From assembly GCF_003025005.1 (NCBI RefSeq), contig NZ_PVSS01000016.1, forward strand, positions 1 through 64,000: a DNA stretch of 64,000 bases, in the 5' to 3' direction. The notes beneath the pieces were generated by a model. It saw only the letters and a program-made list of their open reading frames with translations. It was not told the DNA's origin and did no database searches. Made by a program: the position numbers and the translations under genes. The number at the start of each line of letters is the position of its first letter. Within the stretch, counting starts at the first letter, position 1. Source of the stretch: Brumimicrobium mesophilum (GTDB lineage Bacteria; Bacteroidota; Bacteroidia; Flavobacteriales_D; Crocinitomicaceae). Below, in pieces: positions 1 to 64,000 of this stretch.

Positions 1-97
1 CTTTTTGAGGTAATTTATCGAGATTAAGATTGACTTCTTTTATACAAGAAGTTAAAATTGTGAAACATAGGAAAGTAGTAATAATAAACCTCACCAT
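1..97 (-). CDS. Lipoprotein, N-terminal part only (cut by window edge)
   Basis: Reading the minus strand from an ATG at 97-95 gives 32 open codons to the window edge with no stop. The product begins with a short basic/hydrophobic stretch and a lipobox ending in L-T-S-C (Cys18), followed by I-K-E-V-N-L-N-L. That is a type II signal peptide for a membrane-anchored lipoprotein. The Cys-x-Lys-Glu-hydrophobic start resembles Bacteroidota DUF4249 lipoproteins, but this is only an impression from a few residues. It is divergent from the gene at 220, with a 122-base gap that must hold both promoters. Confidence 0.55.
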   Translation of the reverse strand, partial: MVRFIITTFLCFTILTSCIKEVNLNLDKLPQK

Positions 98-219
98 AAT
101 TTTTGAATGTAGTTACCCTATTCAACGTAGGATATAATTTCTTATTGTGAGTTGATCAATTCTTAAATTTTCAACTCAAAAATCCCTCATATTTCAAAAA
201 ATAAGTAGATTAGCATAAT

Positions 220-1506
220 ATGATGCTCACAATTTACGCAGATCAGATCACAAGACGCTTGACCTATACTTTGTCGGTAATTTTTGATGATAGAAATATC
301 AATTTCCGATTGGTGAATGACGTTAAAAGTTTTAAGGATGCACCGTTGCCCAAATTGGCTTATTCTGAGGACAGTATATTTGATGAAGACGCAACACTTT
401 ATCCTTCGATGATTCTTTTTGAGGAAGAATTAATTCATCACATAGTAGAAAAATCGAATTGGAATGGAGAAGAACTGTTAAGTATAGATGGAGTTTCTGA
501 TGTTTTAGGAAGTATTTTCTATGTCATTTCCTTATATGACGATTTTTTAAATGAAGAAACGGATGAACATGATAGAAATATTGGTTCCAAATCGTTGATG
601 TTTAAAATGAAATGGTTGAATAAATTAGTAGTTGAGCGTTGGTCTGAATCATTTATATCTTACATCGAAACACAAAATGCTTGTTCTTTAAGTGCAGCTA
701 AAATTCCATTTAAAGTAATTCCAACTTTCGATATTGATAATGTTTATGCTTATCGATTAAAAAAAGGATGGCGAAAATATATGAGTATTGCCAAAGATTT
801 ATTAAAATATAATAAGGATCGTTTGAAAGAACGAAAAGAGGTCTTGGCGGGATTAAAGAAAGACCCTTATGACACTTACGAAATTATCGAAGGTATAGCC
901 AACAGAGGTTTTATTGTAAAAGTTTTCTGGCTATTAGGAGAATATGGGACTTTTGATCGGAATGTAGATTATGATAACGAAGAGCACCGCAGATTAATTT
1001 CAGAAGTAAATGAATTTGCAGACGTAGGTTTACACCCTAGCTACCAGTCTAATAAGTCGAGAGTTGTATTAAGAGATGAGAAATTAAGAATTGAAGAGAT
1101 TTTAGAAAAAGATGTGGCTAACACACGTCAACATTTTTTGAAGGTCAAATTACCTTATACTTTTGCAGATTTGGAAAAGGTAGGTTTTACGGATGATTAT
1201 TCTCTAGGTTATGCTGATCAAATAGGGTTTAGGGCTGGAATTGCTAGACCATTTGTATTTTATAATTTGAAAGAAAATCGACCTTCTAAATTAAAATTAC
1301 ATCCCATTTCATATATGGATGGAACCTTGAATGAATACATGGAATTAAACATTGACGATGCTATAAAAATGGTAAAAATGTTAAAGTCGGAAGTTCGAAC
1401 TTATGGAGGAAATTTTGTTGCACTTTGGCACAATGAAACCATTGGTGATTATGGGAAATGGAAGGGTTGGAGTAGAGTTTTAGAGGAAACGCTTAACAAA
1501 GATTAG
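220..1506 (+). CDS. Polysaccharide deacetylase-like protein (Bacteroidota type)
   Basis: A 428-residue cytosolic-looking protein without signal peptide. The C-terminal half has a NodB-like layout: TFDIDN near residue 169 (metal/catalytic Asp motif) and GLHPSY near 271 (the metal-binding His region), followed by an R-x-H and an aromatic Gly-rich stretch (LGYADQIGFRAG). The N-terminal ~150 residues are the extra domain that usually precedes this catalytic part in Bacteroidota. Two ATGs stand in tandem at 220 and 223; either could start. It is followed after 3 bases by the GSCFA gene, so the two are surely cotranscribed. Substrate unknown; a carbohydrate or other acyl/amide substrate is inferred from the fold only. 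Confidence 0.7.
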   Translation: MMLTIYADQITRRLTYTLSVIFDDRNINFRLVNDVKSFKDAPLPKLAYSEDSIFDEDATLYPSMILFEEELIHHIVEKSNWNGEELLSIDGVSDVLGSIFYVISLYDDFLNEETDEHDRNIGSKSLMFKMKWLNKLVVERWSESFISYIETQNACSLSAAKIPFKVIPTFDIDNVYAYRLKKGWRKYMSIAKDLLKYNKDRLKERKEVLAGLKKDPYDTYEIIEGIANRGFIVKVFWLLGEYGTFDRNVDYDNEEHRRLISEVNEFADVGLHPSYQSNKSRVVLRDEKLRIEEILEKDVANTRQHFLKVKLPYTFADLEKVGFTDDYSLGYADQIGFRAGIARPFVFYNLKENRPSKLKLHPISYMDGTLNEYMELNIDDAIKMVKMLKSEVRTYGGNFVALWHNETIGDYGKWKGWSRVLEETLNKD

Positions 1507-1509
1507 CCC

Positions 1510-2472
1510 ATGTATAAAACCAAAATCAAAATTGCACACCAAAACTTAATTGATTACCATTCGAATTATTCGTTTTTAGGGAGTTGTTTCTCGGAGCACT
1601 TGTCTAAAAAAATGTTGAATTCAGGATTTAATGTCCAATCAAATCCTTTTGGTGTAGTTTTTAATCCAATTTCATTAGCAGAGTTAATTTTGAGAAGTGA
1701 TGAGTGTTTAAAAGATTCAATATTCGAAAGAGATGATGTGGCACTTTCTTGGGTGGCAAACAGTACATGTTTTGCTTATTCTCAGAAAGAATTAAAGTCC
1801 AAATTGATTGAATTAAGAAAAGACTTTCTCAGGGTTTTATCCACATCAAAAATTCTATTTGTGACTTTTGGAACTGCTTGGATTTATGAAAAGAAATCTT
1901 CCAATCAGATTGTTGCCAATTGTCATAAAGCACCAAAAGAGGATTTTGAAAAGCGATTACTTAGCTCAAACGAGATTATACAAAAGTGGACTGAAGTTAT
2001 AGAGAAACTAAATACTGCAAGTCAAACTAAAATCATTTTTACGGTGAGTCCAGTTCGTCATACGAAAGATGGAATGATTGAAAACTCACGCAGTAAAGCT
2101 ATTTTACTAAATGCAGTTCATGAATTGAATGATAAGTTTTCTAATGTTGATTATTTTCCAGCATATGAATTGATGATAGATGAAATGCGAGATTATGCAT
2201 TTTATGGAAAAGACGGAATTCATCCAAATGAAATAGCGGTTGAAGAAATTTGGACTAGATTTAAAGATACTTATTTTAGTGAGCAAGCAGGTAAGATTTA
2301 CAAGGAATACGATAAAATAAGGATTTTATTTCAGCATAAAGCTTTGCACCCATCATCGAAAAAAGCCAAGCAATTTCAAGATGAGAGAGAAAAGAAGCTT
2401 AAAGAGTTCATGGGAAGATTTGATTTTGTGGATTGTAGTTTTATATCATCACAAAATGAAAACTCACTCTAG
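1510..2472 (+). CDS. GSCFA-domain protein (SGNH-hydrolase-like)
   Basis: 320 residues. The family-defining motif is visible near the N terminus as GSCFSEH (residues ~24-30), with the usual continuation toward an SGNH-like fold; a late D-G-I-H-P-N motif matches the Asp/His block V of SGNH hydrolases. GSCFA proteins are common in Bacteroidota and Alphaproteobacteria and are thought to be acyl-hydrolase-like, with no firmly established substrate. The gene starts 3 bases after the deacetylase-like gene, a pairing that suggests a shared substrate. No signal peptide is seen. Function beyond the fold is not shown by the sequence. Confidence 0.85.
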   Translation: MYKTKIKIAHQNLIDYHSNYSFLGSCFSEHLSKKMLNSGFNVQSNPFGVVFNPISLAELILRSDECLKDSIFERDDVALSWVANSTCFAYSQKELKSKLIELRKDFLRVLSTSKILFVTFGTAWIYEKKSSNQIVANCHKAPKEDFEKRLLSSNEIIQKWTEVIEKLNTASQTKIIFTVSPVRHTKDGMIENSRSKAILLNAVHELNDKFSNVDYFPAYELMIDEMRDYAFYGKDGIHPNEIAVEEIWTRFKDTYFSEQAGKIYKEYDKIRILFQHKALHPSSKKAKQFQDEREKKLKEFMGRFDFVDCSFISSQNENSL

Positions 2473-2656
2473 CACTAGAAAAGTATAATTTCATTACTTT
2501 ATAGAAATATTGCCGACCCGAATTCTTTTCTAGGGTTTAATTTTCGCTTTAATCATAACAATCCATCTCCCTTTGTTGGATGAGGGACTCTATCTAGATA
2601 TTTAGAAGTATAGAAAGGAGCAGAGGTAGTACTTTTCAATTATTAAGAGCATTTCA

Positions 2657-4357
2657 TTAATCAAACTTTAGCGCCTTAATGGGTGAAATTTTAGTCACTA
2701 CATAAGATGGAATAATCAAAGCTGCGGTGCACAATACAATAGTTCCTATGTTCAACAATCCAATATGCCAGAAATTTAATTCAATGGGCACTGCATCAAG
2801 ATAATATACTTCAGGATTCAAAGGAATAATTGTAAAGTGGTATTGAAGTAAACATAGTCCAATTCCAACAATGTTACCAAAGATTACTGCCCTAAGAATG
2901 ATAAAAACCGCTTGGTATAAGAAGAGTTTTCTAATTTCCCAATTTGATGCTCCTATAGCCTTTAATAAACCAATTAATTGTGTTTTCGTGATAATTAATA
3001 CCAGTAAACCTGATCCCATATTGATTGTTCCTATCAATAACATTAAAACCAAGATGATGATGACATTTAAGTTCAAAAAGTCCAACCACAAGAAAATTTC
3101 CTGTTGATCTTCTGAAATTGTTCTCACTCTATATTCAATATTCTCGTCTGTTTCTTGGAAATAAATAGCGCGCTTAATATTCGCTGCTATTTCATCGAGT
3201 TTTGCGAAGTCGGTAATTTCAACTTCATATCCACCAATATAATTCTGATGACTTCCTTTGCCATCGAAGTATTCAAATACCATTCTTTTTCCACCTTTAA
3301 AATTTATGGCAAACTTTGTCCCAGATTCATTTAAGAATTCTCTTTGAATTTCACCAAACTCTAAATTTTTTGGATAACAAGGTAGGTATTTATTTCCTTC
3401 AACTTTAACATGTAAAAAAGCAGTATCTGGAATTGAATTAAGTTCACCAAAACCATCTATAAATGTGTAATAATCTGAGCTGATTAATCGAATCACGGTA
3501 TCCTTAAAATCGCAATATGTAAAACCTTGTGCGTTTTCATAGCCTTGGCCCCAATCATGACGGTAATTACCATTTCCACCTCGCGTATCAGCATAAACAA
3601 TTAATTGACCATCGCTTGTTGCAGTGTCGGCCACACGAATAGCGGTTTGAATTCCCCAATCATTTAAGCGCTGAACATTTCTCATGTCACCAATTACAAC
3701 TTGTTCATCGAATTCTTGAAGTCCCGTTTTGAAAATCCCAGATACTTTATATTTGAGTTTTACTGGAGTTGCCTTAACAAAGAATACATTTACGTCATCA
3801 CCAACATCAATATTTAGATTTTTGGCAATCTGTGAAGAAATAATTACCTCATTGTGCGGAATAGAATCTTTGACATCTGGCACAATGCCTTCGATGAGGT
3901 GCGATTCAAAGAATGTCCAATCGTAGGTTGATCCAACTCCTTTCATAACAATCCCATGAATTTCCTGTTGCACTTGAAAAGTATCAATTCCGTTTACATT
4001 GTATCTATTGGTATCAGGATCTGACTGCAATAATGCGGGTTTATAAGCAAAGGATTGAATATTTTTTACACCTTGGATATTCTTTACCGCTTTTTCTAAA
4101 GAATCATTGTAAACAATTGGAGCAGATTCAAAAGTTGAATTTTCACCAGCTTTAACAATTGTTGCGTGCGAACCAAACCCAATTACCTTATCTTTGACTT
4201 TGTTCTGAAAACCTGTAACTACAGCTAAGGTGATGATGTTGATTACCATAGCCAAAATTATACTCAAGCGAGCAATTCGCGTGATGGGTTGCGAAACTTT
4301 TTTATCTTCGCCATTCCCTTTATGGATTTTCTTTGCTATGTAATATATTTTATTCAC
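2657..4357 (-). CDS. FtsX/LolE-type ABC transporter permease
   Basis: 566 residues with the topology of MacB/LolC/LolE permeases: one transmembrane helix at about 27-50, a large extracytoplasmic domain, then three helices in the C-terminal ~140 residues with the FtsX-family signature (LLKAIGASNWEIRKLFLYQ). It would pair with an ATPase encoded elsewhere, to move lipoproteins or other envelope substrates. The periplasmic part is longer than in E. coli LolE (the protein is ~150 residues longer). It converges with the GSCFA gene (185-base gap with no clear terminator) and is divergent from the NamZ-like gene, whose start codon lies only ~22-31 bases away, so the promoters of both genes are tightly packed. 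Confidence 0.85.
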   Translation of the reverse strand: MNKIYYIAKKIHKGNGEDKKVSQPITRIARLSIILAMVINIITLAVVTGFQNKVKDKVIGFGSHATIVKAGENSTFESAPIVYNDSLEKAVKNIQGVKNIQSFAYKPALLQSDPDTNRYNVNGIDTFQVQQEIHGIVMKGVGSTYDWTFFESHLIEGIVPDVKDSIPHNEVIISSQIAKNLNIDVGDDVNVFFVKATPVKLKYKVSGIFKTGLQEFDEQVVIGDMRNVQRLNDWGIQTAIRVADTATSDGQLIVYADTRGGNGNYRHDWGQGYENAQGFTYCDFKDTVIRLISSDYYTFIDGFGELNSIPDTAFLHVKVEGNKYLPCYPKNLEFGEIQREFLNESGTKFAINFKGGKRMVFEYFDGKGSHQNYIGGYEVEITDFAKLDEIAANIKRAIYFQETDENIEYRVRTISEDQQEIFLWLDFLNLNVIIILVLMLLIGTINMGSGLLVLIITKTQLIGLLKAIGASNWEIRKLFLYQAVFIILRAVIFGNIVGIGLCLLQYHFTIIPLNPEVYYLDAVPIELNFWHIGLLNIGTIVLCTAALIIPSYVVTKISPIKALKFD

Positions 4358-4387
4358 AATATCTTAAAATGCTTGCTAATGTACTCA

Positions 4388-5614
4388 ATGCGTCTGTTCC
4401 TAAAAAGTTTTTTTGTGTTTTTCATCGTTTCTTGTCAAAGCAATTTACCAGCTCAAGAAGCAATGACTTCAAATTCTCCAGAAAAGTTGGAAGTTAAGGA
4501 AGAAAAACCAATTATTGTAGGTGCGCAACAAATTGATAGCATCAAAGTTCTTCTGGAGAATAAAAAAGTTGGATTAGTAGGTAATCAAACCAGTAGAGTA
4601 GGAGAAACTCACCTTGTTGATACCTTAATTTCTAGCGGAATAAATCTAGTTAAAGTTTATTCTCCTGAACATGGTTTTCGGGGAGAGGCTGACGCTGGAG
4701 AACATGTAGCTACAGATAAAGATCCTAAAACTGGATTAACGATTGTTTCAATTTATGGAAGCAATAAAAAACCAAATGCAGCCCAATTGGAAGGAATTGA
4801 TGTTTTGCTATTCGACCTTCAAGATGTTGGTGCTCGATTCTATACTTATATTTCAACTTTGCATTATATAATGGAAGCTGCTGCAGAAAGTGGAGTGGAG
4901 GTTGTTGTTTTAGATCGTCCAAATCCAAATGGTCATTATGTTGACGGTCCAATTCGTAAAGAAGGTTATGAATCTTTTGTAGGAATGCATCCAATTCCTA
5001 TCGTTCACGGAATGACTGTTGGTGAAATCGCACAAATGATTAATGGTGAGAAATGGTTGAAAAACGGAGTGCAATGTGAATTGAAAGTTGTTCCATGCTT
5101 AAATTATGACAGACACATGCCATACACTTTGCCTGTTGCACCTTCGCCAAATTTACGAAGTGATGAAGCAATTCAATTATATCCAGGGCTGTGTTTATTT
5201 GAAGGGACAACTTTAAGCGTAGGACGAGGTACAGCAACTCCTTTTGAAGTTTATGGTCATCCAGATTTAAAAGGAAAAGAAGGATTCAACGATACATTTA
5301 AACCTGTATCTAGTTTTGGATCAAAAAATCCTAAACACAAAGACCAAACATGTTATGGTGAAAATTTACATGATTACGCCCAAAACGGAAAGGTGAAGCA
5401 TTTAGAAATTCAATGGCTAATCAAAGCATATAGGGCCATGGAAACAACGGATTTTTTCATTACAAAAAACAGATGGTTTGATATTCTTGCAGGAACAGAT
5501 CAATTGAGAAAAGATATCATTGCGGGGAAGAGCGAAGAAGAAATCCGAGCAAGCTGGAAAATTGGATTAATGGATTTTATGGAAATGAGGAAAGGGTATT
5601 TAATTTACGAATAA
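4388..5614 (+). CDS. namZ: NamZ-like exo-beta-N-acetylmuramidase (DUF1343) lipoprotein
   Basis: The open frame reaches back to 4289, but that would overlap the divergent permease. ATGs at 4379 and 4388 both give a clean lipoprotein signal (RLFLKSFFVFFIVSC), so I choose 4388 (408 residues). Conserved DUF1343 blocks are present: LVGNQTSRV, SPEHGFRGEADAGEH, FDLQDVGARFYTYI, VLDRPNPNG, PVAPSPNL and SVGRGTATPFE. Characterised members (GH171) release N-acetylmuramic acid from non-reducing ends of peptidoglycan fragments, so a role in cell-wall recycling at the envelope is likely. Monocistronic as far as can be seen; a 520-base gap follows. Confidence 0.88.
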   Translation: MRLFLKSFFVFFIVSCQSNLPAQEAMTSNSPEKLEVKEEKPIIVGAQQIDSIKVLLENKKVGLVGNQTSRVGETHLVDTLISSGINLVKVYSPEHGFRGEADAGEHVATDKDPKTGLTIVSIYGSNKKPNAAQLEGIDVLLFDLQDVGARFYTYISTLHYIMEAAAESGVEVVVLDRPNPNGHYVDGPIRKEGYESFVGMHPIPIVHGMTVGEIAQMINGEKWLKNGVQCELKVVPCLNYDRHMPYTLPVAPSPNLRSDEAIQLYPGLCLFEGTTLSVGRGTATPFEVYGHPDLKGKEGFNDTFKPVSSFGSKNPKHKDQTCYGENLHDYAQNGKVKHLEIQWLIKAYRAMETTDFFITKNRWFDILAGTDQLRKDIIAGKSEEEIRASWKIGLMDFMEMRKGYLIYE

Positions 5615-6134
5615 TTGACAGTTGAAGAAGATAGTTTGCATTAAAACAAAGACTGATATCCAATCATGAGATACATCATTCTTAGGTTGACGGTTTTTCT
5701 TTAAAGTCTATAAGTTTCAAGGAAGAGCAAAGAATTATTATTCGACTCAATATGCTCTACTCTTCACCAGTCTATGGCTGTGTTAATTTTCTTTTCTTAA
5801 GCTCTAAGAAAATCAGTTTGGGATTTCCACGATATCTTTTTTCAGAAAAGATGGGGTTACTATACCTTAGCTGGTATGCAATAAAAGATATCATTTAAAT
5901 ATTATTTATATTATTCCGTTGTAGACAAATTTTTGGAATTCGTTTTAATCAGTCAAATCTAATTTAGAGCACCTTTTTATTTTATTGAAAATGGTTGAAT
6001 ACGACTTTAATAGAAAAGTAGAATTTTTAAGCTTTAATTGATAGTAGAGTCCAGCATCATGTAGGTGGTTGAAGTTTCGAAAGTGGATTATACCTTTTCT
6101 ATTGGTTTTTAATGGTTTTTTATAGGATTAACTT
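5615..6134. other. Intergenic stretch, no gene seen
   Basis: 520 bases between convergent genes. AT-rich, many stops in all frames, no RNA gene recognised. A short inverted repeat (ATTTTCTT ... AAGAAAAT, near 5797-5825) could be a weak terminator but lacks GC. I see nothing else. Confidence 0.4.
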
Positions 6135-7061
6135 TTAATTCGCTTCAATAATATCATTCATTATTTTAGATAATTTTTCGGCACCTTCTTTAGATAAGTG
6201 GTCAGCATCATAATAATCTGTGGAAACAAAAGTTGTGTCTGCTAACAAATTTAAATAGGTACAATTGTCGTTTTTAGCTTCTAATTCTTCAGAAATATCA
6301 ATAACTAATTGAAGTTGTTTAGGTTCCAAATAATCTCTATAAGTTTCGTAGGCTGGTGGTGTAAATAAAATAACCTTTACATTTTGACTTTTACACCATT
6401 CTAAAATAGAGTTAACATCTATCATATTTTCAGCATAAGCTTGTTGAGCTAGTTTATTTGTTTCAATATCATGGGTGTGTCGAGCGGCGGCTTCTTTTCC
6501 TGATTTATTTAGTCTTTCTTGACTAAAAGGTTTGTTTTTTGATCCCCAGCCTAAATCCGAACTTTGTATTAACTTTTGCTTTTTTACGTAATATTTATAA
6601 AGTAGGCCTATAGAAAAATCTATTTTGGTGCTTAAAATGGCAAAATTATCGAAGAATGATTCTGGCTCAATTCCGGCATAAATTGAATAGTAATTTACTC
6701 TCCAATCTGCTGCAGAATACTTCAGGTTTCCAAAATATGAGATGTAAGAAACTGGCAGGATAACAGTTTTTAGACTTTTTAAATCTGAAGAATATTTATT
6801 TAATATTTCATGATCAAAATGAATGTCTTGAAAAAGATTTGCTGTATTAAATGTATTAGAGCTAAATAATTCAGGGTTTAAACCATAAAAACTATGAGAA
6901 CTACCTAAAATTAATGTTTCAATTTCTCCTGCATTCTTATCTAAGTAGTCACTTTTTAGCTTGTAATCATTTTGGATATTCCTTAAGCCTATCTCTAAAA
7001 CAACCGTGATTACGATTATTGGAACTAAGAAGATAGTGAGTTTTTTATAAAACTGCTTCAT
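6135..7061 (-). CDS. SGNH-hydrolase-like membrane-anchored protein, MBOAT partner
   Basis: 308 residues with one N-terminal transmembrane helix (about 8-27) and a periplasmic SGNH-like domain: block I appears as LILGSSHSFYG (~50-60) and block V as YYDADHLSKEG near the C terminus, giving Ser, Asp and His candidates. It lies 9 bases downstream of an MBOAT gene. Such pairs, like AlgI with AlgJ/AlgX, move acyl groups across the membrane and put them on extracellular polysaccharide. O-acetylation of a surface glycan is the best guess; the acceptor cannot be read from the sequence. A second, diverged pair is at 49893-52246. Confidence 0.75.
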   Translation of the reverse strand: MKQFYKKLTIFLVPIIVITVVLEIGLRNIQNDYKLKSDYLDKNAGEIETLILGSSHSFYGLNPELFSSNTFNTANLFQDIHFDHEILNKYSSDLKSLKTVILPVSYISYFGNLKYSAADWRVNYYSIYAGIEPESFFDNFAILSTKIDFSIGLLYKYYVKKQKLIQSSDLGWGSKNKPFSQERLNKSGKEAAARHTHDIETNKLAQQAYAENMIDVNSILEWCKSQNVKVILFTPPAYETYRDYLEPKQLQLVIDISEELEAKNDNCTYLNLLADTTFVSTDYYDADHLSKEGAEKLSKIMNDIIEAN

Positions 7062-7070
7062 AGGATTCTT

Positions 7071-8528
7071 CTAAAATTGGAAATAGATAAATTCTTGCTG
7101 CTTGCCCACAAACAAAAACATAACAAGAACAAGAACATAATAAATAGACCATCTAACTGGTCGACTAAATTTATTTAGAGACTTCTCTATTGCATATTGG
7201 TCGTTTTTACCGAACCATTCTATTACAAAAAATACAGCCACTAAAAGTAATGTTAGTGCGGCATCTCGCATGTTCATAAAGCGAGGGAAGCTTAATGTAG
7301 AAGTTGAGAAAATTTTAGATATATAGTTGAATGCATGTTGAACGCTTTCAGCTCTAAAAATAATCATAGAGAAAGTGATTAAAGCAAAAGTTTTAATCAT
7401 TCTTAATTTATCTAAAGAGTTGAAAACAAATTTATATTTATATGTCTTGGTTTTGATACTTTTCTTTTTCTTCTTTTTAAGGATGTTAGGTAAGAAAAAT
7501 ATAGCGTGTGTAACTCCCCATAGTATAAAGGTCCAATTTGCACCGTGCCAAAATCCAATGATAATGAATTGTAAGAAGAGTGCTCTTATTTTTACAAACA
7601 TACTGGTGCTTTTACTATTCCTCACCATAGGGATAAATAAATAGTCTCGAAACCAAGTAGTCAATGATATGTGCCATCTTTGCCATACTTCAGCGAAGTT
7701 TCTAGAGAAATATGGGAAAGCAAAGTTTTGTCTCAAGTTTATTCCAAACAATCTTGCCGAACCTATTGCGATATCAGAATAACCTGAGAAATCAGCATAT
7801 ATCTGAATTGTGAAAAAGAAAGCCCCTAAAATTAAAGTACTACCATTGTAGTCTGCTGAATTCGCAAATATTTGGTTAGCAAACACTGCACAATTGTCTG
7901 CAATAACCATTTTCTTTATTAACCCCCAAAGAATTTGTCTTAAACCATCAACAGACTTTGAGTAGTCAAATGTTCGTTTATTTGTTATTTGTGGAAGCAG
8001 GTTACTCGCTCTTTCAATTGGTCCTGCGACCAATTGAGGAAAGAAACTAACAAATGCGGTAAATGCAAGAAAATCTTTTGTTGGTTCGAGCTTTCTTTTA
8101 TATACATCAATAGTGTAACTCAGGGTTTGGAAAGTATAAAAACTTATCCCGACAGGAAGAATTATATTCAGTGTGTTGGCTTGGATGGATACTCCAAAAA
8201 TCGAGAAGACTTCAATGAAATTTTCGATAAAAAAGTTGTAATATTTAAAGAAACCTAAAATTCCAAGGTTTACTGCAACACTCGTCCAAAGTAGAACCTT
8301 TCGTTTGGTTAAATGATTTTCTTTCTTTAAAAGTAGCCCAATGGAGTAATCTACTACTGTGCTTAAAAGGATAAGAAATAGAAACTTCCAATCCCAAAGT
8401 CCATAAAAAAGGTAGCTGGCTACAACAATTAAAAAGTTTTGTGCTTTTAAACTTTTATTGAATACAAACCAATAAAGTATTAGAACAGTTGGTAAAAATA
8501 TGGCGAAATCTATAGAGTTAAATAACAT
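7071..8528 (-). CDS. MBOAT-family O-acyltransferase (AlgI-like)
   Basis: 485 residues with about ten hydrophobic segments. The MBOAT signature is clear: PQLVAGPIER near 165, FAEVWQRWHISLTTWFRDYL near 285, and FWHGANWTFILWG near 327, which holds the conserved catalytic His. AlgI/PatA-type members carry acetyl groups across the inner membrane for polysaccharide O-acetylation. The last residues read QEFIYFQF, the same ending as the paralog at 50831 (DKFIYFQF). The gene is first of a two-gene unit with the SGNH protein; the 429-base upstream region must hold its promoter and that of the divergent esterase gene. Confidence 0.9.
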   Translation of the reverse strand: MLFNSIDFAIFLPTVLILYWFVFNKSLKAQNFLIVVASYLFYGLWDWKFLFLILLSTVVDYSIGLLLKKENHLTKRKVLLWTSVAVNLGILGFFKYYNFFIENFIEVFSIFGVSIQANTLNIILPVGISFYTFQTLSYTIDVYKRKLEPTKDFLAFTAFVSFFPQLVAGPIERASNLLPQITNKRTFDYSKSVDGLRQILWGLIKKMVIADNCAVFANQIFANSADYNGSTLILGAFFFTIQIYADFSGYSDIAIGSARLFGINLRQNFAFPYFSRNFAEVWQRWHISLTTWFRDYLFIPMVRNSKSTSMFVKIRALFLQFIIIGFWHGANWTFILWGVTHAIFFLPNILKKKKKKSIKTKTYKYKFVFNSLDKLRMIKTFALITFSMIIFRAESVQHAFNYISKIFSTSTLSFPRFMNMRDAALTLLLVAVFFVIEWFGKNDQYAIEKSLNKFSRPVRWSIYYVLVLVMFLFVGKQQEFIYFQF

Positions 8529-8957
8529 TTATTGATATTTAAAATAATTAATTTACAATCCATAATTTAAGGAAATAGGTATATGGTCTCATAAGTTGTG
8601 AAATTAGTTTAATTGACTTAGTTTCAATAAAAAATCTTAAAAGACAAAGATAGGTATAATTGAGCTATTGTCAAGCAATTAAAATTAAGAATTAATCAAA
8701 ATTCAACTTTTTCAAAAAGAACTTATTTCTACGTATAACAGTATTGGAGCTAACATATTTAGAGTCGAACAAATCTTTGATCGCTTTGTTTAATTGTAGA
8801 TGGTTTAAAATTCAGCAAGTTATCGTATAATTATTAATGTATTTTGACGTAATTTTATCCTAATAACATATTTTAACTTAATTAGATTAAGTTTTGTATT
8901 TAAATAACAAACTGATTTATGCTTAAGTATTAATTTTGATAAATTAAAAGTAAACAG
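8529..8957. promoter_or_regulatory. Divergent intergenic region between MBOAT and esterase genes
   Basis: 429 bases, no gene seen. It must carry two outward promoters. On the + strand TAATTTTG at 8931-8938 fits the Bacteroidota -7 box TAnnTTTG, 20 bases before the ATG at 8958, but no convincing TTG -33 box stands at the right distance. No operator-like inverted repeat was recognised. Confidence 0.3.
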
Positions 8958-9981
8958 ATGAAACTAACTATAGTTCTCGTAATTCTAATATCCATATTTT
9001 CCTGTACGAAAAAAGATGATCCTTTATTAGAGAAGCCAGTTATTGTGGATATTAATTCTACTCTTACTAGTCCTCCTTTCACAATAACTGCAGCTGGAGT
9101 GAAATTTTATGAGAATATACAATATGGTCCTAACACTAGAAATAAGTATGATTTATTTATACCTGAATCAGAATCTCCAACAGGAATAGTCATATTTATA
9201 CATGGTGGTGGATTCGTTGCCGAAGACAAGAGTTTTGCCTACACAAATCCGAAAGTTAAAAATGTAATAAATGAGCTGCTTTCCGAGAATATTGCCTTTG
9301 CAACAATAAATTATAGACTACTCGATACTGATGAAGAGGAGGGTGTTTTAAAATCTGTTAATGACAGTAAAAAAGCACTTCAGTACATCAGGTTTCATGC
9401 AGATTCTTACAACATTTCCAAAGAAGATGTTGTTCTAATGGGCGCATCAGCAGGAGCGGGAGCTAGTTTGTGGCTTGCTTTAAGCGATGATATGGCTAAT
9501 AATACTTTGGTTCCAGATGTCTCAAGTGAATCAACGCGTGTTAAGGGTGTAATTGCAGTTCAAGCACAAGGTAGTTATGATATTATTGAATGGCCTAATT
9601 CAATTTTTCAAGAATATTTAGGTGAAGGTTTCAGCTTTGAAACTATTGTTAACTTATTGTCTGATGATGTAATAAATCAGTTTTATGGGGTTGATAGTTT
9701 AAATCACGTGTATTCATCAGAGATCGTTCAGGAAAGAATAGAATTATTTAAGTCAGTATACCTCTGACGATCCTGAAATTTATTTAGAGAATGATGCTGT
9801 GGATCACGTTTTTCCTTATAATAAAAATTCACTTTTACACCATCCACTTCATTCTAAAATGCTTAGTGAAAAAGCAGCTTCAGTAAATGTTGATTCTCGT
9901 GTATATTTACCTACAATGAATATTGATACCAGAAATGGTGAAAGTGCTGTTGATTATGTAATTCGTAAATTGGATGAATAA
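8958..9981 (+). pseudogene. Alpha/beta-hydrolase (esterase) lipoprotein, frameshifted copy 1
   Basis: The first frame (8958-9767) encodes a lipoprotein signal with Cys16 (ISIFSC), the oxyanion-hole motif HGGGF (~82-86) and the nucleophile elbow GASAG (Ser164). It then runs into TGA at 9765. Homology to the two paralogs resumes in another frame just before that stop: from about 9742 one reads N-Y-L-S-Q-Y-T-S-D-D-P-E and on to LLHHPLHSK and the normal end at 9981. Compared with the paralogs (L-D-F-L-S-E-L-T-S-D-D-P-E), the join needs a net loss of about 5 bases or gain of 1 between 9735 and 9745. Either a recent pseudogene or a sequencing error; programmed shifting is unlikely as no slippery sequence is evident. 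Confidence 0.8.
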
Positions 9982-10142
9982 AATCCATATCAATCTCATT
10001 TTTTTTAAGGCTAAGTTACTTGAATGATATCTTGAATTTTATAATTTAAGTAATCTGCACATGAATCAAGAATAACAATCTCAGACCCATGAACTAATTC
10101 TCTATTTATGTACTAGTGAAATGGTTATATTCTTCTTTGGAA

Positions 10143-10175
10143 TTGATAATAGAGCTGATTTTTTATATATATTTG
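10143..10175 (+). promoter_or_regulatory. Candidate Bacteroidota promoter for esterase copy 2
   Basis: TTG at 10143-10145 and TATATTTG at 10168-10175 match the -33 TTG / -7 TAnnTTTG pattern with 22 bases between them. The ATG at 10197 would follow 21 bases after the box. A weak call, because such strings are frequent in AT-rich DNA. Confidence 0.3.
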
Positions 10176-10196
10176 GTTTCTAATTTGAAATATATT

Positions 10197-11237
10197 ATGA
10201 AGATTTTATTACTGACTTTATCATTCTTAACACTAATTTCATGTTCAGAGTTGTCATCAATTTTGATTGAGGCAGACCCACAAAACCCAACTTCACCAGA
10301 ACCTACTCAAGGTGGTACAGAAACACCATTTCCAGTATCTGCTTCGGGAGTTACATTTTTAGAAAATATAGAATATGGAACTCATAGTAGAAACAAATTT
10401 GATTTATTTATGCCTAAATCTGATCGGCCAACTGGTATTGTGATTTTCATCCATGGTGGAGGTTTTGTTGGAGGAGATAAGAACTTAGCATATACTAATA
10501 AAAGCTCAGCATTATTTATAAATGAAATCCTAAAGAAGAATATTGCATTTGCTACTATTAATTACCAACTATTAGTGAAGAACGATGTAGATGGTGTAAT
10601 GAAATCATTAAATGACACTAAAAAAGCATTGCAATTTATTCGTATGAATGCTCAAACTTATAACTTAAAGAAGAGTGACATAATCCTTATGGGAGGTTCT
10701 GCTGGTGCTGGAGCAAGTTTATGGCTTGCTTTGAAGGATGATATGGCCAATTCAGCTAAAAATGAAACTACTTCGGGAGAGTCAACACGAGTTAAAGGTG
10801 TAATAGCGATTCAAACTCAAGCAAGTTATGACTTATTGGAGTGGTCAAGCACTGTCTTTAATGAATACAAACCACAAGGTTTTGATTTTAATACTATTTC
10901 AACTTTAATTTCAGAGCGAGCGATAAAACAATTTTATGGTGTCAGAAATATGGAGGAAGTAATGTCTCCTAATTTGCAGAAGGAAAGAGATGAACTTGAT
11001 TTTTTAAGTGAATTAACTTCGGATGATCCTGAATTATATTTAGAGAATACAGCTGTTTCTTATAAGTTTCCTAGTAACGCTAACGCTTTACTGCATCATC
11101 CATTGCATTCTAAATTATTGATGGATAAAGCAAACTCAGTGAATGTTAAAACGCGTGTATATCTACCTACCATGAATCTCGATACAAGGGAAGGTGAGGA
11201 TATGATTGATTTTGTAGTGCGAAAGTTTAAAGAGTAA
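10197..11237 (+). CDS. Alpha/beta-hydrolase (esterase) lipoprotein, copy 2
   Basis: An upstream in-frame ATG at 10116 exists, but ATG 10197 begins a textbook lipoprotein signal (MKILLLTLSFLTLISC, Cys16), so I start there: 346 residues. Visible catalytic features are HGGGF (86-90, oxyanion hole) and GGSAGAG with Ser168 as nucleophile, as in the carboxylesterase/BD-FAE group of the alpha/beta-hydrolase-3 family. A conserved His-rich stretch LLHHPLHSK near 300 is shared by all copies and may supply the general base or another function. Likely anchored in the membrane and acting on an esterified glycan or lipid; the substrate is unknown. Tandem paralog of the genes on both sides. Confidence 0.82.
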   Translation: MKILLLTLSFLTLISCSELSSILIEADPQNPTSPEPTQGGTETPFPVSASGVTFLENIEYGTHSRNKFDLFMPKSDRPTGIVIFIHGGGFVGGDKNLAYTNKSSALFINEILKKNIAFATINYQLLVKNDVDGVMKSLNDTKKALQFIRMNAQTYNLKKSDIILMGGSAGAGASLWLALKDDMANSAKNETTSGESTRVKGVIAIQTQASYDLLEWSSTVFNEYKPQGFDFNTISTLISERAIKQFYGVRNMEEVMSPNLQKERDELDFLSELTSDDPELYLENTAVSYKFPSNANALLHHPLHSKLLMDKANSVNVKTRVYLPTMNLDTREGEDMIDFVVRKFKE

Positions 11238-11900
11238 ATTCGTTAACTGGCAATCCTTATAATAAATTGTTTAAAAATATTGAATAAACCGCGAATGGTT
11301 ATTACTTTCAATTATTCCAGGTATATATATTGATATAATGAAATTTGCAAAAAAACTGTTTAATCAATAATTAAGTTTTTTCTATGTGGTATACATTATC
11401 CTTGATAAGATATAGTTAAGCCAAACCAATTCTATAATTAGAGTAGATACTAAATAGGGAAGTAATTTATAGAAAAATCTGTTTCATTAACTTTATCCTT
11501 CATGTTGGCTGATGACTATTCTAGGATTAGACAACTTAAAATGAGGAAGAATGCGATGATTTGTGAAATTCAATTCCCTCTTCAAAGCGATTAGTTTTTT
11601 TACTTGTTTTAGCTTTTTGTTAAAGGGAATTCCCTATAATAAATGTAGTTTAACATGTTTTAACAATTTATTCAACTCCCCGTCTAGTTTCCATATTTGC
11701 TTTTTTTAAAAAAAGTTTTTCCCAATGAATGATGAGATTCTAAGTGTAAAATATCTTATTTTCTCGACAAACTTAATGAAAAAAAAATACACAGATGATT
11801 GAATTTTTAAATCTAATTTTTGTTGTCTTTTAGGTTACAATAACTCAATTTTTTATAAAAATAATAAATCTAGTTTTATCGAAAATTAAAAATTAGTTAG
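11238..11900. other. Intergenic stretch, no gene seen
   Basis: 663 bases between two tandem esterase paralogs. It is AT-rich with frequent stops and poly-A/T runs. I found no recognisable remnant of a fourth esterase copy (no HGGGF or GSAGAG reading) and no clear terminator; it must hold the promoter of copy 3. Confidence 0.4.
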
Positions 11901-12953
11901 ATGAAGTTATTTAAGTTTACCATGTTATTTTTTACATTATTTAGTCTTTTTTCTTGTCGGAAAGAAGTGAGTCAAATCAGAAATGAAAAGTCAATTCCTG
12001 ATTTGAATTTAGATACTAAAGCAATTCCAGTATCAGTCTCTCCATTTTCTATGACAACACCTGGGGTGAGATTTTACAGTGATCTTCCTTATGGAGTTGA
12101 CGATCGCCATAAGTTTGATTTATTTTTACCTGATTCTGAGGGGAAAATTGGGCTAGTATTATTTATCCATGGTGGAGGATTTACCTCTGGAGATAAGAGC
12201 ATGGCATATACAAACCCTAGGATAAGAACTTTAATTAAAGATTTAATGGATGATGATATTGCCTTTGTATCTATAAATTATCACTTGCTAGGAATTAATG
12301 GACAAGAAGGAGTTCTTAAAACAATGGAAGATTGTAAGCTAGCTTTACAATATCTGCGCCATCATGCGAGAATTTTACATTTAGATACTGACAAAATTGT
12401 GCTAGTGGGAGGCTCTGCTGGTGCTGGCGCAAGTTTATGGTTAGGATTAAATGATGATATGGCGGATATGACTTCCCCTAATGGAATTTTGAGAGAAACC
12501 ACTAGAGTAAAAGGAGTTGTTGCAATTCAAACCCAAGGAAATTACGACCTTGTAAATTGGCATAATACAGTGTTTGATGATTATTTGACACAGGGGTTTA
12601 GTTTTCAAACCGTAAAATCGTTGGTTTCAGAGTCATTGATAATGAAATTTTATGGAATAAACCAAATGAGTGAATTAAATACTCCTCAAATAATTCAAGA
12701 TAGGGCGAATTTAGATTATCTAAATAAACTATCATCGGATGATCCTGAATTATATATTGAAAATACGGGTGTGAGCAACAGTTATCCTACTTACGTTAAT
12801 TCTCTTTTGCATCATCCTCTTCAAGGTAAAGTTTTGATGGATAAAGCAAATGCAGTAAATTTGAGTACAAAAGTTTATTTACCAACAATGAACATAGATA
12901 CTAGAAATGGAGAGTCTGTTTATGATTTTATAGTCAGAAAAATCGAAGAGTAG
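11901..12953 (+). CDS. Alpha/beta-hydrolase (esterase) lipoprotein, copy 3
   Basis: 350 residues with lipoprotein signal (LFSLFSC, Cys19), HGGGF at 90-94 and GGSAGAG with Ser172. It is collinear with copy 2 over its whole length, including the DDMA block after the nucleophile elbow, the S-S-D-D-P-E-L-Y block, LLHHPLQGK and the end YLPTMNIDTRNGES. The S-D-D-P-E-L-Y and LHHPL blocks look like family hallmarks, so they help to trace the frame in the broken copy 1. Followed 30 bases later by a strong hairpin terminator. Confidence 0.83.
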   Translation: MKLFKFTMLFFTLFSLFSCRKEVSQIRNEKSIPDLNLDTKAIPVSVSPFSMTTPGVRFYSDLPYGVDDRHKFDLFLPDSEGKIGLVLFIHGGGFTSGDKSMAYTNPRIRTLIKDLMDDDIAFVSINYHLLGINGQEGVLKTMEDCKLALQYLRHHARILHLDTDKIVLVGGSAGAGASLWLGLNDDMADMTSPNGILRETTRVKGVVAIQTQGNYDLVNWHNTVFDDYLTQGFSFQTVKSLVSESLIMKFYGINQMSELNTPQIIQDRANLDYLNKLSSDDPELYIENTGVSNSYPTYVNSLLHHPLQGKVLMDKANAVNLSTKVYLPTMNIDTRNGESVYDFIVRKIEE

Positions 12954-12983
12954 AATAGTTTAATATTTCCAAATATAATTTAG

Positions 12984-13020
12984 AAAGTAAAAAGGTGCAT
13001 GTTTTGCGCCTTTTTACTTT
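12984..13020. terminator. Bidirectional intrinsic terminator
   Basis: Arms 12984-12998 (AAAGTAAAAAGGTGC) and 13006-13020 (GCGCCTTTTTACTTT) pair over 15 bases with one mismatch and a 7-base loop. A-runs and T-runs inside the stem give a T-tract on either strand. It lies between convergent genes (esterase copy 3 on +, 13069 gene on -) and marks the end of the long minus-strand locus. Confidence 0.88.
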
Positions 13021-13068
13021 AATCACTGGATGTTTTTAAATTAATTAGCTAAAATTTTCCTTTTTTAT

Positions 13069-13674
13069 TCACATAGAAATTGATGCCGCATAACCTTGAG
13101 CAATCATTTCATCACCTATGAAAATATCGAAGGCTTGGATATTTAGCTTTTGTGATGTTTTCTTTAAGCGTATCTTTTTACTTTCGATTTCATCGATTGA
13201 TCTGAATAATTTCAAAGTTCTAAAAAACCATTTATCAGAACTATTACTTTGACTCTCTAAATATATCTTGCAAATTGAAGTTATAATATCTATTGAATGA
13301 ACAGTATTTAAAGGATTGTTATATGTTATAGAGTCTTCGTTATCATTGATTTTACAATTACTTGAAATATCAGTTTCATCAAGTTCGATTCTTGTTTTGA
13401 TTTCGTTGTTAATATTTTCGACAATTGAACCATACATTTGAACTTCACCCTTTTTGACTAGAAAATTAATTACTTCCCCGTTCTGTTTTAACTTTTTATC
13501 TGAGATATAACAAATCATGTTATAAGAACTAATTTTACGTATATTCAGTTCTAAATAATCCCAATTGTTAAACTCAAGCGAATCAACCGTTTTTATAATC
13601 TGCTTGAAGATATCTGTACCGTGAACATATTTCCTATCTCCTTTAAAACTAAACTCTAAATTTACTTCTCTCAT
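13069..13674 (-). CDS. Unknown protein coupled to an LpxD-like acyltransferase
   Basis: 201 residues, no signal peptide, no membrane helix, no motif I can name. It begins R-E-V-N-L-E-F-S-F-K-G-D-R-K-Y-V-H-G-T and ends E-M-I-A-Q-G-Y-A-A-S-I-S-M. Alternating hydrophobic strands and the Gly/Ala-rich end are loosely like a hotdog-fold (thioesterase/dehydratase) protein, but this is a guess. Its ATG overlaps the stop of the upstream LpxD-like gene (ATGA at 13674-13671), which means translational coupling and a probable joint function in acyl transfer. It is the last gene of the minus-strand locus. Confidence 0.6.
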   Translation of the reverse strand: MREVNLEFSFKGDRKYVHGTDIFKQIIKTVDSLEFNNWDYLELNIRKISSYNMICYISDKKLKQNGEVINFLVKKGEVQMYGSIVENINNEIKTRIELDETDISSNCKINDNEDSITYNNPLNTVHSIDIITSICKIYLESQSNSSDKWFFRTLKLFRSIDEIESKKIRLKKTSQKLNIQAFDIFIGDEMIAQGYAASISM

Positions 13675-14552
13675 TGTCTAAGTTTTACTTGATTTAAAAT
13701 ATTTTTTTTATGGTCTAATGCGAAATTTCCTGATACGGTTGATTTCGTCATGACATTTCTTACAACGACACTTCCGATTAAAACTTTAGCATTGTCACCA
13801 ATATTAATTCCATCAGAAACAATTGCGCCACCACCAATCCAAACTTCATCGCCTATAATACAGTTTCCCGCTATTCCTGAACCTCCAGAAAGAAAGGTTC
13901 TGTTACCAACTTTACTTCCATGTCCAATTACAACACGAGTGCTAATTACTGAGTCATGTCCAATTTTTGTATAAAATGCCTGATAAGGTTTTTGTATTAT
14001 AGCGCCTGTTAAAACTCGCGTTCTTTCACCGATTTCTACACCTCCTGCATATTTTAACTGAAATAATTTACCATCAATAATTGTACGTTGCATACTGTTT
14101 GCTCCAATTACAGCGAATTGTTCTATTTCGCAATTATCTTTAATTACAACATTTGATTCAATTATTGCATAGTCTTTAATCACTACATTTTTACCAATAA
14201 CCACATTTTCTCCAATTCTTGAGGTTGGTGAAATAATGGCCGATTCATCAATTTTACTATCCTGAAGTGGTTTCATATAATTGTTTTCAATCATGAAATT
14301 ATGCAGTAAATAGAAGTCATTTTGGGGGTTTTGGCTTATAATTAAACCTTTAGATGGGTTAACAAATTCCGATAGGTCTGTAGTGGTGATAATTGATGAA
14401 ATATTCGGAATATCATTTATACTTTTTAAGACTTTTAAATCATTAGCATATGCTATTGTATATTCCATATCGGTTTGTCCAACAGCATAGGTCAATAAAA
14501 ATTCATTATCTCTTATAATTTGGTCATTTTTGAAATAACTATTAGGTTTCAT
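13671..14552 (-). CDS. LpxD-like left-handed beta-helix acyltransferase
   Basis: 293 residues. After an N-terminal ~95-residue domain with an LpxD-like pattern (isolated residues such as P-x-N-D-F near 105), about ten imperfect hexapeptide turns follow (I-G-E-N-V-V, I-G-K-N-V-V and so on), then a short helical tail. A conserved H near 213 (I-G-H-D-S-V) and H-G-S near 222 could be the catalytic base. LpxD-type enzymes move a hydroxyacyl chain from ACP to an amino sugar; in this locus a role in N-acylating a nucleotide amino sugar or lipid-linked sugar fits. Coupled by ATGA to the unknown protein downstream. Confidence 0.7.
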   Translation of the reverse strand: MKPNSYFKNDQIIRDNEFLLTYAVGQTDMEYTIAYANDLKVLKSINDIPNISSIITTTDLSEFVNPSKGLIISQNPQNDFYLLHNFMIENNYMKPLQDSKIDESAIISPTSRIGENVVIGKNVVIKDYAIIESNVVIKDNCEIEQFAVIGANSMQRTIIDGKLFQLKYAGGVEIGERTRVLTGAIIQKPYQAFYTKIGHDSVISTRVVIGHGSKVGNRTFLSGGSGIAGNCIIGDEVWIGGGAIVSDGINIGDNAKVLIGSVVVRNVMTKSTVSGNFALDHKKNILNQVKLRQ

Positions 14553-14872
14553 AGATTGGTTTTAAGTACGAAAATTAGAATATTTGATTCAAGTCTATTG
14601 AAAAATAAATATCAAAAGTTAAAATTACAAAAAAAAGAGAAACTAAGTATATTTTAATTCAATGGTTTGGGGATATTCTCTAATTAATATATAATAATAA
14701 AAATTGCACTTCGAAAGTTCAAATAATTTAGGTTGTAGGGGTTTATTTTTAATCGCAGCAATAATATTATTAGTACTTATCAAAAATTAGATTCAGAAAA
14801 TTAGCTAAAATAAAAGAAGAGCACAATAATGTGCTCTTCTTTCTCATACTTATTAATTAACCGATAGTTGAA
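14553..14872. other. Intergenic stretch with wecB terminator
   Basis: 320 bases between wecB and the LpxD-like gene. The wecB-proximal end holds the perfect hairpin listed separately. The rest is AT-rich, with no gene seen; it should carry a promoter for the last two genes, none of which I can pinpoint. Confidence 0.4.
14813..14842 (-). terminator. Intrinsic terminator after wecB
   Basis: A perfect 12-base stem: AAAGAAGAGCAC at 14813-14824 pairs with GTGCTCTTCTTT at 14831-14842 around a 6-base loop. It lies 30 bases downstream of the wecB stop on the minus strand and is followed there by a T-rich stretch. The sequence works on both strands, but only the minus strand has a gene ending here. 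Confidence 0.85.
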
Positions 14873-15967
14873 TTAACTATATATTTCCAAAAGCTTACTT
14901 ACAATCCTTTCTGATGTTTTACCATCCCACATTGGAATGTCTTGAACTTGTTGCCAGTTTGCGCTAAATAGTTTGTTCATTGCCGGAGCAATTGCTTCAG
15001 GATTGGTTCCTACCAGTTCATTTGTACCTAAATCCATTGTTTCAGGACGCTCTGTATTGTCTCGCAAGGTCATACATGGAACATTCATTATTGAAGCCTC
15101 TTCAGTAATACCACCAGAATCTGTTACTACTGCTTTTGCTTTTTCCACCAAATAGTTGAATTCTAAGTAACTTAAAGGTTCAACCATGTGTAATCGTGGA
15201 TGAGAAATCCCTAGATTATTTAGAATTTTGGCCGTTCTTGGATGAACAGGGAAAATTAAAGGTAAGTCTTTGGTGTTGTTAATGATTTCGTCCATTAAAT
15301 CTTTAAGTTTGGTTTCTTCATCTACATTTGCTGGTCGATGTAAGGTCATTACCAAGTATTCTTTTTCTTCAAGATTTAATGTATTCCATACTTCTGGCTT
15401 CTGGAAGTGTGGTCGTTGAGCTAATAGTGTATCAATCATTGTATTTCCTACAAAATGAATGCGGTTTTCTTCAACTCCAGCTTTACGTAAATTTTCATTT
15501 GCCAATTCTGAAGTTGTAAAGAATTGATCTGTAATAGAATCTGTTAACATTCTATTGATTTCTTCTGGCATGCTTAAGTCACCTGAGCGAATACCAGCTT
15601 CAACGTGAACAACTTGAATGTTTAATTTCTTCGCTGCAATACTACAAGCCATTGTAGAAGTAACATCTCCAACAACTAATACAACATCACAAGGGTTTTC
15701 TATAAGTTCTTGCTCGAAACGTACCATAATATTGGCTGTTTGTTCAGCTTGTGTTCCACCTCCTGCTTCTAAATTTGCGTTAGGATCAGGAATACCTAAT
15801 TGCTCAAAAAAGCTTCCAGACATTTTTTTATCATAATGTTGACCTGTATGAACTAATCTGAAATCTATTGCTTTACCTTCCGATTTTGCAACATTTATGG
15901 CTTTTATTATGGGTGCAATTTTTACGAAATTTGGACGTGCACCAGCAATGATTGTAATATTTAGCAT
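14873..15967 (-). CDS. wecB: UDP-GlcNAc 2-epimerase, non-hydrolysing
   Basis: 364 residues with the GT-B epimerase layout: N-terminal AGARPNFVKIAPI, GDVTSTMA near 100, VEAGIRSGDLSMPEEINR near 120-137 carrying the catalytic acidic residues, TLHRPANVD near 212 with the conserved His, and TDSGGITEEA near 285 for UDP binding. It interconverts UDP-GlcNAc and UDP-ManNAc in the cytoplasm. No UDP-ManNAc dehydrogenase of the WecC type is recognised nearby, so either ManNAc itself is used or the dehydrogenase lies elsewhere. It is followed by a strong terminator and is thus the end of a transcription unit. Confidence 0.92.
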   Translation of the reverse strand: MLNITIIAGARPNFVKIAPIIKAINVAKSEGKAIDFRLVHTGQHYDKKMSGSFFEQLGIPDPNANLEAGGGTQAEQTANIMVRFEQELIENPCDVVLVVGDVTSTMACSIAAKKLNIQVVHVEAGIRSGDLSMPEEINRMLTDSITDQFFTTSELANENLRKAGVEENRIHFVGNTMIDTLLAQRPHFQKPEVWNTLNLEEKEYLVMTLHRPANVDEETKLKDLMDEIINNTKDLPLIFPVHPRTAKILNNLGISHPRLHMVEPLSYLEFNYLVEKAKAVVTDSGGITEEASIMNVPCMTLRDNTERPETMDLGTNELVGTNPEAIAPAMNKLFSANWQQVQDIPMWDGKTSERIVSKLLEIYS

Positions 15968-16086
15968 TTTTTTGTTTTTTCTTTAATTCTACTAATTTCT
16001 TCTTTTTTTCTTGAATCATTGAACAAAAGAGAATTAACCTTTTGTTATTTTTTATTCAAGTTTTTCACCTCTAGATGTTTCTAATT

Positions 16087-16758
16087 CTAGAATGGTCTTT
16101 TCGGTAAACCTTTAAACCATTTGTAAACGATTTCACTTTCAGGTTTCAAAATTACCGTAGCAGTAACGATGATTATTTTTATATCAGTGATAAATGATTC
16201 GTTTTCTTGATACCATTTTTCAACTTCTCCCTTAAATGGATATATTTTTTGTGAATAGAATTCCCAAGTATCTTCACCTCGGTTTTTTACTTCGGTGATT
16301 AACTCCTCTTCATCTCTAAAAATAATTGAACCAATTCCTGTTAATCCTGGTTTAACGTTGTAAATTACCTGTTGAACATGTTTAGGGTAAGCATCAAAAC
16401 TCACTTTCATTACTGGTCTAGGACCAACAACACTCATGTCACCTTTAAAGATGTTGATAAGCTGAGGAAGTTCATTGATTTTACTTTTACGTAAAAAACC
16501 GCCCATTGGTGTAATTCTAGGATCTCTTTTGGTCGTGATCACCCCACCAGACATGTTTGGACTATTCAGCAACATCGTCGCAAATTTCCAAATCAAGAAA
16601 GGTTTATTTTTATATCCTATACGTTCTTGTTTATACCAAATATAACCTTCACCAGTAAGTTTAAGACCGATCATTATGGGAATTAATAAGGGGGAAAGTA
16701 TGATTAATGCTATTCCAGAAGCAAAAATATCAGCAAGACGTTTAAATAGTTTGTACAT
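16087..16758 (-). CDS. Initiating sugar-phosphate transferase (PglC/WcaJ C-domain type), copy 1
   Basis: 223 residues. One N-terminal re-entrant membrane helix (about 12-32), then the polyprenyl-phosphate hexose-1-phosphate transferase core: KFATML, DPRITPMGGFLRKSKINELPQL, VGPRPV and KPGLTG. The Asp-Glu type catalytic pair in PglC-like enzymes corresponds to acidic residues in this core. It is the short, single-domain form (no N-terminal WcaJ membrane domain), as used for bacillosamine-type or QuiNAc-type sugars. It transfers a sugar phosphate from a UDP-sugar to undecaprenyl phosphate and so starts a repeat unit. A paralog is at 38264. Confidence 0.9.
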   Translation of the reverse strand: MYKLFKRLADIFASGIALIILSPLLIPIMIGLKLTGEGYIWYKQERIGYKNKPFLIWKFATMLLNSPNMSGGVITTKRDPRITPMGGFLRKSKINELPQLINIFKGDMSVVGPRPVMKVSFDAYPKHVQQVIYNVKPGLTGIGSIIFRDEEELITEVKNRGEDTWEFYSQKIYPFKGEVEKWYQENESFITDIKIIIVTATVILKPESEIVYKWFKGLPKRPF

Positions 16759-16768
16759 TTTTTTTATT

Positions 16769-16903
16769 TAAGATTTAAGTATTCAAAGATTCGAGGATTC
16801 AAGTATTTAAGGATTCAATAATTCAATAATTCAAGGATTCAATAATTCAAGTATTTAATAATTCAAGGATTTAAAGATTTAAAGATTCGGAGATTCAAGT
16901 ATT
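16769..16903. repeat. Tandem octamer array, consensus AAGGATTC
   Basis: About 17 head-to-tail 8-base units (AAGTATTC, AAAGATTC, AAGGATTC, AATAATTC, AAGGATTT and similar). The array fills almost the whole gap between the sugar transferase start and the stop codon of the four-helix-bundle gene (16902). Unit phase is kept throughout (units start at 16769 + 8n). Related units recur at 17349-17508 and 18789-18999. Confidence 0.9.
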
Positions 16904-17336
16904 ATTCATTATCCGGATACTCGTTACCTTCATAAGTTATAGGTGGTTCTTTAAATTTTGATCCTTTATAGCTCGAGTTTTTTAAGTAGTTCATAAATAG
17001 ACTTATTTGTTTTGAAATACTGATTGTAATTGCTTGTAGTTTATCAAATTCATTTTGATTTAAAACTTCAACATCTAAAGCTCTATAAAATTGAGATCTT
17101 AATTCACCTGCACTGCCTTTCGAGTAGGAAAGAAAGTTTATAAACTCTTTGTTTCCCCCTCTTTCAAATCCTTCAGCAATGTTATCCATAATACTACCAC
17201 TAGTTTTGAAAAGGTGATTAATTAAAAATCCATAACTTTTATCATCTTTTCGTGCAAGAATATCAAACATTTCAATATTGAGTTGTCTACTTAATTTCCA
17301 AATATTTAGATCTTCGAAACTGCTTACTTTTGCCAT
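16902..17336 (-). CDS. Four-helix-bundle protein (23S rRNA intervening-sequence type, S23/IVP family)
   Basis: 144 residues, mostly helical. The family pattern is clear: FEDLNIWKLSRQLNIEMFDI at the N terminus, G-F-L-I-N-H-L-F-K-T-S-G-S-I-M-D-N-I-A-E-G-F-E-R with the hallmark N-I-A-E-G, then SYSKGSAGELRSQ. Such proteins were first seen in intervening sequences of 23S rRNA genes and are now known as free-standing genes in many Bacteroidota; their molecular role is unsettled. No relation to sugar chemistry. It sits between two octamer-repeat arrays, inside a polysaccharide locus, which suggests arrival as a repeat-bounded cassette. Confidence 0.88.
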   Translation of the reverse strand: MAKVSSFEDLNIWKLSRQLNIEMFDILARKDDKSYGFLINHLFKTSGSIMDNIAEGFERGGNKEFINFLSYSKGSAGELRSQFYRALDVEVLNQNEFDKLQAITISISKQISLFMNYLKNSSYKGSKFKEPPITYEGNEYPDNE

Positions 17337-17348
17337 GGTTTTTAATTT

Positions 17349-17508
17349 AAAGATTCAAGTATTCAAAGATTCAAGACGCTACGCTTTTTAAAAATTCAAC
17401 ATTTAGTTATTCAAGGATTCAAGGATTCTAATTTTTGAATTTTTGAATAAAAAAAATCGAAGATTTTTCTTGAATTCTTGAATTCTTGAATTCTTAAATT
17501 TTTGAATT
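17349..17508. repeat. Octamer repeats, direct then inverted
   Basis: Direct units at 17349-17372 and 17405-17428 (AAAGATTC, AAGTATTC, AAGGATTC), then reverse-complement units at 17469-17508 (CTTGAATT five times). The two orientations could fold into a hairpin. A core with ACGCTACGC (17376-17384) lies between. The inverted part ends 3 bases from the stop of the dehydratase gene at 17512. Confidence 0.85.
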
Positions 17509-17511
17509 TCT

Positions 17512-18723
17512 CTACATTTTTTGGTCTAAACTCTTTCCTGTTTCGATATGCTCAAAATCAGGTAGGTATTGTTTTAGTAAATCAACAATTGCAGTTTTAT
17601 CATAATTTCCTGAATCCATTAAATGTTTTAATTCTAAAGTCGTTTTATTAATTTCTTCTTTAGGAAGTTTTCGTGCATTTTTAATTACACCTAGACTTGA
17701 GAAAGTTTCTTGATCTACTACATCTGTATCGGTGAAGAATTCTTCATATAATTTCTCTCCAGAAGTATCTGTATCGAAAAAATATACTGGATATGGATCT
17801 CCATCTTTAGTTGTTTGCGCTAATTTTTTTGCTTCAACTTCAGATTCACATTCAATGATAGGACGATTTGAAGCTTTAAAGAAATCAACGGTAATCTTCT
17901 TGAAGAATGCCATTTCTTCTTCAGCTAATTTAGGGAAGAAAATTTCACCTGAATTACCTAACATACACGCCAACATACAAATTTGACCACTTTCTTCTGG
18001 TGAAACAAAGAATCTTTTAACATCAGAAGGGCAGGAGATAGGTTGGTTTTGGAATAATCTTTCAATATAACCGGCCAATAACGATCCATTAGAAAAAGCA
18101 ACATTTGCAAAACGAGCTGTTGTAATTTGTAACTCATTACTATAAGCCATAATTACCTCTTCCATCAATTTCTTACTTGCTCCCATAACGTTAACTGGGT
18201 TAGCAGCTTTGTCTGTAGAAACACAAAAGAAATGTTCCGGTTTTTTGCTTACCAATAAATCTAAAAACTCTTTCGCTTTGAAAACATTATTGTCAATCAT
18301 CGCTTCAATAGAATACTTATCTTTTTCGCTACGTACATGTTTGTGAGCAGCGAAATTAGCTACAATATGAAATGGACCTTCTGCAAGAAACATTTTCTTA
18401 AAAACAGGGTCACCAAAATTCATAGGATAAGTTCTGAAATCTTCTGGAACAAACATATTTGCATCAGAACGCAATGTTCTTGTCAATTCAGTTAGACCAT
18501 TTTCATTGGTATCTACAACAAATAATTTCCCAGGTTTAAACTTTAAAATAGCTTTTATGTAAGAAGACCCTATCGTTCCTGCACCACCAATTACAAGAAC
18601 TGATTTACCTTCAATCTTTTTACTTAAAAGGTCTTTATTGGCTTCGATGTCATTTTTAAATAGACTTTCATGTCTTTTGGTAATGTGAGTGTTGATAAAG
18701 TTGGGTATGTCTATAATATTCAT
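17512..18723 (-). CDS. FlaA1/CapD-type nucleotide-sugar 4,6-dehydratase/epimerase
   Basis: 403 residues of the Polysacc_synt_2 family of short-chain dehydrogenases. Visible: Rossmann motif GGAGTIGSSY (~46-55), NFAAHKHVRSEK (~135), the active-site STDKAANPVNVMGASK segment (~195-210) where Met replaces Tyr as in FlaA1/PglF-type inverting or retaining dehydratases, and a C-terminal extension with D-x-D-T-S-G-E-K-L-Y-E-E. The likely reaction is UDP-GlcNAc to UDP-2-acetamido-2,6-dideoxy-4-keto-hexose, feeding an aminotransferase (LegC-type at 36216) and PglD at 19007. Longer than soluble FlaA1 (~330) and without the membrane domain of PglF/WbpM. The precise product stereochemistry cannot be read from the sequence. 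Confidence 0.82.
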   Translation of the reverse strand: MNIIDIPNFINTHITKRHESLFKNDIEANKDLLSKKIEGKSVLVIGGAGTIGSSYIKAILKFKPGKLFVVDTNENGLTELTRTLRSDANMFVPEDFRTYPMNFGDPVFKKMFLAEGPFHIVANFAAHKHVRSEKDKYSIEAMIDNNVFKAKEFLDLLVSKKPEHFFCVSTDKAANPVNVMGASKKLMEEVIMAYSNELQITTARFANVAFSNGSLLAGYIERLFQNQPISCPSDVKRFFVSPEESGQICMLACMLGNSGEIFFPKLAEEEMAFFKKITVDFFKASNRPIIECESEVEAKKLAQTTKDGDPYPVYFFDTDTSGEKLYEEFFTDTDVVDQETFSSLGVIKNARKLPKEEINKTTLELKHLMDSGNYDKTAIVDLLKQYLPDFEHIETGKSLDQKM

Positions 18724-18788
18724 GTTAATTTATTTATATTCAGTGAAATGGGTTTTAATATGGCGGTTATGTATGTCTCAAAAGTAGT

Positions 18789-18999
18789 TCAATAATTTAA
18801 GTATTCAAAACACTACGTTACTCAAAAATTCAAACGTTTAGTTATTTAATAATTCAATCTATCGGCGTTGAGTTATTTTGACAAACTCACATCGACAAGC
18901 TCAGTAATCGAATTCAACAGTTTAATCCTTAAATCTTATTAATTTATACATTCTTGAATTTTTGAATTTGTCAATCCTTGAATTCCTGAATCCTTCAAC
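18789..18999. repeat. Octamer repeats, diverged copy, with REP-like fragment
   Basis: Degenerate octamers in direct orientation (18789-18859) and inverted orientation (18953-18999). The segment 18806-18858 aligns to 17371-17424 with roughly 80% identity (shared core CACTACGTTAC versus CGCTACGC, then AAAAATTCAA and TTTAGTTATT). Between the two arms lies TCGACAAGCTCAGTAATCG at 18893-18911, similar to the widespread TCGACAAGCTCAG element in Bacteroidota intergenic DNA. Confidence 0.75.
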
Positions 19000-19006
19000 C
19001 GATGTG

Positions 19007-19642
19007 TTATGCGTATTGTCTTTTTTCTAATTTTTTAGCTGGATTTCCAACAATTGTATAGTTGTCTGGTATATCCTCTAGTACCACTGCGCCAGCACCT
19101 ACTATTACATCATTTCCAATAGTTACCCCTTGTTTAATAACCGCAGCAGCACCAATAAAGCTTCTTTCACCAATCGTTACGTTTCCAGATAAAACTGCTC
19201 CTGGTGCAATATGAGCAAATGCTTTTACCACAGATTCGTGTTCTATGATTGCTCCAGAATTAATAATGCATCCTGTTTCTATTACAGCCAATGCATTTAC
19301 AACAGCTCTAGCTGAAATCAATGTATTTGTTCCAATAGTCGCTGATTTAGACACAATAGCCCTTGGATGAATTAAAGAAGTGAAGGCATTTTCTTTTTTA
19401 GCAGAAATAATGTTGAAGACTTTTTCCCGTGTATGATTGTTACCAATGCTACAGAAGAGTGCCGCATTATATTTTTCAAATTCTTCCTCTTTTCCAAGAT
19501 AATCCAAATCATACGGGTTTCTTTTCACCTTTTCTAAATCAAAATATCCTAAGATATCATAAACCATCTGAAAGGCAGTTTCAATGCATACATAGGCATG
19601 ACCAGAATATCCAATGAAGGCAATTTTGTTTTGTGAATTCAT
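19007..19642 (-). CDS. PglD/NeuD-type sugar N/O-acyltransferase
   Basis: 211 residues: an N-terminal Rossmann-like PglD_N domain (IAFIGYSGHAYV, ~8-19) that binds the UDP-sugar, then a left-handed beta-helix of hexapeptides. The motif N-S-G-A-I-I-E-H-E-S (~135) with catalytic His-Glu is the PglD signature, followed by HIAPGAVLSGNVTIG. PglD acetylates the 4-amino group of UDP-4-amino-4,6-dideoxy-GlcNAc. The adjacent 4,6-dehydratase and the PglC-type transferase 2-3 kb downstream fit a diNAc-bacillosamine-like (QuiNAc4NAc) pathway; only the aminotransferase is distant. The 283-base gap to the dehydratase is full of repeats. Confidence 0.87.
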   Translation of the reverse strand: MNSQNKIAFIGYSGHAYVCIETAFQMVYDILGYFDLEKVKRNPYDLDYLGKEEEFEKYNAALFCSIGNNHTREKVFNIISAKKENAFTSLIHPRAIVSKSATIGTNTLISARAVVNALAVIETGCIINSGAIIEHESVVKAFAHIAPGAVLSGNVTIGERSFIGAAAVIKQGVTIGNDVIVGAGAVVLEDIPDNYTIVGNPAKKLEKRQYA

Positions 19643-19787
19643 AATGAAAGTCTTTAAAATGTAGTAACTTATTAATTAGTTTAACCTAAATTGTTGGATA
19701 GATGGTTTTTGGTCAGTTGATTGGAAAAGCTGTAATGTATTTGTTTCAATAGTTCAACACTTTCGTTAGGATTTAGATACTTGATTA

Positions 19788-20948
19788 TTACACCTTCTTT
19801 TGAGCAAGTAAATTCTTATACTCCTCCAAAAGCGCTTCCCAAAGTTTAGCTTGTTCAAAACGGTTTACGATCATTTCTCGAGAGTTTGCTCGTAGCTGAT
19901 TGTATAGTTTGTTGTCATTTAACAAGCGATCCATCGCATTCCTAATTGCGTCGGAATTTTTTACAGGTATAATAAGACCATTTTCTTCTTCTTTTATTAT
20001 TTCGTTGCATCCGTTGATATCACTAACAATTGATGGTAAACCCATTGCTCCTGCTTGCATTACAACATTAGGAAATCCTTCACGATAACTTGGGAAAGCG
20101 AGTGCGTTACTGATCGCAAAGTAAGGACGAACATCCTTTTGATAACCCACAAATATGATATTAGGATTAGATTTTAATTCCTGCATTGTTTCAGGTTTCA
20201 ATGGGTCCAATTCTTCTTCTAAAAATCCAACCAATAAAAGTTTAGCATTATTGTGAATTTTATCAATATTTTTGAAAGCTTCAATTAATTCATTGATTCC
20301 TTTATCTGAGACTAATCGTCCAACGAAAACGAAAACAAAATCATTTTCAGAAATATTTAATTCTTGACGGAGTGTAGAATTTTGTTCTTTGCTAAAAAGG
20401 TCAGGAGAGAAGTAAGCAGTGTTGATACCGTTTGAACTTCCTTTACCAATTATTTTGGCCTTATTGTTTGAAATTAACTTCTCATCAATAATAAAATCTT
20501 TTAAAACGCTAGAGTTAGGAAATACTTGTGTGGCGCATGAATAGGTCATTTTCTCAACGCTGTTCAAAATCTTACGTTTAAAACCTGTAGCTTCCATAAG
20601 TGGTAATCCAGCTACAGTATGTAATCTAATAGGTACTCCAGCTAGTTTAGCAGCTAACATTCCAACTATTCCTGCTTTTGGCGTGTGAGTATGAACTATT
20701 TGAGGTTTCTCCTTTTTTAGAAATTTGTATAATTTTCTTACAGCTTTTATGTCTTCTATTGGAGTAATTTCGCGGGTCATTTCTACATGATAAGTAGGGT
20801 ATTGACAAGTTTCTCCTAGCTTTTTTAAATTTTCCTTCTCAGCCGATATTGCTGTAACATCGAAATGGTCTTGCATGTACTCCAGTTGTCCTTTTAACAG
20901 AATTTCTAAAGACAGAGGTATGGTTGTGATACGGATGAGTTTATTCAT
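19788..20948 (-). CDS. Glycosyltransferase family 4, PglA-like
   Basis: The open frame could start at 20963, but ATG 20948 gives the typical N terminus (MNKLIRITTIPLSLE) with an 8-base overlap of the upstream stop; 386 residues. GT-B fold: HTHTPKAGIVGMLAAKLAG (~95), GKGSSNGINTAYFSPD (~165), FVFVGRLVSDKGI (~205) and EGFPNVVMQAGAMGLPSI (~293; the E-x7-E-like UDP-sugar site). The layout is that of GT4 enzymes which add a second sugar, often GalNAc, to a bacillosamine-like first sugar. A paralog of the same subgroup is at 44226. Confidence 0.88.
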   Translation of the reverse strand: MNKLIRITTIPLSLEILLKGQLEYMQDHFDVTAISAEKENLKKLGETCQYPTYHVEMTREITPIEDIKAVRKLYKFLKKEKPQIVHTHTPKAGIVGMLAAKLAGVPIRLHTVAGLPLMEATGFKRKILNSVEKMTYSCATQVFPNSSVLKDFIIDEKLISNNKAKIIGKGSSNGINTAYFSPDLFSKEQNSTLRQELNISENDFVFVFVGRLVSDKGINELIEAFKNIDKIHNNAKLLLVGFLEEELDPLKPETMQELKSNPNIIFVGYQKDVRPYFAISNALAFPSYREGFPNVVMQAGAMGLPSIVSDINGCNEIIKEEENGLIIPVKNSDAIRNAMDRLLNDNKLYNQLRANSREMIVNRFEQAKLWEALLEEYKNLLAQKKV

Positions 20949-21903
20949 TTTCATACATTTCAATCATTGTTTTTGAATTAAAATCATGTTTATGATTTAA
21001 TTTTTTATAATGTTTTAGAATATCTTCGAGATATTTTAAATTTTCGTCAAGTGAATTTCCAAAATTATGAGGATGCCACCATAAATGGTAGTTTTTATTT
21101 TGCTTTGCTGCTTTGGTCATTTCTCTTTTGATTCTACTGAATTTTAGAAAATGTACTTTTTTTTCATTTTTAGTATATGGTCTTAAAAATCGACTTGCCG
21201 GTAATAATAATATTTCACCATTTTTAACTAAGCTTTTTGAAAATATTGAAGATTTACTTATTTTAGTTAAAGCATCTATTGCTCTGGCAATAGGATATTC
21301 CAAATCTTTACCTTGCCAAAACCAAACATCAGGATTTGAACGAACTACCTTAATTCCATTATTTTTAGCAATTTCTATATATTCTAAGTTAAATTGATTT
21401 CGTGGTAATACGAGAGATTTTAGCTCTATATTAAACTTATCTCTTGAAATCGCTTGAGCAGCTTTTAAGTCTGCATCAAATTGAAGCATCGTTTGACCAG
21501 GTTCGTTACAATAATAATGTTCAAACGAATGAGATGCTAATTCTTGATTAGGCGTTGATATAATTTTTTTAATTAAAGAATGAGCAAAATGATAAGGATC
21601 CTCCTTTTCATTGCTCCCAACATCTTTGCTTTCGATGTATGGATAGTAAGAAAGCTTATGATCTAGATAACTAGGTTTTAAATCGGGTGAATATTTAATA
21701 ATGTCCTCTTTACTTTCTGCGAATAGAAAACCAACTGTTGCCCAAGTTGCATGAATATTGTATTTCTCAAATAATGCTAAAACTAAAGGAATACTCTTCC
21801 GTGTATTATCAAAATATGCTTTTCTCTCTGATAGATCCCATTTTTCTGCTCCCCCCCAGTGAAGCTCAAAATCTAATGATATTATGAAGTTTCCTTTTCC
21901 CAT
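20941..21903 (-). CDS. Polysaccharide deacetylase (NodB-fold)
   Basis: 320 residues. Motif 1 is FIISLDFELHWG (~6-17, Asp-Phe-Glu), motif 2 is ASHSFEHYY (~138; H-S-x-x-H metal ligands) and motif 3 is LVLPRNQFN (~184). The three together support a metal-dependent deacetylase. No signal peptide, so it would act in the cytoplasm on a nucleotide- or lipid-linked sugar, or it belongs to a non-hydrolytic branch. Start ATG overlaps the stop of the GNAT gene by one base (TAATG), and its end overlaps the next glycosyltransferase, so the three genes are translated together. Confidence 0.82.
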   Translation of the reverse strand: MGKGNFIISLDFELHWGGAEKWDLSERKAYFDNTRKSIPLVLALFEKYNIHATWATVGFLFAESKEDIIKYSPDLKPSYLDHKLSYYPYIESKDVGSNEKEDPYHFAHSLIKKIISTPNQELASHSFEHYYCNEPGQTMLQFDADLKAAQAISRDKFNIELKSLVLPRNQFNLEYIEIAKNNGIKVVRSNPDVWFWQGKDLEYPIARAIDALTKISKSSIFSKSLVKNGEILLLPASRFLRPYTKNEKKVHFLKFSRIKREMTKAAKQNKNYHLWWHPHNFGNSLDENLKYLEDILKHYKKLNHKHDFNSKTMIEMYENE

Positions 21904-22943
21904 TATACTGTATCAGAATCTGAATAACTTAAATACCAATTTTCACGATTAGAAATCAGATCTTTAAGGTTCTTGTCAAAAGCTTTGGCTCCAAAATGCA
22001 GTTCTATTGGACGTAATTTTTCAGGTAAATTATAGAAACCACTTGACTTATAATTTATATAATTTTCAGAATGTTCCATACCCCATGCCAAAATACAATC
22101 AGCATTTTTTTCAATGGCCTCATTACATGCAAACTTCATTAAGTTTTTCGCTAAACTTGAGTATTTAGGATTATAGATGTATTCCATTATGTAGGCTATT
22201 TTTCCACCATGCTTTCCTTTTACACAATAGATTATATATCCTATATACTCGTTTTCTTTTGTATACGCATGAGCTATTTGATAATCTTCCAAAGGTTTTT
22301 TTAAATATCGCCATTCCATATACTTCTTATTACGGATAACAGCTACTTTAATGTTTCTTGAAAACTTTTCCCAAATATCGTTTACTTCAGATGGGAATTC
22401 ATTTTTCAAAGAGATTTTAATATCCTTATTAATTCTGCTCTTGCTTGCCATTCTAACATTAGGTAGCCATGAAAGCATCTTTATTTTTTTTGAAAAATAC
22501 TGTGTATTTAATGGTTTTAGAAGAAATGGAAGGGGATCCATTAAATTCCATCCCAATTTATTCTGATGCCCATGAACTGATTGTCCATTAGGAAAACCAA
22601 AAACTAGTTTAACTCCATCTTTTTCTGCATTTTCATAAACATCTTTAGCTAATTTAATAAAAAGTCCTTGTCCTCTAAAATTGACATCGGTCATTGCATC
22701 TATAGCTTGAGATCCAAGAAATGTAGATTCTCCAATTTTAAATTCTGACGGTAGAACTGCGTATGTACCTGCAGCTTTTGATTGGTTATTTAAAGCAATA
22801 TATGCGAATTTCTTTTCAATGGGATTCTCTAATAATTGCCATTTTAATACTTCCCTAATTTTCTTACTACCGTTATTGTCAAAACATTTTTTATATTCAT
22901 CTAATGTTTCTAATGAAATATTTTTATAAATAAGCTCATCCAT
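21903..22943 (-). CDS. GNAT-fold acyltransferase
   Basis: 346 residues. The first ~130 residues look like a GNAT domain, with D-V-N-F-R-G-Q-G-L-F (~92-101) matching the acyl-CoA pyrophosphate-binding R/Q-x-x-G-x-G/A loop, followed by G-F-P-N-G-Q-S (~118). The second half repeats a GNAT-like or FemAB-like pattern (MEWRYLKKPLEDYQIA). These proteins are common in O-antigen loci of environmental bacteria and often sit beside NodB deacetylases and CapK-like ligases, exactly as here. The acceptor is probably an amino sugar in the repeat unit, which is inference. Confidence 0.7.
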   Translation of the reverse strand: MDELIYKNISLETLDEYKKCFDNNGSKKIREVLKWQLLENPIEKKFAYIALNNQSKAAGTYAVLPSEFKIGESTFLGSQAIDAMTDVNFRGQGLFIKLAKDVYENAEKDGVKLVFGFPNGQSVHGHQNKLGWNLMDPLPFLLKPLNTQYFSKKIKMLSWLPNVRMASKSRINKDIKISLKNEFPSEVNDIWEKFSRNIKVAVIRNKKYMEWRYLKKPLEDYQIAHAYTKENEYIGYIIYCVKGKHGGKIAYIMEYIYNPKYSSLAKNLMKFACNEAIEKNADCILAWGMEHSENYINYKSSGFYNLPEKLRPIELHFGAKAFDKNLKDLISNRENWYLSYSDSDTV

Positions 22944-23059
22944 AATGTTGCGTAATTATTGTTTTAAGTTTACTAGAATCATTATTCAACTAATTTTTTA
23001 TATCATTAAATCATCTAAACTGCGAATAATAAACGAATAGCTCGTTATTTAAATAATAG

Positions 23060-24466
23060 CTAATTATCTATTTTAAACTCTCGTTTTACAGCATCAAATT
23101 TTCCATTAGCTCCTAAAGGAATATCTTTTACTATATTTATCCTTATCTCTATATTCCTACCTAATCTGTCTTTAAGGTTATTTATGAATAATTGATTCAT
23201 TTTTGTAGAGTAGTTCTCATCAATAATTTGATTTACGATTAATAGATTTTTACTTTTTTGAACCAATTGGCTTTTTATAATACCATTTAATCCTTTATAA
23301 GCTGTATCCATTCTTCCTACATATCCTTTTTCTTCTGTCCATAAAACATCGTCTTCTCTACCAATTATTTTATCAACATAAAACATTTTACAACCGCACT
23401 CACATGTTTGTTGTATTTCAGGCAGTAAAACGGTATCTTCAATATCATATCTAACTAACGGAGTTTTCCAATTTCTAAAGCTTGTTACTACCATTTTAGC
23501 TATTTCTCCAGGTTTTGCTTTTTCATTTTTTGAGTTTAGAAATTCAAAAACCCCGGAGTCTTCATTAACATGAAGTCTACCAAATTGACATTCTGTAATT
23601 GGAGGACTACCTTCACTAGATGCGTATTGATTATAAACTTTGCAATTAAAAGCATTTTCAATTTCTTCTCTTTGATAATCGTATAGAGTTTCAGCAGTTA
23701 CAACGAGAGCTTTAGGTGTGAAATTTAATTTTATAGAATTGGAATTAATCTGTTGGGCTATTATATATAAAGCGGATGGATAACCATCAATTAGAATTGG
23801 TTTAAACTTATTTAATTTTTTTATGTAATCTTTAATGTTTTCTTTTCTCAAATGATATGTGGACATGAATAACTGCTTTTCAACAATATTATACATCCAA
23901 AATGGAGGTTTAGTTCTTTCAGGATTAACAATTAATCTTCCTGAAAATCTAATGTTTTTATCTCCTCTTTTTATATCAATATTTTTATGAAACCTTGTCC
24001 AAAGAGCAAACGATCTATTAGTACTTTCTTCGTCTAAATAGGTCTTAGTTGGCGCTCCTGATGTTCCACTTGTAAAACCAATTTCAGAAACTTTACGATT
24101 TGGGTGGTTATTTACTAATTCCTCAGCTTTTCTTTTTCTATCTTGCTTTCCTAGAATATTCAATTTTGATAAAACCATATATGGGTCATTATCGATATCA
24201 TCAAGGGAAATGTTCTTATTTAAAAAATCTTTTTTATAATAGGGAACATATTCGTAACATTCTTTTAATAATTTAATTAACATTTTAGATTGATATTCTA
24301 AAATATCTATTCTCTCTAATTTCCATAATGCTTGATATTCCTCTAAATAACCATAATATGGCTTCGAAAATCTATTTTTATTATTTTTTAAGGCAACCAA
24401 GTTCAATAGAACTGTTTTTATAAATAAAGGTGAAAATCTATATACTTTATCTTTAATATTTCCCAT
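23060..24466 (-). CDS. CapK/PaaK-like adenylate-forming enzyme
   Basis: 468 residues. The AMP-binding P-loop appears as FTSGTSGAPTKTY (~148-160), the second core motif as QYASSEGSP (~276), the ligand region as RYDIEDTVLLP (~348) and a Cys-x-Cys-x-x-Cys-like CECGCK (~363), features of CapK/phenylacetate-CoA ligase homologs. CapK-like enzymes occur in many capsule and O-antigen loci with unproven function; activating a carboxylic acid for attachment to a sugar is the usual guess. Neighbours are a GNAT protein and a hexapeptide acyltransferase, which could take the activated acyl group. Confidence 0.85.
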   Translation of the reverse strand: MGNIKDKVYRFSPLFIKTVLLNLVALKNNKNRFSKPYYGYLEEYQALWKLERIDILEYQSKMLIKLLKECYEYVPYYKKDFLNKNISLDDIDNDPYMVLSKLNILGKQDRKRKAEELVNNHPNRKVSEIGFTSGTSGAPTKTYLDEESTNRSFALWTRFHKNIDIKRGDKNIRFSGRLIVNPERTKPPFWMYNIVEKQLFMSTYHLRKENIKDYIKKLNKFKPILIDGYPSALYIIAQQINSNSIKLNFTPKALVVTAETLYDYQREEIENAFNCKVYNQYASSEGSPPITECQFGRLHVNEDSGVFEFLNSKNEKAKPGEIAKMVVTSFRNWKTPLVRYDIEDTVLLPEIQQTCECGCKMFYVDKIIGREDDVLWTEEKGYVGRMDTAYKGLNGIIKSQLVQKSKNLLIVNQIIDENYSTKMNQLFINNLKDRLGRNIEIRINIVKDIPLGANGKFDAVKREFKIDN

Positions 24467-24522
24467 GTTATAATTTTGAAGTAGAGATTTAAATTTAAGT
24501 TTTAACTGTAGGTGGATAATAA

Positions 24523-25140
24523 TTATTTTAACCTTTTTTCGTTTTGGACATTTTTCGAATTACTTTTTAGAACCTTTGCGGGATTTCCTCCTGCAATAAC
24601 ATTGGGTGGTATACTGCTTTTAACTACAGAACCTGCTGCTATTACACTCCCATTACCAATTGTTACCCCTTTTAAAATAATGCAACTAGCACCAATCCAT
24701 ACATTATCTTCTATAATAATATTTTGAGGAAAATCTATAGTATCTATCCTATTTTCTGGACTATCCATTGATGTCAAATGTCCGTTACTATCAATGATAT
24801 TGCAATTTGCTGCGATCAAACAATTTTCACCAATTGTTATTTTTGACTGGGCATGAATACAGCTTCCATGAATTCTAGTATTTGTTCCTATATGAATTTC
24901 TGAATTAATTCCATCAGCAAAAATTTTAACCCCTTTGTACATATTAATGTGATAACCGTAATTCGAAGAATTTAACATAACATTGTTTCCTAAATGTAAT
25001 TTGGAATTGTTTTTTAAATGAATATAAGGAAATGATTTTACTCTTACTTTACCTTCCATTATAATGTTTTTGTTTAATTTCATTATAATTGGCAGGAAAA
25101 TCATTCCCAGCAATGTTTTAAAGAATAGATAAGACTTCAT
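24523..25140 (-). CDS. Hexapeptide-repeat O-acetyltransferase (WcaF/WbbJ type)
   Basis: 205 residues, a left-handed beta-helix acetyltransferase. N-terminal helix, then turns of hexapeptides (I-G-T-N-T-R, I-G-E-N-C-L, I-E-D-N-V-W-I-G-A), NIIDSNGH near 115 with the conserved His, and the ending V-I-A-G-G-N-P-A-K-V-L typical of the maa/nodL/WcaF group. Likely acetyl-CoA dependent O-acetylation of a sugar in the repeat unit. Gap of 16 bases to the polymerase gene upstream. Confidence 0.85.
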   Translation of the reverse strand: MKSYLFFKTLLGMIFLPIIMKLNKNIIMEGKVRVKSFPYIHLKNNSKLHLGNNVMLNSSNYGYHINMYKGVKIFADGINSEIHIGTNTRIHGSCIHAQSKITIGENCLIAANCNIIDSNGHLTSMDSPENRIDTIDFPQNIIIEDNVWIGASCIILKGVTIGNGSVIAAGSVVKSSIPPNVIAGGNPAKVLKSNSKNVQNEKRLK

Positions 25141-25156
25141 AATTTAATAAGAAAAA

Positions 25157-26407
25157 TTAAGGTGAAAATTGAGAAATACCCTCTAATATAATCCAACCTA
25201 CATTTGCATACCAAAAGGTTGGCGAAAGCACCAAAATAGGAGCCATAATATTAATAAATAGAATACTAAAAGAAAAGACGGGTAGTGACCATAAAATCAA
25301 TTTTTTTATTTTTATTCCTTTATCAACAGCATATAACTTGCCCAAAAGTAAAATCATAAATAGATGAGCTATATTTAGAAATCGTCCACCAGATGGGACT
25401 GAAGAGGCTACGAATGCAATACTATAAAAAAATAAAACGAAAGCTAGTAAGCGTGTGTAGTTGGCTTTATTAACAGTCATTTTATTTATTGATTTGTACA
25501 TGAAAATTACAACTACAAAAACATAAATTTTAATTCCGTAATCAAAATATTTTTGAACACTCAAAAAGAATGAAGACTCTCTTCTATTGTCTACCAAACT
25601 ACCTACCTCGGAACTATTAATATATTCCAATCTTTCTCCAACAGCACCAGAAATCAAATCGGATTGGGTCAAAAATCCAAGATTTATTGAATTTGTTGTT
25701 AAAACCCAAGACGCAAGAAATGTTAATATGAATGTGTAATATAGAATTGGATGAATACCTTTTTTATTATAAAAATTACCTTCGCTAAGTTTGTACAAAA
25801 CAAAAACTGGGGCTATGATTATAAAACCATAATGAAATAAAGGAGTGATAATAATCCCAATTACCCAAATTATTTTTTTTTGGATAATACATTTATATAG
25901 TGAATAAAATAGTACTACAGATCCAGTGTGAAATCTAAAACCATTAATATTTGTCAACGAGATGAAGGTAAAGAATATTATCGCTAAGATAATTACATTA
26001 TTGTCGAATCTAGCTCCTCGTTCCTTTACAAAAATCCTCAATGATAAATAGCTGAAAACCCCATATATTCCTCCCGCAAAAGCATATAATACTTTCGGGT
26101 TATTAGAGATTAATGAAACAATATAGAAAAGTAATAATCTATACATATCTCTTAATTCTCCATTTTGATACATTGCAGTAATTCTACTAAATGATATGTT
26201 ATTATCGAAATTAGCAAATGCTTGTGCATATCGGTATGAATCTGCGGAAGTATTGGAAAATGATATTGCATATCCAAAAATCATTGCAAATACTACATAA
26301 ACAAAAGCACTAGTTTTTGAACGTAGGTTTACTAAAGACAGTAAAAAACCTAAAACAGGTAATATAAAAAGTAAATGAAAACCTAAACCGGCAATTCTTT
26401 TTCTCAT
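25157..26407 (-). CDS. wzy: EpsG-like polysaccharide polymerase (Wzy), copy 1
   Basis: 416 residues, about ten hydrophobic helices, with the EpsG-family look: an N-terminal F-G-Y-A-I-S-F-S-N-T-S-A-D-S-Y-R-Y-A-Q-like loop (~46-64), and an NINGFRFHTG loop (~152-161) matching the conserved N-G-x-R motif of EpsG proteins. It joins lipid-linked repeat units in the periplasm. It lies directly between the GT4 gene (3-base gap) and the acetyltransferase (16-base gap). A second EpsG-like polymerase is at 52656, so the locus has two. Confidence 0.82.
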   Translation of the reverse strand: MRKRIAGLGFHLLFILPVLGFLLSLVNLRSKTSAFVYVVFAMIFGYAISFSNTSADSYRYAQAFANFDNNISFSRITAMYQNGELRDMYRLLLFYIVSLISNNPKVLYAFAGGIYGVFSYLSLRIFVKERGARFDNNVIILAIIFFTFISLTNINGFRFHTGSVVLFYSLYKCIIQKKIIWVIGIIITPLFHYGFIIIAPVFVLYKLSEGNFYNKKGIHPILYYTFILTFLASWVLTTNSINLGFLTQSDLISGAVGERLEYINSSEVGSLVDNRRESSFFLSVQKYFDYGIKIYVFVVVIFMYKSINKMTVNKANYTRLLAFVLFFYSIAFVASSVPSGGRFLNIAHLFMILLLGKLYAVDKGIKIKKLILWSLPVFSFSILFINIMAPILVLSPTFWYANVGWIILEGISQFSP

Positions 26408-26410
26408 ATT

Positions 26411-27703
26411 TTAGAACAGGTTTTCTATTTGTTTAATTTGATTGTCCCATGTGAAATCTTTTAGACTAAGATCTGATAGAGGTTCATCAAACTGTCCATT
26501 CTTAAAATCAAATAATAATTCTTTAAATAAAAGATAATTTTCTTCTAGGTTAAACTCTAAGGTCTCGAAATTATAACCTAAATTATTTTTTTTGATAATT
26601 TGTGAGGATTCTGATTGACTCGGAGCGAAATTAATGATGGGGCGCCTTGCTGCAATATATTCAAAGAGTTTGATTGGAACAGTTTGATAATGTGATTTTA
26701 GATTAGCCACAATTAGCCATAAAAAGGAAGAATTATTCATTTGTTCCAAAACCTCAATTCGAGGAATAGTTCCTAGAAACTCTAAACAGCTATATGATTT
26801 AAAATTTTTCATTTCTAATTTCATATCTGCTTCAATATTTCCTGCTATTCGAATTTCAACTTCATCTTCTGTAATCAAGTTGTCTTCTATAGCTTTGTCT
26901 ATGAGTTGCATTAATGTAAATGGAGAGCGTTGGCCATTATAAAAACTTCCGGCATAAAAGAAGCTTAATTTACTTTCTTGCACTGAGAAGTTAGCTGATC
27001 CTTTGAATTCTTTATTTTCAAAACCGTTGTAAACACAATTCATTTTATCTCGATACTGAGGGTAAAAATCTTGGTAAGCATTCTGCATTGTTTTTGTTAC
27101 AAAGGTAATTGCAGCAGCTTCTTTAAGGAATGATGTTTCCATTCTTTTATGTAACTGTGCTTTAATTCCCCTTTTATCGCTCCAGTTTTCGACGTAATTA
27201 AAATCACGAAAATCTGCAATCCATTGAATGCTTTTGTTTTTTCTATTGATTAACTGAGCAATTTGATGGCTTGTAACACCTGGTGAAGTAGAAAATACAA
27301 TATCCGTATCTCTAATAAGTTTTTGATTCTGTTTTAGATAGGTTTTGACATTGGGCGTCCAGAACATTCCTTTGTCTGGAAAAATTAAACGTTGTCCCGT
27401 TTTAAAGATTATAGATTTTAGTTTTGAAAGTAAGCTTGTTTTATTGTTCACACTGTCTATTTCTGGACGTAGTTGACTAGCAGAATTTCCAATTTTACTT
27501 CTTATTTTTATTATTTCAACTCCATCTAAAGTAGGATCGAATTTTTTATTCTCACCAATTGACAGATCAGGATTATCACAAGTAACGACCTTAACGTTAT
27601 ATTTTTTCTTATCTAAATGTTTGGCCAAAGCATAAGGTCTTTGAGCACCTGCAACATTATTAGGAGGATAAGCATAAGAAATGATAAGTACGTTTTTTTT
27701 CAT
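26411..27703 (-). CDS. Glycosyltransferase, GT4-like
   Basis: 430 residues of GT-B type. The N terminus reads ISYAYPPNNVAGAQRPYALAK, the pattern of a large family of Bacteroidota GT4-like transferases. The C-terminal half has FFYAGSFYNGQRSPF (~247) and L-F-E-Y-I-A-A-R-R-P-I-I-N (~357) where the usual E-x7-E is only partly conserved. It would add a sugar to the lipid-linked repeat unit in the cytoplasm. Neighbours are the flippase upstream (18-base gap) and the polymerase downstream. Confidence 0.82.
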   Translation of the reverse strand: MKKNVLIISYAYPPNNVAGAQRPYALAKHLDKKKYNVKVVTCDNPDLSIGENKKFDPTLDGVEIIKIRSKIGNSASQLRPEIDSVNNKTSLLSKLKSIIFKTGQRLIFPDKGMFWTPNVKTYLKQNQKLIRDTDIVFSTSPGVTSHQIAQLINRKNKSIQWIADFRDFNYVENWSDKRGIKAQLHKRMETSFLKEAAAITFVTKTMQNAYQDFYPQYRDKMNCVYNGFENKEFKGSANFSVQESKLSFFYAGSFYNGQRSPFTLMQLIDKAIEDNLITEDEVEIRIAGNIEADMKLEMKNFKSYSCLEFLGTIPRIEVLEQMNNSSFLWLIVANLKSHYQTVPIKLFEYIAARRPIINFAPSQSESSQIIKKNNLGYNFETLEFNLEENYLLFKELLFDFKNGQFDEPLSDLSLKDFTWDNQIKQIENLF

Positions 27704-27721
27704 TATGTATCAATTAAAAGT

Positions 27722-29068
27722 TTAAAGAATTTGCCATAAATACGAAGAGAAAATCACGAGAATTAAAGTCGCTATTTTGAAATCCATTAAAAAATCTACG
27801 ATGTATTTCCTTATCATTTTCTCATGATTCAATTGTAAAAATTGAATGAATAAGGTAGAGAAAAGTGAAGCCAATACAATACCGAAAATACCCAAATAAG
27901 AATACAGAATAAGAGATAAAATCAGGTTCAACGATAACATAGAAACACTATATAGTGTTATATATTTTGTTTGTCCTGATGCAGTAATTAATGCCCCATA
28001 GTAATTATTCCTAACCAATCCAATAAGTAAATAAGTTTGGAATATTAATACTGACTCTTGATAATTTTCATTATAAATAAAAAAGATTATTTCCTTTGAA
28101 AATATCATTAAAATTAAGAGTAGTGGGTATGTAAAGTAAGATACTTTTTTGGTTGTCGATATCCACAAGTTTTTAGCGTCTTCTTTCTTATCAGAGTTTA
28201 TTAACTTTACTAGTTTAGGGTAGATATTCTGTGAGAATGCGGCACTAAGCATAGCAAATATAGGTATTTCTAAAGCACCTACTGAAAAAATTGCAAATGT
28301 TTCCTTATCCTCAAATATTGAAACAATTGATTTATCTAGATTAACACTAATGGTACCAATAAAGGTGGCTAGATACAGGGGTAAACCTTGCTTAAGAACT
28401 TTTTTTATAAAAGCTTTATTAAACCATTTTGGTTTAAAAACTAATTTAGCCTTTTTTATTAAGACATATATTGGGAAGGCATATAAAGCAATAAATAGTA
28501 AAACTCCAATTAATAAAAAATGGGATTTTAACTGGTTAAGATAAAAATAAATTATTATTGTTAAAACCAGTGTTAAAAGATAACAGATTAATGTTATCCT
28601 AGAATGTAAGGGTACCTTGCTTTCGTTAATATACCCATACCTCAATGTTCTGTTAATATTTGAGGCTAAATATGCAATAGGGAAAAACAGACTAATCAGA
28701 TAATATTTGTTTAAATCAATCCAATTAAAGTAGTGTAAAGCATTGAATATTATTAGTATTATAGCTAGGAAAAAGCTAATAATAAAAAAGGTTATTAAAG
28801 TATTTGAAAATATTACTTTATGTTTTCCTTCTTTGGCTAAATAATATTTATATCCTTCTGGAATTCCGAATGAAAGCAAAGGTATTCCTAAATTGATCAA
28901 AAAGAACATTTCTTTCCAATAACCAAATTGCTCTACCGTTAAACTTTTTGAAAAAATAAAGTCAAAAAGAATAAAAAATAATGCAATTATACTTTGTGTA
29001 ATAGCTAATAGTAAACTACTATAAGTAGATCCCTTTTTGAAATTAGCAAAGGAGTTTTTTATATTCAA
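27722..29068 (-). CDS. wzx: Wzx-type O-unit flippase, copy 1
   Basis: 448 residues with 12-14 hydrophobic helices of the MOP flippase superfamily. The N-terminal F-I-F-S-K-S-L-T-V-E-Q-F-G-Y-W (~39-53) resembles the conserved start of Wzx-like transporters, and Q-G-L-P-L-Y-L-A (~225) is the matching mid-domain motif. It moves the finished lipid-linked repeat across the inner membrane. Placed before a GT4, a polymerase and transferases, it heads the second half-locus. The other flippase (58852) is of a different subgroup (WzxC-like). Confidence 0.85.
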   Translation of the reverse strand: MNIKNSFANFKKGSTYSSLLLAITQSIIALFFILFDFIFSKSLTVEQFGYWKEMFFLINLGIPLLSFGIPEGYKYYLAKEGKHKVIFSNTLITFFIISFFLAIILIIFNALHYFNWIDLNKYYLISLFFPIAYLASNINRTLRYGYINESKVPLHSRITLICYLLTLVLTIIIYFYLNQLKSHFLLIGVLLFIALYAFPIYVLIKKAKLVFKPKWFNKAFIKKVLKQGLPLYLATFIGTISVNLDKSIVSIFEDKETFAIFSVGALEIPIFAMLSAAFSQNIYPKLVKLINSDKKEDAKNLWISTTKKVSYFTYPLLLILMIFSKEIIFFIYNENYQESVLIFQTYLLIGLVRNNYYGALITASGQTKYITLYSVSMLSLNLILSLILYSYLGIFGIVLASLFSTLFIQFLQLNHEKMIRKYIVDFLMDFKIATLILVIFSSYLWQIL

Positions 29069-29146
29069 AGTTTGATTATTAAATGCAAGTAGATTTTAAA
29101 ATCATAGGAACTAATTATATCATATTATTGTCTATACCTCTAAATT

Positions 29147-29479
29147 TCACCCCTCTATCTCAAATGCCTCAAATTTATCAAACTCATCAACTCCATATTC
29201 AACTATAGGAAGGTCCAATTTTACCAGAGTTTTATTAGCAAAATCATCCACAAGTTTCATTTCTGCCAAGGTTTTCTTATAAGATTTAACTGAAATTCCT
29301 TTTTGGAAGTCTGGGTTAATGTATCTTCTAATTTGTACTCCATCAGTGCAAAAAGTGAGTTGACTAGTGATGTTAGGTTGTTTTATTGATGTTGAATTGT
29401 TTACTTCAACTTTTTCATTTAATGTAGCTTGGTATTTCTCTTCCAATGCAATCCATTGATTTTTTAATTCAGTTTTCAT
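29147..29479 (-). CDS. Unknown small protein between epimerase and flippase
   Basis: 110 residues, no signal peptide, no helix. Middle part F-C-T-D-G-V-Q-I-R-R-Y-I-N-P-D-F-Q-K-G-I; acidic C terminus. I do not recognise it. It lies between the WbpP-like epimerase (86-base gap) and the flippase (78-base gap), all on the same strand, so it is probably part of the transcript. The gap upstream holds loose T-T-G-T-T repeats. No function can be given. Confidence 0.5.
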   Translation of the reverse strand: MKTELKNQWIALEEKYQATLNEKVEVNNSTSIKQPNITSQLTFCTDGVQIRRYINPDFQKGISVKSYKKTLAEMKLVDDFANKTLVKLDLPIVEYGVDEFDKFEAFEIEG

Positions 29480-29565
29480 ATGTTAGTTGTTTATTTGTTG
29501 GTTGTTAAATTGTAAAGTTGTTATTCGTGAGGTTGCGGAGCTGTTTATGCAGTTTTTCTGATTGT

Positions 29566-30576
29566 TTACAGATTTAACATTTCTCCTTGATACCATAGAA
29601 TAGCTTCTTTTATTCCTTCTTCAATATTATGAGTGGGTTCATATCCCATTAACTCCTTTGCTTTGTCAATTGCTGCTAACGAATGTGGAATGTCTCCTGT
29701 TCTTTGTGGCCCATGTTTAATTTCCATGTTTCCTATACTTTCGTCAAATTCAGCTAAGTTTTTCTTTAATAATTCTGTCAGTTGCAGTAGGGTAGTGCGA
29801 TCACCAACAGCGGTATTGTACACTTGGTTGAGTGCAGCTTTGTTTTCTGTGGTTATTGCCAGTAAATTCATCTGTAAAACATTGTCGATATAGGTGAAAT
29901 CGCGAGAGTATGTTCCGTCACCATTAATGATTGGACTTTTATGATCCATAAATTGCTTAACAAACAATGGAATTACTGCAGCATATGCCCCATTAGGATC
30001 TTGACGTCTTCCGAATACATTAAAATAGCGCAATCCGATTGTGTTTAAACCGTAGGTTGTATAGAAATTATCTGCGTACAATTCATTTACATACTTTGTA
30101 ATTGCATATGGAGACAAGGGTTTTCCTATAATGTGCTCTACCTTCGGAAGGTTTTCAGAATCACCATAAGTAGAACTGCTTGCTGCATAAATAAAACGCT
30201 TAACCTCTGCATCTCTTGCAGCAACTAACATGTTTAGAAAGCCACTTACATTGACATCGTTGGTTGTAATAGGGTCATTTATAGATCGAGGAACAGAACC
30301 CAAAGCGGCTTGATGCAAAACAAAATCCTGATCGTTACAAGCTTTATGACAAGTTTCTAAGTCACGAATGTCTCCTTCAATGAAAGTAAAGTTTTCGTTT
30401 TTCAAGAATGGTTCAATGTTATACTGGTGTCCAGTTGCGAAATTATCCAGACAAGTTACTTTAGCTCCAATTTCCAAAAGAATTTCACATAGGTTTGATC
30501 CAATAAACCCTGCTCCTCCTGTAATGAGGATGTTTTTCTCTTTTAAAACTTGGAATTGTTGTGTATTCATAATCAT
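29566..30576 (-). CDS. wbpP: UDP-GlcNAc 4-epimerase (WbpP/TviC type)
   Basis: 336 residues (ATG also at 30570, two codons later). Extended SDR: ITGGAGFIGSNLCE (~18-31), HQAALGSVPRSI (~87), A-S-S-S-T-Y-G-D (~131), then SPYAITKYVNELYA with catalytic Tyr and Lys (~153-157). The S-V-P-R-S-I and NVFGRRQDPNGAYAAVIP segments are hallmarks of the WbpP/TviC group, which interconverts UDP-GlcNAc and UDP-GalNAc (or their uronic acids). A 1.2-kb gene-poor gap lies upstream, so it may have its own promoter and start the second half-locus. Confidence 0.9.
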   Translation of the reverse strand: MIMNTQQFQVLKEKNILITGGAGFIGSNLCEILLEIGAKVTCLDNFATGHQYNIEPFLKNENFTFIEGDIRDLETCHKACNDQDFVLHQAALGSVPRSINDPITTNDVNVSGFLNMLVAARDAEVKRFIYAASSSTYGDSENLPKVEHIIGKPLSPYAITKYVNELYADNFYTTYGLNTIGLRYFNVFGRRQDPNGAYAAVIPLFVKQFMDHKSPIINGDGTYSRDFTYIDNVLQMNLLAITTENKAALNQVYNTAVGDRTTLLQLTELLKKNLAEFDESIGNMEIKHGPQRTGDIPHSLAAIDKAKELMGYEPTHNIEEGIKEAILWYQGEMLNL

Positions 30577-31144
30577 ATTGTAATTTAAGAAGTGACAATG
30601 GTACTTCTTGTCATTTTTAAGCTTGATTCAAGTAAGGAATATTAAATGTTGAATTTTCAAACAATTTTTTTCAAATTCGATTTAATATCTACTTTTTTCC
30701 ACGGCTTCGCCATTATCAGTCACATTGCGAAAAGCAATATGTTGATTAACATAAATAATTTAGGGGTGGTTGTAAATTGCTTAAAATATTAGTTTTCAAT
30801 TCATTTAGTATAACCGATGAAAACCTAATATTTTTGTTTTTGAAAGCACAAAAGTATGTATTTAATATTGATTATCTTCACATAAACCTCTCCGAAACTT
30901 TTTTGTATACCACGTATTAACTAGGTTTCTATTGTAAGTTGTAGAGGGTGAAAGGGTTAGGTTCTAAATTAAATTTACATTATTTTAATCTTTCTAAAAG
31001 CTTGATTTCTTGCAATCTGAGGTGCTAACATTCCGGTTGTTTCGACAAATCAGAAGTTGTTTAGGATGAATATTGATTATGTTCTGATAAACTGTTTTTT
31101 TAATTGGATTGGCTTGTGGTAGTGTTACGTTTATAATTCTAAAA

Positions 31145-31261
31145 TTTTAAACAAAAAAAAATGGTTAGAAATACAGTTTTGACTACTATATTTTCAACCA
31201 CTTTATTTAAACAGAATTTTGATTCTGTTATTTATACGTATTGAATGTTAGGAAATTAATT
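31145..31261. repeat. 117-bp repeat, copy A (orphan)
   Basis: About 88% identical to 36104-36221. It contains two hairpins: 31162-31176 with 31186-31200, next to nine A residues (31153-31161), and AACAGAA/TTCTGTT at 31210-31229. In copy B the same sequence begins inside the stop codon of the LegC-type gene; here no gene ends at its edge, so this copy is displaced. Confidence 0.9.
31153..31200 (-). terminator. Orphan intrinsic terminator (repeat copy A)
   Basis: Read on the minus strand, the 15-base imperfect stem (31200-31186 with 31176-31162) is followed by a run of nine T (31161-31153). It is ~590 bases past the stop of the GNAT gene at 31794 and would stop read-through from the accessory block toward the epimerase gene. 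Confidence 0.7.
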
Positions 31262-31503
31262 TCGAATTAAATACTGATAGGAAAAATAATTAGAGTGGGA
31301 AAAACAAAATCACCTCAAAGAATACATTTAAAAATTGAACGAAGTATTGCTGTAATATTTTTTGACTTCACTGACTAAAAGAGTAAATACATACAATTCC
31401 AGAAAATATAGTAAAACTCATGAAAAAGACATTTATTAATTCATATCATTATTGTAATCTATAAAAATATGGTTAATGTAAACAACTATTAACCTTCTAT
31501 AGC

Positions 31504-31662
31504 TTAATAATTAATTGTTGTCATTGAAAGGATATCACCATTATTGGCTCTTAGTTGATACTTAGATCTCATAATATAAACTACCGAAAAATCATCTTTC
31601 ATCCCATGTACTTCTTTTATATTTAATAGGTCACTTTTAAGTAAAAAGCTATCAGTTACCAT
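31504..31662 (-). CDS. Possible small open frame or gene remnant
   Basis: On the minus strand an ATG at 31662 opens 52 codons to TAA at 31506-31504. The product begins M-V-T-D-S-F-L-L-K-S and ends I-L-S-M-T-T-I-N-Y. It has plausible residue composition in an otherwise stop-rich gap, but no homology I recognise and no clear ribosome-binding site. It may be a fragment of a lost gene or chance. Confidence 0.2.
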   Translation of the reverse strand: MVTDSFLLKSDLLNIKEVHGMKDDFSVVYIMRSKYQLRANNGDILSMTTINY

Positions 31663-31793
31663 AGATTTCCCCGAATTCAGCTATTCTTTTGAGTTGATAA
31701 TTTGATTTATTAAAACTAATATACATTAATAAATATAAGGCTCGTTTCATAATGTATCTCTACATATTGAAATGAGTGGTAATACCATTAATT

Positions 31794-32231
31794 TTAAATT
31801 ATACTTTTGGACATTAATTGAATTTGGTTTTTGCAATCAATATTTACAAAATTATTTTTTTTATAAAATTTTATTGCGTTTAAATTTCTACTGGAAACTT
31901 CTAATTTTATCTGATGAATACTAGTATATGTGCTACATAGAAAAAACAACTTGTCTAATAATTTCTGTGCAACACCTTGTTTTTGTGAAATAGGGCTGAC
32001 GCTAATTGTTGTAATAAATGAAAAGTTACAACTGTCGTTTATGTAAAATGCTAATAAACCACTTAATATATTTTCGTGAAAATATTCTATTCTATAAGCA
32101 TGTTCAAAAATCTTTTTTGAATATGCCTTAATATTTACTCTTTCATCTAAATTAGGAATGAAGTGTTGGTTCATTTTGGTTAAATACTCAATGATATCTT
32201 CTTCTGTGGTTGTATCAAGCTTAATCATCAC
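31794..32231 (-). CDS. GNAT N-acetyltransferase
   Basis: 145 residues, one GNAT domain. Motif A reads SPISQKQGVAQKLLDKLF (~78-95) with the Q-K-Q-G-V-A pyrophosphate loop; the C-terminal N-L-N-A-I-K-F-Y-K-K-N-N-F motif (~118) is the usual GNAT motif B. In this setting, next to a VioA-type aminotransferase, it could N-acetylate a dTDP-4-amino-4,6-dideoxyhexose as WecD does, but it could equally be a RimI-like enzyme. It is 292 bases from its upstream neighbour and about 0.6 kb from the orphan terminator downstream. Confidence 0.75.
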   Translation of the reverse strand: MMIKLDTTTEEDIIEYLTKMNQHFIPNLDERVNIKAYSKKIFEHAYRIEYFHENILSGLLAFYINDSCNFSFITTISVSPISQKQGVAQKLLDKLFFLCSTYTSIHQIKLEVSSRNLNAIKFYKKNNFVNIDCKNQIQLMSKSII

Positions 32232-32523
32232 TTTTCTATACTTACATTAATATTCATTTCGCCTTTAATACTAATAAATGAGAATCGGTTAAGACCAAGT
32301 ATCTTGTGAAATTTTCTCAAACAAAGTCAGTTTTTTAATTTCTCAAACTTTTTCATTAATCAATCATAATAGAATTTAAGCATTCTTTGTATGAATTGCG
32401 TTTTACAAGTATTACTATTTTTTTAATTATTTATATGAGTTGGTGAAATTTTATATTTACAGCTTTTAAGTACTATTTTTATATAATTGTATTCCTACAA
32501 TGATTAAAACAATACTAGTTGGA

Positions 32524-33000
32524 TTATTTTTTCTTGAAAAATTTAGCTGGACTACCTAACCAAATTTCATTAAATGGAATATTTTTATTAACAAAAGCCA
32601 TACTTCCAGTTACGGAATTATCACCAATTGTTATTCCATGATGAAGAACTGAATTTGTACCGATAAAACAATTTTTTCCAATCTTTGCACCACCAATTGA
32701 TTCTTTACCTGAGTCTAGATTATTTGTCATAACTCTTGGACAAACATATGTGTTGTCACCAATTTCGCAACCTCTGGCAATTATTGTATCATAGCGTAAG
32801 GTAACGTTATCTCCTATCTTACATTCTCCAGAAGTAGAAACTCTAGAATCGATATAACAGTTTTTACCAATGATGGTGTTCTTACGTAATTCAACATAGT
32901 TTTTAATAACTGTTCCATCTCCAATTTCAACTCCGTCTTCAATTACGATGTAATTTCCAATTTCAACGTTTTTTCCAATTTTTGCGTACTTTGATATCAT
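32524..33000 (-). CDS. Hexapeptide-repeat acyltransferase, short
   Basis: 158 residues, almost wholly left-handed beta-helix: I-G-K-N-V-E, I-G-N-Y-I-V, I-G-D-G-T-V, I-G-K-N-C-Y and so on, with V-L-H-H-G-I-T-I-G-D (~122) providing a conserved His and the end EIWLGSPAKF. The length and pattern are like WbpD/FdtC/DapH-type N-acetyltransferases that modify nucleotide amino sugars. It starts 5 bases after the NeuD-type gene, in a tight row with an ATP-grasp and a DegT aminotransferase, which supports N-acylation of the amino sugar made by that aminotransferase. Confidence 0.82.
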   Translation of the reverse strand: MISKYAKIGKNVEIGNYIVIEDGVEIGDGTVIKNYVELRKNTIIGKNCYIDSRVSTSGECKIGDNVTLRYDTIIARGCEIGDNTYVCPRVMTNNLDSGKESIGGAKIGKNCFIGTNSVLHHGITIGDNSVTGSMAFVNKNIPFNEIWLGSPAKFFKKK

Positions 33001-33005
33001 ATTAT

Positions 33006-33680
33006 TTATTTAATGTTACTTTTTGCTGAAGCTGGGCTTCCTACTATTATTTTATTTGACTCTTTAATATCTTTAACAAGGTTAGCCCCTAATCCAACTA
33101 AACTATTTTCAGCAATAGAAATGTTATTTTTAACGGCAGATTTTTGCCCTAAAAATATATTTTTTTCCATATTAACTGAGCTTCCTATGCAAACATGTGT
33201 TGCAGTAAAAACATGGTTCTTGATTACAGTGTCGTGTCCAATTGTCGTTTGGGCTAAAAATGTACAATGGTTACCAATTGATACATTCGAATGAATAGCG
33301 CAATTTACAAAAATAACATTACCAAAACCCATGTTAACACTTTTAGAAATAAAAGCGGAAGGGTGAATGAAGTTACCCCATTTCTCTGTTGGAATATTAT
33401 AACTTTTTATAAGAGCCTCTCTTTCAGGCATCTTTAAAGGGTTGTTCATTTGAAATATAAATTTCACATCTTTATATTTTTTATATTTTTCATACAAAGA
33501 ATTAGTTTTGCATAATATAGGAAAGCCATTTATTTCATCCCCAAAATCTTCGTCATCGAAAGCAAAACCTAAGAATTCTACTTTAGCGTTATGGTTATTT
33601 TGTGCATCCCAAATTCCTTCGGCAATATTGACTGCAGTTCCTTTACCTCCAATAATTATGTATTTAGTTCCTTCAATCAT
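33006..33680 (-). CDS. NeuD/PglD-like acyltransferase
   Basis: 224 residues. N-terminal Rossmann-like domain with YIIIGGKGTAVNIAEGI (~7-23), then a beta-helix with A-Q-T-T-I-G-H-D (~148) that holds the catalytic His, and the usual end IIVGSPAS. Here the N-terminal domain looks longer and the I-E-H-E motif of true PglD is replaced by T-I-G-H-D, as in NeuD-like branches. Gap of 16 bases to the ATP-grasp gene. Possible donor: acetyl-CoA; possible acceptor: the 4-amino-sugar of the VioA-type enzyme at 34899. Confidence 0.8.
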   Translation of the reverse strand: MIEGTKYIIIGGKGTAVNIAEGIWDAQNNHNAKVEFLGFAFDDEDFGDEINGFPILCKTNSLYEKYKKYKDVKFIFQMNNPLKMPEREALIKSYNIPTEKWGNFIHPSAFISKSVNMGFGNVIFVNCAIHSNVSIGNHCTFLAQTTIGHDTVIKNHVFTATHVCIGSSVNMEKNIFLGQKSAVKNNISIAENSLVGLGANLVKDIKESNKIIVGSPASAKSNIK

Positions 33681-33696
33681 TTTTTTACCTTTGTAA

Positions 33697-34896
33697 TTAT
33701 TCTAAAATAACCTTAATAAATTTTGTGTAATTTGACATTACTTTCTCCAATTCCTTCCTTGTTTTAAACTTTAACACCAATGTGCCTATTGCTTCATTAG
33801 CACCAGTAAATGCATTAACTTTATCTCCTTCTTTTATCCAAAGGTCCACTTCTTGAATGTTATTTTTAAGGGAATTATCAATACTTAATTCTTTGAAAAC
33901 TCCTATTTGATAACTATAGAGTATAATTTCAGCCCAATTTCCATTATAAATTGGGTGATTCACATCGATGATTTCTTCTCCCAAAGCCGCCTTTATAGAA
34001 AGTGATATAAGATCAGTTCCTGTAGACATTTTTAAAACTTCAGAAAGTCTGTTACCTCCACCTCTTGGGGATACTTCCATTATATATTGTTTTCCATTTG
34101 TGGCTTCTCTAACTTCAATATTATAGATGGAAGATTTCATGTTTAATAGGCTAATTAATCTTTGAAGTTCTAATTTTAAAAATGATTGACTTTCTTCAGC
34201 CATAGAAGAAGGCCAACTATATGCAGCGGGTGTATAAGGATTTGGTGAATTGGAATCAAACCGCTGATTAGAGAATGAGACATAACATAAATCACCGTTA
34301 ATAGAAAAACAATCGGAGTCTGAAGAGAAGCTTTTTCCTTCTAAAAAGTCTTCAATAATAAATGTTTTTGTAGGTGAAAAAGAGAGTGCATTTTCAATTG
34401 CATCTATTAATTCATCCTGATTTTCCACTTTCTTGACACCTTTACTTCCTGCGGAATCTACTGGCTTTACAATTACTGGAAATTCAAAATAATCAAGGTT
34501 ATTAATTGCATCTTTGGCATTTGTATAAGTTTGAGATTTAGGAACGTTAAAGTTATGATTTTCTAAAAACCGTCTAAACAAACCTTTGTTTTGAAGGATT
34601 TTTATTGATTCATACGGGCCAGCAGAAGGTAAATTGTATTTTTCGGAAACGTATGCAGCAGTTGTTACTCCAGGATCAACGGCAAAAGACATAATTCCAT
34701 CTATTTTTAACTTTTGAGCCAAATGTAAAATAGCATCTTTATCTAGAATGCTAATATTATGGAACTCATCAGAATGAGAATGAGCAATGTTTTCAGGCAA
34801 GTTATCACAAGTGATTACATGAATTCCCATTTTTTGCGCTGATTTTATTACTGGAATAAGATATCTTAATCCTCCAAGTAACAATAGTTTTTTCAT
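33697..34896 (-). CDS. ATP-grasp ligase
   Basis: 399 residues. N-terminal pre-ATP-grasp domain (LLLGGLRYLIPVI), ATP-grasp core with VIVKPVDSAGSKGV (~143-156; Lys of the flexible loop), F-I-I-E-D-F-L-E-G-K-S-F-S (~194) and the metal-binding E-V-S-P-R-G-G-G-N-R (~267), then a C-terminal ~90-residue domain. The family makes carboxylate-amine (amide) bonds with ATP. Placed 2 bases after an aminotransferase and 16 before acyltransferases, it may couple an amino acid or hydroxy acid to the new amino group of the sugar. Substrates are not predictable from the sequence. Confidence 0.87.
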   Translation of the reverse strand: MKKLLLLGGLRYLIPVIKSAQKMGIHVITCDNLPENIAHSHSDEFHNISILDKDAILHLAQKLKIDGIMSFAVDPGVTTAAYVSEKYNLPSAGPYESIKILQNKGLFRRFLENHNFNVPKSQTYTNAKDAINNLDYFEFPVIVKPVDSAGSKGVKKVENQDELIDAIENALSFSPTKTFIIEDFLEGKSFSSDSDCFSINGDLCYVSFSNQRFDSNSPNPYTPAAYSWPSSMAEESQSFLKLELQRLISLLNMKSSIYNIEVREATNGKQYIMEVSPRGGGNRLSEVLKMSTGTDLISLSIKAALGEEIIDVNHPIYNGNWAEIILYSYQIGVFKELSIDNSLKNNIQEVDLWIKEGDKVNAFTGANEAIGTLVLKFKTRKELEKVMSNYTKFIKVILE

Positions 34897-34898
34897 AA

Positions 34899-35981
34899 TT
34901 AATTATTTTGGATTCTTAATATTAATCTACTTATTAATCCAACTTCCTCGAAAGTAAGGTCATAGAAAAGGGGGAGACATAAAACTCTTTTTGAAATGTC
35001 ATCTGTAATCGGCATTCCAATGGACTTAGTATACGGTAGTACATTTGATAGAGCTGGATAAAAATATCTTCGCGTAAATATATCTTGTTTTTCTAGATTT
35101 TCTTTAATTTTTAACATTAAAGTTTCACTTTCAAATACAATAGGATAATAGGCATAATTTAAATTCGCACCATTTTGCCATTTAGGTTTAAATGCTTTAA
35201 CGTTTTCTAATTTTTCATCATATAATTCTGTAAGTTCTCTTCTTTTTTTATGGATGGATTTTATATATTTCATATTAGCTAATCCCATAGCGGCATGGAA
35301 TTCAGAGTTTTTACCATTAATTCCTAATTCGGCAAAAGACTCTGTTCCTGAAAAACCAAAATTCCTCATAAAGGCAATTTTTTTCAAAAGTTCAGGATCT
35401 TTTGTGATAATTAGTCCTCCTTCGGTTGAGTGATACAATTTTGTTGCATGCAAACTACAAATACTAATATCTCCATATTCAAATATTGATTTTCCATGAA
35501 CCTGCACTCCAAAAGCATGAGCACCATCGTAAATCACTTTTAAATTATGTTTTGCAGCAATTTTTTCAATTTCTAAAACATCACAAGGATTCCCATAAAC
35601 ATGGGTTGCTAGAATTGCTGTTGTTCTATCAGTAATTGCAGCTTCTATTTTAGAAGCATCAATATTTAAAGAGTTTTCATCTATATCAACGAAAACTGGT
35701 GTGCAACCTTCCCAAACAATACTGCTAGTAGTAGCAACAAATGAAAAAGGAGTTGTGATAATTTCATCTTTTAATTCTAAAGCCTTAATTGCTATCTGCA
35801 AAGCTATGGTTCCATTTGTAACAAATAATAAGTGTTTTAGATTTAAATGATCTTTTAATTTCATTTCCAAATCGGAGGCTAACGGCCCCATGTTTGTCAA
35901 CCATTGACGTTGCCAAACTCCCTGGAGGTATTCGTTATAATCTTCGAGAGGTGGAAGAAAGGGTTTGGTTATGGGTATCAT
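34899..35981 (-). CDS. DegT/DnrJ/EryC1/StrS aminotransferase, VioA-like, copy 1
   Basis: 360 residues, PLP-dependent. The opening MIPITKPFLPPLEDY and QRQWLTNMGPLA match VioA-type dTDP-4-keto-6-deoxyglucose 4-aminotransferases. Other motifs: TNGTIALQ (~55), DGAHAFG (~152) and the Schiff-base Lys181 in S-L-H-A-T-K-L-Y-H-S-T-E-G-G. It would make dTDP-4-amino-4,6-dideoxyhexose from the RmlA/RmlB product. The gene at 57773 is a full-length paralog, same length and start. It heads a five-gene accessory block between two terminator repeats. The exact product epimer is not readable. Confidence 0.87.
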   Translation of the reverse strand: MIPITKPFLPPLEDYNEYLQGVWQRQWLTNMGPLASDLEMKLKDHLNLKHLLFVTNGTIALQIAIKALELKDEIITTPFSFVATTSSIVWEGCTPVFVDIDENSLNIDASKIEAAITDRTTAILATHVYGNPCDVLEIEKIAAKHNLKVIYDGAHAFGVQVHGKSIFEYGDISICSLHATKLYHSTEGGLIITKDPELLKKIAFMRNFGFSGTESFAELGINGKNSEFHAAMGLANMKYIKSIHKKRRELTELYDEKLENVKAFKPKWQNGANLNYAYYPIVFESETLMLKIKENLEKQDIFTRRYFYPALSNVLPYTKSIGMPITDDISKRVLCLPLFYDLTFEEVGLISRLILRIQNN

Positions 35982-36103
35982 AGTTTTCTGTTTTTTAAAG
36001 CTTCAAAAAAATAATTCCAAGATTTATTTTAATTCCAATAAAGGTAAGAATAATAATTTGTAACAATAATAAATAAGTTTTTCTAAGTTCGAATTTTTTA
36101 TTG

Positions 36104-36221
36104 TTTTAAACAAAAAAAAATGGTTAGAAATATAGTTTTTACCTTCTATATTTTTAACCACTTTATTTAAACGGAATTTTGATTCTGTTATTTATACATT
36201 GGAAATGTCAGTAAATTAATT
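36104..36221. repeat. 117-bp repeat, copy B (at LegC-type gene end)
   Basis: About 88% identical to 31145-31261. It overlaps the last two codons (Asn, stop) of the aminotransferase at 36216 and extends 112 bases past it. The second small hairpin (AACGGAA/TTCTGTT) has a G-T wobble where copy A has a perfect pair, so the structure is conserved while the sequence drifted. Confidence 0.9.
36112..36160 (-). terminator. Intrinsic terminator after LegC-type aminotransferase
   Basis: On the minus strand, arms 36160-36146 and 36135-36121 (TGGTTAAAAATATAG / CTATATTTCTAACCA) form a 15-base stem with one G-T wobble and a 10-base loop, followed by nine T (36120-36112). It ends the transcript of the 63.9-36.2 kb half-locus. 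Confidence 0.85.
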
Positions 36222-37364
36222 CCTAAAGAATTCTTTAATCGTTTCTACAACAGTTTCCAATTGTTCTCTTGTGATTCCAGCAGAGCTAGGAATACTTATA
36301 CTATTCTCATAAACTGTTGAAGAAACATCTTTTTCATTAAAGTAGATATCATCCTTAAACATCGCCAATTGGTTCATAGGCATCCAAAATGGTCTTGATT
36401 GAACTCCGTTTTTATTTAGATATTCTAATAAATCACGCATGCGAGAAGTACTAAACGTAAATAGCCAACAGTTCGGATTTGTTCCTTCTGGAATTGCTTG
36501 GAATTTGATATCTCCAATACCTTCTAATTGTTCGCGGTAGAATGCATCCATTGCTTTCTTCGCTTCTAAAGTTTCATCGAAAGTTTCCATTTGCGCAACT
36601 CCAATTGCCGCCAATACATTTACCAAGCGATAATTGTAACCAATTTCGTCGTGGATGTAATCCATCGCACTCACTTTTGCTTGGGTTGTAAGGTGACGTG
36701 CTTGTTTAGCGATTTCTTCATCATTTGTAACAATCACACCACCTCCACCTGTGGAGATGATTTTATTCCCATTAAAACTGAAAACTCCGATTTCCCCAAA
36801 ACTTCCTGAGTGTTTTCCATTATAAGTACTTCCTAATGCTTCAGTACTGTCTTCGATAATAGCTAAATGGTGTTTTTCGGCTATCTCTAGCATTCTATTC
36901 ATATCACCAATATTACCAAGAACATGAACTGGCATTATAGCGCGAACTCTATTACCTGTAGACTTGTCAAAACTAAACGTACCATTATTGGAAGTTTTAA
37001 TTTCTGTGTTTTCTTGAAGATATTTCTCCAATAAGTTGAGGTCCATTTGCCAATTATCAGCGTCCACATCAATTAGAATCGGTTGCGCTCCAGTATATTT
37101 TATTGCATTCAGGGTTGCAATAAATGTAATGTTTGGTGCTATTACATGGTCATTTTCATTTACTCCTAGAAGTATTTGTGCGATGTGAAGTCCTACTGTA
37201 CCATTCATGCAAGCCACACCATATTTGGCACCTGCATAATTAGCCACCATTTCTTCGAATTGGTTAACATAACTACCAGCTGAAGAAATCCAACCAGTTT
37301 GTAAACAATCAAGGACGTATTTCGATTCGTTTCCTTCGATTTTTGGAATTGATAATGGGATCAT
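36216..37364 (-). CDS. LegC-type nucleotide-sugar aminotransferase
   Basis: 382 residues of the DegT/StrS fold, different subgroup from the two VioA-like genes. Start MIPLSIPKIEGNE, NGTVGLH (~54), E-D-S-T-E-A-L-G (~171) and Schiff-base Lys201 in F-S-F-N-G-N-K-I-I-S-T-G-G-G-G. The opening and Lys context match LegC/PglE-like transaminases that put an amino group on C4 of UDP-2-acetamido-2,6-dideoxy-4-ketohexose. It could thus follow the FlaA1-type dehydratase (17512) and precede a PglD-type acyltransferase (19007 or 39422). It ends in a terminator with a duplicated 3' flank. Confidence 0.87.
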   Translation of the reverse strand: MIPLSIPKIEGNESKYVLDCLQTGWISSAGSYVNQFEEMVANYAGAKYGVACMNGTVGLHIAQILLGVNENDHVIAPNITFIATLNAIKYTGAQPILIDVDADNWQMDLNLLEKYLQENTEIKTSNNGTFSFDKSTGNRVRAIMPVHVLGNIGDMNRMLEIAEKHHLAIIEDSTEALGSTYNGKHSGSFGEIGVFSFNGNKIISTGGGGVIVTNDEEIAKQARHLTTQAKVSAMDYIHDEIGYNYRLVNVLAAIGVAQMETFDETLEAKKAMDAFYREQLEGIGDIKFQAIPEGTNPNCWLFTFSTSRMRDLLEYLNKNGVQSRPFWMPMNQLAMFKDDIYFNEKDVSSTVYENSISIPSSAGITREQLETVVETIKEFFRN

Positions 37365-37505
37365 TTTTAGTTTATTAGTTTAATATCTATTTATGCTGTT
37401 AATTAGCTGAGATCAGAGTAAAAGCTCAAATTTAGCCCTTTTTCATCTGTTAAAGAGGTCGAAATTAGCTATTTTTTGTGAATCTATTGAAAGGAATAGC
37501 ATTGT

Positions 37506-38252
37506 TTACTTTTTGAATATTTTATAATACCATTTCTTGAGTACGGTTATATGATAGGCATTCATTAATTCTATGGAGTTTGAAGAAGGAAATGAAATTC
37601 TGTTTCTTTGACCATCTTTATATAGATAGTCTGCTGGGGCAGCAATAACATCTAATCCTTTATCCTTAAAAATTTCAATTGCTCTTGGCATATGAAGGGC
37701 ACTAGTAACAAGGATTATTTTTTTATTTGTTCCAAAAGTGTCTTTAAAGGCGTTCGCTTCTTCAAGGGTTGTTGTTGGCGTTTCTAACATTTTTACCTGC
37801 TTCTCATTTACGCCAAGCGAGATGGCAGCTTCTTTACTAAGCCTAGCTAAACTCTTGTCTCCTTCAGCTGAGTATGCCGAAGTTACTAAAATTGAATTAT
37901 TTAAATGTGTATAAACTCTTATTCCCTCAATTAATCGTTTTAAAGCTTCTGAACTAATATTCATTGTAGAGGGAAGCCTAGGATCTGTTGTGGAACCTGC
38001 TCCTAATACAAGTATATGATATACTTGTGAAGAATCAAGTTCACTAAATTCTATAGGGTTGTACTTGCTTTCAATGGAATTAATCAATATTTTGGGTAAG
38101 TAAGTTGTAGAAGAAAGTAAGAATAAAACTATACCAGTTATAAGATATGCTTTAAAATATTTAAATGGTTTTTTTCGGTACCATAATGCTATTGAACCCC
38201 AAGTTAGGAAATATAAACTTACGTCTGGAATACCCTTTAAAAAGTCAATCAC
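37506..38252 (-). CDS. YdcF/ElyC family protein (DUF218)
   Basis: 248 residues. Two N-terminal transmembrane helices (about 10-25 and 33-52) and a DUF218 domain from ~75: VLGAGSTTDPR, NSILVTSAYSAEGD, TPTTTLEEANAF and LVTSALHMPRAIEIF. These T-x-x-T-x-E-N/A and S-x-x-H-x-x-R-A patterns are diagnostic. ElyC and SanA, family members in E. coli, affect the use of undecaprenyl carrier and envelope integrity, which fits a polysaccharide locus that draws on the same carrier. Placed 11 bases after the initiating transferase. Reaction unknown. Confidence 0.85.
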   Translation of the reverse strand: MIDFLKGIPDVSLYFLTWGSIALWYRKKPFKYFKAYLITGIVLFLLSSTTYLPKILINSIESKYNPIEFSELDSSQVYHILVLGAGSTTDPRLPSTMNISSEALKRLIEGIRVYTHLNNSILVTSAYSAEGDKSLARLSKEAAISLGVNEKQVKMLETPTTTLEEANAFKDTFGTNKKIILVTSALHMPRAIEIFKDKGLDVIAAPADYLYKDGQRNRISFPSSNSIELMNAYHITVLKKWYYKIFKK

Positions 38253-38263
38253 TTGTTTTGATT

Positions 38264-38989
38264 TTATAATTTACTCACTCCTGAAACGGTCAAAGATGCT
38301 GGTTTTTTAGGTAAGTTTTTCAAGCTTCTAAAAACCAATTGAGAATCTTTATTTACGAGAGACCAAAAGGTCAAAAATAGAATTTTAAAATCTACTGTTA
38401 TTGAGCAATTTTTATAATACCACTGCTCTAAAGCTCCTTTATAAGGGAAAATATACTTTCTGTAATATTCTTTCGGGTCTTTTCCTAAATCTCTGTATTT
38501 CGTAACCAGTAATTCTTCATCTCTAAAAATCAGTGAACCAATGCCAGTAATTCCAGGTCTGTTTTTATAAATTATAGATTGAACTTCTGGAGTATAATTT
38601 TGAAAACTTCTCAGTAATAAAGGTCTGGGTCCAACCAATGCCATATCACCTTTAATTACATTAAGAATTTGTGGTAATTCGTTGATTTTAGTCATTCTTA
38701 AAAACTTACCCACTTTGGTTATTCTGGGATCATTTCTAACTGTTAGGGTTTTGTTTCCAATGTTTGCACTGTCTTTTAACATCGTAGCAAACTTGTATAT
38801 GAAAAAAGGCTTATTTTTGCGACCTAAACGTTCTTGTAAATAGAAAACCTCGCCTTCTCCATTAAATTTAAGAAGGACAATAATAACTAAAAATAAAGGT
38901 GAGATAACCAATAACCCTAATAAAGAGACTATGAAATCAAAAGATCTTTTGATGAAAGAATAGAAAATTGAATTCTTTTTGTTACTCAT
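38264..38989 (-). CDS. Initiating sugar-phosphate transferase (PglC type), copy 2
   Basis: 241 residues, paralog of 16087. Re-entrant N-terminal helix (about 16-36), KFATMLKDS, DPRITKVGKFLRMTKINELPQI, VGPRPL, RPGITG, with the same YYRKYIFPYKG region near the end as copy 1 has FYSQKIYPFKG. Short PglC form without the WcaJ membrane domain. It lies downstream of the acyl assembly line (KAS/ACP/KR/AcpS), so a likely substrate is a UDP-amino-sugar carrying that acyl chain. Such a choice would make the acylated sugar the first residue of one of the two polymers; this is inference. Confidence 0.88.
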   Translation of the reverse strand: MSNKKNSIFYSFIKRSFDFIVSLLGLLVISPLFLVIIVLLKFNGEGEVFYLQERLGRKNKPFFIYKFATMLKDSANIGNKTLTVRNDPRITKVGKFLRMTKINELPQILNVIKGDMALVGPRPLLLRSFQNYTPEVQSIIYKNRPGITGIGSLIFRDEELLVTKYRDLGKDPKEYYRKYIFPYKGALEQWYYKNCSITVDFKILFLTFWSLVNKDSQLVFRSLKNLPKKPASLTVSGVSKL

Positions 38990-39030
38990 TTGTATGAAAT
39001 TATTTTAACACTATAATTTTAAATTCGTCG

Positions 39031-39372
39031 CTAAATTAACACAATCGCAACAGCTGTGGCATAATCTTTAGCATGAGAAATACTTATTTTTATTGATTCA
39101 CAATTTATACTTTCACTTTTAAAGTTCGCATAAGGAGCACCTGATGATTTATGCGCGATTGTTATATCCTTAATAAAAATCTCTTCAATTGAGAATGTTG
39201 CCTTAACTACTGCTTCCTTAGCACACCAAATACCAGTTAGAGTTTGAGATGGGTTGGCTTTGGAAATTGCATATTCCCACTCAGATGAATTGAACATTTT
39301 TTGAAGTAGTCTGTTTTTATGATCAAATAATTTTTTGAATCTTGATATATGTTCTATGTCGATGCCTATCAT
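39031..39372 (-). CDS. acpS: Holo-ACP synthase-type phosphopantetheinyl transferase
   Basis: 113 residues. M-I-G-I-D-I-E-H-I at the start holds the metal-binding Asp; W-C-A-K-E-A-V-V-K-A (~49) the catalytic Glu and Lys; and I-S-I-S-H-A-K-D-Y-A (~96) the conserved Ser-His. The length is that of AcpS trimer subunits. A locus-specific copy beside the ACP gene (42765) means this ACP probably has its own activating enzyme. Neighbours are the PglD-like gene upstream and the PglC-type gene downstream. Confidence 0.9.
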   Translation of the reverse strand: MIGIDIEHISRFKKLFDHKNRLLQKMFNSSEWEYAISKANPSQTLTGIWCAKEAVVKATFSIEEIFIKDITIAHKSSGAPYANFKSESINCESIKISISHAKDYATAVAIVLI

Positions 39373-39421
39373 ATATGTATTGAATAGTTCATATTATAAA
39401 AACGCTCTATCTATATTAAAA

Positions 39422-40054
39422 TTAGAACTCAACAACCTTGGCAGGTGATCCAAAAACCGTTGTGTTTTTTTTAACTTTTCTGATAATTAGACTTCCCATT
39501 CCAATTGTTGAGGAATCTTCAGCAATTGCCCCTTGAATAAATTTGGAGTGAGCACCAACTAAAACCATTTCTTTAACTTCAGATTTTCCAGCAAAAAAGG
39601 AAAAAGAGTTGATTTGAGAGTATTTACCAATTCTAACATCGTGCCCCATAATTACAGAGCTTTGTATAAATGCGTAGTCCTCAATAATTGCATCACTAGC
39701 TATTACACAATAGGCCTTAATACCAATACCAGTTCCCAACTTAACACTTGGAGAAATTACAGTATTTGGATGGATTAGATTGATAAATTCGCCTCCTTTT
39801 TCAAGAATCATTTTAACGCATTTCTTTCTTATTTTGACGTTGCCAATACCACAGAAAAATACATCTCCTTTTTCTATTTTATAATCAGTTATCGTATTAA
39901 TTATTGGAGCATAACCATCAAATTCAATCTTATCTTCTTTTTCGCTTATGAATCCTTTTAAATTAAAATCTTCATCATTACCGTAGCAATATTTAGCTAA
40001 ATCGTAAATTTCTCTAGCAAAGGCACCACCACCTAATATTATCAAATTTCTCAT
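39422..40054 (-). CDS. PglD/NeuD-type acyltransferase of the acyl assembly line
   Basis: 210 residues. N-terminal LIILGGGAFAREIYDLA (Rossmann-like, nucleotide-sugar binding), then hexapeptide turns with the V-I-M-G-H-D-V-R-I-G motif (~133) holding the catalytic His, and IIRKVKKNTTVFGSPAKVV at the end. Because it stands between two ketoreductases and AcpS, its acyl donor may be the acyl-ACP of this cluster rather than acetyl-CoA; the acceptor would be a UDP-4-amino sugar. That is inference from neighbours; the fold is clear. Confidence 0.82.
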   Translation of the reverse strand: MRNLIILGGGAFAREIYDLAKYCYGNDEDFNLKGFISEKEDKIEFDGYAPIINTITDYKIEKGDVFFCGIGNVKIRKKCVKMILEKGGEFINLIHPNTVISPSVKLGTGIGIKAYCVIASDAIIEDYAFIQSSVIMGHDVRIGKYSQINSFSFFAGKSEVKEMVLVGAHSKFIQGAIAEDSSTIGMGSLIIRKVKKNTTVFGSPAKVVEF

Positions 40055-40115
40055 CGTATTATTTGAAACTAATTTTGTTTTTTCTAATCAAGCCCCATTT
40101 TTGGCTTGAATTAAA

Positions 40116-40865
40116 TTACTTAATAGAGTATCCTCCGTCAATAGTTAATAAACTACCTGTTGTCCAAGTGGAAGCATCTGACATTAAATATATTACTCCG
40201 TTTGCTATGTCTTCTGGTTTACCAAATCTACCCATTGGATAATTATTTAGATGCTCCTTTATAGAATCTTGATCTATTCCACTATTCTCTAAAATACTTG
40301 TTTGAATAAAACCGGGAAGGATTGCATTCACACGTATTTGTTTTGAAGACAATTCCAAAGCTAAAGACTTAGTGAATGAATTTACTGCTCCTTTTGAAGC
40401 AGAATATAATGAATTACCAAGGTTAACATAGTTTGAAGCTACTGAGGAAATAAAACAAATTGAAGCTCCTTTTTTTATCTTTTTTTTACGAAGTAATTTC
40501 TGAATTAGAACTACCGAAGAAGTAAAATTAACGTCAAAAACCTCTTGAATTTGTTCTTTTTTAATGAATGCTACGGGTACAGTTTTTACAATACCAGCAT
40601 TTAAAACAATTCCATCCAATAGTGGTAATCTATCTACAAGCTTTTCAATATCTTCATTACTTTTTAGATCTGCAACTATGAACTGATTATTAGAATTTGT
40701 TTTAAGATCATTAAAAGTATCTTCTAATCTTTGACTGTTTCGTCCAGTAATTATCATATTAGCATCCATATTTGAACAACTAAAAGCTATTTCTTTTCCA
40801 ATTCCAGCAGACGAACCAGTCACAAAAATGGATTTATCTTTAAGTGTAAAAGGATTTATACTCAT
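40116..40865 (-). CDS. FabG-like ketoreductase (SDR), copy 1
   Basis: 249 residues, classical SDR. TGSSAGIG (16-23) for NADP binding, L-N-A-G (~88), Ser141, Tyr154 and Lys158 (Y-S-A-S-K) as the catalytic set, then P-G-F-I-Q-T and the usual G-S-L-L-T-I-D-G-G-Y end. FabG-like enzymes reduce 3-oxoacyl-ACP to 3-hydroxyacyl-ACP. It lies among two KAS III genes, an ACP and AcpS. Gap of 34 bases to the second SDR. Confidence 0.88.
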   Translation of the reverse strand: MSINPFTLKDKSIFVTGSSAGIGKEIAFSCSNMDANMIITGRNSQRLEDTFNDLKTNSNNQFIVADLKSNEDIEKLVDRLPLLDGIVLNAGIVKTVPVAFIKKEQIQEVFDVNFTSSVVLIQKLLRKKKIKKGASICFISSVASNYVNLGNSLYSASKGAVNSFTKSLALELSSKQIRVNAILPGFIQTSILENSGIDQDSIKEHLNNYPMGRFGKPEDIANGVIYLMSDASTWTTGSLLTIDGGYSIK

Positions 40866-40899
40866 TAAAATAGTCGTTTAATTTTATTTATAGATAATT

Positions 40900-41679
40900 C
40901 TATCTGGAAGTATAACCTCCATCAATAATATAGTTTTGGCCAGTTATCCATTTGGATGAATCTGACAATAGGAAAATACAAAGATTCGAAACGTCTTTAG
41001 GTTCTCCTAACCCCAAAGGAAAACCTTCCTGTCTTTTTAATTTCTCCTCATCATTTAGTGAATCAAGATATTTTACCATCATTGGAGTTAAGATAGTACC
41101 TGGAGAAATACAATTTACTGTAATGTTTTTTGGAGCCAGTTCAAGAGCCATAGATTTGGCACCAGCTAATAAAGCTCCTTTAGACGCAGCATAACTTACA
41201 ACTCCTGGTCTACCTATAACAGCTGTAATTGAGGAAATAAATACAAAACTACTGTGGTCTGCGACATTTTTCTTTTTAGAAACAATTTTGGCTAATTCAA
41301 ATCCGCTGATGACATTTAGTTTGTACATATCAGCATAATCAGACTCTTTTAATGCTCTAATAGGTAGGGTTTTCTCAATACCAGCAGCATGAACTAACCC
41401 GTTAATTTTACCAACTTTTTGAACAGCATCACTAATTATACTTGATAATTGATCTATATTATCTAATAAATCAAGACTATACTTTAGATGTTTATCCCTT
41501 GTGTTTTCCTTTGAATGTTTGTTTAATTCATCATAAACTTCCGAAAGCCTGTCGTTGTTTCTACCAAGAATTATAAGTGTAGCACCCATCTTGGCACATT
41601 CTATTGCACAATCTCTTCCTAAACCAGAAGACGCTCCTGTGATAACTATGTTTTTATTGATTAGGTTAAATCTGTCCAT
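40900..41679 (-). CDS. FabG-like ketoreductase (SDR), copy 2
   Basis: 259 residues, classical SDR. TGASSGLG (14-21), H-A-A-G (~97), Ser150, Tyr163 and Lys167 (Y-A-A-S-K), and the end G-Q-N-Y-I-I-D-G-G-Y. It is clearly diverged from copy 1 and so may act on a different chain length (for example one reduces a 4-carbon, the other a 6-carbon 3-oxoacyl-ACP). The start codon directly abuts the stop of the KAS III gene (0-base gap). The presence of two ketoreductases but no dehydratase or enoyl reductase predicts a product with hydroxyls kept. Confidence 0.88.
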   Translation of the reverse strand: MDRFNLINKNIVITGASSGLGRDCAIECAKMGATLIILGRNNDRLSEVYDELNKHSKENTRDKHLKYSLDLLDNIDQLSSIISDAVQKVGKINGLVHAAGIEKTLPIRALKESDYADMYKLNVISGFELAKIVSKKKNVADHSSFVFISSITAVIGRPGVVSYAASKGALLAGAKSMALELAPKNITVNCISPGTILTPMMVKYLDSLNDEEKLKRQEGFPLGLGEPKDVSNLCIFLLSDSSKWITGQNYIIDGGYTSR

Positions 41680-42738
41680 CTATATTTCTATTAAGTTAGA
41701 ACATACGATTTTATCTGTTTCAAAGTAAACTGAAGCCCAAGAAAGGCCACTACCAAAACCACAAGCAATTAAATTCAACTTCTTTTCAGAGAGTTGAGTT
41801 CTAATTTTATGAACCATAGTTAAAGGAATGGATGCACATGAAGTGTTTCCAAAGCTTTCATATGAAGTAGGAACTCTATCTTCTTCGAATTTTACTTTTT
41901 TACTCACTTTATCTACAATCATTTTATTGGCTTGATGCAGAATTAGATAGTCGATATTTTCATTTTCTAATCCATTTTCCTTCATTAATTTTGCTATACT
42001 TTTTGGTATAGCAGAAATAGTAAAGGTAAATACTGCTGCTCCGTCCATTATGTATTGCAATTTATTTCTTACAATTCCCTCATCAATTTTTATTGTCTCT
42101 AAAGATTGAAGATTTGTTGGATTTCTAAAACCTCCATCAGGTATATGAATAGCTTCAAATTTAGATCCATCAGTTCCTGAATGAATCTTAAAGCCAACAC
42201 CTCCTTGATCGAATTCAATTGCTGTTGCTGAACCTGCATCTCCGAAAAGTGGATAAGTAGATCTGTCCGTTTTTGATTTCGTTTTAGTTGTTGTTTCACC
42301 TACCAGCAATAGTGCTTTCTTGAAATTACCAGTTGAAACTAGGGAACCCATTATTGATAATCCATAAGTCCAAGCAGAACAACCTAGAGAGATGTCAAAA
42401 GCATGACATTCTTTAGACAAACCTAACCTGTGTTGTAATACACATGATGTGGCCGGAACGACATAATCAGGTGTTTGGGTAATAAATATTAAACAATCTA
42501 TTTCCTCTTTATTCCAATTTAAATTAGCAATTAAATCTTCGGCAGCGTGGAAACAAAGGTCAGCACTTGTGATTTCACTTGATGATACTCTTTTTTCAAT
42601 TATTCCAGTACTTTTTATGAATTTTTCTGCATCTTCTCTATTCGTAAAGGCTATAGATTCAATATTTTTTTCAATATTCTTAGGCACACATGCCGTGATA
42701 CCAGAAATTTTAACGTTTGGAATTGTTTGAAAAGCCAT
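41680..42738 (-). CDS. 3-oxoacyl-ACP synthase III (KAS III), copy A
   Basis: 352 residues of the FabH family. All three catalytic residues are in place: Cys120 (S-L-G-C-S-A-W), His268 (L-H-Q-A-N-K) and Asn298 (F-G-N-T-S). Start MAFQTIPNVKISGI is nearly the same as the second copy (MAFQHFKNIKIQGF), so the two are true paralogs. KAS III condenses an acyl-CoA (or acyl-ACP) with malonyl-ACP. It lies 26 bases after the ACP gene. Confidence 0.9.
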   Translation of the reverse strand: MAFQTIPNVKISGITACVPKNIEKNIESIAFTNREDAEKFIKSTGIIEKRVSSSEITSADLCFHAAEDLIANLNWNKEEIDCLIFITQTPDYVVPATSCVLQHRLGLSKECHAFDISLGCSAWTYGLSIMGSLVSTGNFKKALLLVGETTTKTKSKTDRSTYPLFGDAGSATAIEFDQGGVGFKIHSGTDGSKFEAIHIPDGGFRNPTNLQSLETIKIDEGIVRNKLQYIMDGAAVFTFTISAIPKSIAKLMKENGLENENIDYLILHQANKMIVDKVSKKVKFEEDRVPTSYESFGNTSCASIPLTMVHKIRTQLSEKKLNLIACGFGSGLSWASVYFETDKIVCSNLIEI

Positions 42739-42764
42739 AACTGCTTGTATTTAATTTTTGAAAA

Positions 42765-42995
42765 TTACTTAGATAAACGTGCTTTTACTTCATCTAATAG
42801 TTCACCAACTGTCTCGATCTTTTTGAATTCATCAGTATCAATGATAATTTCATATTCTTCGTCTAGCATGGCAATTGTTGATAAAAAAGCTAAAGAATCC
42901 CACTCTTCATATTCTCTAAACTTATCGCTTAAGTTCATTTCTTGCTCTTCCTTTTCTAATACTTCCTTGAATAATTCAATAAATTTTGATTCCAT
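42765..42995 (-). CDS. Acyl carrier protein
   Basis: The open frame extends to 43043 but this would overlap the upstream KAS III stop; ATG 42995 gives 76 residues, the standard ACP length (M-E-S-K-F-I-E-L). The phosphopantetheine site is W-D-S-L-A-F with Ser34. Very acidic, helical. It differs from housekeeping AcpP (the residues around D-S-L are E-E-W-D-S-L-A-F rather than G-A-D-S-L-D), which points to a dedicated ACP for the local KAS/KR enzymes. Confidence 0.9.
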   Translation of the reverse strand: MESKFIELFKEVLEKEEQEMNLSDKFREYEEWDSLAFLSTIAMLDEEYEIIIDTDEFKKIETVGELLDEVKARLSK

Positions 42996-43018
42996 ATTTT
43001 TGTTTTTATGTTGTTGTT

Positions 43019-44080
43019 TTAAATCATAATCACTTTCGGGCACACTATGTCAGTGGTTTCAAAATAAATTGAACCCCATGATAGTCCTACACCAAAAGCG
43101 CATGTCATTATCTTTAATTTTTCATTTTTGACTTGTTCAGATAACCTTGATACAATTGTTAAAGGTATTGATGAACAAGATGTATTTCCATACTCGTTTA
43201 ATGAATAAGGAACTTTTTCGCTAGGAATTTTAAGTTTTCTTACAATTTTTTCCAGCATAAATTTATTCGCTTGGTGAAATACAAACTGGTCAACTTCATC
43301 CAAGTTAATATTATATTCCTTCGCTAAACCCATTACACTTCTAGGAGCTTTGGTAATTCCAAAAGTAAAAACTGCAGCGCCATCCATAAATGTTTGAAGT
43401 CTGTTTCTTTTATTACCATCTTCATCTACAGAGTAGGTTTCAGAATCTTTAGAATAAAAATTTCTAAAACCGCCATCTGGAATAATTATGGCTTCATGGC
43501 CTTTTCCATCCGTAGAAGTATGCACCTTAATTCCATCGGCTCCATTAACATATTCAATGGCTGTGGCAGTACCTGCATCTCCAAATAAAGGATACGAACT
43601 TTTATCGTAAGGAGACTTAGTCATCGTTGAAGTATCTCCAACTAATAAAATCCCTTTTTTAAAACCACCATTTTGAATTAATCCAGCAATGGTTGCCATT
43701 CCATGAATCCATCCTGAACATCCCAATGAGATATCAAGTGTGAAACAATCATTTGAAAGGCCTAATTTATTTTGTAATATGCATGATGTTGCTGGGAAAA
43801 TATAATCTCCTGTTTGAGAGACAAATATAAGACAGTCAATTTCTGATTTATCCCAATTTAATTCTTCAATTAACTTTTCAGCGGAAGCCAGGCACATATC
43901 AGAAGTTCTAATGGAAGTTCCAGTTACAGTATGACGTTGCTTTATTCCAGTCGATTTTATAAAATTCTTAATTTGATCAGGATTACCTAAAAGTTCAAGA
44001 TTTTCATTAGACTCTATGTTTTTAGGTACACAGGCTGCAAAACCTTGTATTTTTATATTTTTGAAGTGTTGAAAGGCCAT
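43019..44080 (-). CDS. 3-oxoacyl-ACP synthase III (KAS III), copy B
   Basis: 353 residues with intact Cys121 (G-C-S-G-W), His269 (H-Q-A-N-K) and Asn299 (Y-G-N-T-S). First gene of the acyl assembly unit (43019-39031). A TACTTTTG at 44105-44098, 17 bases before the ATG, matches the TAnnTTTG box, though no TTG sits at the best -33 distance. Two KAS III enzymes in one unit suggest two successive condensations, with this one perhaps the priming step. Gap of 23 bases to the ACP gene. Confidence 0.9.
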   Translation of the reverse strand: MAFQHFKNIKIQGFAACVPKNIESNENLELLGNPDQIKNFIKSTGIKQRHTVTGTSIRTSDMCLASAEKLIEELNWDKSEIDCLIFVSQTGDYIFPATSCILQNKLGLSNDCFTLDISLGCSGWIHGMATIAGLIQNGGFKKGILLVGDTSTMTKSPYDKSSYPLFGDAGTATAIEYVNGADGIKVHTSTDGKGHEAIIIPDGGFRNFYSKDSETYSVDEDGNKRNRLQTFMDGAAVFTFGITKAPRSVMGLAKEYNINLDEVDQFVFHQANKFMLEKIVRKLKIPSEKVPYSLNEYGNTSCSSIPLTIVSRLSEQVKNEKLKIMTCAFGVGLSWGSIYFETTDIVCPKVIMI

Positions 44081-44225
44081 TCGAAATAATTATAAATCAA
44101 AAGTAATAAAAAAGTCGTAATATTAGTAAGAATCAACGAACTGATTAAACAATGTCAACAATTTGATTTTCTGTAACGTAGATTTGGAGATAATCCAAGA
44201 TTATTTTTAGTAATATCAAAAATAT

Positions 44226-45365
44226 TTAGTTCTTATAAACATGGTCCAATTGTTCCCAAATGGTTTCTCTGTTAAAGTTTTTGGCCCAAATTGGTCCATT
44301 TTGACTATAAGTTATTCTTTGATTTTCGTTATTAAGCATGCTTTCCATGGCTTCTTGAAGCTTAACTTCATCTTTAACAGGGATTAGAATGCCATTATAT
44401 CCGTTTGAAACAGCATCAACTGTTCCGGTTCCTGTGGTTGAAATTACTGGTACCCCCATAGCAGAAGCCTGAACCAAAACATTTCCGAATCCTTCCCACC
44501 AAGCTGGAAGAACAAATACATCCATAATCATCATGAATGGGGGAACTTCATCCTGGAGAATTCTACCGTAATTAATTATTCCTGGATGATTATTGATTTT
44601 ATCAACTAACGTTTTGTCTTTAATTTGTGTCATTTCGAATGGACCAACTATAAATAATTTGGTCTTCGGATTTGAGTTGTAAATTTTAGAAAATACCTCG
44701 TACAATTCATTGATTCCTTTCCTGTCAACTATTCTTCCTAAGAATCCAAAAACAAAAGCGTCTTCTAAATTATATTCTTTGATAAGACTGTCCTTAACAT
44801 CTTGATATTTTTTAATATCAGGGTTAAATAAATCAAGGTTCACGCCATTACTACTTCCTTTATGTGTAATAATCGTTTTCTCTTTTTTGAATATGTTGTT
44901 TTTTAATCCTAATTCTAATACGGAATTACTTATACAAATCACTTTATGGGCTAGGGAAGAGGTTATCTTCTCCATACTTATCAGGATTCTTCTTTTTACA
45001 CCAGTTTCATGTTCAAATCTAAATCCTCTACATGTATAAATTCTCTTTTTGACACCAACCATTGCACCTGCTATCATTCCTAGCAATGAAACCTTCGGAG
45101 TTCCAAAATTGATAATATCCGGTTGAACTTCTTTGAAAATCTTCCTAATTTGTAATAATGTTTTAAAATCTTTGATAGGTGAAATTTCTCTTTCAATATT
45201 TATAATCAAGTGTTCGCAACCTTCGTTTTTACAAAATGCTGCAGATCGATCACTTAATGGTCCCATTACATAGGTTTTGTAACCTAATGATTTAAAATGC
45301 TTTAATTGGCCTAGCAATAAATTTACAGAACCCTCGGCCGTTATTCCAATGATTAGTTTTTTCAT
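44226..45365 (-). CDS. Glycosyltransferase family 4, PglA-like
   Basis: 379 residues, GT-B. Same subgroup as 19788: K-K-L-I-I-G-I-T-A-E-G-S start, KGSSNGVNLDLFNPD (~168), F-V-F-G-F-L-G-R-I-V-D-R-K-G-I (~195), and W-W-E-G-F-G-N-V-L-V-Q-A-S-A-M-G-V-P-V-I (~280) with the nucleotide-sugar Glu. These transferases usually add the second sugar to a lipid-linked amino sugar. Start overlaps the upstream stop by 4 bases (ATGA at 45365-45362). Each of the two half-loci thus has one PglC-like and one PglA-like enzyme. Confidence 0.87.
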   Translation of the reverse strand: MKKLIIGITAEGSVNLLLGQLKHFKSLGYKTYVMGPLSDRSAAFCKNEGCEHLIINIEREISPIKDFKTLLQIRKIFKEVQPDIINFGTPKVSLLGMIAGAMVGVKKRIYTCRGFRFEHETGVKRRILISMEKITSSLAHKVICISNSVLELGLKNNIFKKEKTIITHKGSSNGVNLDLFNPDIKKYQDVKDSLIKEYNLEDAFVFGFLGRIVDRKGINELYEVFSKIYNSNPKTKLFIVGPFEMTQIKDKTLVDKINNHPGIINYGRILQDEVPPFMMIMDVFVLPAWWEGFGNVLVQASAMGVPVISTTGTGTVDAVSNGYNGILIPVKDEVKLQEAMESMLNNENQRITYSQNGPIWAKNFNRETIWEQLDHVYKN

Positions 45366-46306
45366 AATGAGTGTTTGTCTTTTTTAAATTTAATACCAAA
45401 GTGATTTGCAGTATTTTTAATTTGCAAATCTTTTCCCCCTTTGAACGTATTAGAACTAACTAGTGAATTTTGATGAGTTGATTTAACGGTAACTGGATCT
45501 CTATTGTATTTGTTAAAAACAGAAACCTTTATCCCCAATCGAATTAGGTTTATTTTCCACCATACATCATCTGAATTTGGAGACAAATCTAAAATCAGTG
45601 ATTTGTCAAATAGTATATCATCTAATATTTCTTTTGTTGGTATTAATGTACCGTTTCCACTAGTGTGAAGCAGATTTAAGCCGGGTTCATTAGTTTGGTA
45701 ATTATGGGTCCAATTTCTATAAGGTAATAATTCTGCATCTTTAAACTTCATTTTATGAACACGTGATGCAGTTATATACTTCGGATGCTTTTTGGAGTGT
45801 TCAATGAGGTGCTTAACAATATCCTTATGATAATAAAGATCATCGTCAAACATAATTACTTTGTTTTTTGGATTGTTGGATAAACTGTAATAATACTTTT
45901 TATGAGATCTGAGGTCTTCACAAAACTTGATTTCTAATCCTCGATCAGTTAATTTCACTAGGTTTTCCGGGAGATCACTTGTTTTATTAGGGAATTGTTC
46001 TTCTGCTAACCATAAAATTATTCTATCTGGTTTAACACTTTGGCGAAGTAAGCATTCAATGCTAATGAAAGTGTATTTTATTCTGGCAGGGAAGCTTGTT
46101 AAACTAGCAATTACCTTTTCATTTTCTGGTTTTCCTGAGTTTTCATTCAGACTTGGCTTACTACCTTTCTTATTCAGAAAAATGGGATACCACCAGTCTA
46201 AATATAATTTAATTACTTTGGCTATTCCTCTAATAAATGCTTTATAAATTAGAAATCTATTTTCTAACTTGGGCAACGAGTAGTAAAAACTTAATAGAAC
46301 ATTCAT
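45362..46306 (-). CDS. Glycosyltransferase, GT-A type with DxD motif
   Basis: 314 residues. After a short N-terminal helix region, A-S-L-T-S-F-P-A-R-I (~69) is the typical opening of this group, and V-I-M-F-D-D-D-L-Y-Y (~152) holds the D-x-D metal site. Later N-S-D-D-V-W-W-K (~243) is another conserved acidic block. No membrane anchor. A GT-A transferase for a repeat-unit sugar; donor and linkage are unknown. Packed between two GT4 genes with 3-base gap and 4-base overlap. Confidence 0.78.
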   Translation of the reverse strand: MNVLLSFYYSLPKLENRFLIYKAFIRGIAKVIKLYLDWWYPIFLNKKGSKPSLNENSGKPENEKVIASLTSFPARIKYTFISIECLLRQSVKPDRIILWLAEEQFPNKTSDLPENLVKLTDRGLEIKFCEDLRSHKKYYYSLSNNPKNKVIMFDDDLYYHKDIVKHLIEHSKKHPKYITASRVHKMKFKDAELLPYRNWTHNYQTNEPGLNLLHTSGNGTLIPTKEILDDILFDKSLILDLSPNSDDVWWKINLIRLGIKVSVFNKYNRDPVTVKSTHQNSLVSSNTFKGGKDLQIKNTANHFGIKFKKDKHSL

Positions 46307-46309
46307 AAG

Positions 46310-47374
46310 TTAGGGTGCAATTAAATCTGCAAATTTTTGGCAAATGATATCATTATCTAGTGTATCATTTATTTTTAAAGCTGAATTACCAATTTTAGTT
46401 CTTACTTCTTTCGAATCTATTAACTTTTGAATACAAAATTCAAGATTGTTTTTAGAATTTTCTTCAGCAACTAAGAAGTCTTCATTTGGAATTCCCAAAT
46501 CCTCAAAAGGAATTGTATCAAAACAAATTGAAGGTAAGCCTGCGGACATTGCCTCGCATAATGCATTTGGAAACCCTTCCAGTACAGAAGGTAGAACGTA
46601 AATACTTGCTTCCGATAAATGAAAATCTACATTATTTACTCTTCCAAGAAATTCTACTTCATCTGCAATTTTCAAATCTATAGCAAGTTGTTGCATTTTG
46701 GCTAGCAATGGTCCATCCCCACACATCCTTAGTTTAAATCCTTGGCGATTTTCTAATTTCGCAAAAGATTTAATTAATCTATCTGGGGCTTTTTCCCATG
46801 CGAATCTTCCAACGTATAAAACAATATTCTTTTTTCCAATATCCTGAACCTGCACTTTCCTGGCTGGATTTGGAATTGTTTTTATGTTCAATTTTTTTCC
46901 AAATTTCTCTTCATTCCATTTCGCTGCTCTTGTTGTTTGAGCAATAAATGTAGTGGAAAGGGGATAGGTGTTCTTTTTTAAGATCTTCACATAAGATTTA
47001 AACTTATAATCTGGACTTGTCCTATCTGAAATATGAATTTTCTTTTTCAACCTAAGACCCGCAATTAATACCAAAGGATTGAATGTATCGCCAAACGATA
47101 TTATATTTTCAGCACTGTGTTTTTTAAATTCTTTTCGTAAAAATTTGATGATATATAAATAGTGTGAAACTATATTTCCTCCCTTACCAGGATGTTTTTT
47201 ACTGGGAACTATGACTTCGACTCTTTTATCCAAATCATAAAAGACCTCTTCATTTTTGCATGAGATGAAAGTAACCTGAAAATCATTTTCAGCAAACCAA
47301 TTGGCAATGTTAGTAAGTGCTCTTTGTATACCACCTATTCCTAACTTGGGTGAAACAAGTATAATGTTTTTCAA
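46310..47374 (-). CDS. Glycosyltransferase family 4
   Basis: 354 residues. N-terminal SPKLGIGGIQRALTNIANWF (typical G-G-x-x-R), V-L-Y-V-G-R-F-A-W-E-K-A-P-D-R-L (~182) and P-S-V-L-E-G-F-P-N-A-L-C-E-A-M-S-A-G-L-P-S-I (~266) with E-x7-E. A normal retaining GT-B transferase for the lipid-linked repeat. Separated by 36 bases from the deacetylase-like gene upstream. Confidence 0.88.
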   Translation of the reverse strand: MKNIILVSPKLGIGGIQRALTNIANWFAENDFQVTFISCKNEEVFYDLDKRVEVIVPSKKHPGKGGNIVSHYLYIIKFLRKEFKKHSAENIISFGDTFNPLVLIAGLRLKKKIHISDRTSPDYKFKSYVKILKKNTYPLSTTFIAQTTRAAKWNEEKFGKKLNIKTIPNPARKVQVQDIGKKNIVLYVGRFAWEKAPDRLIKSFAKLENRQGFKLRMCGDGPLLAKMQQLAIDLKIADEVEFLGRVNNVDFHLSEASIYVLPSVLEGFPNALCEAMSAGLPSICFDTIPFEDLGIPNEDFLVAEENSKNNLEFCIQKLIDSKEVRTKIGNSALKINDTLDNDIICQKFADLIAP

Positions 47375-47410
47375 AAAAAAGTTTTTTTTACTGTTAATTT
47401 TTTAAGTTAC

Positions 47411-48526
47411 TTATTGATTGGCATTATAAAAATCCGAAATGGTTGGACTATCCATAAATTCAATTTCAGGCCATTTTTTAAGCATTTTAGTCAATAGAAG
47501 CTTAAGGTCCTCTAGATTTTTATTTCTTTGATTAATGTCTAATCTTCCACAGAAATTTATTCTATGTGTACCAATTATTGCTGGTTTCCCCCATTTGAAA
47601 GCAATTGCTATACTTTCCATACATTTTTCAACCCAATCAATGTTTGCATTAATGCTAGGTTCGAATAAACTATTACGAACAAAATAAAGTTGTCCTAATT
47701 TATTCTTTTGTCCTGAATAAGGATATCTCTTTTTGAACGCCGCTCCAGGTGATGGAATGTTTTGTTGGTAAGAACTCTGTAGACCTTGAACATTTTCTGC
47801 AAGGAAAGTTTTTTCCACATGTTCATCCCAAACATAACATGGCGCTACAGTTGTCTTTGATTTGATTCCAAATATTTCTTCAAACTGCTTGAGTCCCTCT
47901 CTTATGCTCCTTTTTACATAATCGAGTTCAGAATCGTTTTCATAATCATAGGCAGCCATTAAATTTCCTCTTCTATTTTGAGCGCTTTTTTCGTCAATAG
48001 AAAAACATCCTCTTTCGAATGCAAAATGATAGCGTTGATCACCGGCTTTAAGAAAATCCATCCATCGCACAACATTTAGGTGTTCTTTGCCATGAAACTG
48101 AGGAGTAATTAAATTCTGATTAATTCCACTTTTCAATGTTTCAAAAGCATTTTCACTTCCTGGGTAACTTAGATATGTTTTGTAAAAAGGTTCACTATGG
48201 TACTCTTCAAAATTAGTTTCTTTTATTGTATTGAAGTCCGGGTTATTTAAAATGATATTGGCCGTAATTACAGGATTATTTCCATTTTTGTCTTTAAAAC
48301 TTTTAAGAACATCAAACAGAGATGTGAAATCATCAGATGTCTCTAAAGTATCGAATTTTGAAAAGGCATCTTTAGATCTTATCAATCCCTCTTCTAATAA
48401 TTCTTGCTTTATAGTATCGTTTGGTATTCTGATGGATCCCCAATCATCGGATTCAAAGACAACAATTTTTTTATTGATTCTACTACCACGAAGATTAATG
48501 AGGTGTTTCTTTACAGTTTGTTTCAT
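47411..48526 (-). CDS. Polysaccharide (de)acetylase-like protein, tandem copy 1
   Basis: 371 residues. NodB-like features are F-E-S-D-D-W-G-S-I-R (~24-33), P-Q-F-H-G-K-E-H-L (~142) with His residues, and G-T-H-R-I-N-F-C-G-R (~318). The paralog just upstream (48539) has the same three blocks: E-S-D-D-W-G-S-V-R, P-Q-F-H-G-K-E-H-L and S-H-R-I-N-Y-T-S-R. No signal peptide. Such proteins are listed as polysaccharide (de)acetylases, but the activity is not proven. A 12-base gap to its paralog shows tandem duplication. Confidence 0.72.
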   Translation of the reverse strand: MKQTVKKHLINLRGSRINKKIVVFESDDWGSIRIPNDTIKQELLEEGLIRSKDAFSKFDTLETSDDFTSLFDVLKSFKDKNGNNPVITANIILNNPDFNTIKETNFEEYHSEPFYKTYLSYPGSENAFETLKSGINQNLITPQFHGKEHLNVVRWMDFLKAGDQRYHFAFERGCFSIDEKSAQNRRGNLMAAYDYENDSELDYVKRSIREGLKQFEEIFGIKSKTTVAPCYVWDEHVEKTFLAENVQGLQSSYQQNIPSPGAAFKKRYPYSGQKNKLGQLYFVRNSLFEPSINANIDWVEKCMESIAIAFKWGKPAIIGTHRINFCGRLDINQRNKNLEDLKLLLTKMLKKWPEIEFMDSPTISDFYNANQ

Positions 48527-48538
48527 TATCCTTTTCGG

Positions 48539-49645
48539 TTACTTATCTTCAAGTAATGTTTTTGCCAATTGTTCACTATTCATAAATTCAACTTCTGGCC
48601 ATTTTTTAATTATTGTGGTCAACATGTTGTTTAAATCATTTAATGTTCTATCTCTCAAATCAGTTGTAATTCTGCTTGTGTAATTAATTCTATGGCTATT
48701 AATAACAGCAGGTTTTCCCCAACGAAAGGCAATTTCAATCTCTTTTAAACATTTGTCTACATAATCTGAGTTTTTGCTTCTACCTGGTTCAAAAGTACAG
48801 TTACGTCTCCAAAATACTATCCCATTTTTAGTTTTATCTCCCCATAAATGATTCTTTTTCTTGAGTTTCATGTCTTCTGGGTAAAACTGCTGACCAGCTT
48901 GAATTGCTAATACTCCATTGTTCTTCAATACATCAAAAAGATGATTTCCGTAAACTGATTGCGAAGGACAAAATGATATAGAATTGAATCCAAAAATTTC
49001 TTTAAATTCTTTTAATCCTTCGGCAGTTCTTTTTTCAATTAACTTTTTGTCACTTTCATTATGATATTCGAAAGCAGCGAGGAAATTTTTCTCTCTCGTA
49101 AAATTATCAACTCCAAATACAGAGTCGTGGTTAAATCCAACATGTTCTAAATCATTCGAATCTTTCACTCTTTTGAAATATCTTTCAGGAAATAGATGTT
49201 CTTTACCATGAAATTGGGGATACAATAAATTGTTTTTTATTCCCTCTTCCTTCCAAAAACTCAATAGATCAGTTTCATCATATCGATCATAAGTTTCTTT
49301 AATTGTTTCAGAATGATAATTGTCGGTCTCTCTTATTTTCTTAAAATCTGGGTTTGATGTTAAAGATAATGCCGTAACAACAGGTGGTTTACCTTTAGAA
49401 TCCTTGTGTTTAGTTAGCATTTCAAATAAGCTTTCTAAATCTCTTTTTCGTTCTAAACCATCATAAACCAGATATCTATGTTTGGTAATTTGTGGATATT
49501 TTTCATGTAATTCATTGTATACACTCTGATCCGCCATTCTAACACTTCCCCAATCATCTGATTCTATAACTACTATTTTTCTTTTGGTTGACCAACCGCG
49601 GAAGTTTATATAGTTTTTTGCTGTTTTTTCTTTTAACGAGAGCAT
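48539..49645 (-). CDS. Polysaccharide (de)acetylase-like protein, tandem copy 2
   Basis: 368 residues. Collinear with 47411: N-Y-I-N-F-R-G-W start region, SDDWGSVR (~30), PQFHGKEHL (~140), a conserved F-E-P-G-R motif (~279; F-E-P-S-I in copy 1) and I-A-F-R-W-G-K-P-A-V-I-N-S-H-R-I-N near 300. Overall sequence has diverged widely, which suggests the copies have different acceptors or roles. Both are most likely cytoplasmic and modify a lipid-linked or nucleotide-linked sugar. Confidence 0.72.
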   Translation of the reverse strand: MLSLKEKTAKNYINFRGWSTKRKIVVIESDDWGSVRMADQSVYNELHEKYPQITKHRYLVYDGLERKRDLESLFEMLTKHKDSKGKPPVVTALSLTSNPDFKKIRETDNYHSETIKETYDRYDETDLLSFWKEEGIKNNLLYPQFHGKEHLFPERYFKRVKDSNDLEHVGFNHDSVFGVDNFTREKNFLAAFEYHNESDKKLIEKRTAEGLKEFKEIFGFNSISFCPSQSVYGNHLFDVLKNNGVLAIQAGQQFYPEDMKLKKKNHLWGDKTKNGIVFWRRNCTFEPGRSKNSDYVDKCLKEIEIAFRWGKPAVINSHRINYTSRITTDLRDRTLNDLNNMLTTIIKKWPEVEFMNSEQLAKTLLEDK

Positions 49646-49892
49646 GATTGATACTTTTTAAAATTTGGAATATGAGATGATAAAATTATGAATAATATTC
49701 ACGATTGACTTTATTCTGATTCTTTAATTATGAAAATTAAAACAATTTTTGTCCTTAATAAATAATATTTCTTTTTCGATTTACTGTGATCCTTTTATGT
49801 TTTAGTTTAAAGTTTTACAATCCTTTTTATTTAGTTTAAAAGGCTAAAAACCAACTTTTATAAATTTATAGGTCCTGAATATTGTGTTTAAT

Positions 49893-50828
49893 TTATCTAT
49901 CTATTAATGTGTTGTTTAGAATACTGTATGCTTCAGAAGCGATCATTCTGGAGTACAGTTGAGCTCCTTGTTTGTTTAGATGAAGCTCATCATTAAACAT
50001 TGATTTATCACTTAAGAATCTTTGATCTTGCAGATGATTTAATACTTGAATATCATTTTTTTTAGCAAGTTCTATTAAAGGCTTGTACAAATTTTCTGGG
50101 GTGATCTTAAAATATGGAGACACTGTGAAAACAAATTTAATGTTATTTGTTTTGGCTTTATCAATAAACTTTTGAAGGGTTTCTATTTTTTTTTCGTCCA
50201 CAGCCAACTTTTCGGCATCTAAAGAATCAATAGTTTTATTCCAATTTCCTGTAAGAACTCTAAATCCTTGTTTGTTATCGCGACCTTGAATTAAATTTCC
50301 TGTTAAAATCTTAAAGCTTTTGGAGCTATATTTATATAAATTAGAATTTAATTTAAAAACCTCCTTTTCTCCAGTTAACGATAAAAGTGAGTCAAATTCT
50401 GGTGAAACTGAATGGTAAAATGGAGCATGTTCTTTCAGTGCATCTACGCCAAAGATTCCTTCCCCAACATAAATATCCCTGTAATCAATATCTAGGAAAA
50501 TAACTTTTGGCGTATATCTTTCTAATGTACTGAGTAAAACGCCATAGTGATAATAAATACCTGTTCCTTCTCTCCCACAATTATATGTTGAAATTCCTAA
50601 AGTGTCTTTTAATATTGCAGGTATATAATGATAGGCAGCCCTAGAAGATCCAAAAATCAATAATTCTTGGCTGGTTTTATTCATAATATAGTTTTCTTGA
50701 AATGCAACTCCTGATTTAGCCGTTTTATATAATTTTCCAAAAACTATACCTGAAGCATAATCAACGCAAAAGACTATTGCAATAAATAGAAAAACCTTAT
50801 ACAGAAATTTTTTGTTTAGTTTTTTCAT
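49893..50828 (-). CDS. SGNH-hydrolase-like protein, second MBOAT partner
   Basis: 311 residues with an N-terminal transmembrane helix (about 9-30) and a periplasmic domain. Block I is L-I-F-G-S-S-R-A-A-Y-H (~56), block V N-D-E-L-H-L-N-K-Q-G (~285). Gap of 2 bases to the MBOAT gene, so the pair is translated together. Like 6135-8528 it should acylate an exported polysaccharide. The catalytic residues differ in context from those of the first pair, so the acceptor may differ. Confidence 0.75.
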   Translation of the reverse strand: MKKLNKKFLYKVFLFIAIVFCVDYASGIVFGKLYKTAKSGVAFQENYIMNKTSQELLIFGSSRAAYHYIPAILKDTLGISTYNCGREGTGIYYHYGVLLSTLERYTPKVIFLDIDYRDIYVGEGIFGVDALKEHAPFYHSVSPEFDSLLSLTGEKEVFKLNSNLYKYSSKSFKILTGNLIQGRDNKQGFRVLTGNWNKTIDSLDAEKLAVDEKKIETLQKFIDKAKTNNIKFVFTVSPYFKITPENLYKPLIELAKKNDIQVLNHLQDQRFLSDKSMFNDELHLNKQGAQLYSRMIASEAYSILNNTLIDR

Positions 50829-50830
50829 AT

Positions 50831-52246
50831 CTAAAATTGGAAGTAAATAAACTTATCTGAGTCGAAAACGCCCAACAAAATAATTATACAAAGCAATAAT
50901 GCCATGGAGAATACTCTAACATATAAATTCTTATTGTTGAGTAATTCAAACTTTTTGGGATAGAATTCATCCGTAAATTCTTTGAAAAACAAAATCATCA
51001 TAGATACTGCTGCAATAAAGAATATATCCCATTTAATAAATAATTGAGAACCAAAATCAGTAAATATTCTAGTGATAATTTCCCAAGCTTCAGTTAAACT
51101 ACTAGCTCTAAAAAATATCCAAGCTAAATCAACAAGAATAAAAGTAATTACGATATTGATTAAAACATTAAAGGATAATTTGTTCTTTTCTTTCTTTCTA
51201 CCTAAACCCAATGCTTTCTCAATAACGATATATAGGCCGTGTAAAGCACCCCAAATTATAAAAGTGAAATTTGCGCCATGCCAGATACCGCTTACAAAAA
51301 AAGTTAGAAATAAATTGAAATAAGTTCTCGCTTTTGATTTTCTATTTCCTCCTAATGGGATATATAAATAATCCTTGAACCAAGTTGATAATGAAATATG
51401 CCACCTACTCCAAAATGTGGTAATGCTTGTTGCATAATAAGGTCGTCTAAAATTGGTCATGAGTGTAAAACTCATCATCTTCGAAACACCAATAGCTATC
51501 AATGAATACCCTGCAAAATCTCCATAAATTTGAAAAGCAAAAAGAAATGAAGCCAAGGCATGAGTAGTTCCACCGTGATTTTCTACATTATTAAAAGCGG
51601 CATCTACATACATACCTAAATTGTCTGCTAATACAATTTTTAGAAAAAAGCCCCATAAAACCATTTTAAAACCTGCTGATAGATTTGCAGCAGTAAGTTT
51701 TTTCTCTTCCCTAAATTGAGGTAATAGATTTCCTGAGCGCTCAATTGGACCAGCAACTAATTGAGGGAAAAATGTAACAAACATTGCGTAGATACCAATG
51801 TGTTTTTCAGACTTTATATCTTTTCGGTATACATCTATTGTGTATCCAACTGCTTGGAAAGTGTAAAATGAAATCCCCACTGGTAGAAGTATATCTAGGT
51901 TCGGAACTTCCCATCTCATATTAAAATACTCTAGAGTGGAAAAAACTGTTTCATTAATGAAATTATAATACTTGAATATAAACAGGATTCCGAAATTTGC
52001 AAGAATACTAATGGTTAGGTAGGTTTTACGCCTGAGGACATTGTTCGTCTTATCAAGTAAATAACCGCACGTCCATGTACTTAAAATCGAGAAACTTATT
52101 AATAACGCATAAACTGGCTCCCAATTCATGTAGAAAAAGTAACTAGCTATTAACAAAAATATCCATCTAAATCGATGTGGCAGCAAAAAATAAATCAGCA
52201 CCACCGTCGGAAAGAAGATTAAGAAAATTAATGAGTTAAAAAGCAT
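50831..52246 (-). CDS. MBOAT-family O-acyltransferase, second copy
   Basis: 471 residues, about ten membrane helices. PQLVAGPIERSGNLL (~168), F-W-S-R-W-H-I-S-L-S-T-W-F-K-D-Y-L (~278) and the catalytic-His segment GIWHGANFTFIIWG (~320). The C terminus DKFIYFQF resembles that of 7071 (QEFIYFQF). Acetylation or other O-acylation at the outer face of the inner membrane is the expected role. It is preceded by 409 gene-free bases, which should hold the promoter. Confidence 0.9.
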   Translation of the reverse strand: MLFNSLIFLIFFPTVVLIYFLLPHRFRWIFLLIASYFFYMNWEPVYALLISFSILSTWTCGYLLDKTNNVLRRKTYLTISILANFGILFIFKYYNFINETVFSTLEYFNMRWEVPNLDILLPVGISFYTFQAVGYTIDVYRKDIKSEKHIGIYAMFVTFFPQLVAGPIERSGNLLPQFREEKKLTAANLSAGFKMVLWGFFLKIVLADNLGMYVDAAFNNVENHGGTTHALASFLFAFQIYGDFAGYSLIAIGVSKMMSFTLMTNFRRPYYATSITTFWSRWHISLSTWFKDYLYIPLGGNRKSKARTYFNLFLTFFVSGIWHGANFTFIIWGALHGLYIVIEKALGLGRKKEKNKLSFNVLINIVITFILVDLAWIFFRASSLTEAWEIITRIFTDFGSQLFIKWDIFFIAAVSMMILFFKEFTDEFYPKKFELLNNKNLYVRVFSMALLLCIIILLGVFDSDKFIYFQF

Positions 52247-52655
52247 TTATATGATTTGTTTTAGGTGATATATGATGGCATATAAGAAAAAAGTGTATAA
52301 ATCTTGTATTATGTATTTGCTAAAATGTGAATAAATAATCTTTTTTTTGTGATAAAGGTTATTTTTAACATTGCGAAAAGTTATTTCTAATTTAACTTCT
52401 GATCATTCTTGATTGAATTTTTATAGTAATAATGTTATTAGGTTTTATTCCTATGTCAAATGGTAAGGTTACTAAAAAAGTTCGATATCTGCTATTTCTA
52501 TAGCATTATTCGATTCTATTAGCAAATTCCACTTTTATTTCTACATAAATTAAACAGTCAAGATAAGATTATTGAAATTCAAAGATTCATAAATTTGTAT
52601 TATCTTAAAAAATAATCAATAAAATATTATATCAATTCGTCAATATTACCTCATT
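52247..52655. other. Intergenic stretch, no gene seen
   Basis: 409 bases between the EpsG-like polymerase stop and the MBOAT start. Strongly AT-rich with stops in all frames. No hairpin with GC-rich arms, no repeat shared with other gaps recognised. Confidence 0.4.
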
Positions 52656-53888
52656 TTAAAATATAGACTTAAGTACTTCAATTAGAGTGGTATCTATAAT
52701 GAACCAGTTCGTAAAAGGAGAACCAATGAAAAGGAATATTCCAAAATGTTCTATTCCTTCACGAATTCTTAGAATAATGACTAAAAGGGTCGAAAGCTTA
52801 AGGAAGGATCTCAATATTGGATGCATCCAAATGTTTTTATTTAAAAAGAATAGAAAAGCTGTCAATAAAATCAAATTTGATAAAATTAGGAATCTTCCTC
52901 CAGAAGGAACAACCTGTACCAAGTTGCTAAAGGACATAAAAATCAAGGCCATGTGAAAGAACTCATTCATAAACCTATCCTTAATTTTGTTTTTATAAAT
53001 AGTATAGAAATAAATTAGAGATGCTACCCCGAATATACTCCATTTCAATGCAAGTGCGGCAGTCTTATAGAAAAATGATTTCGCCTCAGCCTTCATATTA
53101 ATTACATCCACATATTCGTCACTTAGATATCCTTCTCTAGATTGCATAAACCCTGGTAGAAGTAAAAAATATTTTTTAAATATATCTAGATTTAATTCTC
53201 CCAGGAAAAATGTAACCACATACAATGCCATAAGTACAGACATATTCTTGTAAGGAATAAATCTGTAAGCTAAATATATAGCGAAGGGCATAAACATTGA
53301 GAAATGTATTAACATAGGCAAGGCCAAATAAACCCATGAAGCCTTAGATTTATCTAAATGTAATGAAACCATTCCATAGAAGAATGCGGCAACAGCAGTC
53401 CACATTCGAACACCATTAATACTCCAAAGTGGATTCATAAGGGCCAGAAGGATGAATACCAATAATGCAAGCCCTTTTAGTTTAATATTTAAATGACTCC
53501 GAACTATTATTAGAGATTTGAATAGAAAAAAACCAAATACTAGTGAATAAACTCCAAATAGTACCTTTGAATTACCGGTAAATTGGCTAACCAACCAGGT
53601 CACTAATGGTTGGTAAATATCAATTGTTGTACTTCCAGCCGAATAGAAACCTTCAAAAAGCTCTACGAGTGTAACATTTTTTATTCTATATTCCTCTAAT
53701 TCTAAAGCATAGGCTTGTGAATCTCCACCAGCTGTAGAAACAATGAACGAAATTCCGAAAAATATCGATAACAGTAAGTAAGGGAATATATTTGTGTTTT
53801 GCTTGAAATTTTTAAATAAATATATAGCGCTAATCATTGGGTTTACCAACCACATTAAAAGAAAAGACTTCTTATCAAATTTAGCCAT
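52656..53888 (-). CDS. wzy: EpsG-like polysaccharide polymerase (Wzy), copy 2
   Basis: 410 residues, about ten hydrophobic segments. F-G-I-S-F-I-V-S-T-A-G-G-D-S-Q-A-Y (~44-60) and W-S-I-N-G-V-R-M-W-T-A (~155-165) match the EpsG-family loop motifs seen also in copy 1 at 25157. It probably polymerises the repeat unit built by the enzymes around it. Gap of 1 base to the upstream glycosyltransferase. With this gene the locus carries two polymerases as well as two flippases. Confidence 0.82.
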   Translation of the reverse strand: MAKFDKKSFLLMWLVNPMISAIYLFKNFKQNTNIFPYLLLSIFFGISFIVSTAGGDSQAYALELEEYRIKNVTLVELFEGFYSAGSTTIDIYQPLVTWLVSQFTGNSKVLFGVYSLVFGFFLFKSLIIVRSHLNIKLKGLALLVFILLALMNPLWSINGVRMWTAVAAFFYGMVSLHLDKSKASWVYLALPMLIHFSMFMPFAIYLAYRFIPYKNMSVLMALYVVTFFLGELNLDIFKKYFLLLPGFMQSREGYLSDEYVDVINMKAEAKSFFYKTAALALKWSIFGVASLIYFYTIYKNKIKDRFMNEFFHMALIFMSFSNLVQVVPSGGRFLILSNLILLTAFLFFLNKNIWMHPILRSFLKLSTLLVIILRIREGIEHFGIFLFIGSPFTNWFIIDTTLIEVLKSIF

Positions 53889-53889
53889 G

Positions 53890-55005
53890 CTAAGAAAATT
53901 TTAAAAATTGGGTTACCACATTTTCAATACGGTAGCGATTAGGTTCGTTTATCTGGACCTTATTATTATAATTTCCATCTAAAAACTGTAATACTGTGTC
54001 TTTATCGAGATTTCCAGTTTGAATTTCTAAGATAGGTTTATCTATTATTGCGTAATCAATCAATTTACTAGGCGTTTGTGCAGTACCAAAATTAGCTAAA
54101 CTAACTACGAATTGAAATTCAGAAAGAGTGTTTAATAATTCAATTCTAGAGGTAGGTTTATGTAGAACAATTCTTGAGTCTTTTTTAGCAAATGATTCTA
54201 CAAATTTACTATGTCTGGTAAAGATATGAAATTCAAATAATACTGATTTATCCAAATTAGTTAATAACTCTAAAAGTTCTTTAGGATCTCTTCTATTGAG
54301 GGCAAAAGAACCACCATATCCAAAACGAATTATTCCATCATTTATTGTAGCTTTCTTGTCAATATCTTCAAACCGGAATCCTTGAGGAATTACTTTTATT
54401 TTAGAATGAAATTCAGGAAAATAACCTCTGTAAGACGTTTCAGTTGGTACGGTGATGAAATCTACTTTTCTCATAAACCATTTTTCTATCCATTTAAAAT
54501 AGAATGGAGGTTGATAAGTATCATTTTCTTGAATACAATATGGATCTCCGCAATCTGCGAGCCAAACGGGTGCTATGTTTTTTGATTTATCGTTTTTCCA
54601 GACAGCTGCAACTCCCCAATGAATAGGATAGGGAACAGCAATTGAAATGAGCAGGTCATAATTGTTTTTTTCTTCTTTTAATTTCCTTTTCACTTTAAAG
54701 TAATGCTCAATCTTAGGGAATTCAAAAAATAATGGAAGTAAACGGTTAACACCTTTATTGAATAATGCACCTATCTTACCAAGTCTTTTTAGATTAGGTA
54801 TTTTCCAAGTTAATTTTCCTAGACTTATATAATCAATTTTATATTCATTGAGAAATGGTTGAATGTTCTCCTTATGAGGTACCATTATTGTTACCTTATG
54901 GCCTTGACGAGAAAATTCCTTTGCTAATTCTGTTGCCCGGAAAGATCTTGGGCTTTGAACTGGATAGAATCCACTAGCTATAATTAAAATATTCTTTTTA
55001 TTCAT
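53890..55005 (-). CDS. Glycosyltransferase, GT4-like
   Basis: 371 residues, GT-B type. N terminus L-I-I-A-S-G-F-Y-P-V-Q-S-P-R-S-F-R-A-T-E-L-A shows the same R-x-x-x-L-A pattern as 26411. Central I-R-F-G-Y-G-G-S-F-A-L-N-R-R-D-P-K (~227). The usual E-x7-E donor motif is replaced by a shorter acidic region, so donor type is unclear. Gap of 102 bases to the double GT56 gene upstream. Confidence 0.8.
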   Translation of the reverse strand: MNKKNILIIASGFYPVQSPRSFRATELAKEFSRQGHKVTIMVPHKENIQPFLNEYKIDYISLGKLTWKIPNLKRLGKIGALFNKGVNRLLPLFFEFPKIEHYFKVKRKLKEEKNNYDLLISIAVPYPIHWGVAAVWKNDKSKNIAPVWLADCGDPYCIQENDTYQPPFYFKWIEKWFMRKVDFITVPTETSYRGYFPEFHSKIKVIPQGFRFEDIDKKATINDGIIRFGYGGSFALNRRDPKELLELLTNLDKSVLFEFHIFTRHSKFVESFAKKDSRIVLHKPTSRIELLNTLSEFQFVVSLANFGTAQTPSKLIDYAIIDKPILEIQTGNLDKDTVLQFLDGNYNNKVQINEPNRYRIENVVTQFLKFS

Positions 55006-55107
55006 TGGTTGTTAAATTTTCTACGAAATCCAAGTAATTAAGTAAGATTCAGTAATGCAAAATTATATTTTTTAGATTCTTATCCTAATATTGCTAACTG
55101 ACTTAAT

Positions 55108-57366
55108 TTAATGATTTAAAAGATTTTTTATGGAATGATGGAAATTTTCACAGTTATATCTTCCGGAATATATTTGGAGATTCTTTTGATTTTTATTGGA
55201 TTCTACTTCAGTTAGTTTTAAGTTGTTGTTTTCTATGTCTTTAACGAAGTCATCAATTGTAAATACAACAAAACCCTCTTCCTTTAAAGTTTTATAGGTG
55301 ATGTTTTTCTCATTTAAATATAACTTTGTATTTCTTTTTAGTGCCTCCCATAGATTTCCGAGGGCCATTTGCCTTCTTCCATTCATAACAAATGCATCTG
55401 CTTCTTCATATATTTCATTGAATTTATCTAAATTCATAAAATCTTCAATTACTTCAACCTCCTTTATTTCAGCAGCTCTACTTCTAACTGTTTCAGTATA
55501 GTGGTCCTTGTAACCATAATTATACAACATTAAGAATTTGTAATTGCCTTTCTTTTTCGATTGATCGATATAATCAAGAATGTCTAAATGGTTATTGTAC
55601 GCACTTCTGTTATTCCCTAAAATGATTTTGTTACTAACTACAGGTGTGTAACTGCTTGAGGATTTTATAGTTGGTATTCCAATTTGCATAAATGGTGGTA
55701 GTTCATTCCATTTACTTTTCAAAAACGCATATTCATCTTTGAACACGCCCAAAAATATATCCGCACGCTCAAATGCAGCTTTCTTTATTTCTGTTTTTAC
55801 TTTAGCACGATACTTTACTTGAATGGAGGTAAATCTTATCCATTTTTTTGTTTTCAATATAAACCCATCTTTCTTTTCACCACTTAGAATAGGTTGGGTT
55901 TTTTCTGAAAAAACGAATTCAGGGATTAAATTATACAATTCAGAACCAAAAAACCTCCATATTACTTTAACTGATTTAGGTAGTCGATTGGCAATATAAC
56001 TTTTTTGAAAATTTAAACCATATAACACAACAATATCGCTTGATTTACATAATTGAATTATTTTTTTAAATTCATTTCGGGTATATTCGAAATATTGTAT
56101 TTGATCTTTATAAGGACCTTGGTAAGTATTGTTTTGACCCAATACAATTAATTTATTGTCAAACTTTTTATTATTGAATATTCCAACTCCATTTATGAAT
56201 TTTACATCGGTATGGACATGATAGATTGTTAATTTCTTATCTAAAATATCAAATAGTGTATTATGAAAATTTTGTTTATTGTACTTCTCAGTGAACTTAA
56301 TCATTTGGTCTTGATTACTGTTCGCTTGTTCTTTAGAAAGGGAAATATTATTGTTTTCTAGATCTGATGTGAAATTTTCTACTGAAGAAATGTAAAAACC
56401 TTCTTCTATTAACCATTGATATACTAAATTATGTTTGTTTAAGTATATTTTAGTGTTTTCTTTAATAGCCGTCCAAATATTTCCCATGGCCATTTGTCTT
56501 AAACCATTTAGAACGAATGCGCTAGAATCTGAATATACTTTTTGGAAATCTTCATAGGGTAGAAAATTTTCCACAACCTCAATTTCCTTAATTTTTTTGG
56601 CTTGTTTTTTTATTGAACTGGTGTAAAAATTATCTTGTCCATAATTATAAAACATTAAGAATTTAAATTTCTCTTTAAATGGAGAATTCTGAATTTGATC
56701 AATTATGTCGCTATGATTGTTGTATGCACTTTTGTTGTTCCCTATTATTATGGTATTGCTTTTAGTATTTCTAAATTCTTTAGCTTTTAGATATGGTCTA
56801 TAACTAACTTGGAAAAATTCGGGTAGTTCAGGATATATGTTTTTTAAGTATAAATGTTCATTTTTTGAAAGTCCTAAAAAATAATCAATTCGTTTAAAAG
56901 CTGCTTTTTCAAATTCTTTATTAGGACTTGCCATGTATTTTATGCTGACCAAATAATTTATTATTTTGTTTTTAAAATTATAAAAGTTGCCATTTTTCTT
57001 TTGTTTATCCAGAATGCTATTAGTCCTTTCTGAGTAAACTAGTTCTGGTTTTCTACTGTATAGTTCTGAGCCGAAAAATCGCCAAGCTATTTTAACAGAC
57101 TTATGTAATCTATTTGCGATATAACTTTTAGGGAAATTCAAATTGTGCATTACTACCATATCTGCATTATTACAGATACTTATGATTTTGTTAAATTCAG
57201 ATTTTGAAGAGTTGAAGTACTTTACAGATTCACTTAGTTCTCCGTTATAACTGTCTTTTAGACCAATAATAAATATACTGTTTTCAAATTGTTCCCCATA
57301 AAATCGATAAGATTCATTTATGAATTTGGTATCTGAATGTATATGAACTATTTTGAATTTTTTCAT
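55108..57366 (-). CDS. Tandem-fused WecF-like (GT56) glycosyltransferase
   Basis: 752 residues made of two full-length homologous halves, 1-376 and 377-752, alignable end to end. Each has the GT56 signature of WecF (TDP-Fuc4NAc:lipid II transferase): I-I-G-N-N-K-S-A-Y-N-N-H at 207-218 and I-L-G-N-N-R-S-A-Y-N-N-H at 582-593, then L-N-G-L-R-Q-M-A-M-G-N at 286-296 and M-N-G-R-R-Q-M-A-L-G-N at 661-671. Each half is about the size of a normal WecF (~360). Both halves keep the motifs, so both may be active and add two dTDP-4-amino-4,6-dideoxyhexose residues. Two VioA-like genes and rmlAB nearby supply such donors. The double form is unusual to me. Confidence 0.82.
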   Translation of the reverse strand: MKKFKIVHIHSDTKFINESYRFYGEQFENSIFIIGLKDSYNGELSESVKYFNSSKSEFNKIISICNNADMVVMHNLNFPKSYIANRLHKSVKIAWRFFGSELYSRKPELVYSERTNSILDKQKKNGNFYNFKNKIINYLVSIKYMASPNKEFEKAAFKRIDYFLGLSKNEHLYLKNIYPELPEFFQVSYRPYLKAKEFRNTKSNTIIIGNNKSAYNNHSDIIDQIQNSPFKEKFKFLMFYNYGQDNFYTSSIKKQAKKIKEIEVVENFLPYEDFQKVYSDSSAFVLNGLRQMAMGNIWTAIKENTKIYLNKHNLVYQWLIEEGFYISSVENFTSDLENNNISLSKEQANSNQDQMIKFTEKYNKQNFHNTLFDILDKKLTIYHVHTDVKFINGVGIFNNKKFDNKLIVLGQNNTYQGPYKDQIQYFEYTRNEFKKIIQLCKSSDIVVLYGLNFQKSYIANRLPKSVKVIWRFFGSELYNLIPEFVFSEKTQPILSGEKKDGFILKTKKWIRFTSIQVKYRAKVKTEIKKAAFERADIFLGVFKDEYAFLKSKWNELPPFMQIGIPTIKSSSSYTPVVSNKIILGNNRSAYNNHLDILDYIDQSKKKGNYKFLMLYNYGYKDHYTETVRSRAAEIKEVEVIEDFMNLDKFNEIYEEADAFVMNGRRQMALGNLWEALKRNTKLYLNEKNITYKTLKEEGFVVFTIDDFVKDIENNNLKLTEVESNKNQKNLQIYSGRYNCENFHHSIKNLLNH

Positions 57367-57772
57367 TATTAAGTGCTATTTTTTTTAAATTTCAATTCTT
57401 AGGGATGATGGTGATTTCATATTTTATGTAAAACAGTGAGGCAATTCTTAATTAATGAAAAATTATATATTTTACTACCTTTTTGATTTCGGTACATTGA
57501 AATTGTATTCTATTTTGATAAGCTAAATGTCCCTTTTGTTTTGAATAGTTTTTATTGTATTTAGGTTATCCGTCAATGGTAAATTATTAAGTTTTTCTGA
57601 AATTTAAGCAGATGAGATTTCTCCCAAATCAAGGCCAAATGACAGAATCCAGTATATCGTAGTTTTGGTGTAAAATTCTAAGTCACATCTTAATAATGCG
57701 CCATTCGGCTACTTGTATTAATTGTTGAGATTAAAGAATACATTATTATTAAAAATAATATTTTTTTCATTT
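57367..57772. other. Intergenic stretch, no gene seen
   Basis: 406 bases between the VioA-like gene and the double transferase. AT-rich; a short ATTATTA...TAATAAT-like inverted repeat occurs near 57743-57760 next to a T-run on the + strand, which has no gene to end there. Nothing else seen. Confidence 0.4.
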
Positions 57773-58855
57773 TTAGTTATTTTGGACCTTCAATATTGTG
57801 TGGCATATGTACTCAACCTCCTCTAAAGTCAAATCATAATAAAGTGGTAAACACATTACTCTTTTTGAAACATCATCAGTAATTTCAAAATATTCTTTAT
57901 TCAAATAAGGTAAAGTACTTGCAAGTGAAGGATAAAAATATCTACGCACAAATATTTCCTTTCGCTTGAGGTCATCCATACACTTAAGTAATAATTCTTC
58001 ACTTTCCAAAACGATTGGATAATATGCAAAGTTAATAGTTGCGTTTTTACTCCAAACCGGTTTGTACGCCCTGAATTTTTTTAAGTTTTTATCATAACAT
58101 TCAGTTAATAATTTCCTTTTTTCATGAATTCTGTCTATATAGTCTAGATTGGTTAGCCCCATTGCAGCATGAAACTCGGAGTTTTTACCATTAATTCCTA
58201 ATTCAGAAAAAGATACAGAATCTTTAAAACCAAAATTTCTAATTGAAGCTAATTTTTTTAATAATTCTGAATTTTGGGTAACGATTAATCCTCCTTCGCT
58301 AGAATGATAAAGTTTTGTTGCATGCAAGCTGCAAGTACTTATATCTCCATATTCAAAAATTGATTTACCATTAATTTTTACTCCAAACGCATGGGCACCA
58401 TCATATATAACCTTTAAGTTATGTTTTTTTGCAATTTTTTCAATTGCTAAAACATCACATGGATTTCCATAAACATGGGTGGCCAATATTGCAGAAGTTT
58501 TATTAGTTATTGAGGCTTCTATTTTGGTTGCATCAATATTCAATGAGTCCTTATCAATATCCACAAAAACCGTTTTACATCCTTCCCAAACTATGCTGCT
58601 GGTTGTAGCAATAAATGAGAATGGAGTGGTAATTATTTCCCCTTTTAAATCTAATGCCTTTATTGCCATTTGTAAAGCAATCGTTCCATTTGTTACAAAT
58701 AAAAGATGTTTAACTTGTAGATGCGTTTTTAATTTTAATTCTAGTTTACTCGCTAAAGGTCCCATGTTAGTCAGCCATTGACGTTGCCATATTCCAGAAA
58801 GATAATTACTGTATTCTTCTACTGGAGGTAAAAAGGGTTTCGTTATTGGAATCAT
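57773..58855 (-). CDS. DegT/DnrJ/EryC1/StrS aminotransferase, VioA-like, copy 2
   Basis: 360 residues, the same length as 34899 and very similar throughout (both open MIPITKPFLPP, share QRQWLTNMGPLAS and HVYGNPCDVL, and end with IQNN/VQNN). Schiff-base Lys181 in S-L-H-A-T-K-L-Y-H-S-S-E-G-G. It lies with rmlA, rmlB, a flippase and the double GT56 gene, thus with the full set for making and using a dTDP-4-amino-4,6-dideoxyhexose. Its ATG overlaps the flippase stop (ATGA at 58855-58852). Whether the two copies make the same sugar cannot be judged. Confidence 0.88.
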   Translation of the reverse strand: MIPITKPFLPPVEEYSNYLSGIWQRQWLTNMGPLASKLELKLKTHLQVKHLLFVTNGTIALQMAIKALDLKGEIITTPFSFIATTSSIVWEGCKTVFVDIDKDSLNIDATKIEASITNKTSAILATHVYGNPCDVLAIEKIAKKHNLKVIYDGAHAFGVKINGKSIFEYGDISTCSLHATKLYHSSEGGLIVTQNSELLKKLASIRNFGFKDSVSFSELGINGKNSEFHAAMGLTNLDYIDRIHEKRKLLTECYDKNLKKFRAYKPVWSKNATINFAYYPIVLESEELLLKCMDDLKRKEIFVRRYFYPSLASTLPYLNKEYFEITDDVSKRVMCLPLYYDLTLEEVEYICHTILKVQNN

Positions 58856-60291
58856 TTTCGTTTTTTTATGAGTGAAACTAAATTATTCAGAGCTTCTAAT
58901 TTCAAGGTGAATGATATCCCTACAAAAAGAACTAATCCTATAAATGCTGGTAAAAAAATACGTAATAAATCATTTAAGTTTGAAAATACATTGGAATCTA
59001 GATACCAACCTATAATTCCAACTAATCCTGAAATTATGAAAATAGGAGATATATCTTTCAATTGACTCCATATCTTATATTCTATAAATCTACCCGAATA
59101 ATATGAATTTATAAACAAAGCTAAAATAGATGAGATTAATTGTCCCCATAATAATGCTATAATCCCATATTGGATGGAAATAATAATTACAATTACCCCT
59201 AAAACCTTCTTGGCAATCTCTAATTTTAAGAATAAATCGCTTCTTCCCTTAACCTTTAGTATGTTAAGATTATAAGAATGAATTGGAAATATTATTCCTG
59301 AAACACAAAGAATTTGGAAATAAGGTACGGCTGGCAACCATTTTTCGGTAAATAGAAATCTAAATAAAGGTTCCGCCACTACCATTAAGTAAATCATTAT
59401 TGGTGCTAAAATGAATATTACAGATTGTAAAATCATCTTATATACTTTTTTTAGTCTCACATTATCATTTTGAATTTCCGCAAACATAGGGTATGTAACC
59501 TTATTTAGCGAATTTGCAATATTTGTTACAGGTAGGTTTTTCATTGTAACAGCTCTTGTATAGAAACCAACCAAGGCAGGAGCAAAAAATTTCCCAATAA
59601 TTATTTGATAAATATTTGAGTAAACCGAATTTAGTATCCCCGAAAGCCCTAGTTTATAACTAAAACTGAAATGATATCTGAACCTTCTTTTACTAAACTC
59701 AAAACTAGGAATCCATCCACTCCTGAACCAAACTTGAATTGTACTGAGTAGTGACTGTAATATAGCCATGTAAACTAGCGACCAAACTCCAAAGTCCATA
59801 TACGCCAAAATAACCCCTACTATTCCACTAATGATGAGAGATGGAACTGTCACGGTCATTTGAGTTTTAAAGTTCATCTCCTTAGTTAGTTTTGTGAACT
59901 GAACTGCTCCAAAGGCATTAATTACAATTGTTAAACTATAAAATCTGATAATATTCCTTAAAATAGGCTGAGTATAGAAGTCAGCTATAAGCCCAGCGCA
60001 AAGGAATATAACTAAATAGAGAATAACACTAACTGAAATATTAAAGTAGAAAACCGTTGAATAATCAATTTGCTGAGGTTTAGGTTGACGAATAAGAGAT
60101 TGTGTTAACCCAGCATTCAATAAAACTTGAGATAAAGCCATAAAAACGGTAATCATTCCTATTAGTCCAAAGTCTTCTGGAAGAAGAATTCTGGCCAAGA
60201 AAATCGAAATAACAAACGTGACAGCTTGATTACTAAACTGCTGAATAAACACCCATAAAACGCCTTGAATAGATTTTTTACGTAAAGACAT
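58852..60291 (-). CDS. wzx: WzxC-like lipopolysaccharide flippase, copy 2
   Basis: 479 residues, 12-14 hydrophobic helices. Start K-K-S-I-Q-G-V-L-W-V-F-I-Q-Q-F-S-N-Q and L-L-P-E-D-F-G-L-I-G-M (~36-46) are typical of the Polysacc_synt_3/WzxC group. It exports lipid-linked repeats or an oligosaccharide. It is a different subgroup from 27722, so the two probably prefer different substrates. It begins directly after the rmlA stop (0-base gap) and overlaps the aminotransferase by 4 bases. Confidence 0.86.
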   Translation of the reverse strand: MSLRKKSIQGVLWVFIQQFSNQAVTFVISIFLARILLPEDFGLIGMITVFMALSQVLLNAGLTQSLIRQPKPQQIDYSTVFYFNISVSVILYLVIFLCAGLIADFYTQPILRNIIRFYSLTIVINAFGAVQFTKLTKEMNFKTQMTVTVPSLIISGIVGVILAYMDFGVWSLVYMAILQSLLSTIQVWFRSGWIPSFEFSKRRFRYHFSFSYKLGLSGILNSVYSNIYQIIIGKFFAPALVGFYTRAVTMKNLPVTNIANSLNKVTYPMFAEIQNDNVRLKKVYKMILQSVIFILAPIMIYLMVVAEPLFRFLFTEKWLPAVPYFQILCVSGIIFPIHSYNLNILKVKGRSDLFLKLEIAKKVLGVIVIIISIQYGIIALLWGQLISSILALFINSYYSGRFIEYKIWSQLKDISPIFIISGLVGIIGWYLDSNVFSNLNDLLRIFLPAFIGLVLFVGISFTLKLEALNNLVSLIKKRK

Positions 60292-61161
60292 TTATGATAT
60301 TATTTTCTTTAAATATTCATAATAATTACCTTTTAAGTTCGCTATGTCATTAGACAAATCTTTTTTATCTATCCACTGATATTTCAGGGCAATCTCCTCT
60401 AAACATGCAATTTTTAATCCTGTTCTTTTCTCAACTGCTTTAACAAATTCTGTGGCTTCAGTTAGTGCTTCATGGGTTCCCGTATCTAACCAAGCAAAAC
60501 CTCTACTCAAGACTTGTAATTTTAAGTTTTCAGCATCTAAATATGCTTGATTCACAGAAGTTATTTCTAATTCACCTCTATGAGATGGCTTTACGTCTTT
60601 CGCAATGTCAATGACCGAGTTAGGATAGAAATATAATCCTACAACAGCATAATTAGATTTCGGATCTTTCGGTTTTTCTTCAATACTGATTACATTATTA
60701 TTGTCATCAAATTCAGCAACACCATATCTTTCAGGGTCGTTCACATAGTTTCCAAAAACAATGGCCTTTCCTTCATTCTCTACTGTTGCTACGGAATCTT
60801 TTAAAATTTTCTGTAAGCCCGCTCCATAAAAAATATTATCTCCGAGAACCAAACAAACATCATCATTACCAATGAACTCCTCTCCAAGTATGAATGCTTG
60901 TGCTAAACCATCTGGACTAGGTTGCTCCTTATAACTTAATTTTATACCAAGCTTCGAACCGTCACCCAAAAGTTTTTTAAAGTGAGCTAAGTCATGAGGG
61001 GTGGAGATGATTAAAATTTCTTTTATTTCTGCTAACATCAAAACCGATAAAGGGTAATATATCATCGGTTTATCATAAATAGGTAAAAGTTGCTTACTTA
61101 CTGCTAAAGTTAAAGGGTGTAATCTTGTTCCTGATCCACCTGCTAGTATAATTCCTTTCAT
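60292..61161 (-). CDS. rmlA: Glucose-1-phosphate thymidylyltransferase
   Basis: 289 residues. The nucleotidyltransferase start is [11 protein letters not shown] (8-18), followed by K-P-M-I-Y-Y-P-L (~31), L-V-L-G-D-N-I-F (~105) and [13 protein letters not shown] (~220). Makes dTDP-glucose from dTTP and glucose-1-phosphate. Its neighbour rmlB uses the product. No rmlC or rmlD accompanies them, so the flow is toward dTDP-4-keto-6-deoxyglucose and amino sugars instead of rhamnose. Confidence 0.95.
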
Positions 61162-61172
61162 TTTCTAGTGTT

Positions 61173-61220
61173 AATTTGTCGGTTCGTAAATTTGTCGGTT
61201 CGTAAATTTGTTAATTCGTT
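61173..61220. repeat. 16-bp tandem repeat, three copies
   Basis: AATTTGTCGGTTCGTA at 61173-61188 and 61189-61204 (identical), then AATTTGTTAATTCGTT at 61205-61220. It lies in the 175-base gap between rmlB and rmlA. No known function; possibly slipped-strand copy-number variable. Confidence 0.85.
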
Positions 61221-61336
61221 TGTTAAATTGAGAATGTCTTTATCCGTAAAGAATTTTTAAATAGACGTATTTCTAGATTTACAGTTGAGTTTTTAAACTT
61301 TTATTAAGCGCATAGGGTTGCTTTTTAACCACAAAA

Positions 61337-62386
61337 CTACTTATACTGCTCCTCATAATATTCCTGATAGGCACCGCTAGTAACTCTATTCATCCATTCT
61401 TTATTATTCAAATACCAGTCAATTGTTTTACTTAACCCTTCTTCAAATGTTACTGTTGGTTTCCATCCTAATTCTGAATTGATTTTTGAAGCATCAATGG
61501 CATATCTTAAATCATGTCCAGGTCTGTCCTTTACGTAAGTGATTAATTTTTCACTTTCACCTGGGGTATGATTTAATTTTTCGTCAATTTGCTTAATTAG
61601 TAATTTGATTAAATCGATATTTTTCCATTCATTGAATCCACCAATATTGTATGTTTCTTTTACTTTTCCATCATTTAGAATTAAATCAATTGCTAATGCA
61701 TGATCAATAACGTAAAGCCAATCTCTGGTGTAATTCCCATCTCCATAAACAGGTAGTGATTTCTTGTTCAAAATATTATTAATAAACAATGGAATCAGTT
61801 TTTCAGGGAATTGATTAGGACCATAGTTATTAGAGCAGTTTGAGATAATAAATGGCAATCCATAAGTTTCTCCATAGGCTCTAACAAAGTGATCGCTACT
61901 TGCTTTCGAAGCAGAATATGGAGAGTTTGGATCGTAGGAAGTTGTTTCTGTAAATAATCCAGTTTCTCCCAATGTTCCATAAACTTCATCAGTGCTGATA
62001 TGATAAAACATTTTGTCACTAAAGTCTTCTCGCCATGTTTCTAAGGCTGCGTTTAGAAGATTCATTGTTCCCATCACATTTGTTCTTACAAATGATATCG
62101 GATCTGCAATAGATCTGTCTACATGTGATTCTGCAGCCAGATGAATTACAGTGTCAAACTTATATTTATTGAATAATTCAGAAATATTATCTGTATGGTT
62201 AATGTCTTCCTTTATGAAAGTGTAATTATTTTCATTTTCAATATCTTTTAAATTCTCCAAATTACCCGCATAGGTAAGTGTATCTAAATTATAAATATGA
62301 TCATTGGAATATTTTTTTACAAATAAACGAACGACATGAGATCCTATGAAACCTGCACCTCCTGTAATAAGAATTTTTCTAGCCAT
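61337..62386 (-). CDS. rmlB: dTDP-glucose 4,6-dehydratase
   Basis: 349 residues. Extended SDR: I-T-G-G-A-G-F-I-G-S-H-V (6-17), A-E-S-H-V-D-R-S-I (~85), S-T-D-E-V-Y-G (~131; the Asp-Glu pair of RmlB) and P-Y-S-A-S-K with the catalytic Tyr/Lys (~157). NAD-dependent, cytoplasmic; converts dTDP-glucose to dTDP-4-keto-6-deoxyglucose, the substrate of VioA-like aminotransferases in this locus. Gap of 68 bases to ugd upstream. Confidence 0.95.
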   Translation of the reverse strand: MARKILITGGAGFIGSHVVRLFVKKYSNDHIYNLDTLTYAGNLENLKDIENENNYTFIKEDINHTDNISELFNKYKFDTVIHLAAESHVDRSIADPISFVRTNVMGTMNLLNAALETWREDFSDKMFYHISTDEVYGTLGETGLFTETTSYDPNSPYSASKASSDHFVRAYGETYGLPFIISNCSNNYGPNQFPEKLIPLFINNILNKKSLPVYGDGNYTRDWLYVIDHALAIDLILNDGKVKETYNIGGFNEWKNIDLIKLLIKQIDEKLNHTPGESEKLITYVKDRPGHDLRYAIDASKINSELGWKPTVTFEEGLSKTIDWYLNNKEWMNRVTSGAYQEYYEEQYK

Positions 62387-62454
62387 TTTTTTTAGTTGTA
62401 TATTTTGTAATTGGTTTGGTGATTTTTAATTAATTCAATTAAGCTCTCGATTTA

Positions 62455-63867
62455 CTATTGTTCTTCTTGTTTTTTTGAAACACCAATTGATGTGTAATTA
62501 AAACCTAGATCTAACATAAGTTTTTCATTAAGAATTTTTCTTCCATCAAACACAAAGGCTGGTTTGATTACTGATTCAAAAACTTTTTTCCAATCATACT
62601 CAATGAATTCATCCCATTCAGTTAAAACCGCAATAGCGTGAGCATTTTCCATGGCAGAATAAGGCTCATTAACTACTTTAAGGAATCTTCTGTTCTCTTC
62701 TGGAGTTCTTGAACCTAAATAATCTAAGTCATCATAAATTCTTTCAGCACTAACCTTAGGATCATAAACTGTAATTTGAGCTTGCTCGTTCAATAAAGCA
62801 TCTGCAACGTATATAGCAGCAGACTCTCTTGTGTCATTTGTATCTTTCTTAAAAGCCCAACCTAGGAAAGTGATTTTTTTACCTGATACTGTGTTATACA
62901 GTGTGCTAACAATATTGTCGGCAAACCTTCTTTTTTGGTGATCATTCATTATAATTACCTGTTCCCAGTAATCAGCAACTTCATTTAAACCATAAGTTTT
63001 GGCAATATACACTAAGTTGAGTATGTCTTTTTGAAAACAAGATCCTCCAAAACCGACTGAGGCTTTTAAGAATTTTGGTCCAATTCTACTATCCATACCA
63101 ATTGCGCGGCTAACTTCTCCAATATTTGCTCCAGTAGCTTCGCATAATTCTGATATAGCGTTGATAGAGGAAACACGTTGTGCTAAAAATGCATTAGCCA
63201 CAAGTTTTGAAAGTTCTGACGACCAAACATTGGTTGTTAAGATATTCGCTTTAGGAATCCAAGTTGCATAAATATCAACTAAAGAATTCATAGCTTCTTC
63301 ACCTTCCTCGCTTTCTTCTCCTCCGATTAGAACTCTATCTGGCTCCAATAGATCTTGAACAGCTGTTCCTTCCGCCAAGAATTCAGGATTCGATAAAATC
63401 TGAAATTTCACACCATTACCGGTATTATCTAGAATGTCTTTTATAGCTTGTGCAGTTCGAACAGGTAAAGTTGATTTCTCTACAACTATTTTATCTGAAG
63501 TTGAAACCCTTGCAATTTGCCTAGCGCACAACTCTATATATTTTAGGTCAGCAGCCATACCTTTACCCTTTCCATAGGTTTTAGTAGGCGTGTTTACTGA
63601 AATGAAAATCATTTCCGCTTCATCAATGGCTTTATCTACATCAGTACTGAAAAATAAATTACGCCCTCGAGCTTCATTAACCACCTCCTTTAAACCAGGC
63701 TCATAGATTGGTAAATCATTTAAGTCCTCATCATTCCAAGAAGATATTCTTTGTTGATTAATATCAACGACTGTTACCTTAATATTTGGATTTTTTAAAG
63801 CTAAAACAGACATTGTTGGTCCCCCAACATATCCAGCACCAATACAGCAAATGTTTTTAATTTTCAT
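62455..63867 (-). CDS. ugd: UDP-glucose 6-dehydrogenase, animal-type
   Basis: 470 residues. N-terminal Rossmann motif [11 protein letters not shown] (~7-17), S-V-N-T-P-T-K (~91), E-K-S-T-L-P-V (~130), the catalytic Cys in [10 protein letters not shown] (~273-282), and the [11 protein letters not shown] motif (~343). The length and the C-F-Q-K-D context belong to the animal-type UGDH group, also found in Bacteroidota. Makes UDP-glucuronate. First gene of the minus-strand locus; TAAATTTG at 63892-63885, 17 bases before the ATG, may be its -7 box, without a clear -33 TTG. Confidence 0.92.
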
Positions 63868-64000
63868 TATATTTCTTTGTAATTCAAATTTATATCTATC
63901 TGTAATCTGATTTTTTCACAGTTTACATTAATTTTATTTTTAACTTCTCCATTCTAAAATTTTACCAATTAGTCCATTCGTAGATGAATCTGAGTGGGTT

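Follow-up and report, generated by a model that had tools for sequence, protein, structure and literature searches.

A run of seven minus-strand genes (44080 to 39031, coordinates and strand as in the preliminary description) in a 64,000-nucleotide stretch of the Brumimicrobium mesophilum genome, hereafter the window, appears to encode a minimal type II assembly line, complete in itself, that makes a short hydroxyacyl cap; judging from the genes present, we hold with moderate confidence that this cap would be a 3,5-dihydroxyhexanoyl group on a 4-amino sugar. The idea of a two-cycle acyl-cap pathway is not new, as it has been in print since 2019, when such a route was proposed for the 3,5-dihydroxyhexanoyl group of Flavobacterium psychrophilum (Cisar et al. 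2019, PMC6519341), and the window holds a self-contained variant of it.

Gene content and catalytic motifs

The families of all seven genes (Table 1, KAS1 to AcpS) were confirmed by Pfam and NCBIfam profiles. The gaps between them, of 0–61 nt, fit a single operon; here, the ACP was counted from an ATG at 42995 picked by inspection (the listed GTG at 43043 would overlap KAS1). In the window, a flippase and glycosyltransferases surround the cassette, and a single DUF218 gene separates the LegC-family aminotransferase from the PglC-like transferase.

Table 1. Cassette genes and associated amino-sugar genes in the window.
Feature	Position	Strand	Description
KAS1	43019..44080	-	beta-ketoacyl-ACP synthase III, clade B; ACP_syn_III; tree sister is a Chlorobiaceae cassette KAS, 59% identical
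ACP	42765..42995	-	76 aa from ATG; PP-binding; DSL attachment motif
KAS2	41680..42738	-	beta-ketoacyl-ACP synthase III, clade B; ACP_syn_III; 52% identical to KAS1; without clear tree sister
KR2	40900..41679	-	SDR ketoreductase; adh_short/FabG-like
KR1	40116..40865	-	SDR ketoreductase; adh_short/FabG-like; 35% identical to KR2
PglD/NeuD/VioB-type hexapeptide sugar N-acyltransferase	39422..40054	-	PglD_N and Hexapep
AcpS-type phosphopantetheinyl transferase	39031..39372	-	113 aa; ACPS; in operon
PglC/WcaJ-type undecaprenyl-phosphate sugar-phosphate transferase	38264..38989	-	next gene after AcpS
LegC-family aminotransferase	36216..37364	-	family profile above cut-off
UDP-GlcNAc 4,6-dehydratase, FlaA1-type, 3pvz-like	17512..18723	-	~20 kb from cassette

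The inventory of the preliminary description, with two catalytically intact KAS III, one ACP, two intact ketoreductases (KRs), a PglD-type acyltransferase and AcpS, was borne out by profiles and motifs. Both KAS hold the Cys-His-Asn triad (Cys121/His269/Asn299 in KAS1 numbering), present in 208/208 aligned KAS; this set takes in both window KAS, and a few of its proteins occur twice (those of L187, which repeats L035, and two pairs each shared by L028/L099 and L031/L097). At the positions of the CoA-binding FabH residues Trp32 and Arg36, KAS1 has N and S and KAS2 has K and S; thus, neither holds the pair typical of a housekeeping, acetyl-CoA-type FabH, whose W and R are found in the genome's own FabH. 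Trp32 was kept in 0/208 aligned KAS, 8 of them gapped at that position, and its absence across cassette KAS would agree with a donor that is not CoA bound in the conventional way. The translations of both KR1 and KR2 contain TGxxxGx(I/L)G-like and YxxxK sequences, the motifs of SDR enzymes.

The PglD-type enzyme showed the PglD_N and hexapeptide domains and the catalytic His of the PglD/NeuD/VioB N-acyltransferases; its TIGR03570 score (155.3 bits) lies slightly below the 160.8 cut-off, and its GHD His aligns with the position where 4ea7 has H and where 4eaa and 4eab, two otherwise near-identical solved sequences, have N or A. The AcpS is a short, single-domain protein of the ACPS fold (PF01648, 69.9 bits, residues 2–109 of 113), slightly below the cut-off of the TIGR00516 equivalog (57.5 vs 59.8 bits), and the aminotransferase scored 454 bits against a LegC family cut-off of 420. 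As previously described, no FabA/FabZ-type dehydratase is encoded in the run, the genome's only two PF07977 matches being located on other contigs.

Related cassettes in known systems and other genomes

The 3,5-dihydroxyhexanamido group of the F. psychrophilum O-antigen, mentioned in the preliminary description, is indeed chemically established; it sits on Qui2NAc4N, and the R1-group genes of this O-polysaccharide are wfpC/wfpD/wfpE/wfpF/wfpG (PMC6519341). The polysaccharide of Vibrio cholerae O3 is likewise reported to bear a 3,5-dihydroxyhexanoyl group (PMC3210612). For F. psychrophilum, the proposed route relies on a pair of ketoacyl-ACP synthases with a single ACP, a PglD homologue and one ketoreductase that is named (PMC6519341). 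This core (two KAS III, one ACP, at least one KR and a PglD-type acyltransferase in one cluster) was found in the window, and, going by the published description, both systems have a dedicated ACP, a PglC homologue, an aminotransferase and a 4,6-dehydratase, of which the PglC-like and LegC genes lie close to the cassette in the window. In contrast to the one KR, and no PPTase, named in the published Discussion for F. psychrophilum, the window has two KRs plus AcpS, and its dehydratase is distant from the cassette, whereas pglF lies in the same cluster in F. psychrophilum.

A shorter version is found in the viosamine island of Pseudomonas syringae, with one KAS (vioS), acp, vioR and vioB, where a 3-hydroxybutyryl group is attached and a vioR mutant loses the modified sugar (PMC3927599). 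These genes, together with the P. aeruginosa PAK orfB–orfE homologues, resemble the window in combining KAS III, ACP, KR and a VioB/PglD-type acyltransferase, and the type of outcome, a 4-amino sugar carrying an amide-linked hydroxyacyl group, would be shared. In contrast to the window, P. syringae employs one KAS, one KR and one cycle to place 3-hydroxybutyryl on dTDP-viosamine, destined for flagellin. As the one-KAS system gives 3-hydroxybutyryl and the two-KAS system of F. psychrophilum a C6 dihydroxyacyl group, the number of cycles is probably determined by how many KAS there are.

The comparison set consisted of 100 loci. Counts were made on 90 complete clusters, after 15 of 105 running within 1.5 kb of the locus end were dropped; L187, on the same contig as L035, was left out, and the counts may hold other duplicate loci. 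PglD-linked KAS cassettes were found in several phyla, the complete ones with one KAS in 15/40 cases and two in 25/40. All but one of these 25 two-KAS clusters showed one KR above the counting threshold of 200 bits. In the whole set, second KRs below this threshold were those of L089 (199), L076 (191), L056 (181) and L190 (131). The opposite combination, two strong KRs with one KAS, was seen in L105, and two KAS with two KRs in L039, which has no PglD. One KR being the norm with two KAS, the earlier argument that two KAS plus two KRs amount to two condensations plus two reductions was abandoned as evidence for two cycles once the 90 complete clusters had been counted. Another part of that proposal, a dedicated, ACP-bound short acyl group handed to a PglD-type N-acyltransferase acting on a 4-amino sugar, is supported by what has been described in F. 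psychrophilum and P. syringae and by the recurrence of such cassettes with PglC, PglD and LegC all linked (13/90 complete KAS clusters).

Regarding KAS clades, complete two-KAS clusters (n = 49) paired A+B in 34 cases, B+B in 14 and A+A in one. Cassettes with a single KAS, one KR and PglD belonged to both clades (10 complete clusters for B and 4 for A), so chain initiation seems to be within reach of both; the idea that clade B alone does so, derived from a B-biased query, was dropped when cassettes with KAS-A as their only KAS turned up in a search with a clade-A query. The preliminary description had suggested looking for the same gene order in other Bacteroidota, and the Flavobacterium loci L063 and L081 did contain the same gene set (PglC, PglD, two KAS, ACP, KR, LegC and a PF02719 dehydratase), but with one KR and an A+B pair of KAS. 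In a sister type of cassette, without PglD, the gene immediately after the KR is a GT2 gene; this arrangement was seen in 18/80 named loci, and PglD was labelled in none of them. As this GT2 gene was matched in 20/29 loci from the window's own family (L005–L033, ~4 kb each), these relatives were not counted as support. A scan of viral_contigs gave one match, of 30%.

Compared with these cassettes, that of the window stands out by four features: its same-clade KAS pair, its two KRs of different lineages, its in-operon AcpS and the kinship of KAS1. Both KAS belong to clade B, in place of the A+B pair of the two Flavobacterium loci. KAS1 is the sister of Chlorobiaceae KAS (SH-aLRT 99), its nearest kin, and no close KAS was found in nine same-genus genomes; KAS2 falls within the same 26-row fork, and with this topology a recent tandem duplication of KAS1 and KAS2 was discarded. 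The Chlorobiaceae loci L035, L188 and L189, from a single genus, show the row PglC, PglD, KAS-B, ACP, KAS-B, KR, as in the window, with a first KAS 59–60% identical to KAS1 and, in L035, a second KAS from another B subclade; unlike the window, they have one KR, and their PF01648 matches are on other contigs. KR1 is closest to KRs of cassettes holding a clade-B KAS (49% identity to L038) and KR2 to those of mixed cassettes, L087 and L192/L193, the latter with a single KAS-A (50% to L192), although one KR is usual in such cassettes. In addition, a cassette PPTase seems less exclusive to the window than initially considered, as Sfp-like, longer PPTases were detected in L089 (PF01648, 22.1 bits, cut-off 25), L085 (61.6 bits) and L200 (on the opposite strand, matched by phmmer only).

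Predicted acyl group and acceptor sugar

From this gene content we infer starter, cycle number, product, acceptor and order of action as follows. AcpS would convert the dedicated ACP into holo-ACP, and one KAS III would join a short starter, most likely acetyl-CoA, to malonyl-ACP, the product being reduced by a KR to 3-hydroxybutyryl-ACP. The other KAS III would extend it once more, and reduction by a KR would yield 3,5-dihydroxyhexanoyl-ACP, with no dehydratase and no apparent enoyl reductase in the run for further processing. The 4,6-dehydratase and the LegC-family enzyme, the likely source of the 4-amino group, would make UDP-2-acetamido-4-amino-2,4,6-trideoxyhexose, to whose 4-amino group the PglD-type enzyme would move the acyl chain; then, the PglC-like enzyme would begin a repeat unit by loading this sugar onto undecaprenyl phosphate. 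Against this scheme, acyl-CoA is the normal substrate of KAS III enzymes, while an acyl-ACP would be required in the second cycle, and the B+B pair of KAS departs from the A+B pair of L063 and L081.

As one KR suffices in nearly all two-KAS PglD-linked cassettes, the second KR of the window may do something else. Two cycles could end in another acyl group, if the starter were not acetyl, if a keto group escaped reduction or if the second KR set a different stereochemistry at C3 or C5, which we regard as rather unlikely. The different lineages of the KRs and two clade-B KAS that are not tree sisters would fit such a product, as would the Rieske oxygenases (L052, L063) and AMP-binding enzyme (L043) of related cassettes, where the acyl group probably varies; however, the window operon has no such extra gene, and acetyl-CoA is the simplest starter.

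Regarding the acceptor, the existence of the FlaA1-type dehydratase was confirmed, and over its full length it matches 3pvz (UDP-GlcNAc 4,6-dehydratase) over residues 16–403 of 403, but it does not adjoin the cassette and is accompanied by another PglC-like gene and another NeuD-type gene. It is possibly common to a second amino-sugar module; the amino sugar may then serve both or receive an acetyl group in place of the longer acyl chain. Of the other enzymes of the legionaminic acid pathway, LegB had no strong match (151 bits vs 475) and a LegI/NeuB-type synthase no match among the scanned ORFs, a part of the total. RmlA, RmlB and a DesI-like aminotransferase are encoded at 57.8–62.4 kb, another DesI-like enzyme lies at 34.9 kb, and these two aminotransferases, which count against our preferred scheme, offer alternative acceptors. 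A dTDP-4-amino-4,6-dideoxyhexose in place of UDP-Qui2NAc4N, as with the dTDP-viosamine of P. syringae (PMC3927599), nevertheless seems unlikely, since LegC and the PglC-like transferase adjoin the cassette and LegC with PglC accompanies related ones.

It is also improbable that the KAS act in parallel, one cycle each, with different starters or one of them redundant, giving 3-hydroxybutyryl or a 3-hydroxyacyl mix as on the P. syringae flagellin sugar. Single-KAS cassettes of both clades are consistent with this, and according to a review no such group is more abundant in the surface glycans of bacteria than the 3-hydroxybutanoic acids. However, two intact, divergent KAS have been retained on either side of the ACP, most complete PglD-linked clusters have two KAS, and the two-KAS precedent bears a C6 group (PMC6519341). 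Finally, a small secondary-metabolite or lipid cluster placed by chance in a polysaccharide locus, for which the sister cassette without PglD could speak, is highly improbable given the PglD inside the operon, the PglC-like and LegC genes just after it and the nearby flippase and glycosyltransferases.

Implications for surface glycans

Genes for glycan acyl groups influence O-antigenicity in the fish pathogen F. psychrophilum (PMC6519341), and a related group decorates the flagellin of the plant pathogen P. syringae; in the published accounts of both, the chemistry of chain building is a prediction from gene content and not the outcome of reconstitution. The comparison of loci yields a simple, testable rule, that KAS number equals cycle number. 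More tentatively, and with doubt, KAS III count may set acyl length across phyla (one for a C4 hydroxyacyl, two for a C6 dihydroxyacyl group), the window being a fully self-contained case in which same-clade KAS III would alternate, one accepting acyl-ACP, the two KRs would fix one stereocentre apiece and the ACP would be activated by an AcpS acquired from elsewhere. Being compact and self-contained, the operon is a good candidate for reconstitution, and it could reveal a KAS III performing an elongation step.

The cassette and its sugar modules

Analysis of the minus strand from 44080 to 39031 revealed a run of seven genes in the order KAS1, ACP, KAS2, KR2, KR1 (KAS, KAS III enzymes; KR, SDR ketoreductases), PglD-type acyltransferase and AcpS, with intergenic gaps of 0 to 61 nt when the ATG at 42995, chosen by inspection, is taken as the ACP start. 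The cassette observation is thereby confirmed, as the genes, order and families listed in the preliminary description proved correct for both this run and the dehydratase. Glycosyltransferases, a flippase, an MBOAT acyltransferase, RmlA and RmlB lie in the neighbourhood, and the region is a surface-polysaccharide locus. The two FabA/FabZ-family matches of the genome are both outside the window's contig.

KAS1 and KAS2 are 52% identical, and Cys, His and Asn are kept in 208 of 208 aligned KAS, these two included. KR1 and KR2, 35% identical, each carry a nucleotide-binding motif and YxxxK. The PglD-type enzyme combines PglD_N and hexapeptide domains, its GHD His aligning with a position at which two out of three solved, almost identical perosamine N-acetyltransferase sequences differ. 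Of the CoA-binding positions of FabH, Trp32 is missing, and Arg36 nearly always missing, in both main clades (A and B) of the KAS tree: Trp32 is kept in none of the 208 sequences (gap in 8) and Arg36 in three (gap in 5). This would fit, short of proof, a donor other than conventionally bound CoA, such as acyl-ACP.

The FlaA1-type dehydratase invoked earlier is present and matches 3pvz over its whole length, but it lies 20 kb from the cassette, beside a second PglC-like gene and a NeuD-type acetyltransferase gene, and may serve two modules. No aminotransferase was found among the ORFs scanned near its own module, which may share the amino sugar of LegC. A stronger PF02719 match, in a 634-aa frame on contig C34 of the same genome, could likewise provide the keto sugar. 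In addition, a second amide-sugar-like module could acylate a 4-amino sugar with an amino acid or another acid.

Features of the window and of related loci (L043, L052, L063, L089)
Locus	Position	Feature	Remarks
Window	14873-19642	WecB-type epimerase, PglC-like, UDP-GlcNAc 4,6-dehydratase and NeuD-type acetyltransferase module	
Window	16087-16758	Second PglC-like gene	
Window	17512-18723	4,6-Dehydratase	
Window	19007-19642	NeuD-type acetyltransferase	
Window	31794-35981	Second amide-sugar-like module	DesI-like aminotransferase, ATP-grasp protein, PglD-like and hexapeptide acyltransferases, GNAT
Window	36216-37364	LegC-family aminotransferase	After DUF218/ElyC-like gene; domain profiles
Window	37506-38252	ElyC/DUF218-like gene	Between PglC-like gene and LegC
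Window	38264-38989	PglC/WcaJ-type transferase	After seven-gene run; domain profiles
L043	8600-9994	AMP-binding enzyme	Within related cassette
L052	11799-12881	Rieske oxygenase	Within related cassette
L063	8681-9766	Rieske oxygenase	Within related cassette
L089	19-13610	Independent self-contained locus, Clostridia MAG	PF02719-like dehydratase, LegC, PglD, KAS-A, KAS-B, ACP, Sfp-like PPTase, PglC; one KR apparently split across two frames, plus a second KR

Precedents and survey of related cassettes

For F. psychrophilum, Cisar et al. 2019 (PMC6519341) had already put forward the pathway proposed for the window: from the ACP WfpD, two 3-ketoacyl-ACP synthases (WfpC, WfpE) and the reductase WfpF they suggest that 3,5-dihydroxyhexanoyl is made by a type II fatty-acid-like route, and the PglD homologue WfpG is predicted to transfer the acyl group onto UDP-D-Qui2NAc4NH2. 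No later test of this hypothesis appeared among the matches listed in open-licence literature searched by acyl group, gene names and gene combination, and a passage search of Rochat et al. 2017 (PMC5601056) returned no acyl terms. Passages of two reviews (PMC10609480, PMC3210612) give the F. psychrophilum acyl as (3S,5S)-3,5-dihydroxyhexanoyl and that of V. cholerae O3 as 3,5-dihydroxyhexanoyl, its configuration not assigned there. A one-cycle version predates this two-cycle proposal: the P. syringae viosamine island, with vioS (KAS III), acp, vioR (KR) and vioB, is tied in the passages concerned to N-(3-hydroxybutyryl) viosamine, and the modified sugar is missing in a vioR mutant (PMC3927599).

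The scan of named genomes gave at least 80 loci, the best 80 being a top slice biased to KAS resembling the query. To lessen this bias, a clade-A query and KAS1 were run against 395 genomes of the phylum, with matches in 34 (at 1e-50) and 35 genomes, respectively, own genome included in each; 20 larger regions were taken from these searches. A quick-method tree with SH-aLRT support only (179 proteins, 175 different) placed 53 in clade A and 124 in clade B, leaving outside the genome's own FabH and a distant KAS-like protein of contig C1. Profile searches on 100 loci (the best 80 named, 19 of the regions and the window) detected 105 KAS clusters, 90 of them complete, with PglD, PglC and LegC all linked in 13 of the 90. 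The 49 complete two-KAS clusters comprised 34 A+B, 14 B+B and one A+A.

Other cassette types were also observed. A sister cassette, with one or two KAS, ACP, KR and a GT2 glycosyltransferase directly after KR, was found in 18 of the 80 best named loci (L040 to L099); 15 of the 18 had a matching GNAT, which may be its acyl transferase, and none a PglD label. Of the 29 loci from the window's own family, 20 likewise held a GT2 match (L006-L033 in part). The Rieske oxygenases and AMP-binding enzyme in the Table suggest that in these related cassettes the acyl group is tailored or loaded in additional ways.

KAS number and cycle number

Among the 40 PglD-linked complete clusters, 14 had one KAS and one KR, one had one KAS and no KR, 24 had two KAS and one KR, and only the window had two of each, KR being counted above 200 bits (a lower cut-off would add a second KR to L089, L076, L056 and L190). 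Locus L039, which lacks PglD, likewise combines two KAS with two KRs above 200 bits. Cassettes with a single KAS agree with the C4 hydroxyacyl sugar already known, and those with two agree with the known C6 dihydroxyacyl sugar. Judging from one published case of each type, the count of KAS III genes in a cassette thus probably determines how many condensations take place; that of KRs does not. Single-KAS cassettes occur in both clades, so that neither clade can be assigned the role of starter or extender. The earlier reading, in which two KAS and two KRs yield 3,5-dihydroxyhexanoyl-ACP for transfer to a 4-amino sugar, is partly supported: a dedicated ACP-bound short-acyl route to a PglD-type enzyme agrees with the published precedents, whereas the pairing of two reductions with two KRs is not borne out, 24 of 25 PglD-linked two-KAS clusters having a single KR. 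The product, starter and acceptor in the window are what we infer from sequence.

A new variant and its possible acquisition

The window cassette is a variant not seen before of the published type. Both its KAS fall in clade B. In the tree, KAS1 groups with the leading KAS of a Chlorobiaceae cassette (59% identity, SH-aLRT 99). KAS2 lacks an obvious partner, its best identity being 53% to a Bacteroidales KAS (L036). The KRs occupy different parts of a FastTree phylogeny, KR1 nearest to KRs from cassettes containing clade-B KAS and KR2 in a supported 29-row set without KR1, nearest to L087, L192 and L193.

The AcpS gene lies inside the operon and is the only short one of three genome matches to PF01648, the PPTase/AcpS profile; those in nine of nine same-genus genomes were all weaker (at most 45 bits), in longer frames (182-262 aa). 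A phmmer search with the window AcpS (1e-4) gave no AcpS label in the best 80 named loci. Longer-type PPTases were present in cassettes L089 (Clostridia MAG) and L085 (Atribacteria MAG); L200 has one as well, encoded on the opposite strand. Bringing an own PPTase thus looks convergent.

KAS1 matched 49 of 72,556 plasmid records at 1e-30, 19 of them Azospirillum and none with at least 60% identity; such cassettes may thus move. Among the matches listed, H1 and H2 were Parabacteroides distasonis records and H3-H19 mostly Azospirillum, at 31-49%. The GC content of the window cassette (0.32) does not differ from that of the rest of the window (0.29-0.33) and lends acquisition no compositional support. 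The AcpS gene inside the operon, together with the absence of KAS matches at 1e-75 from all nine same-genus genomes, suggests that the cassette was acquired along with its own activating enzyme.
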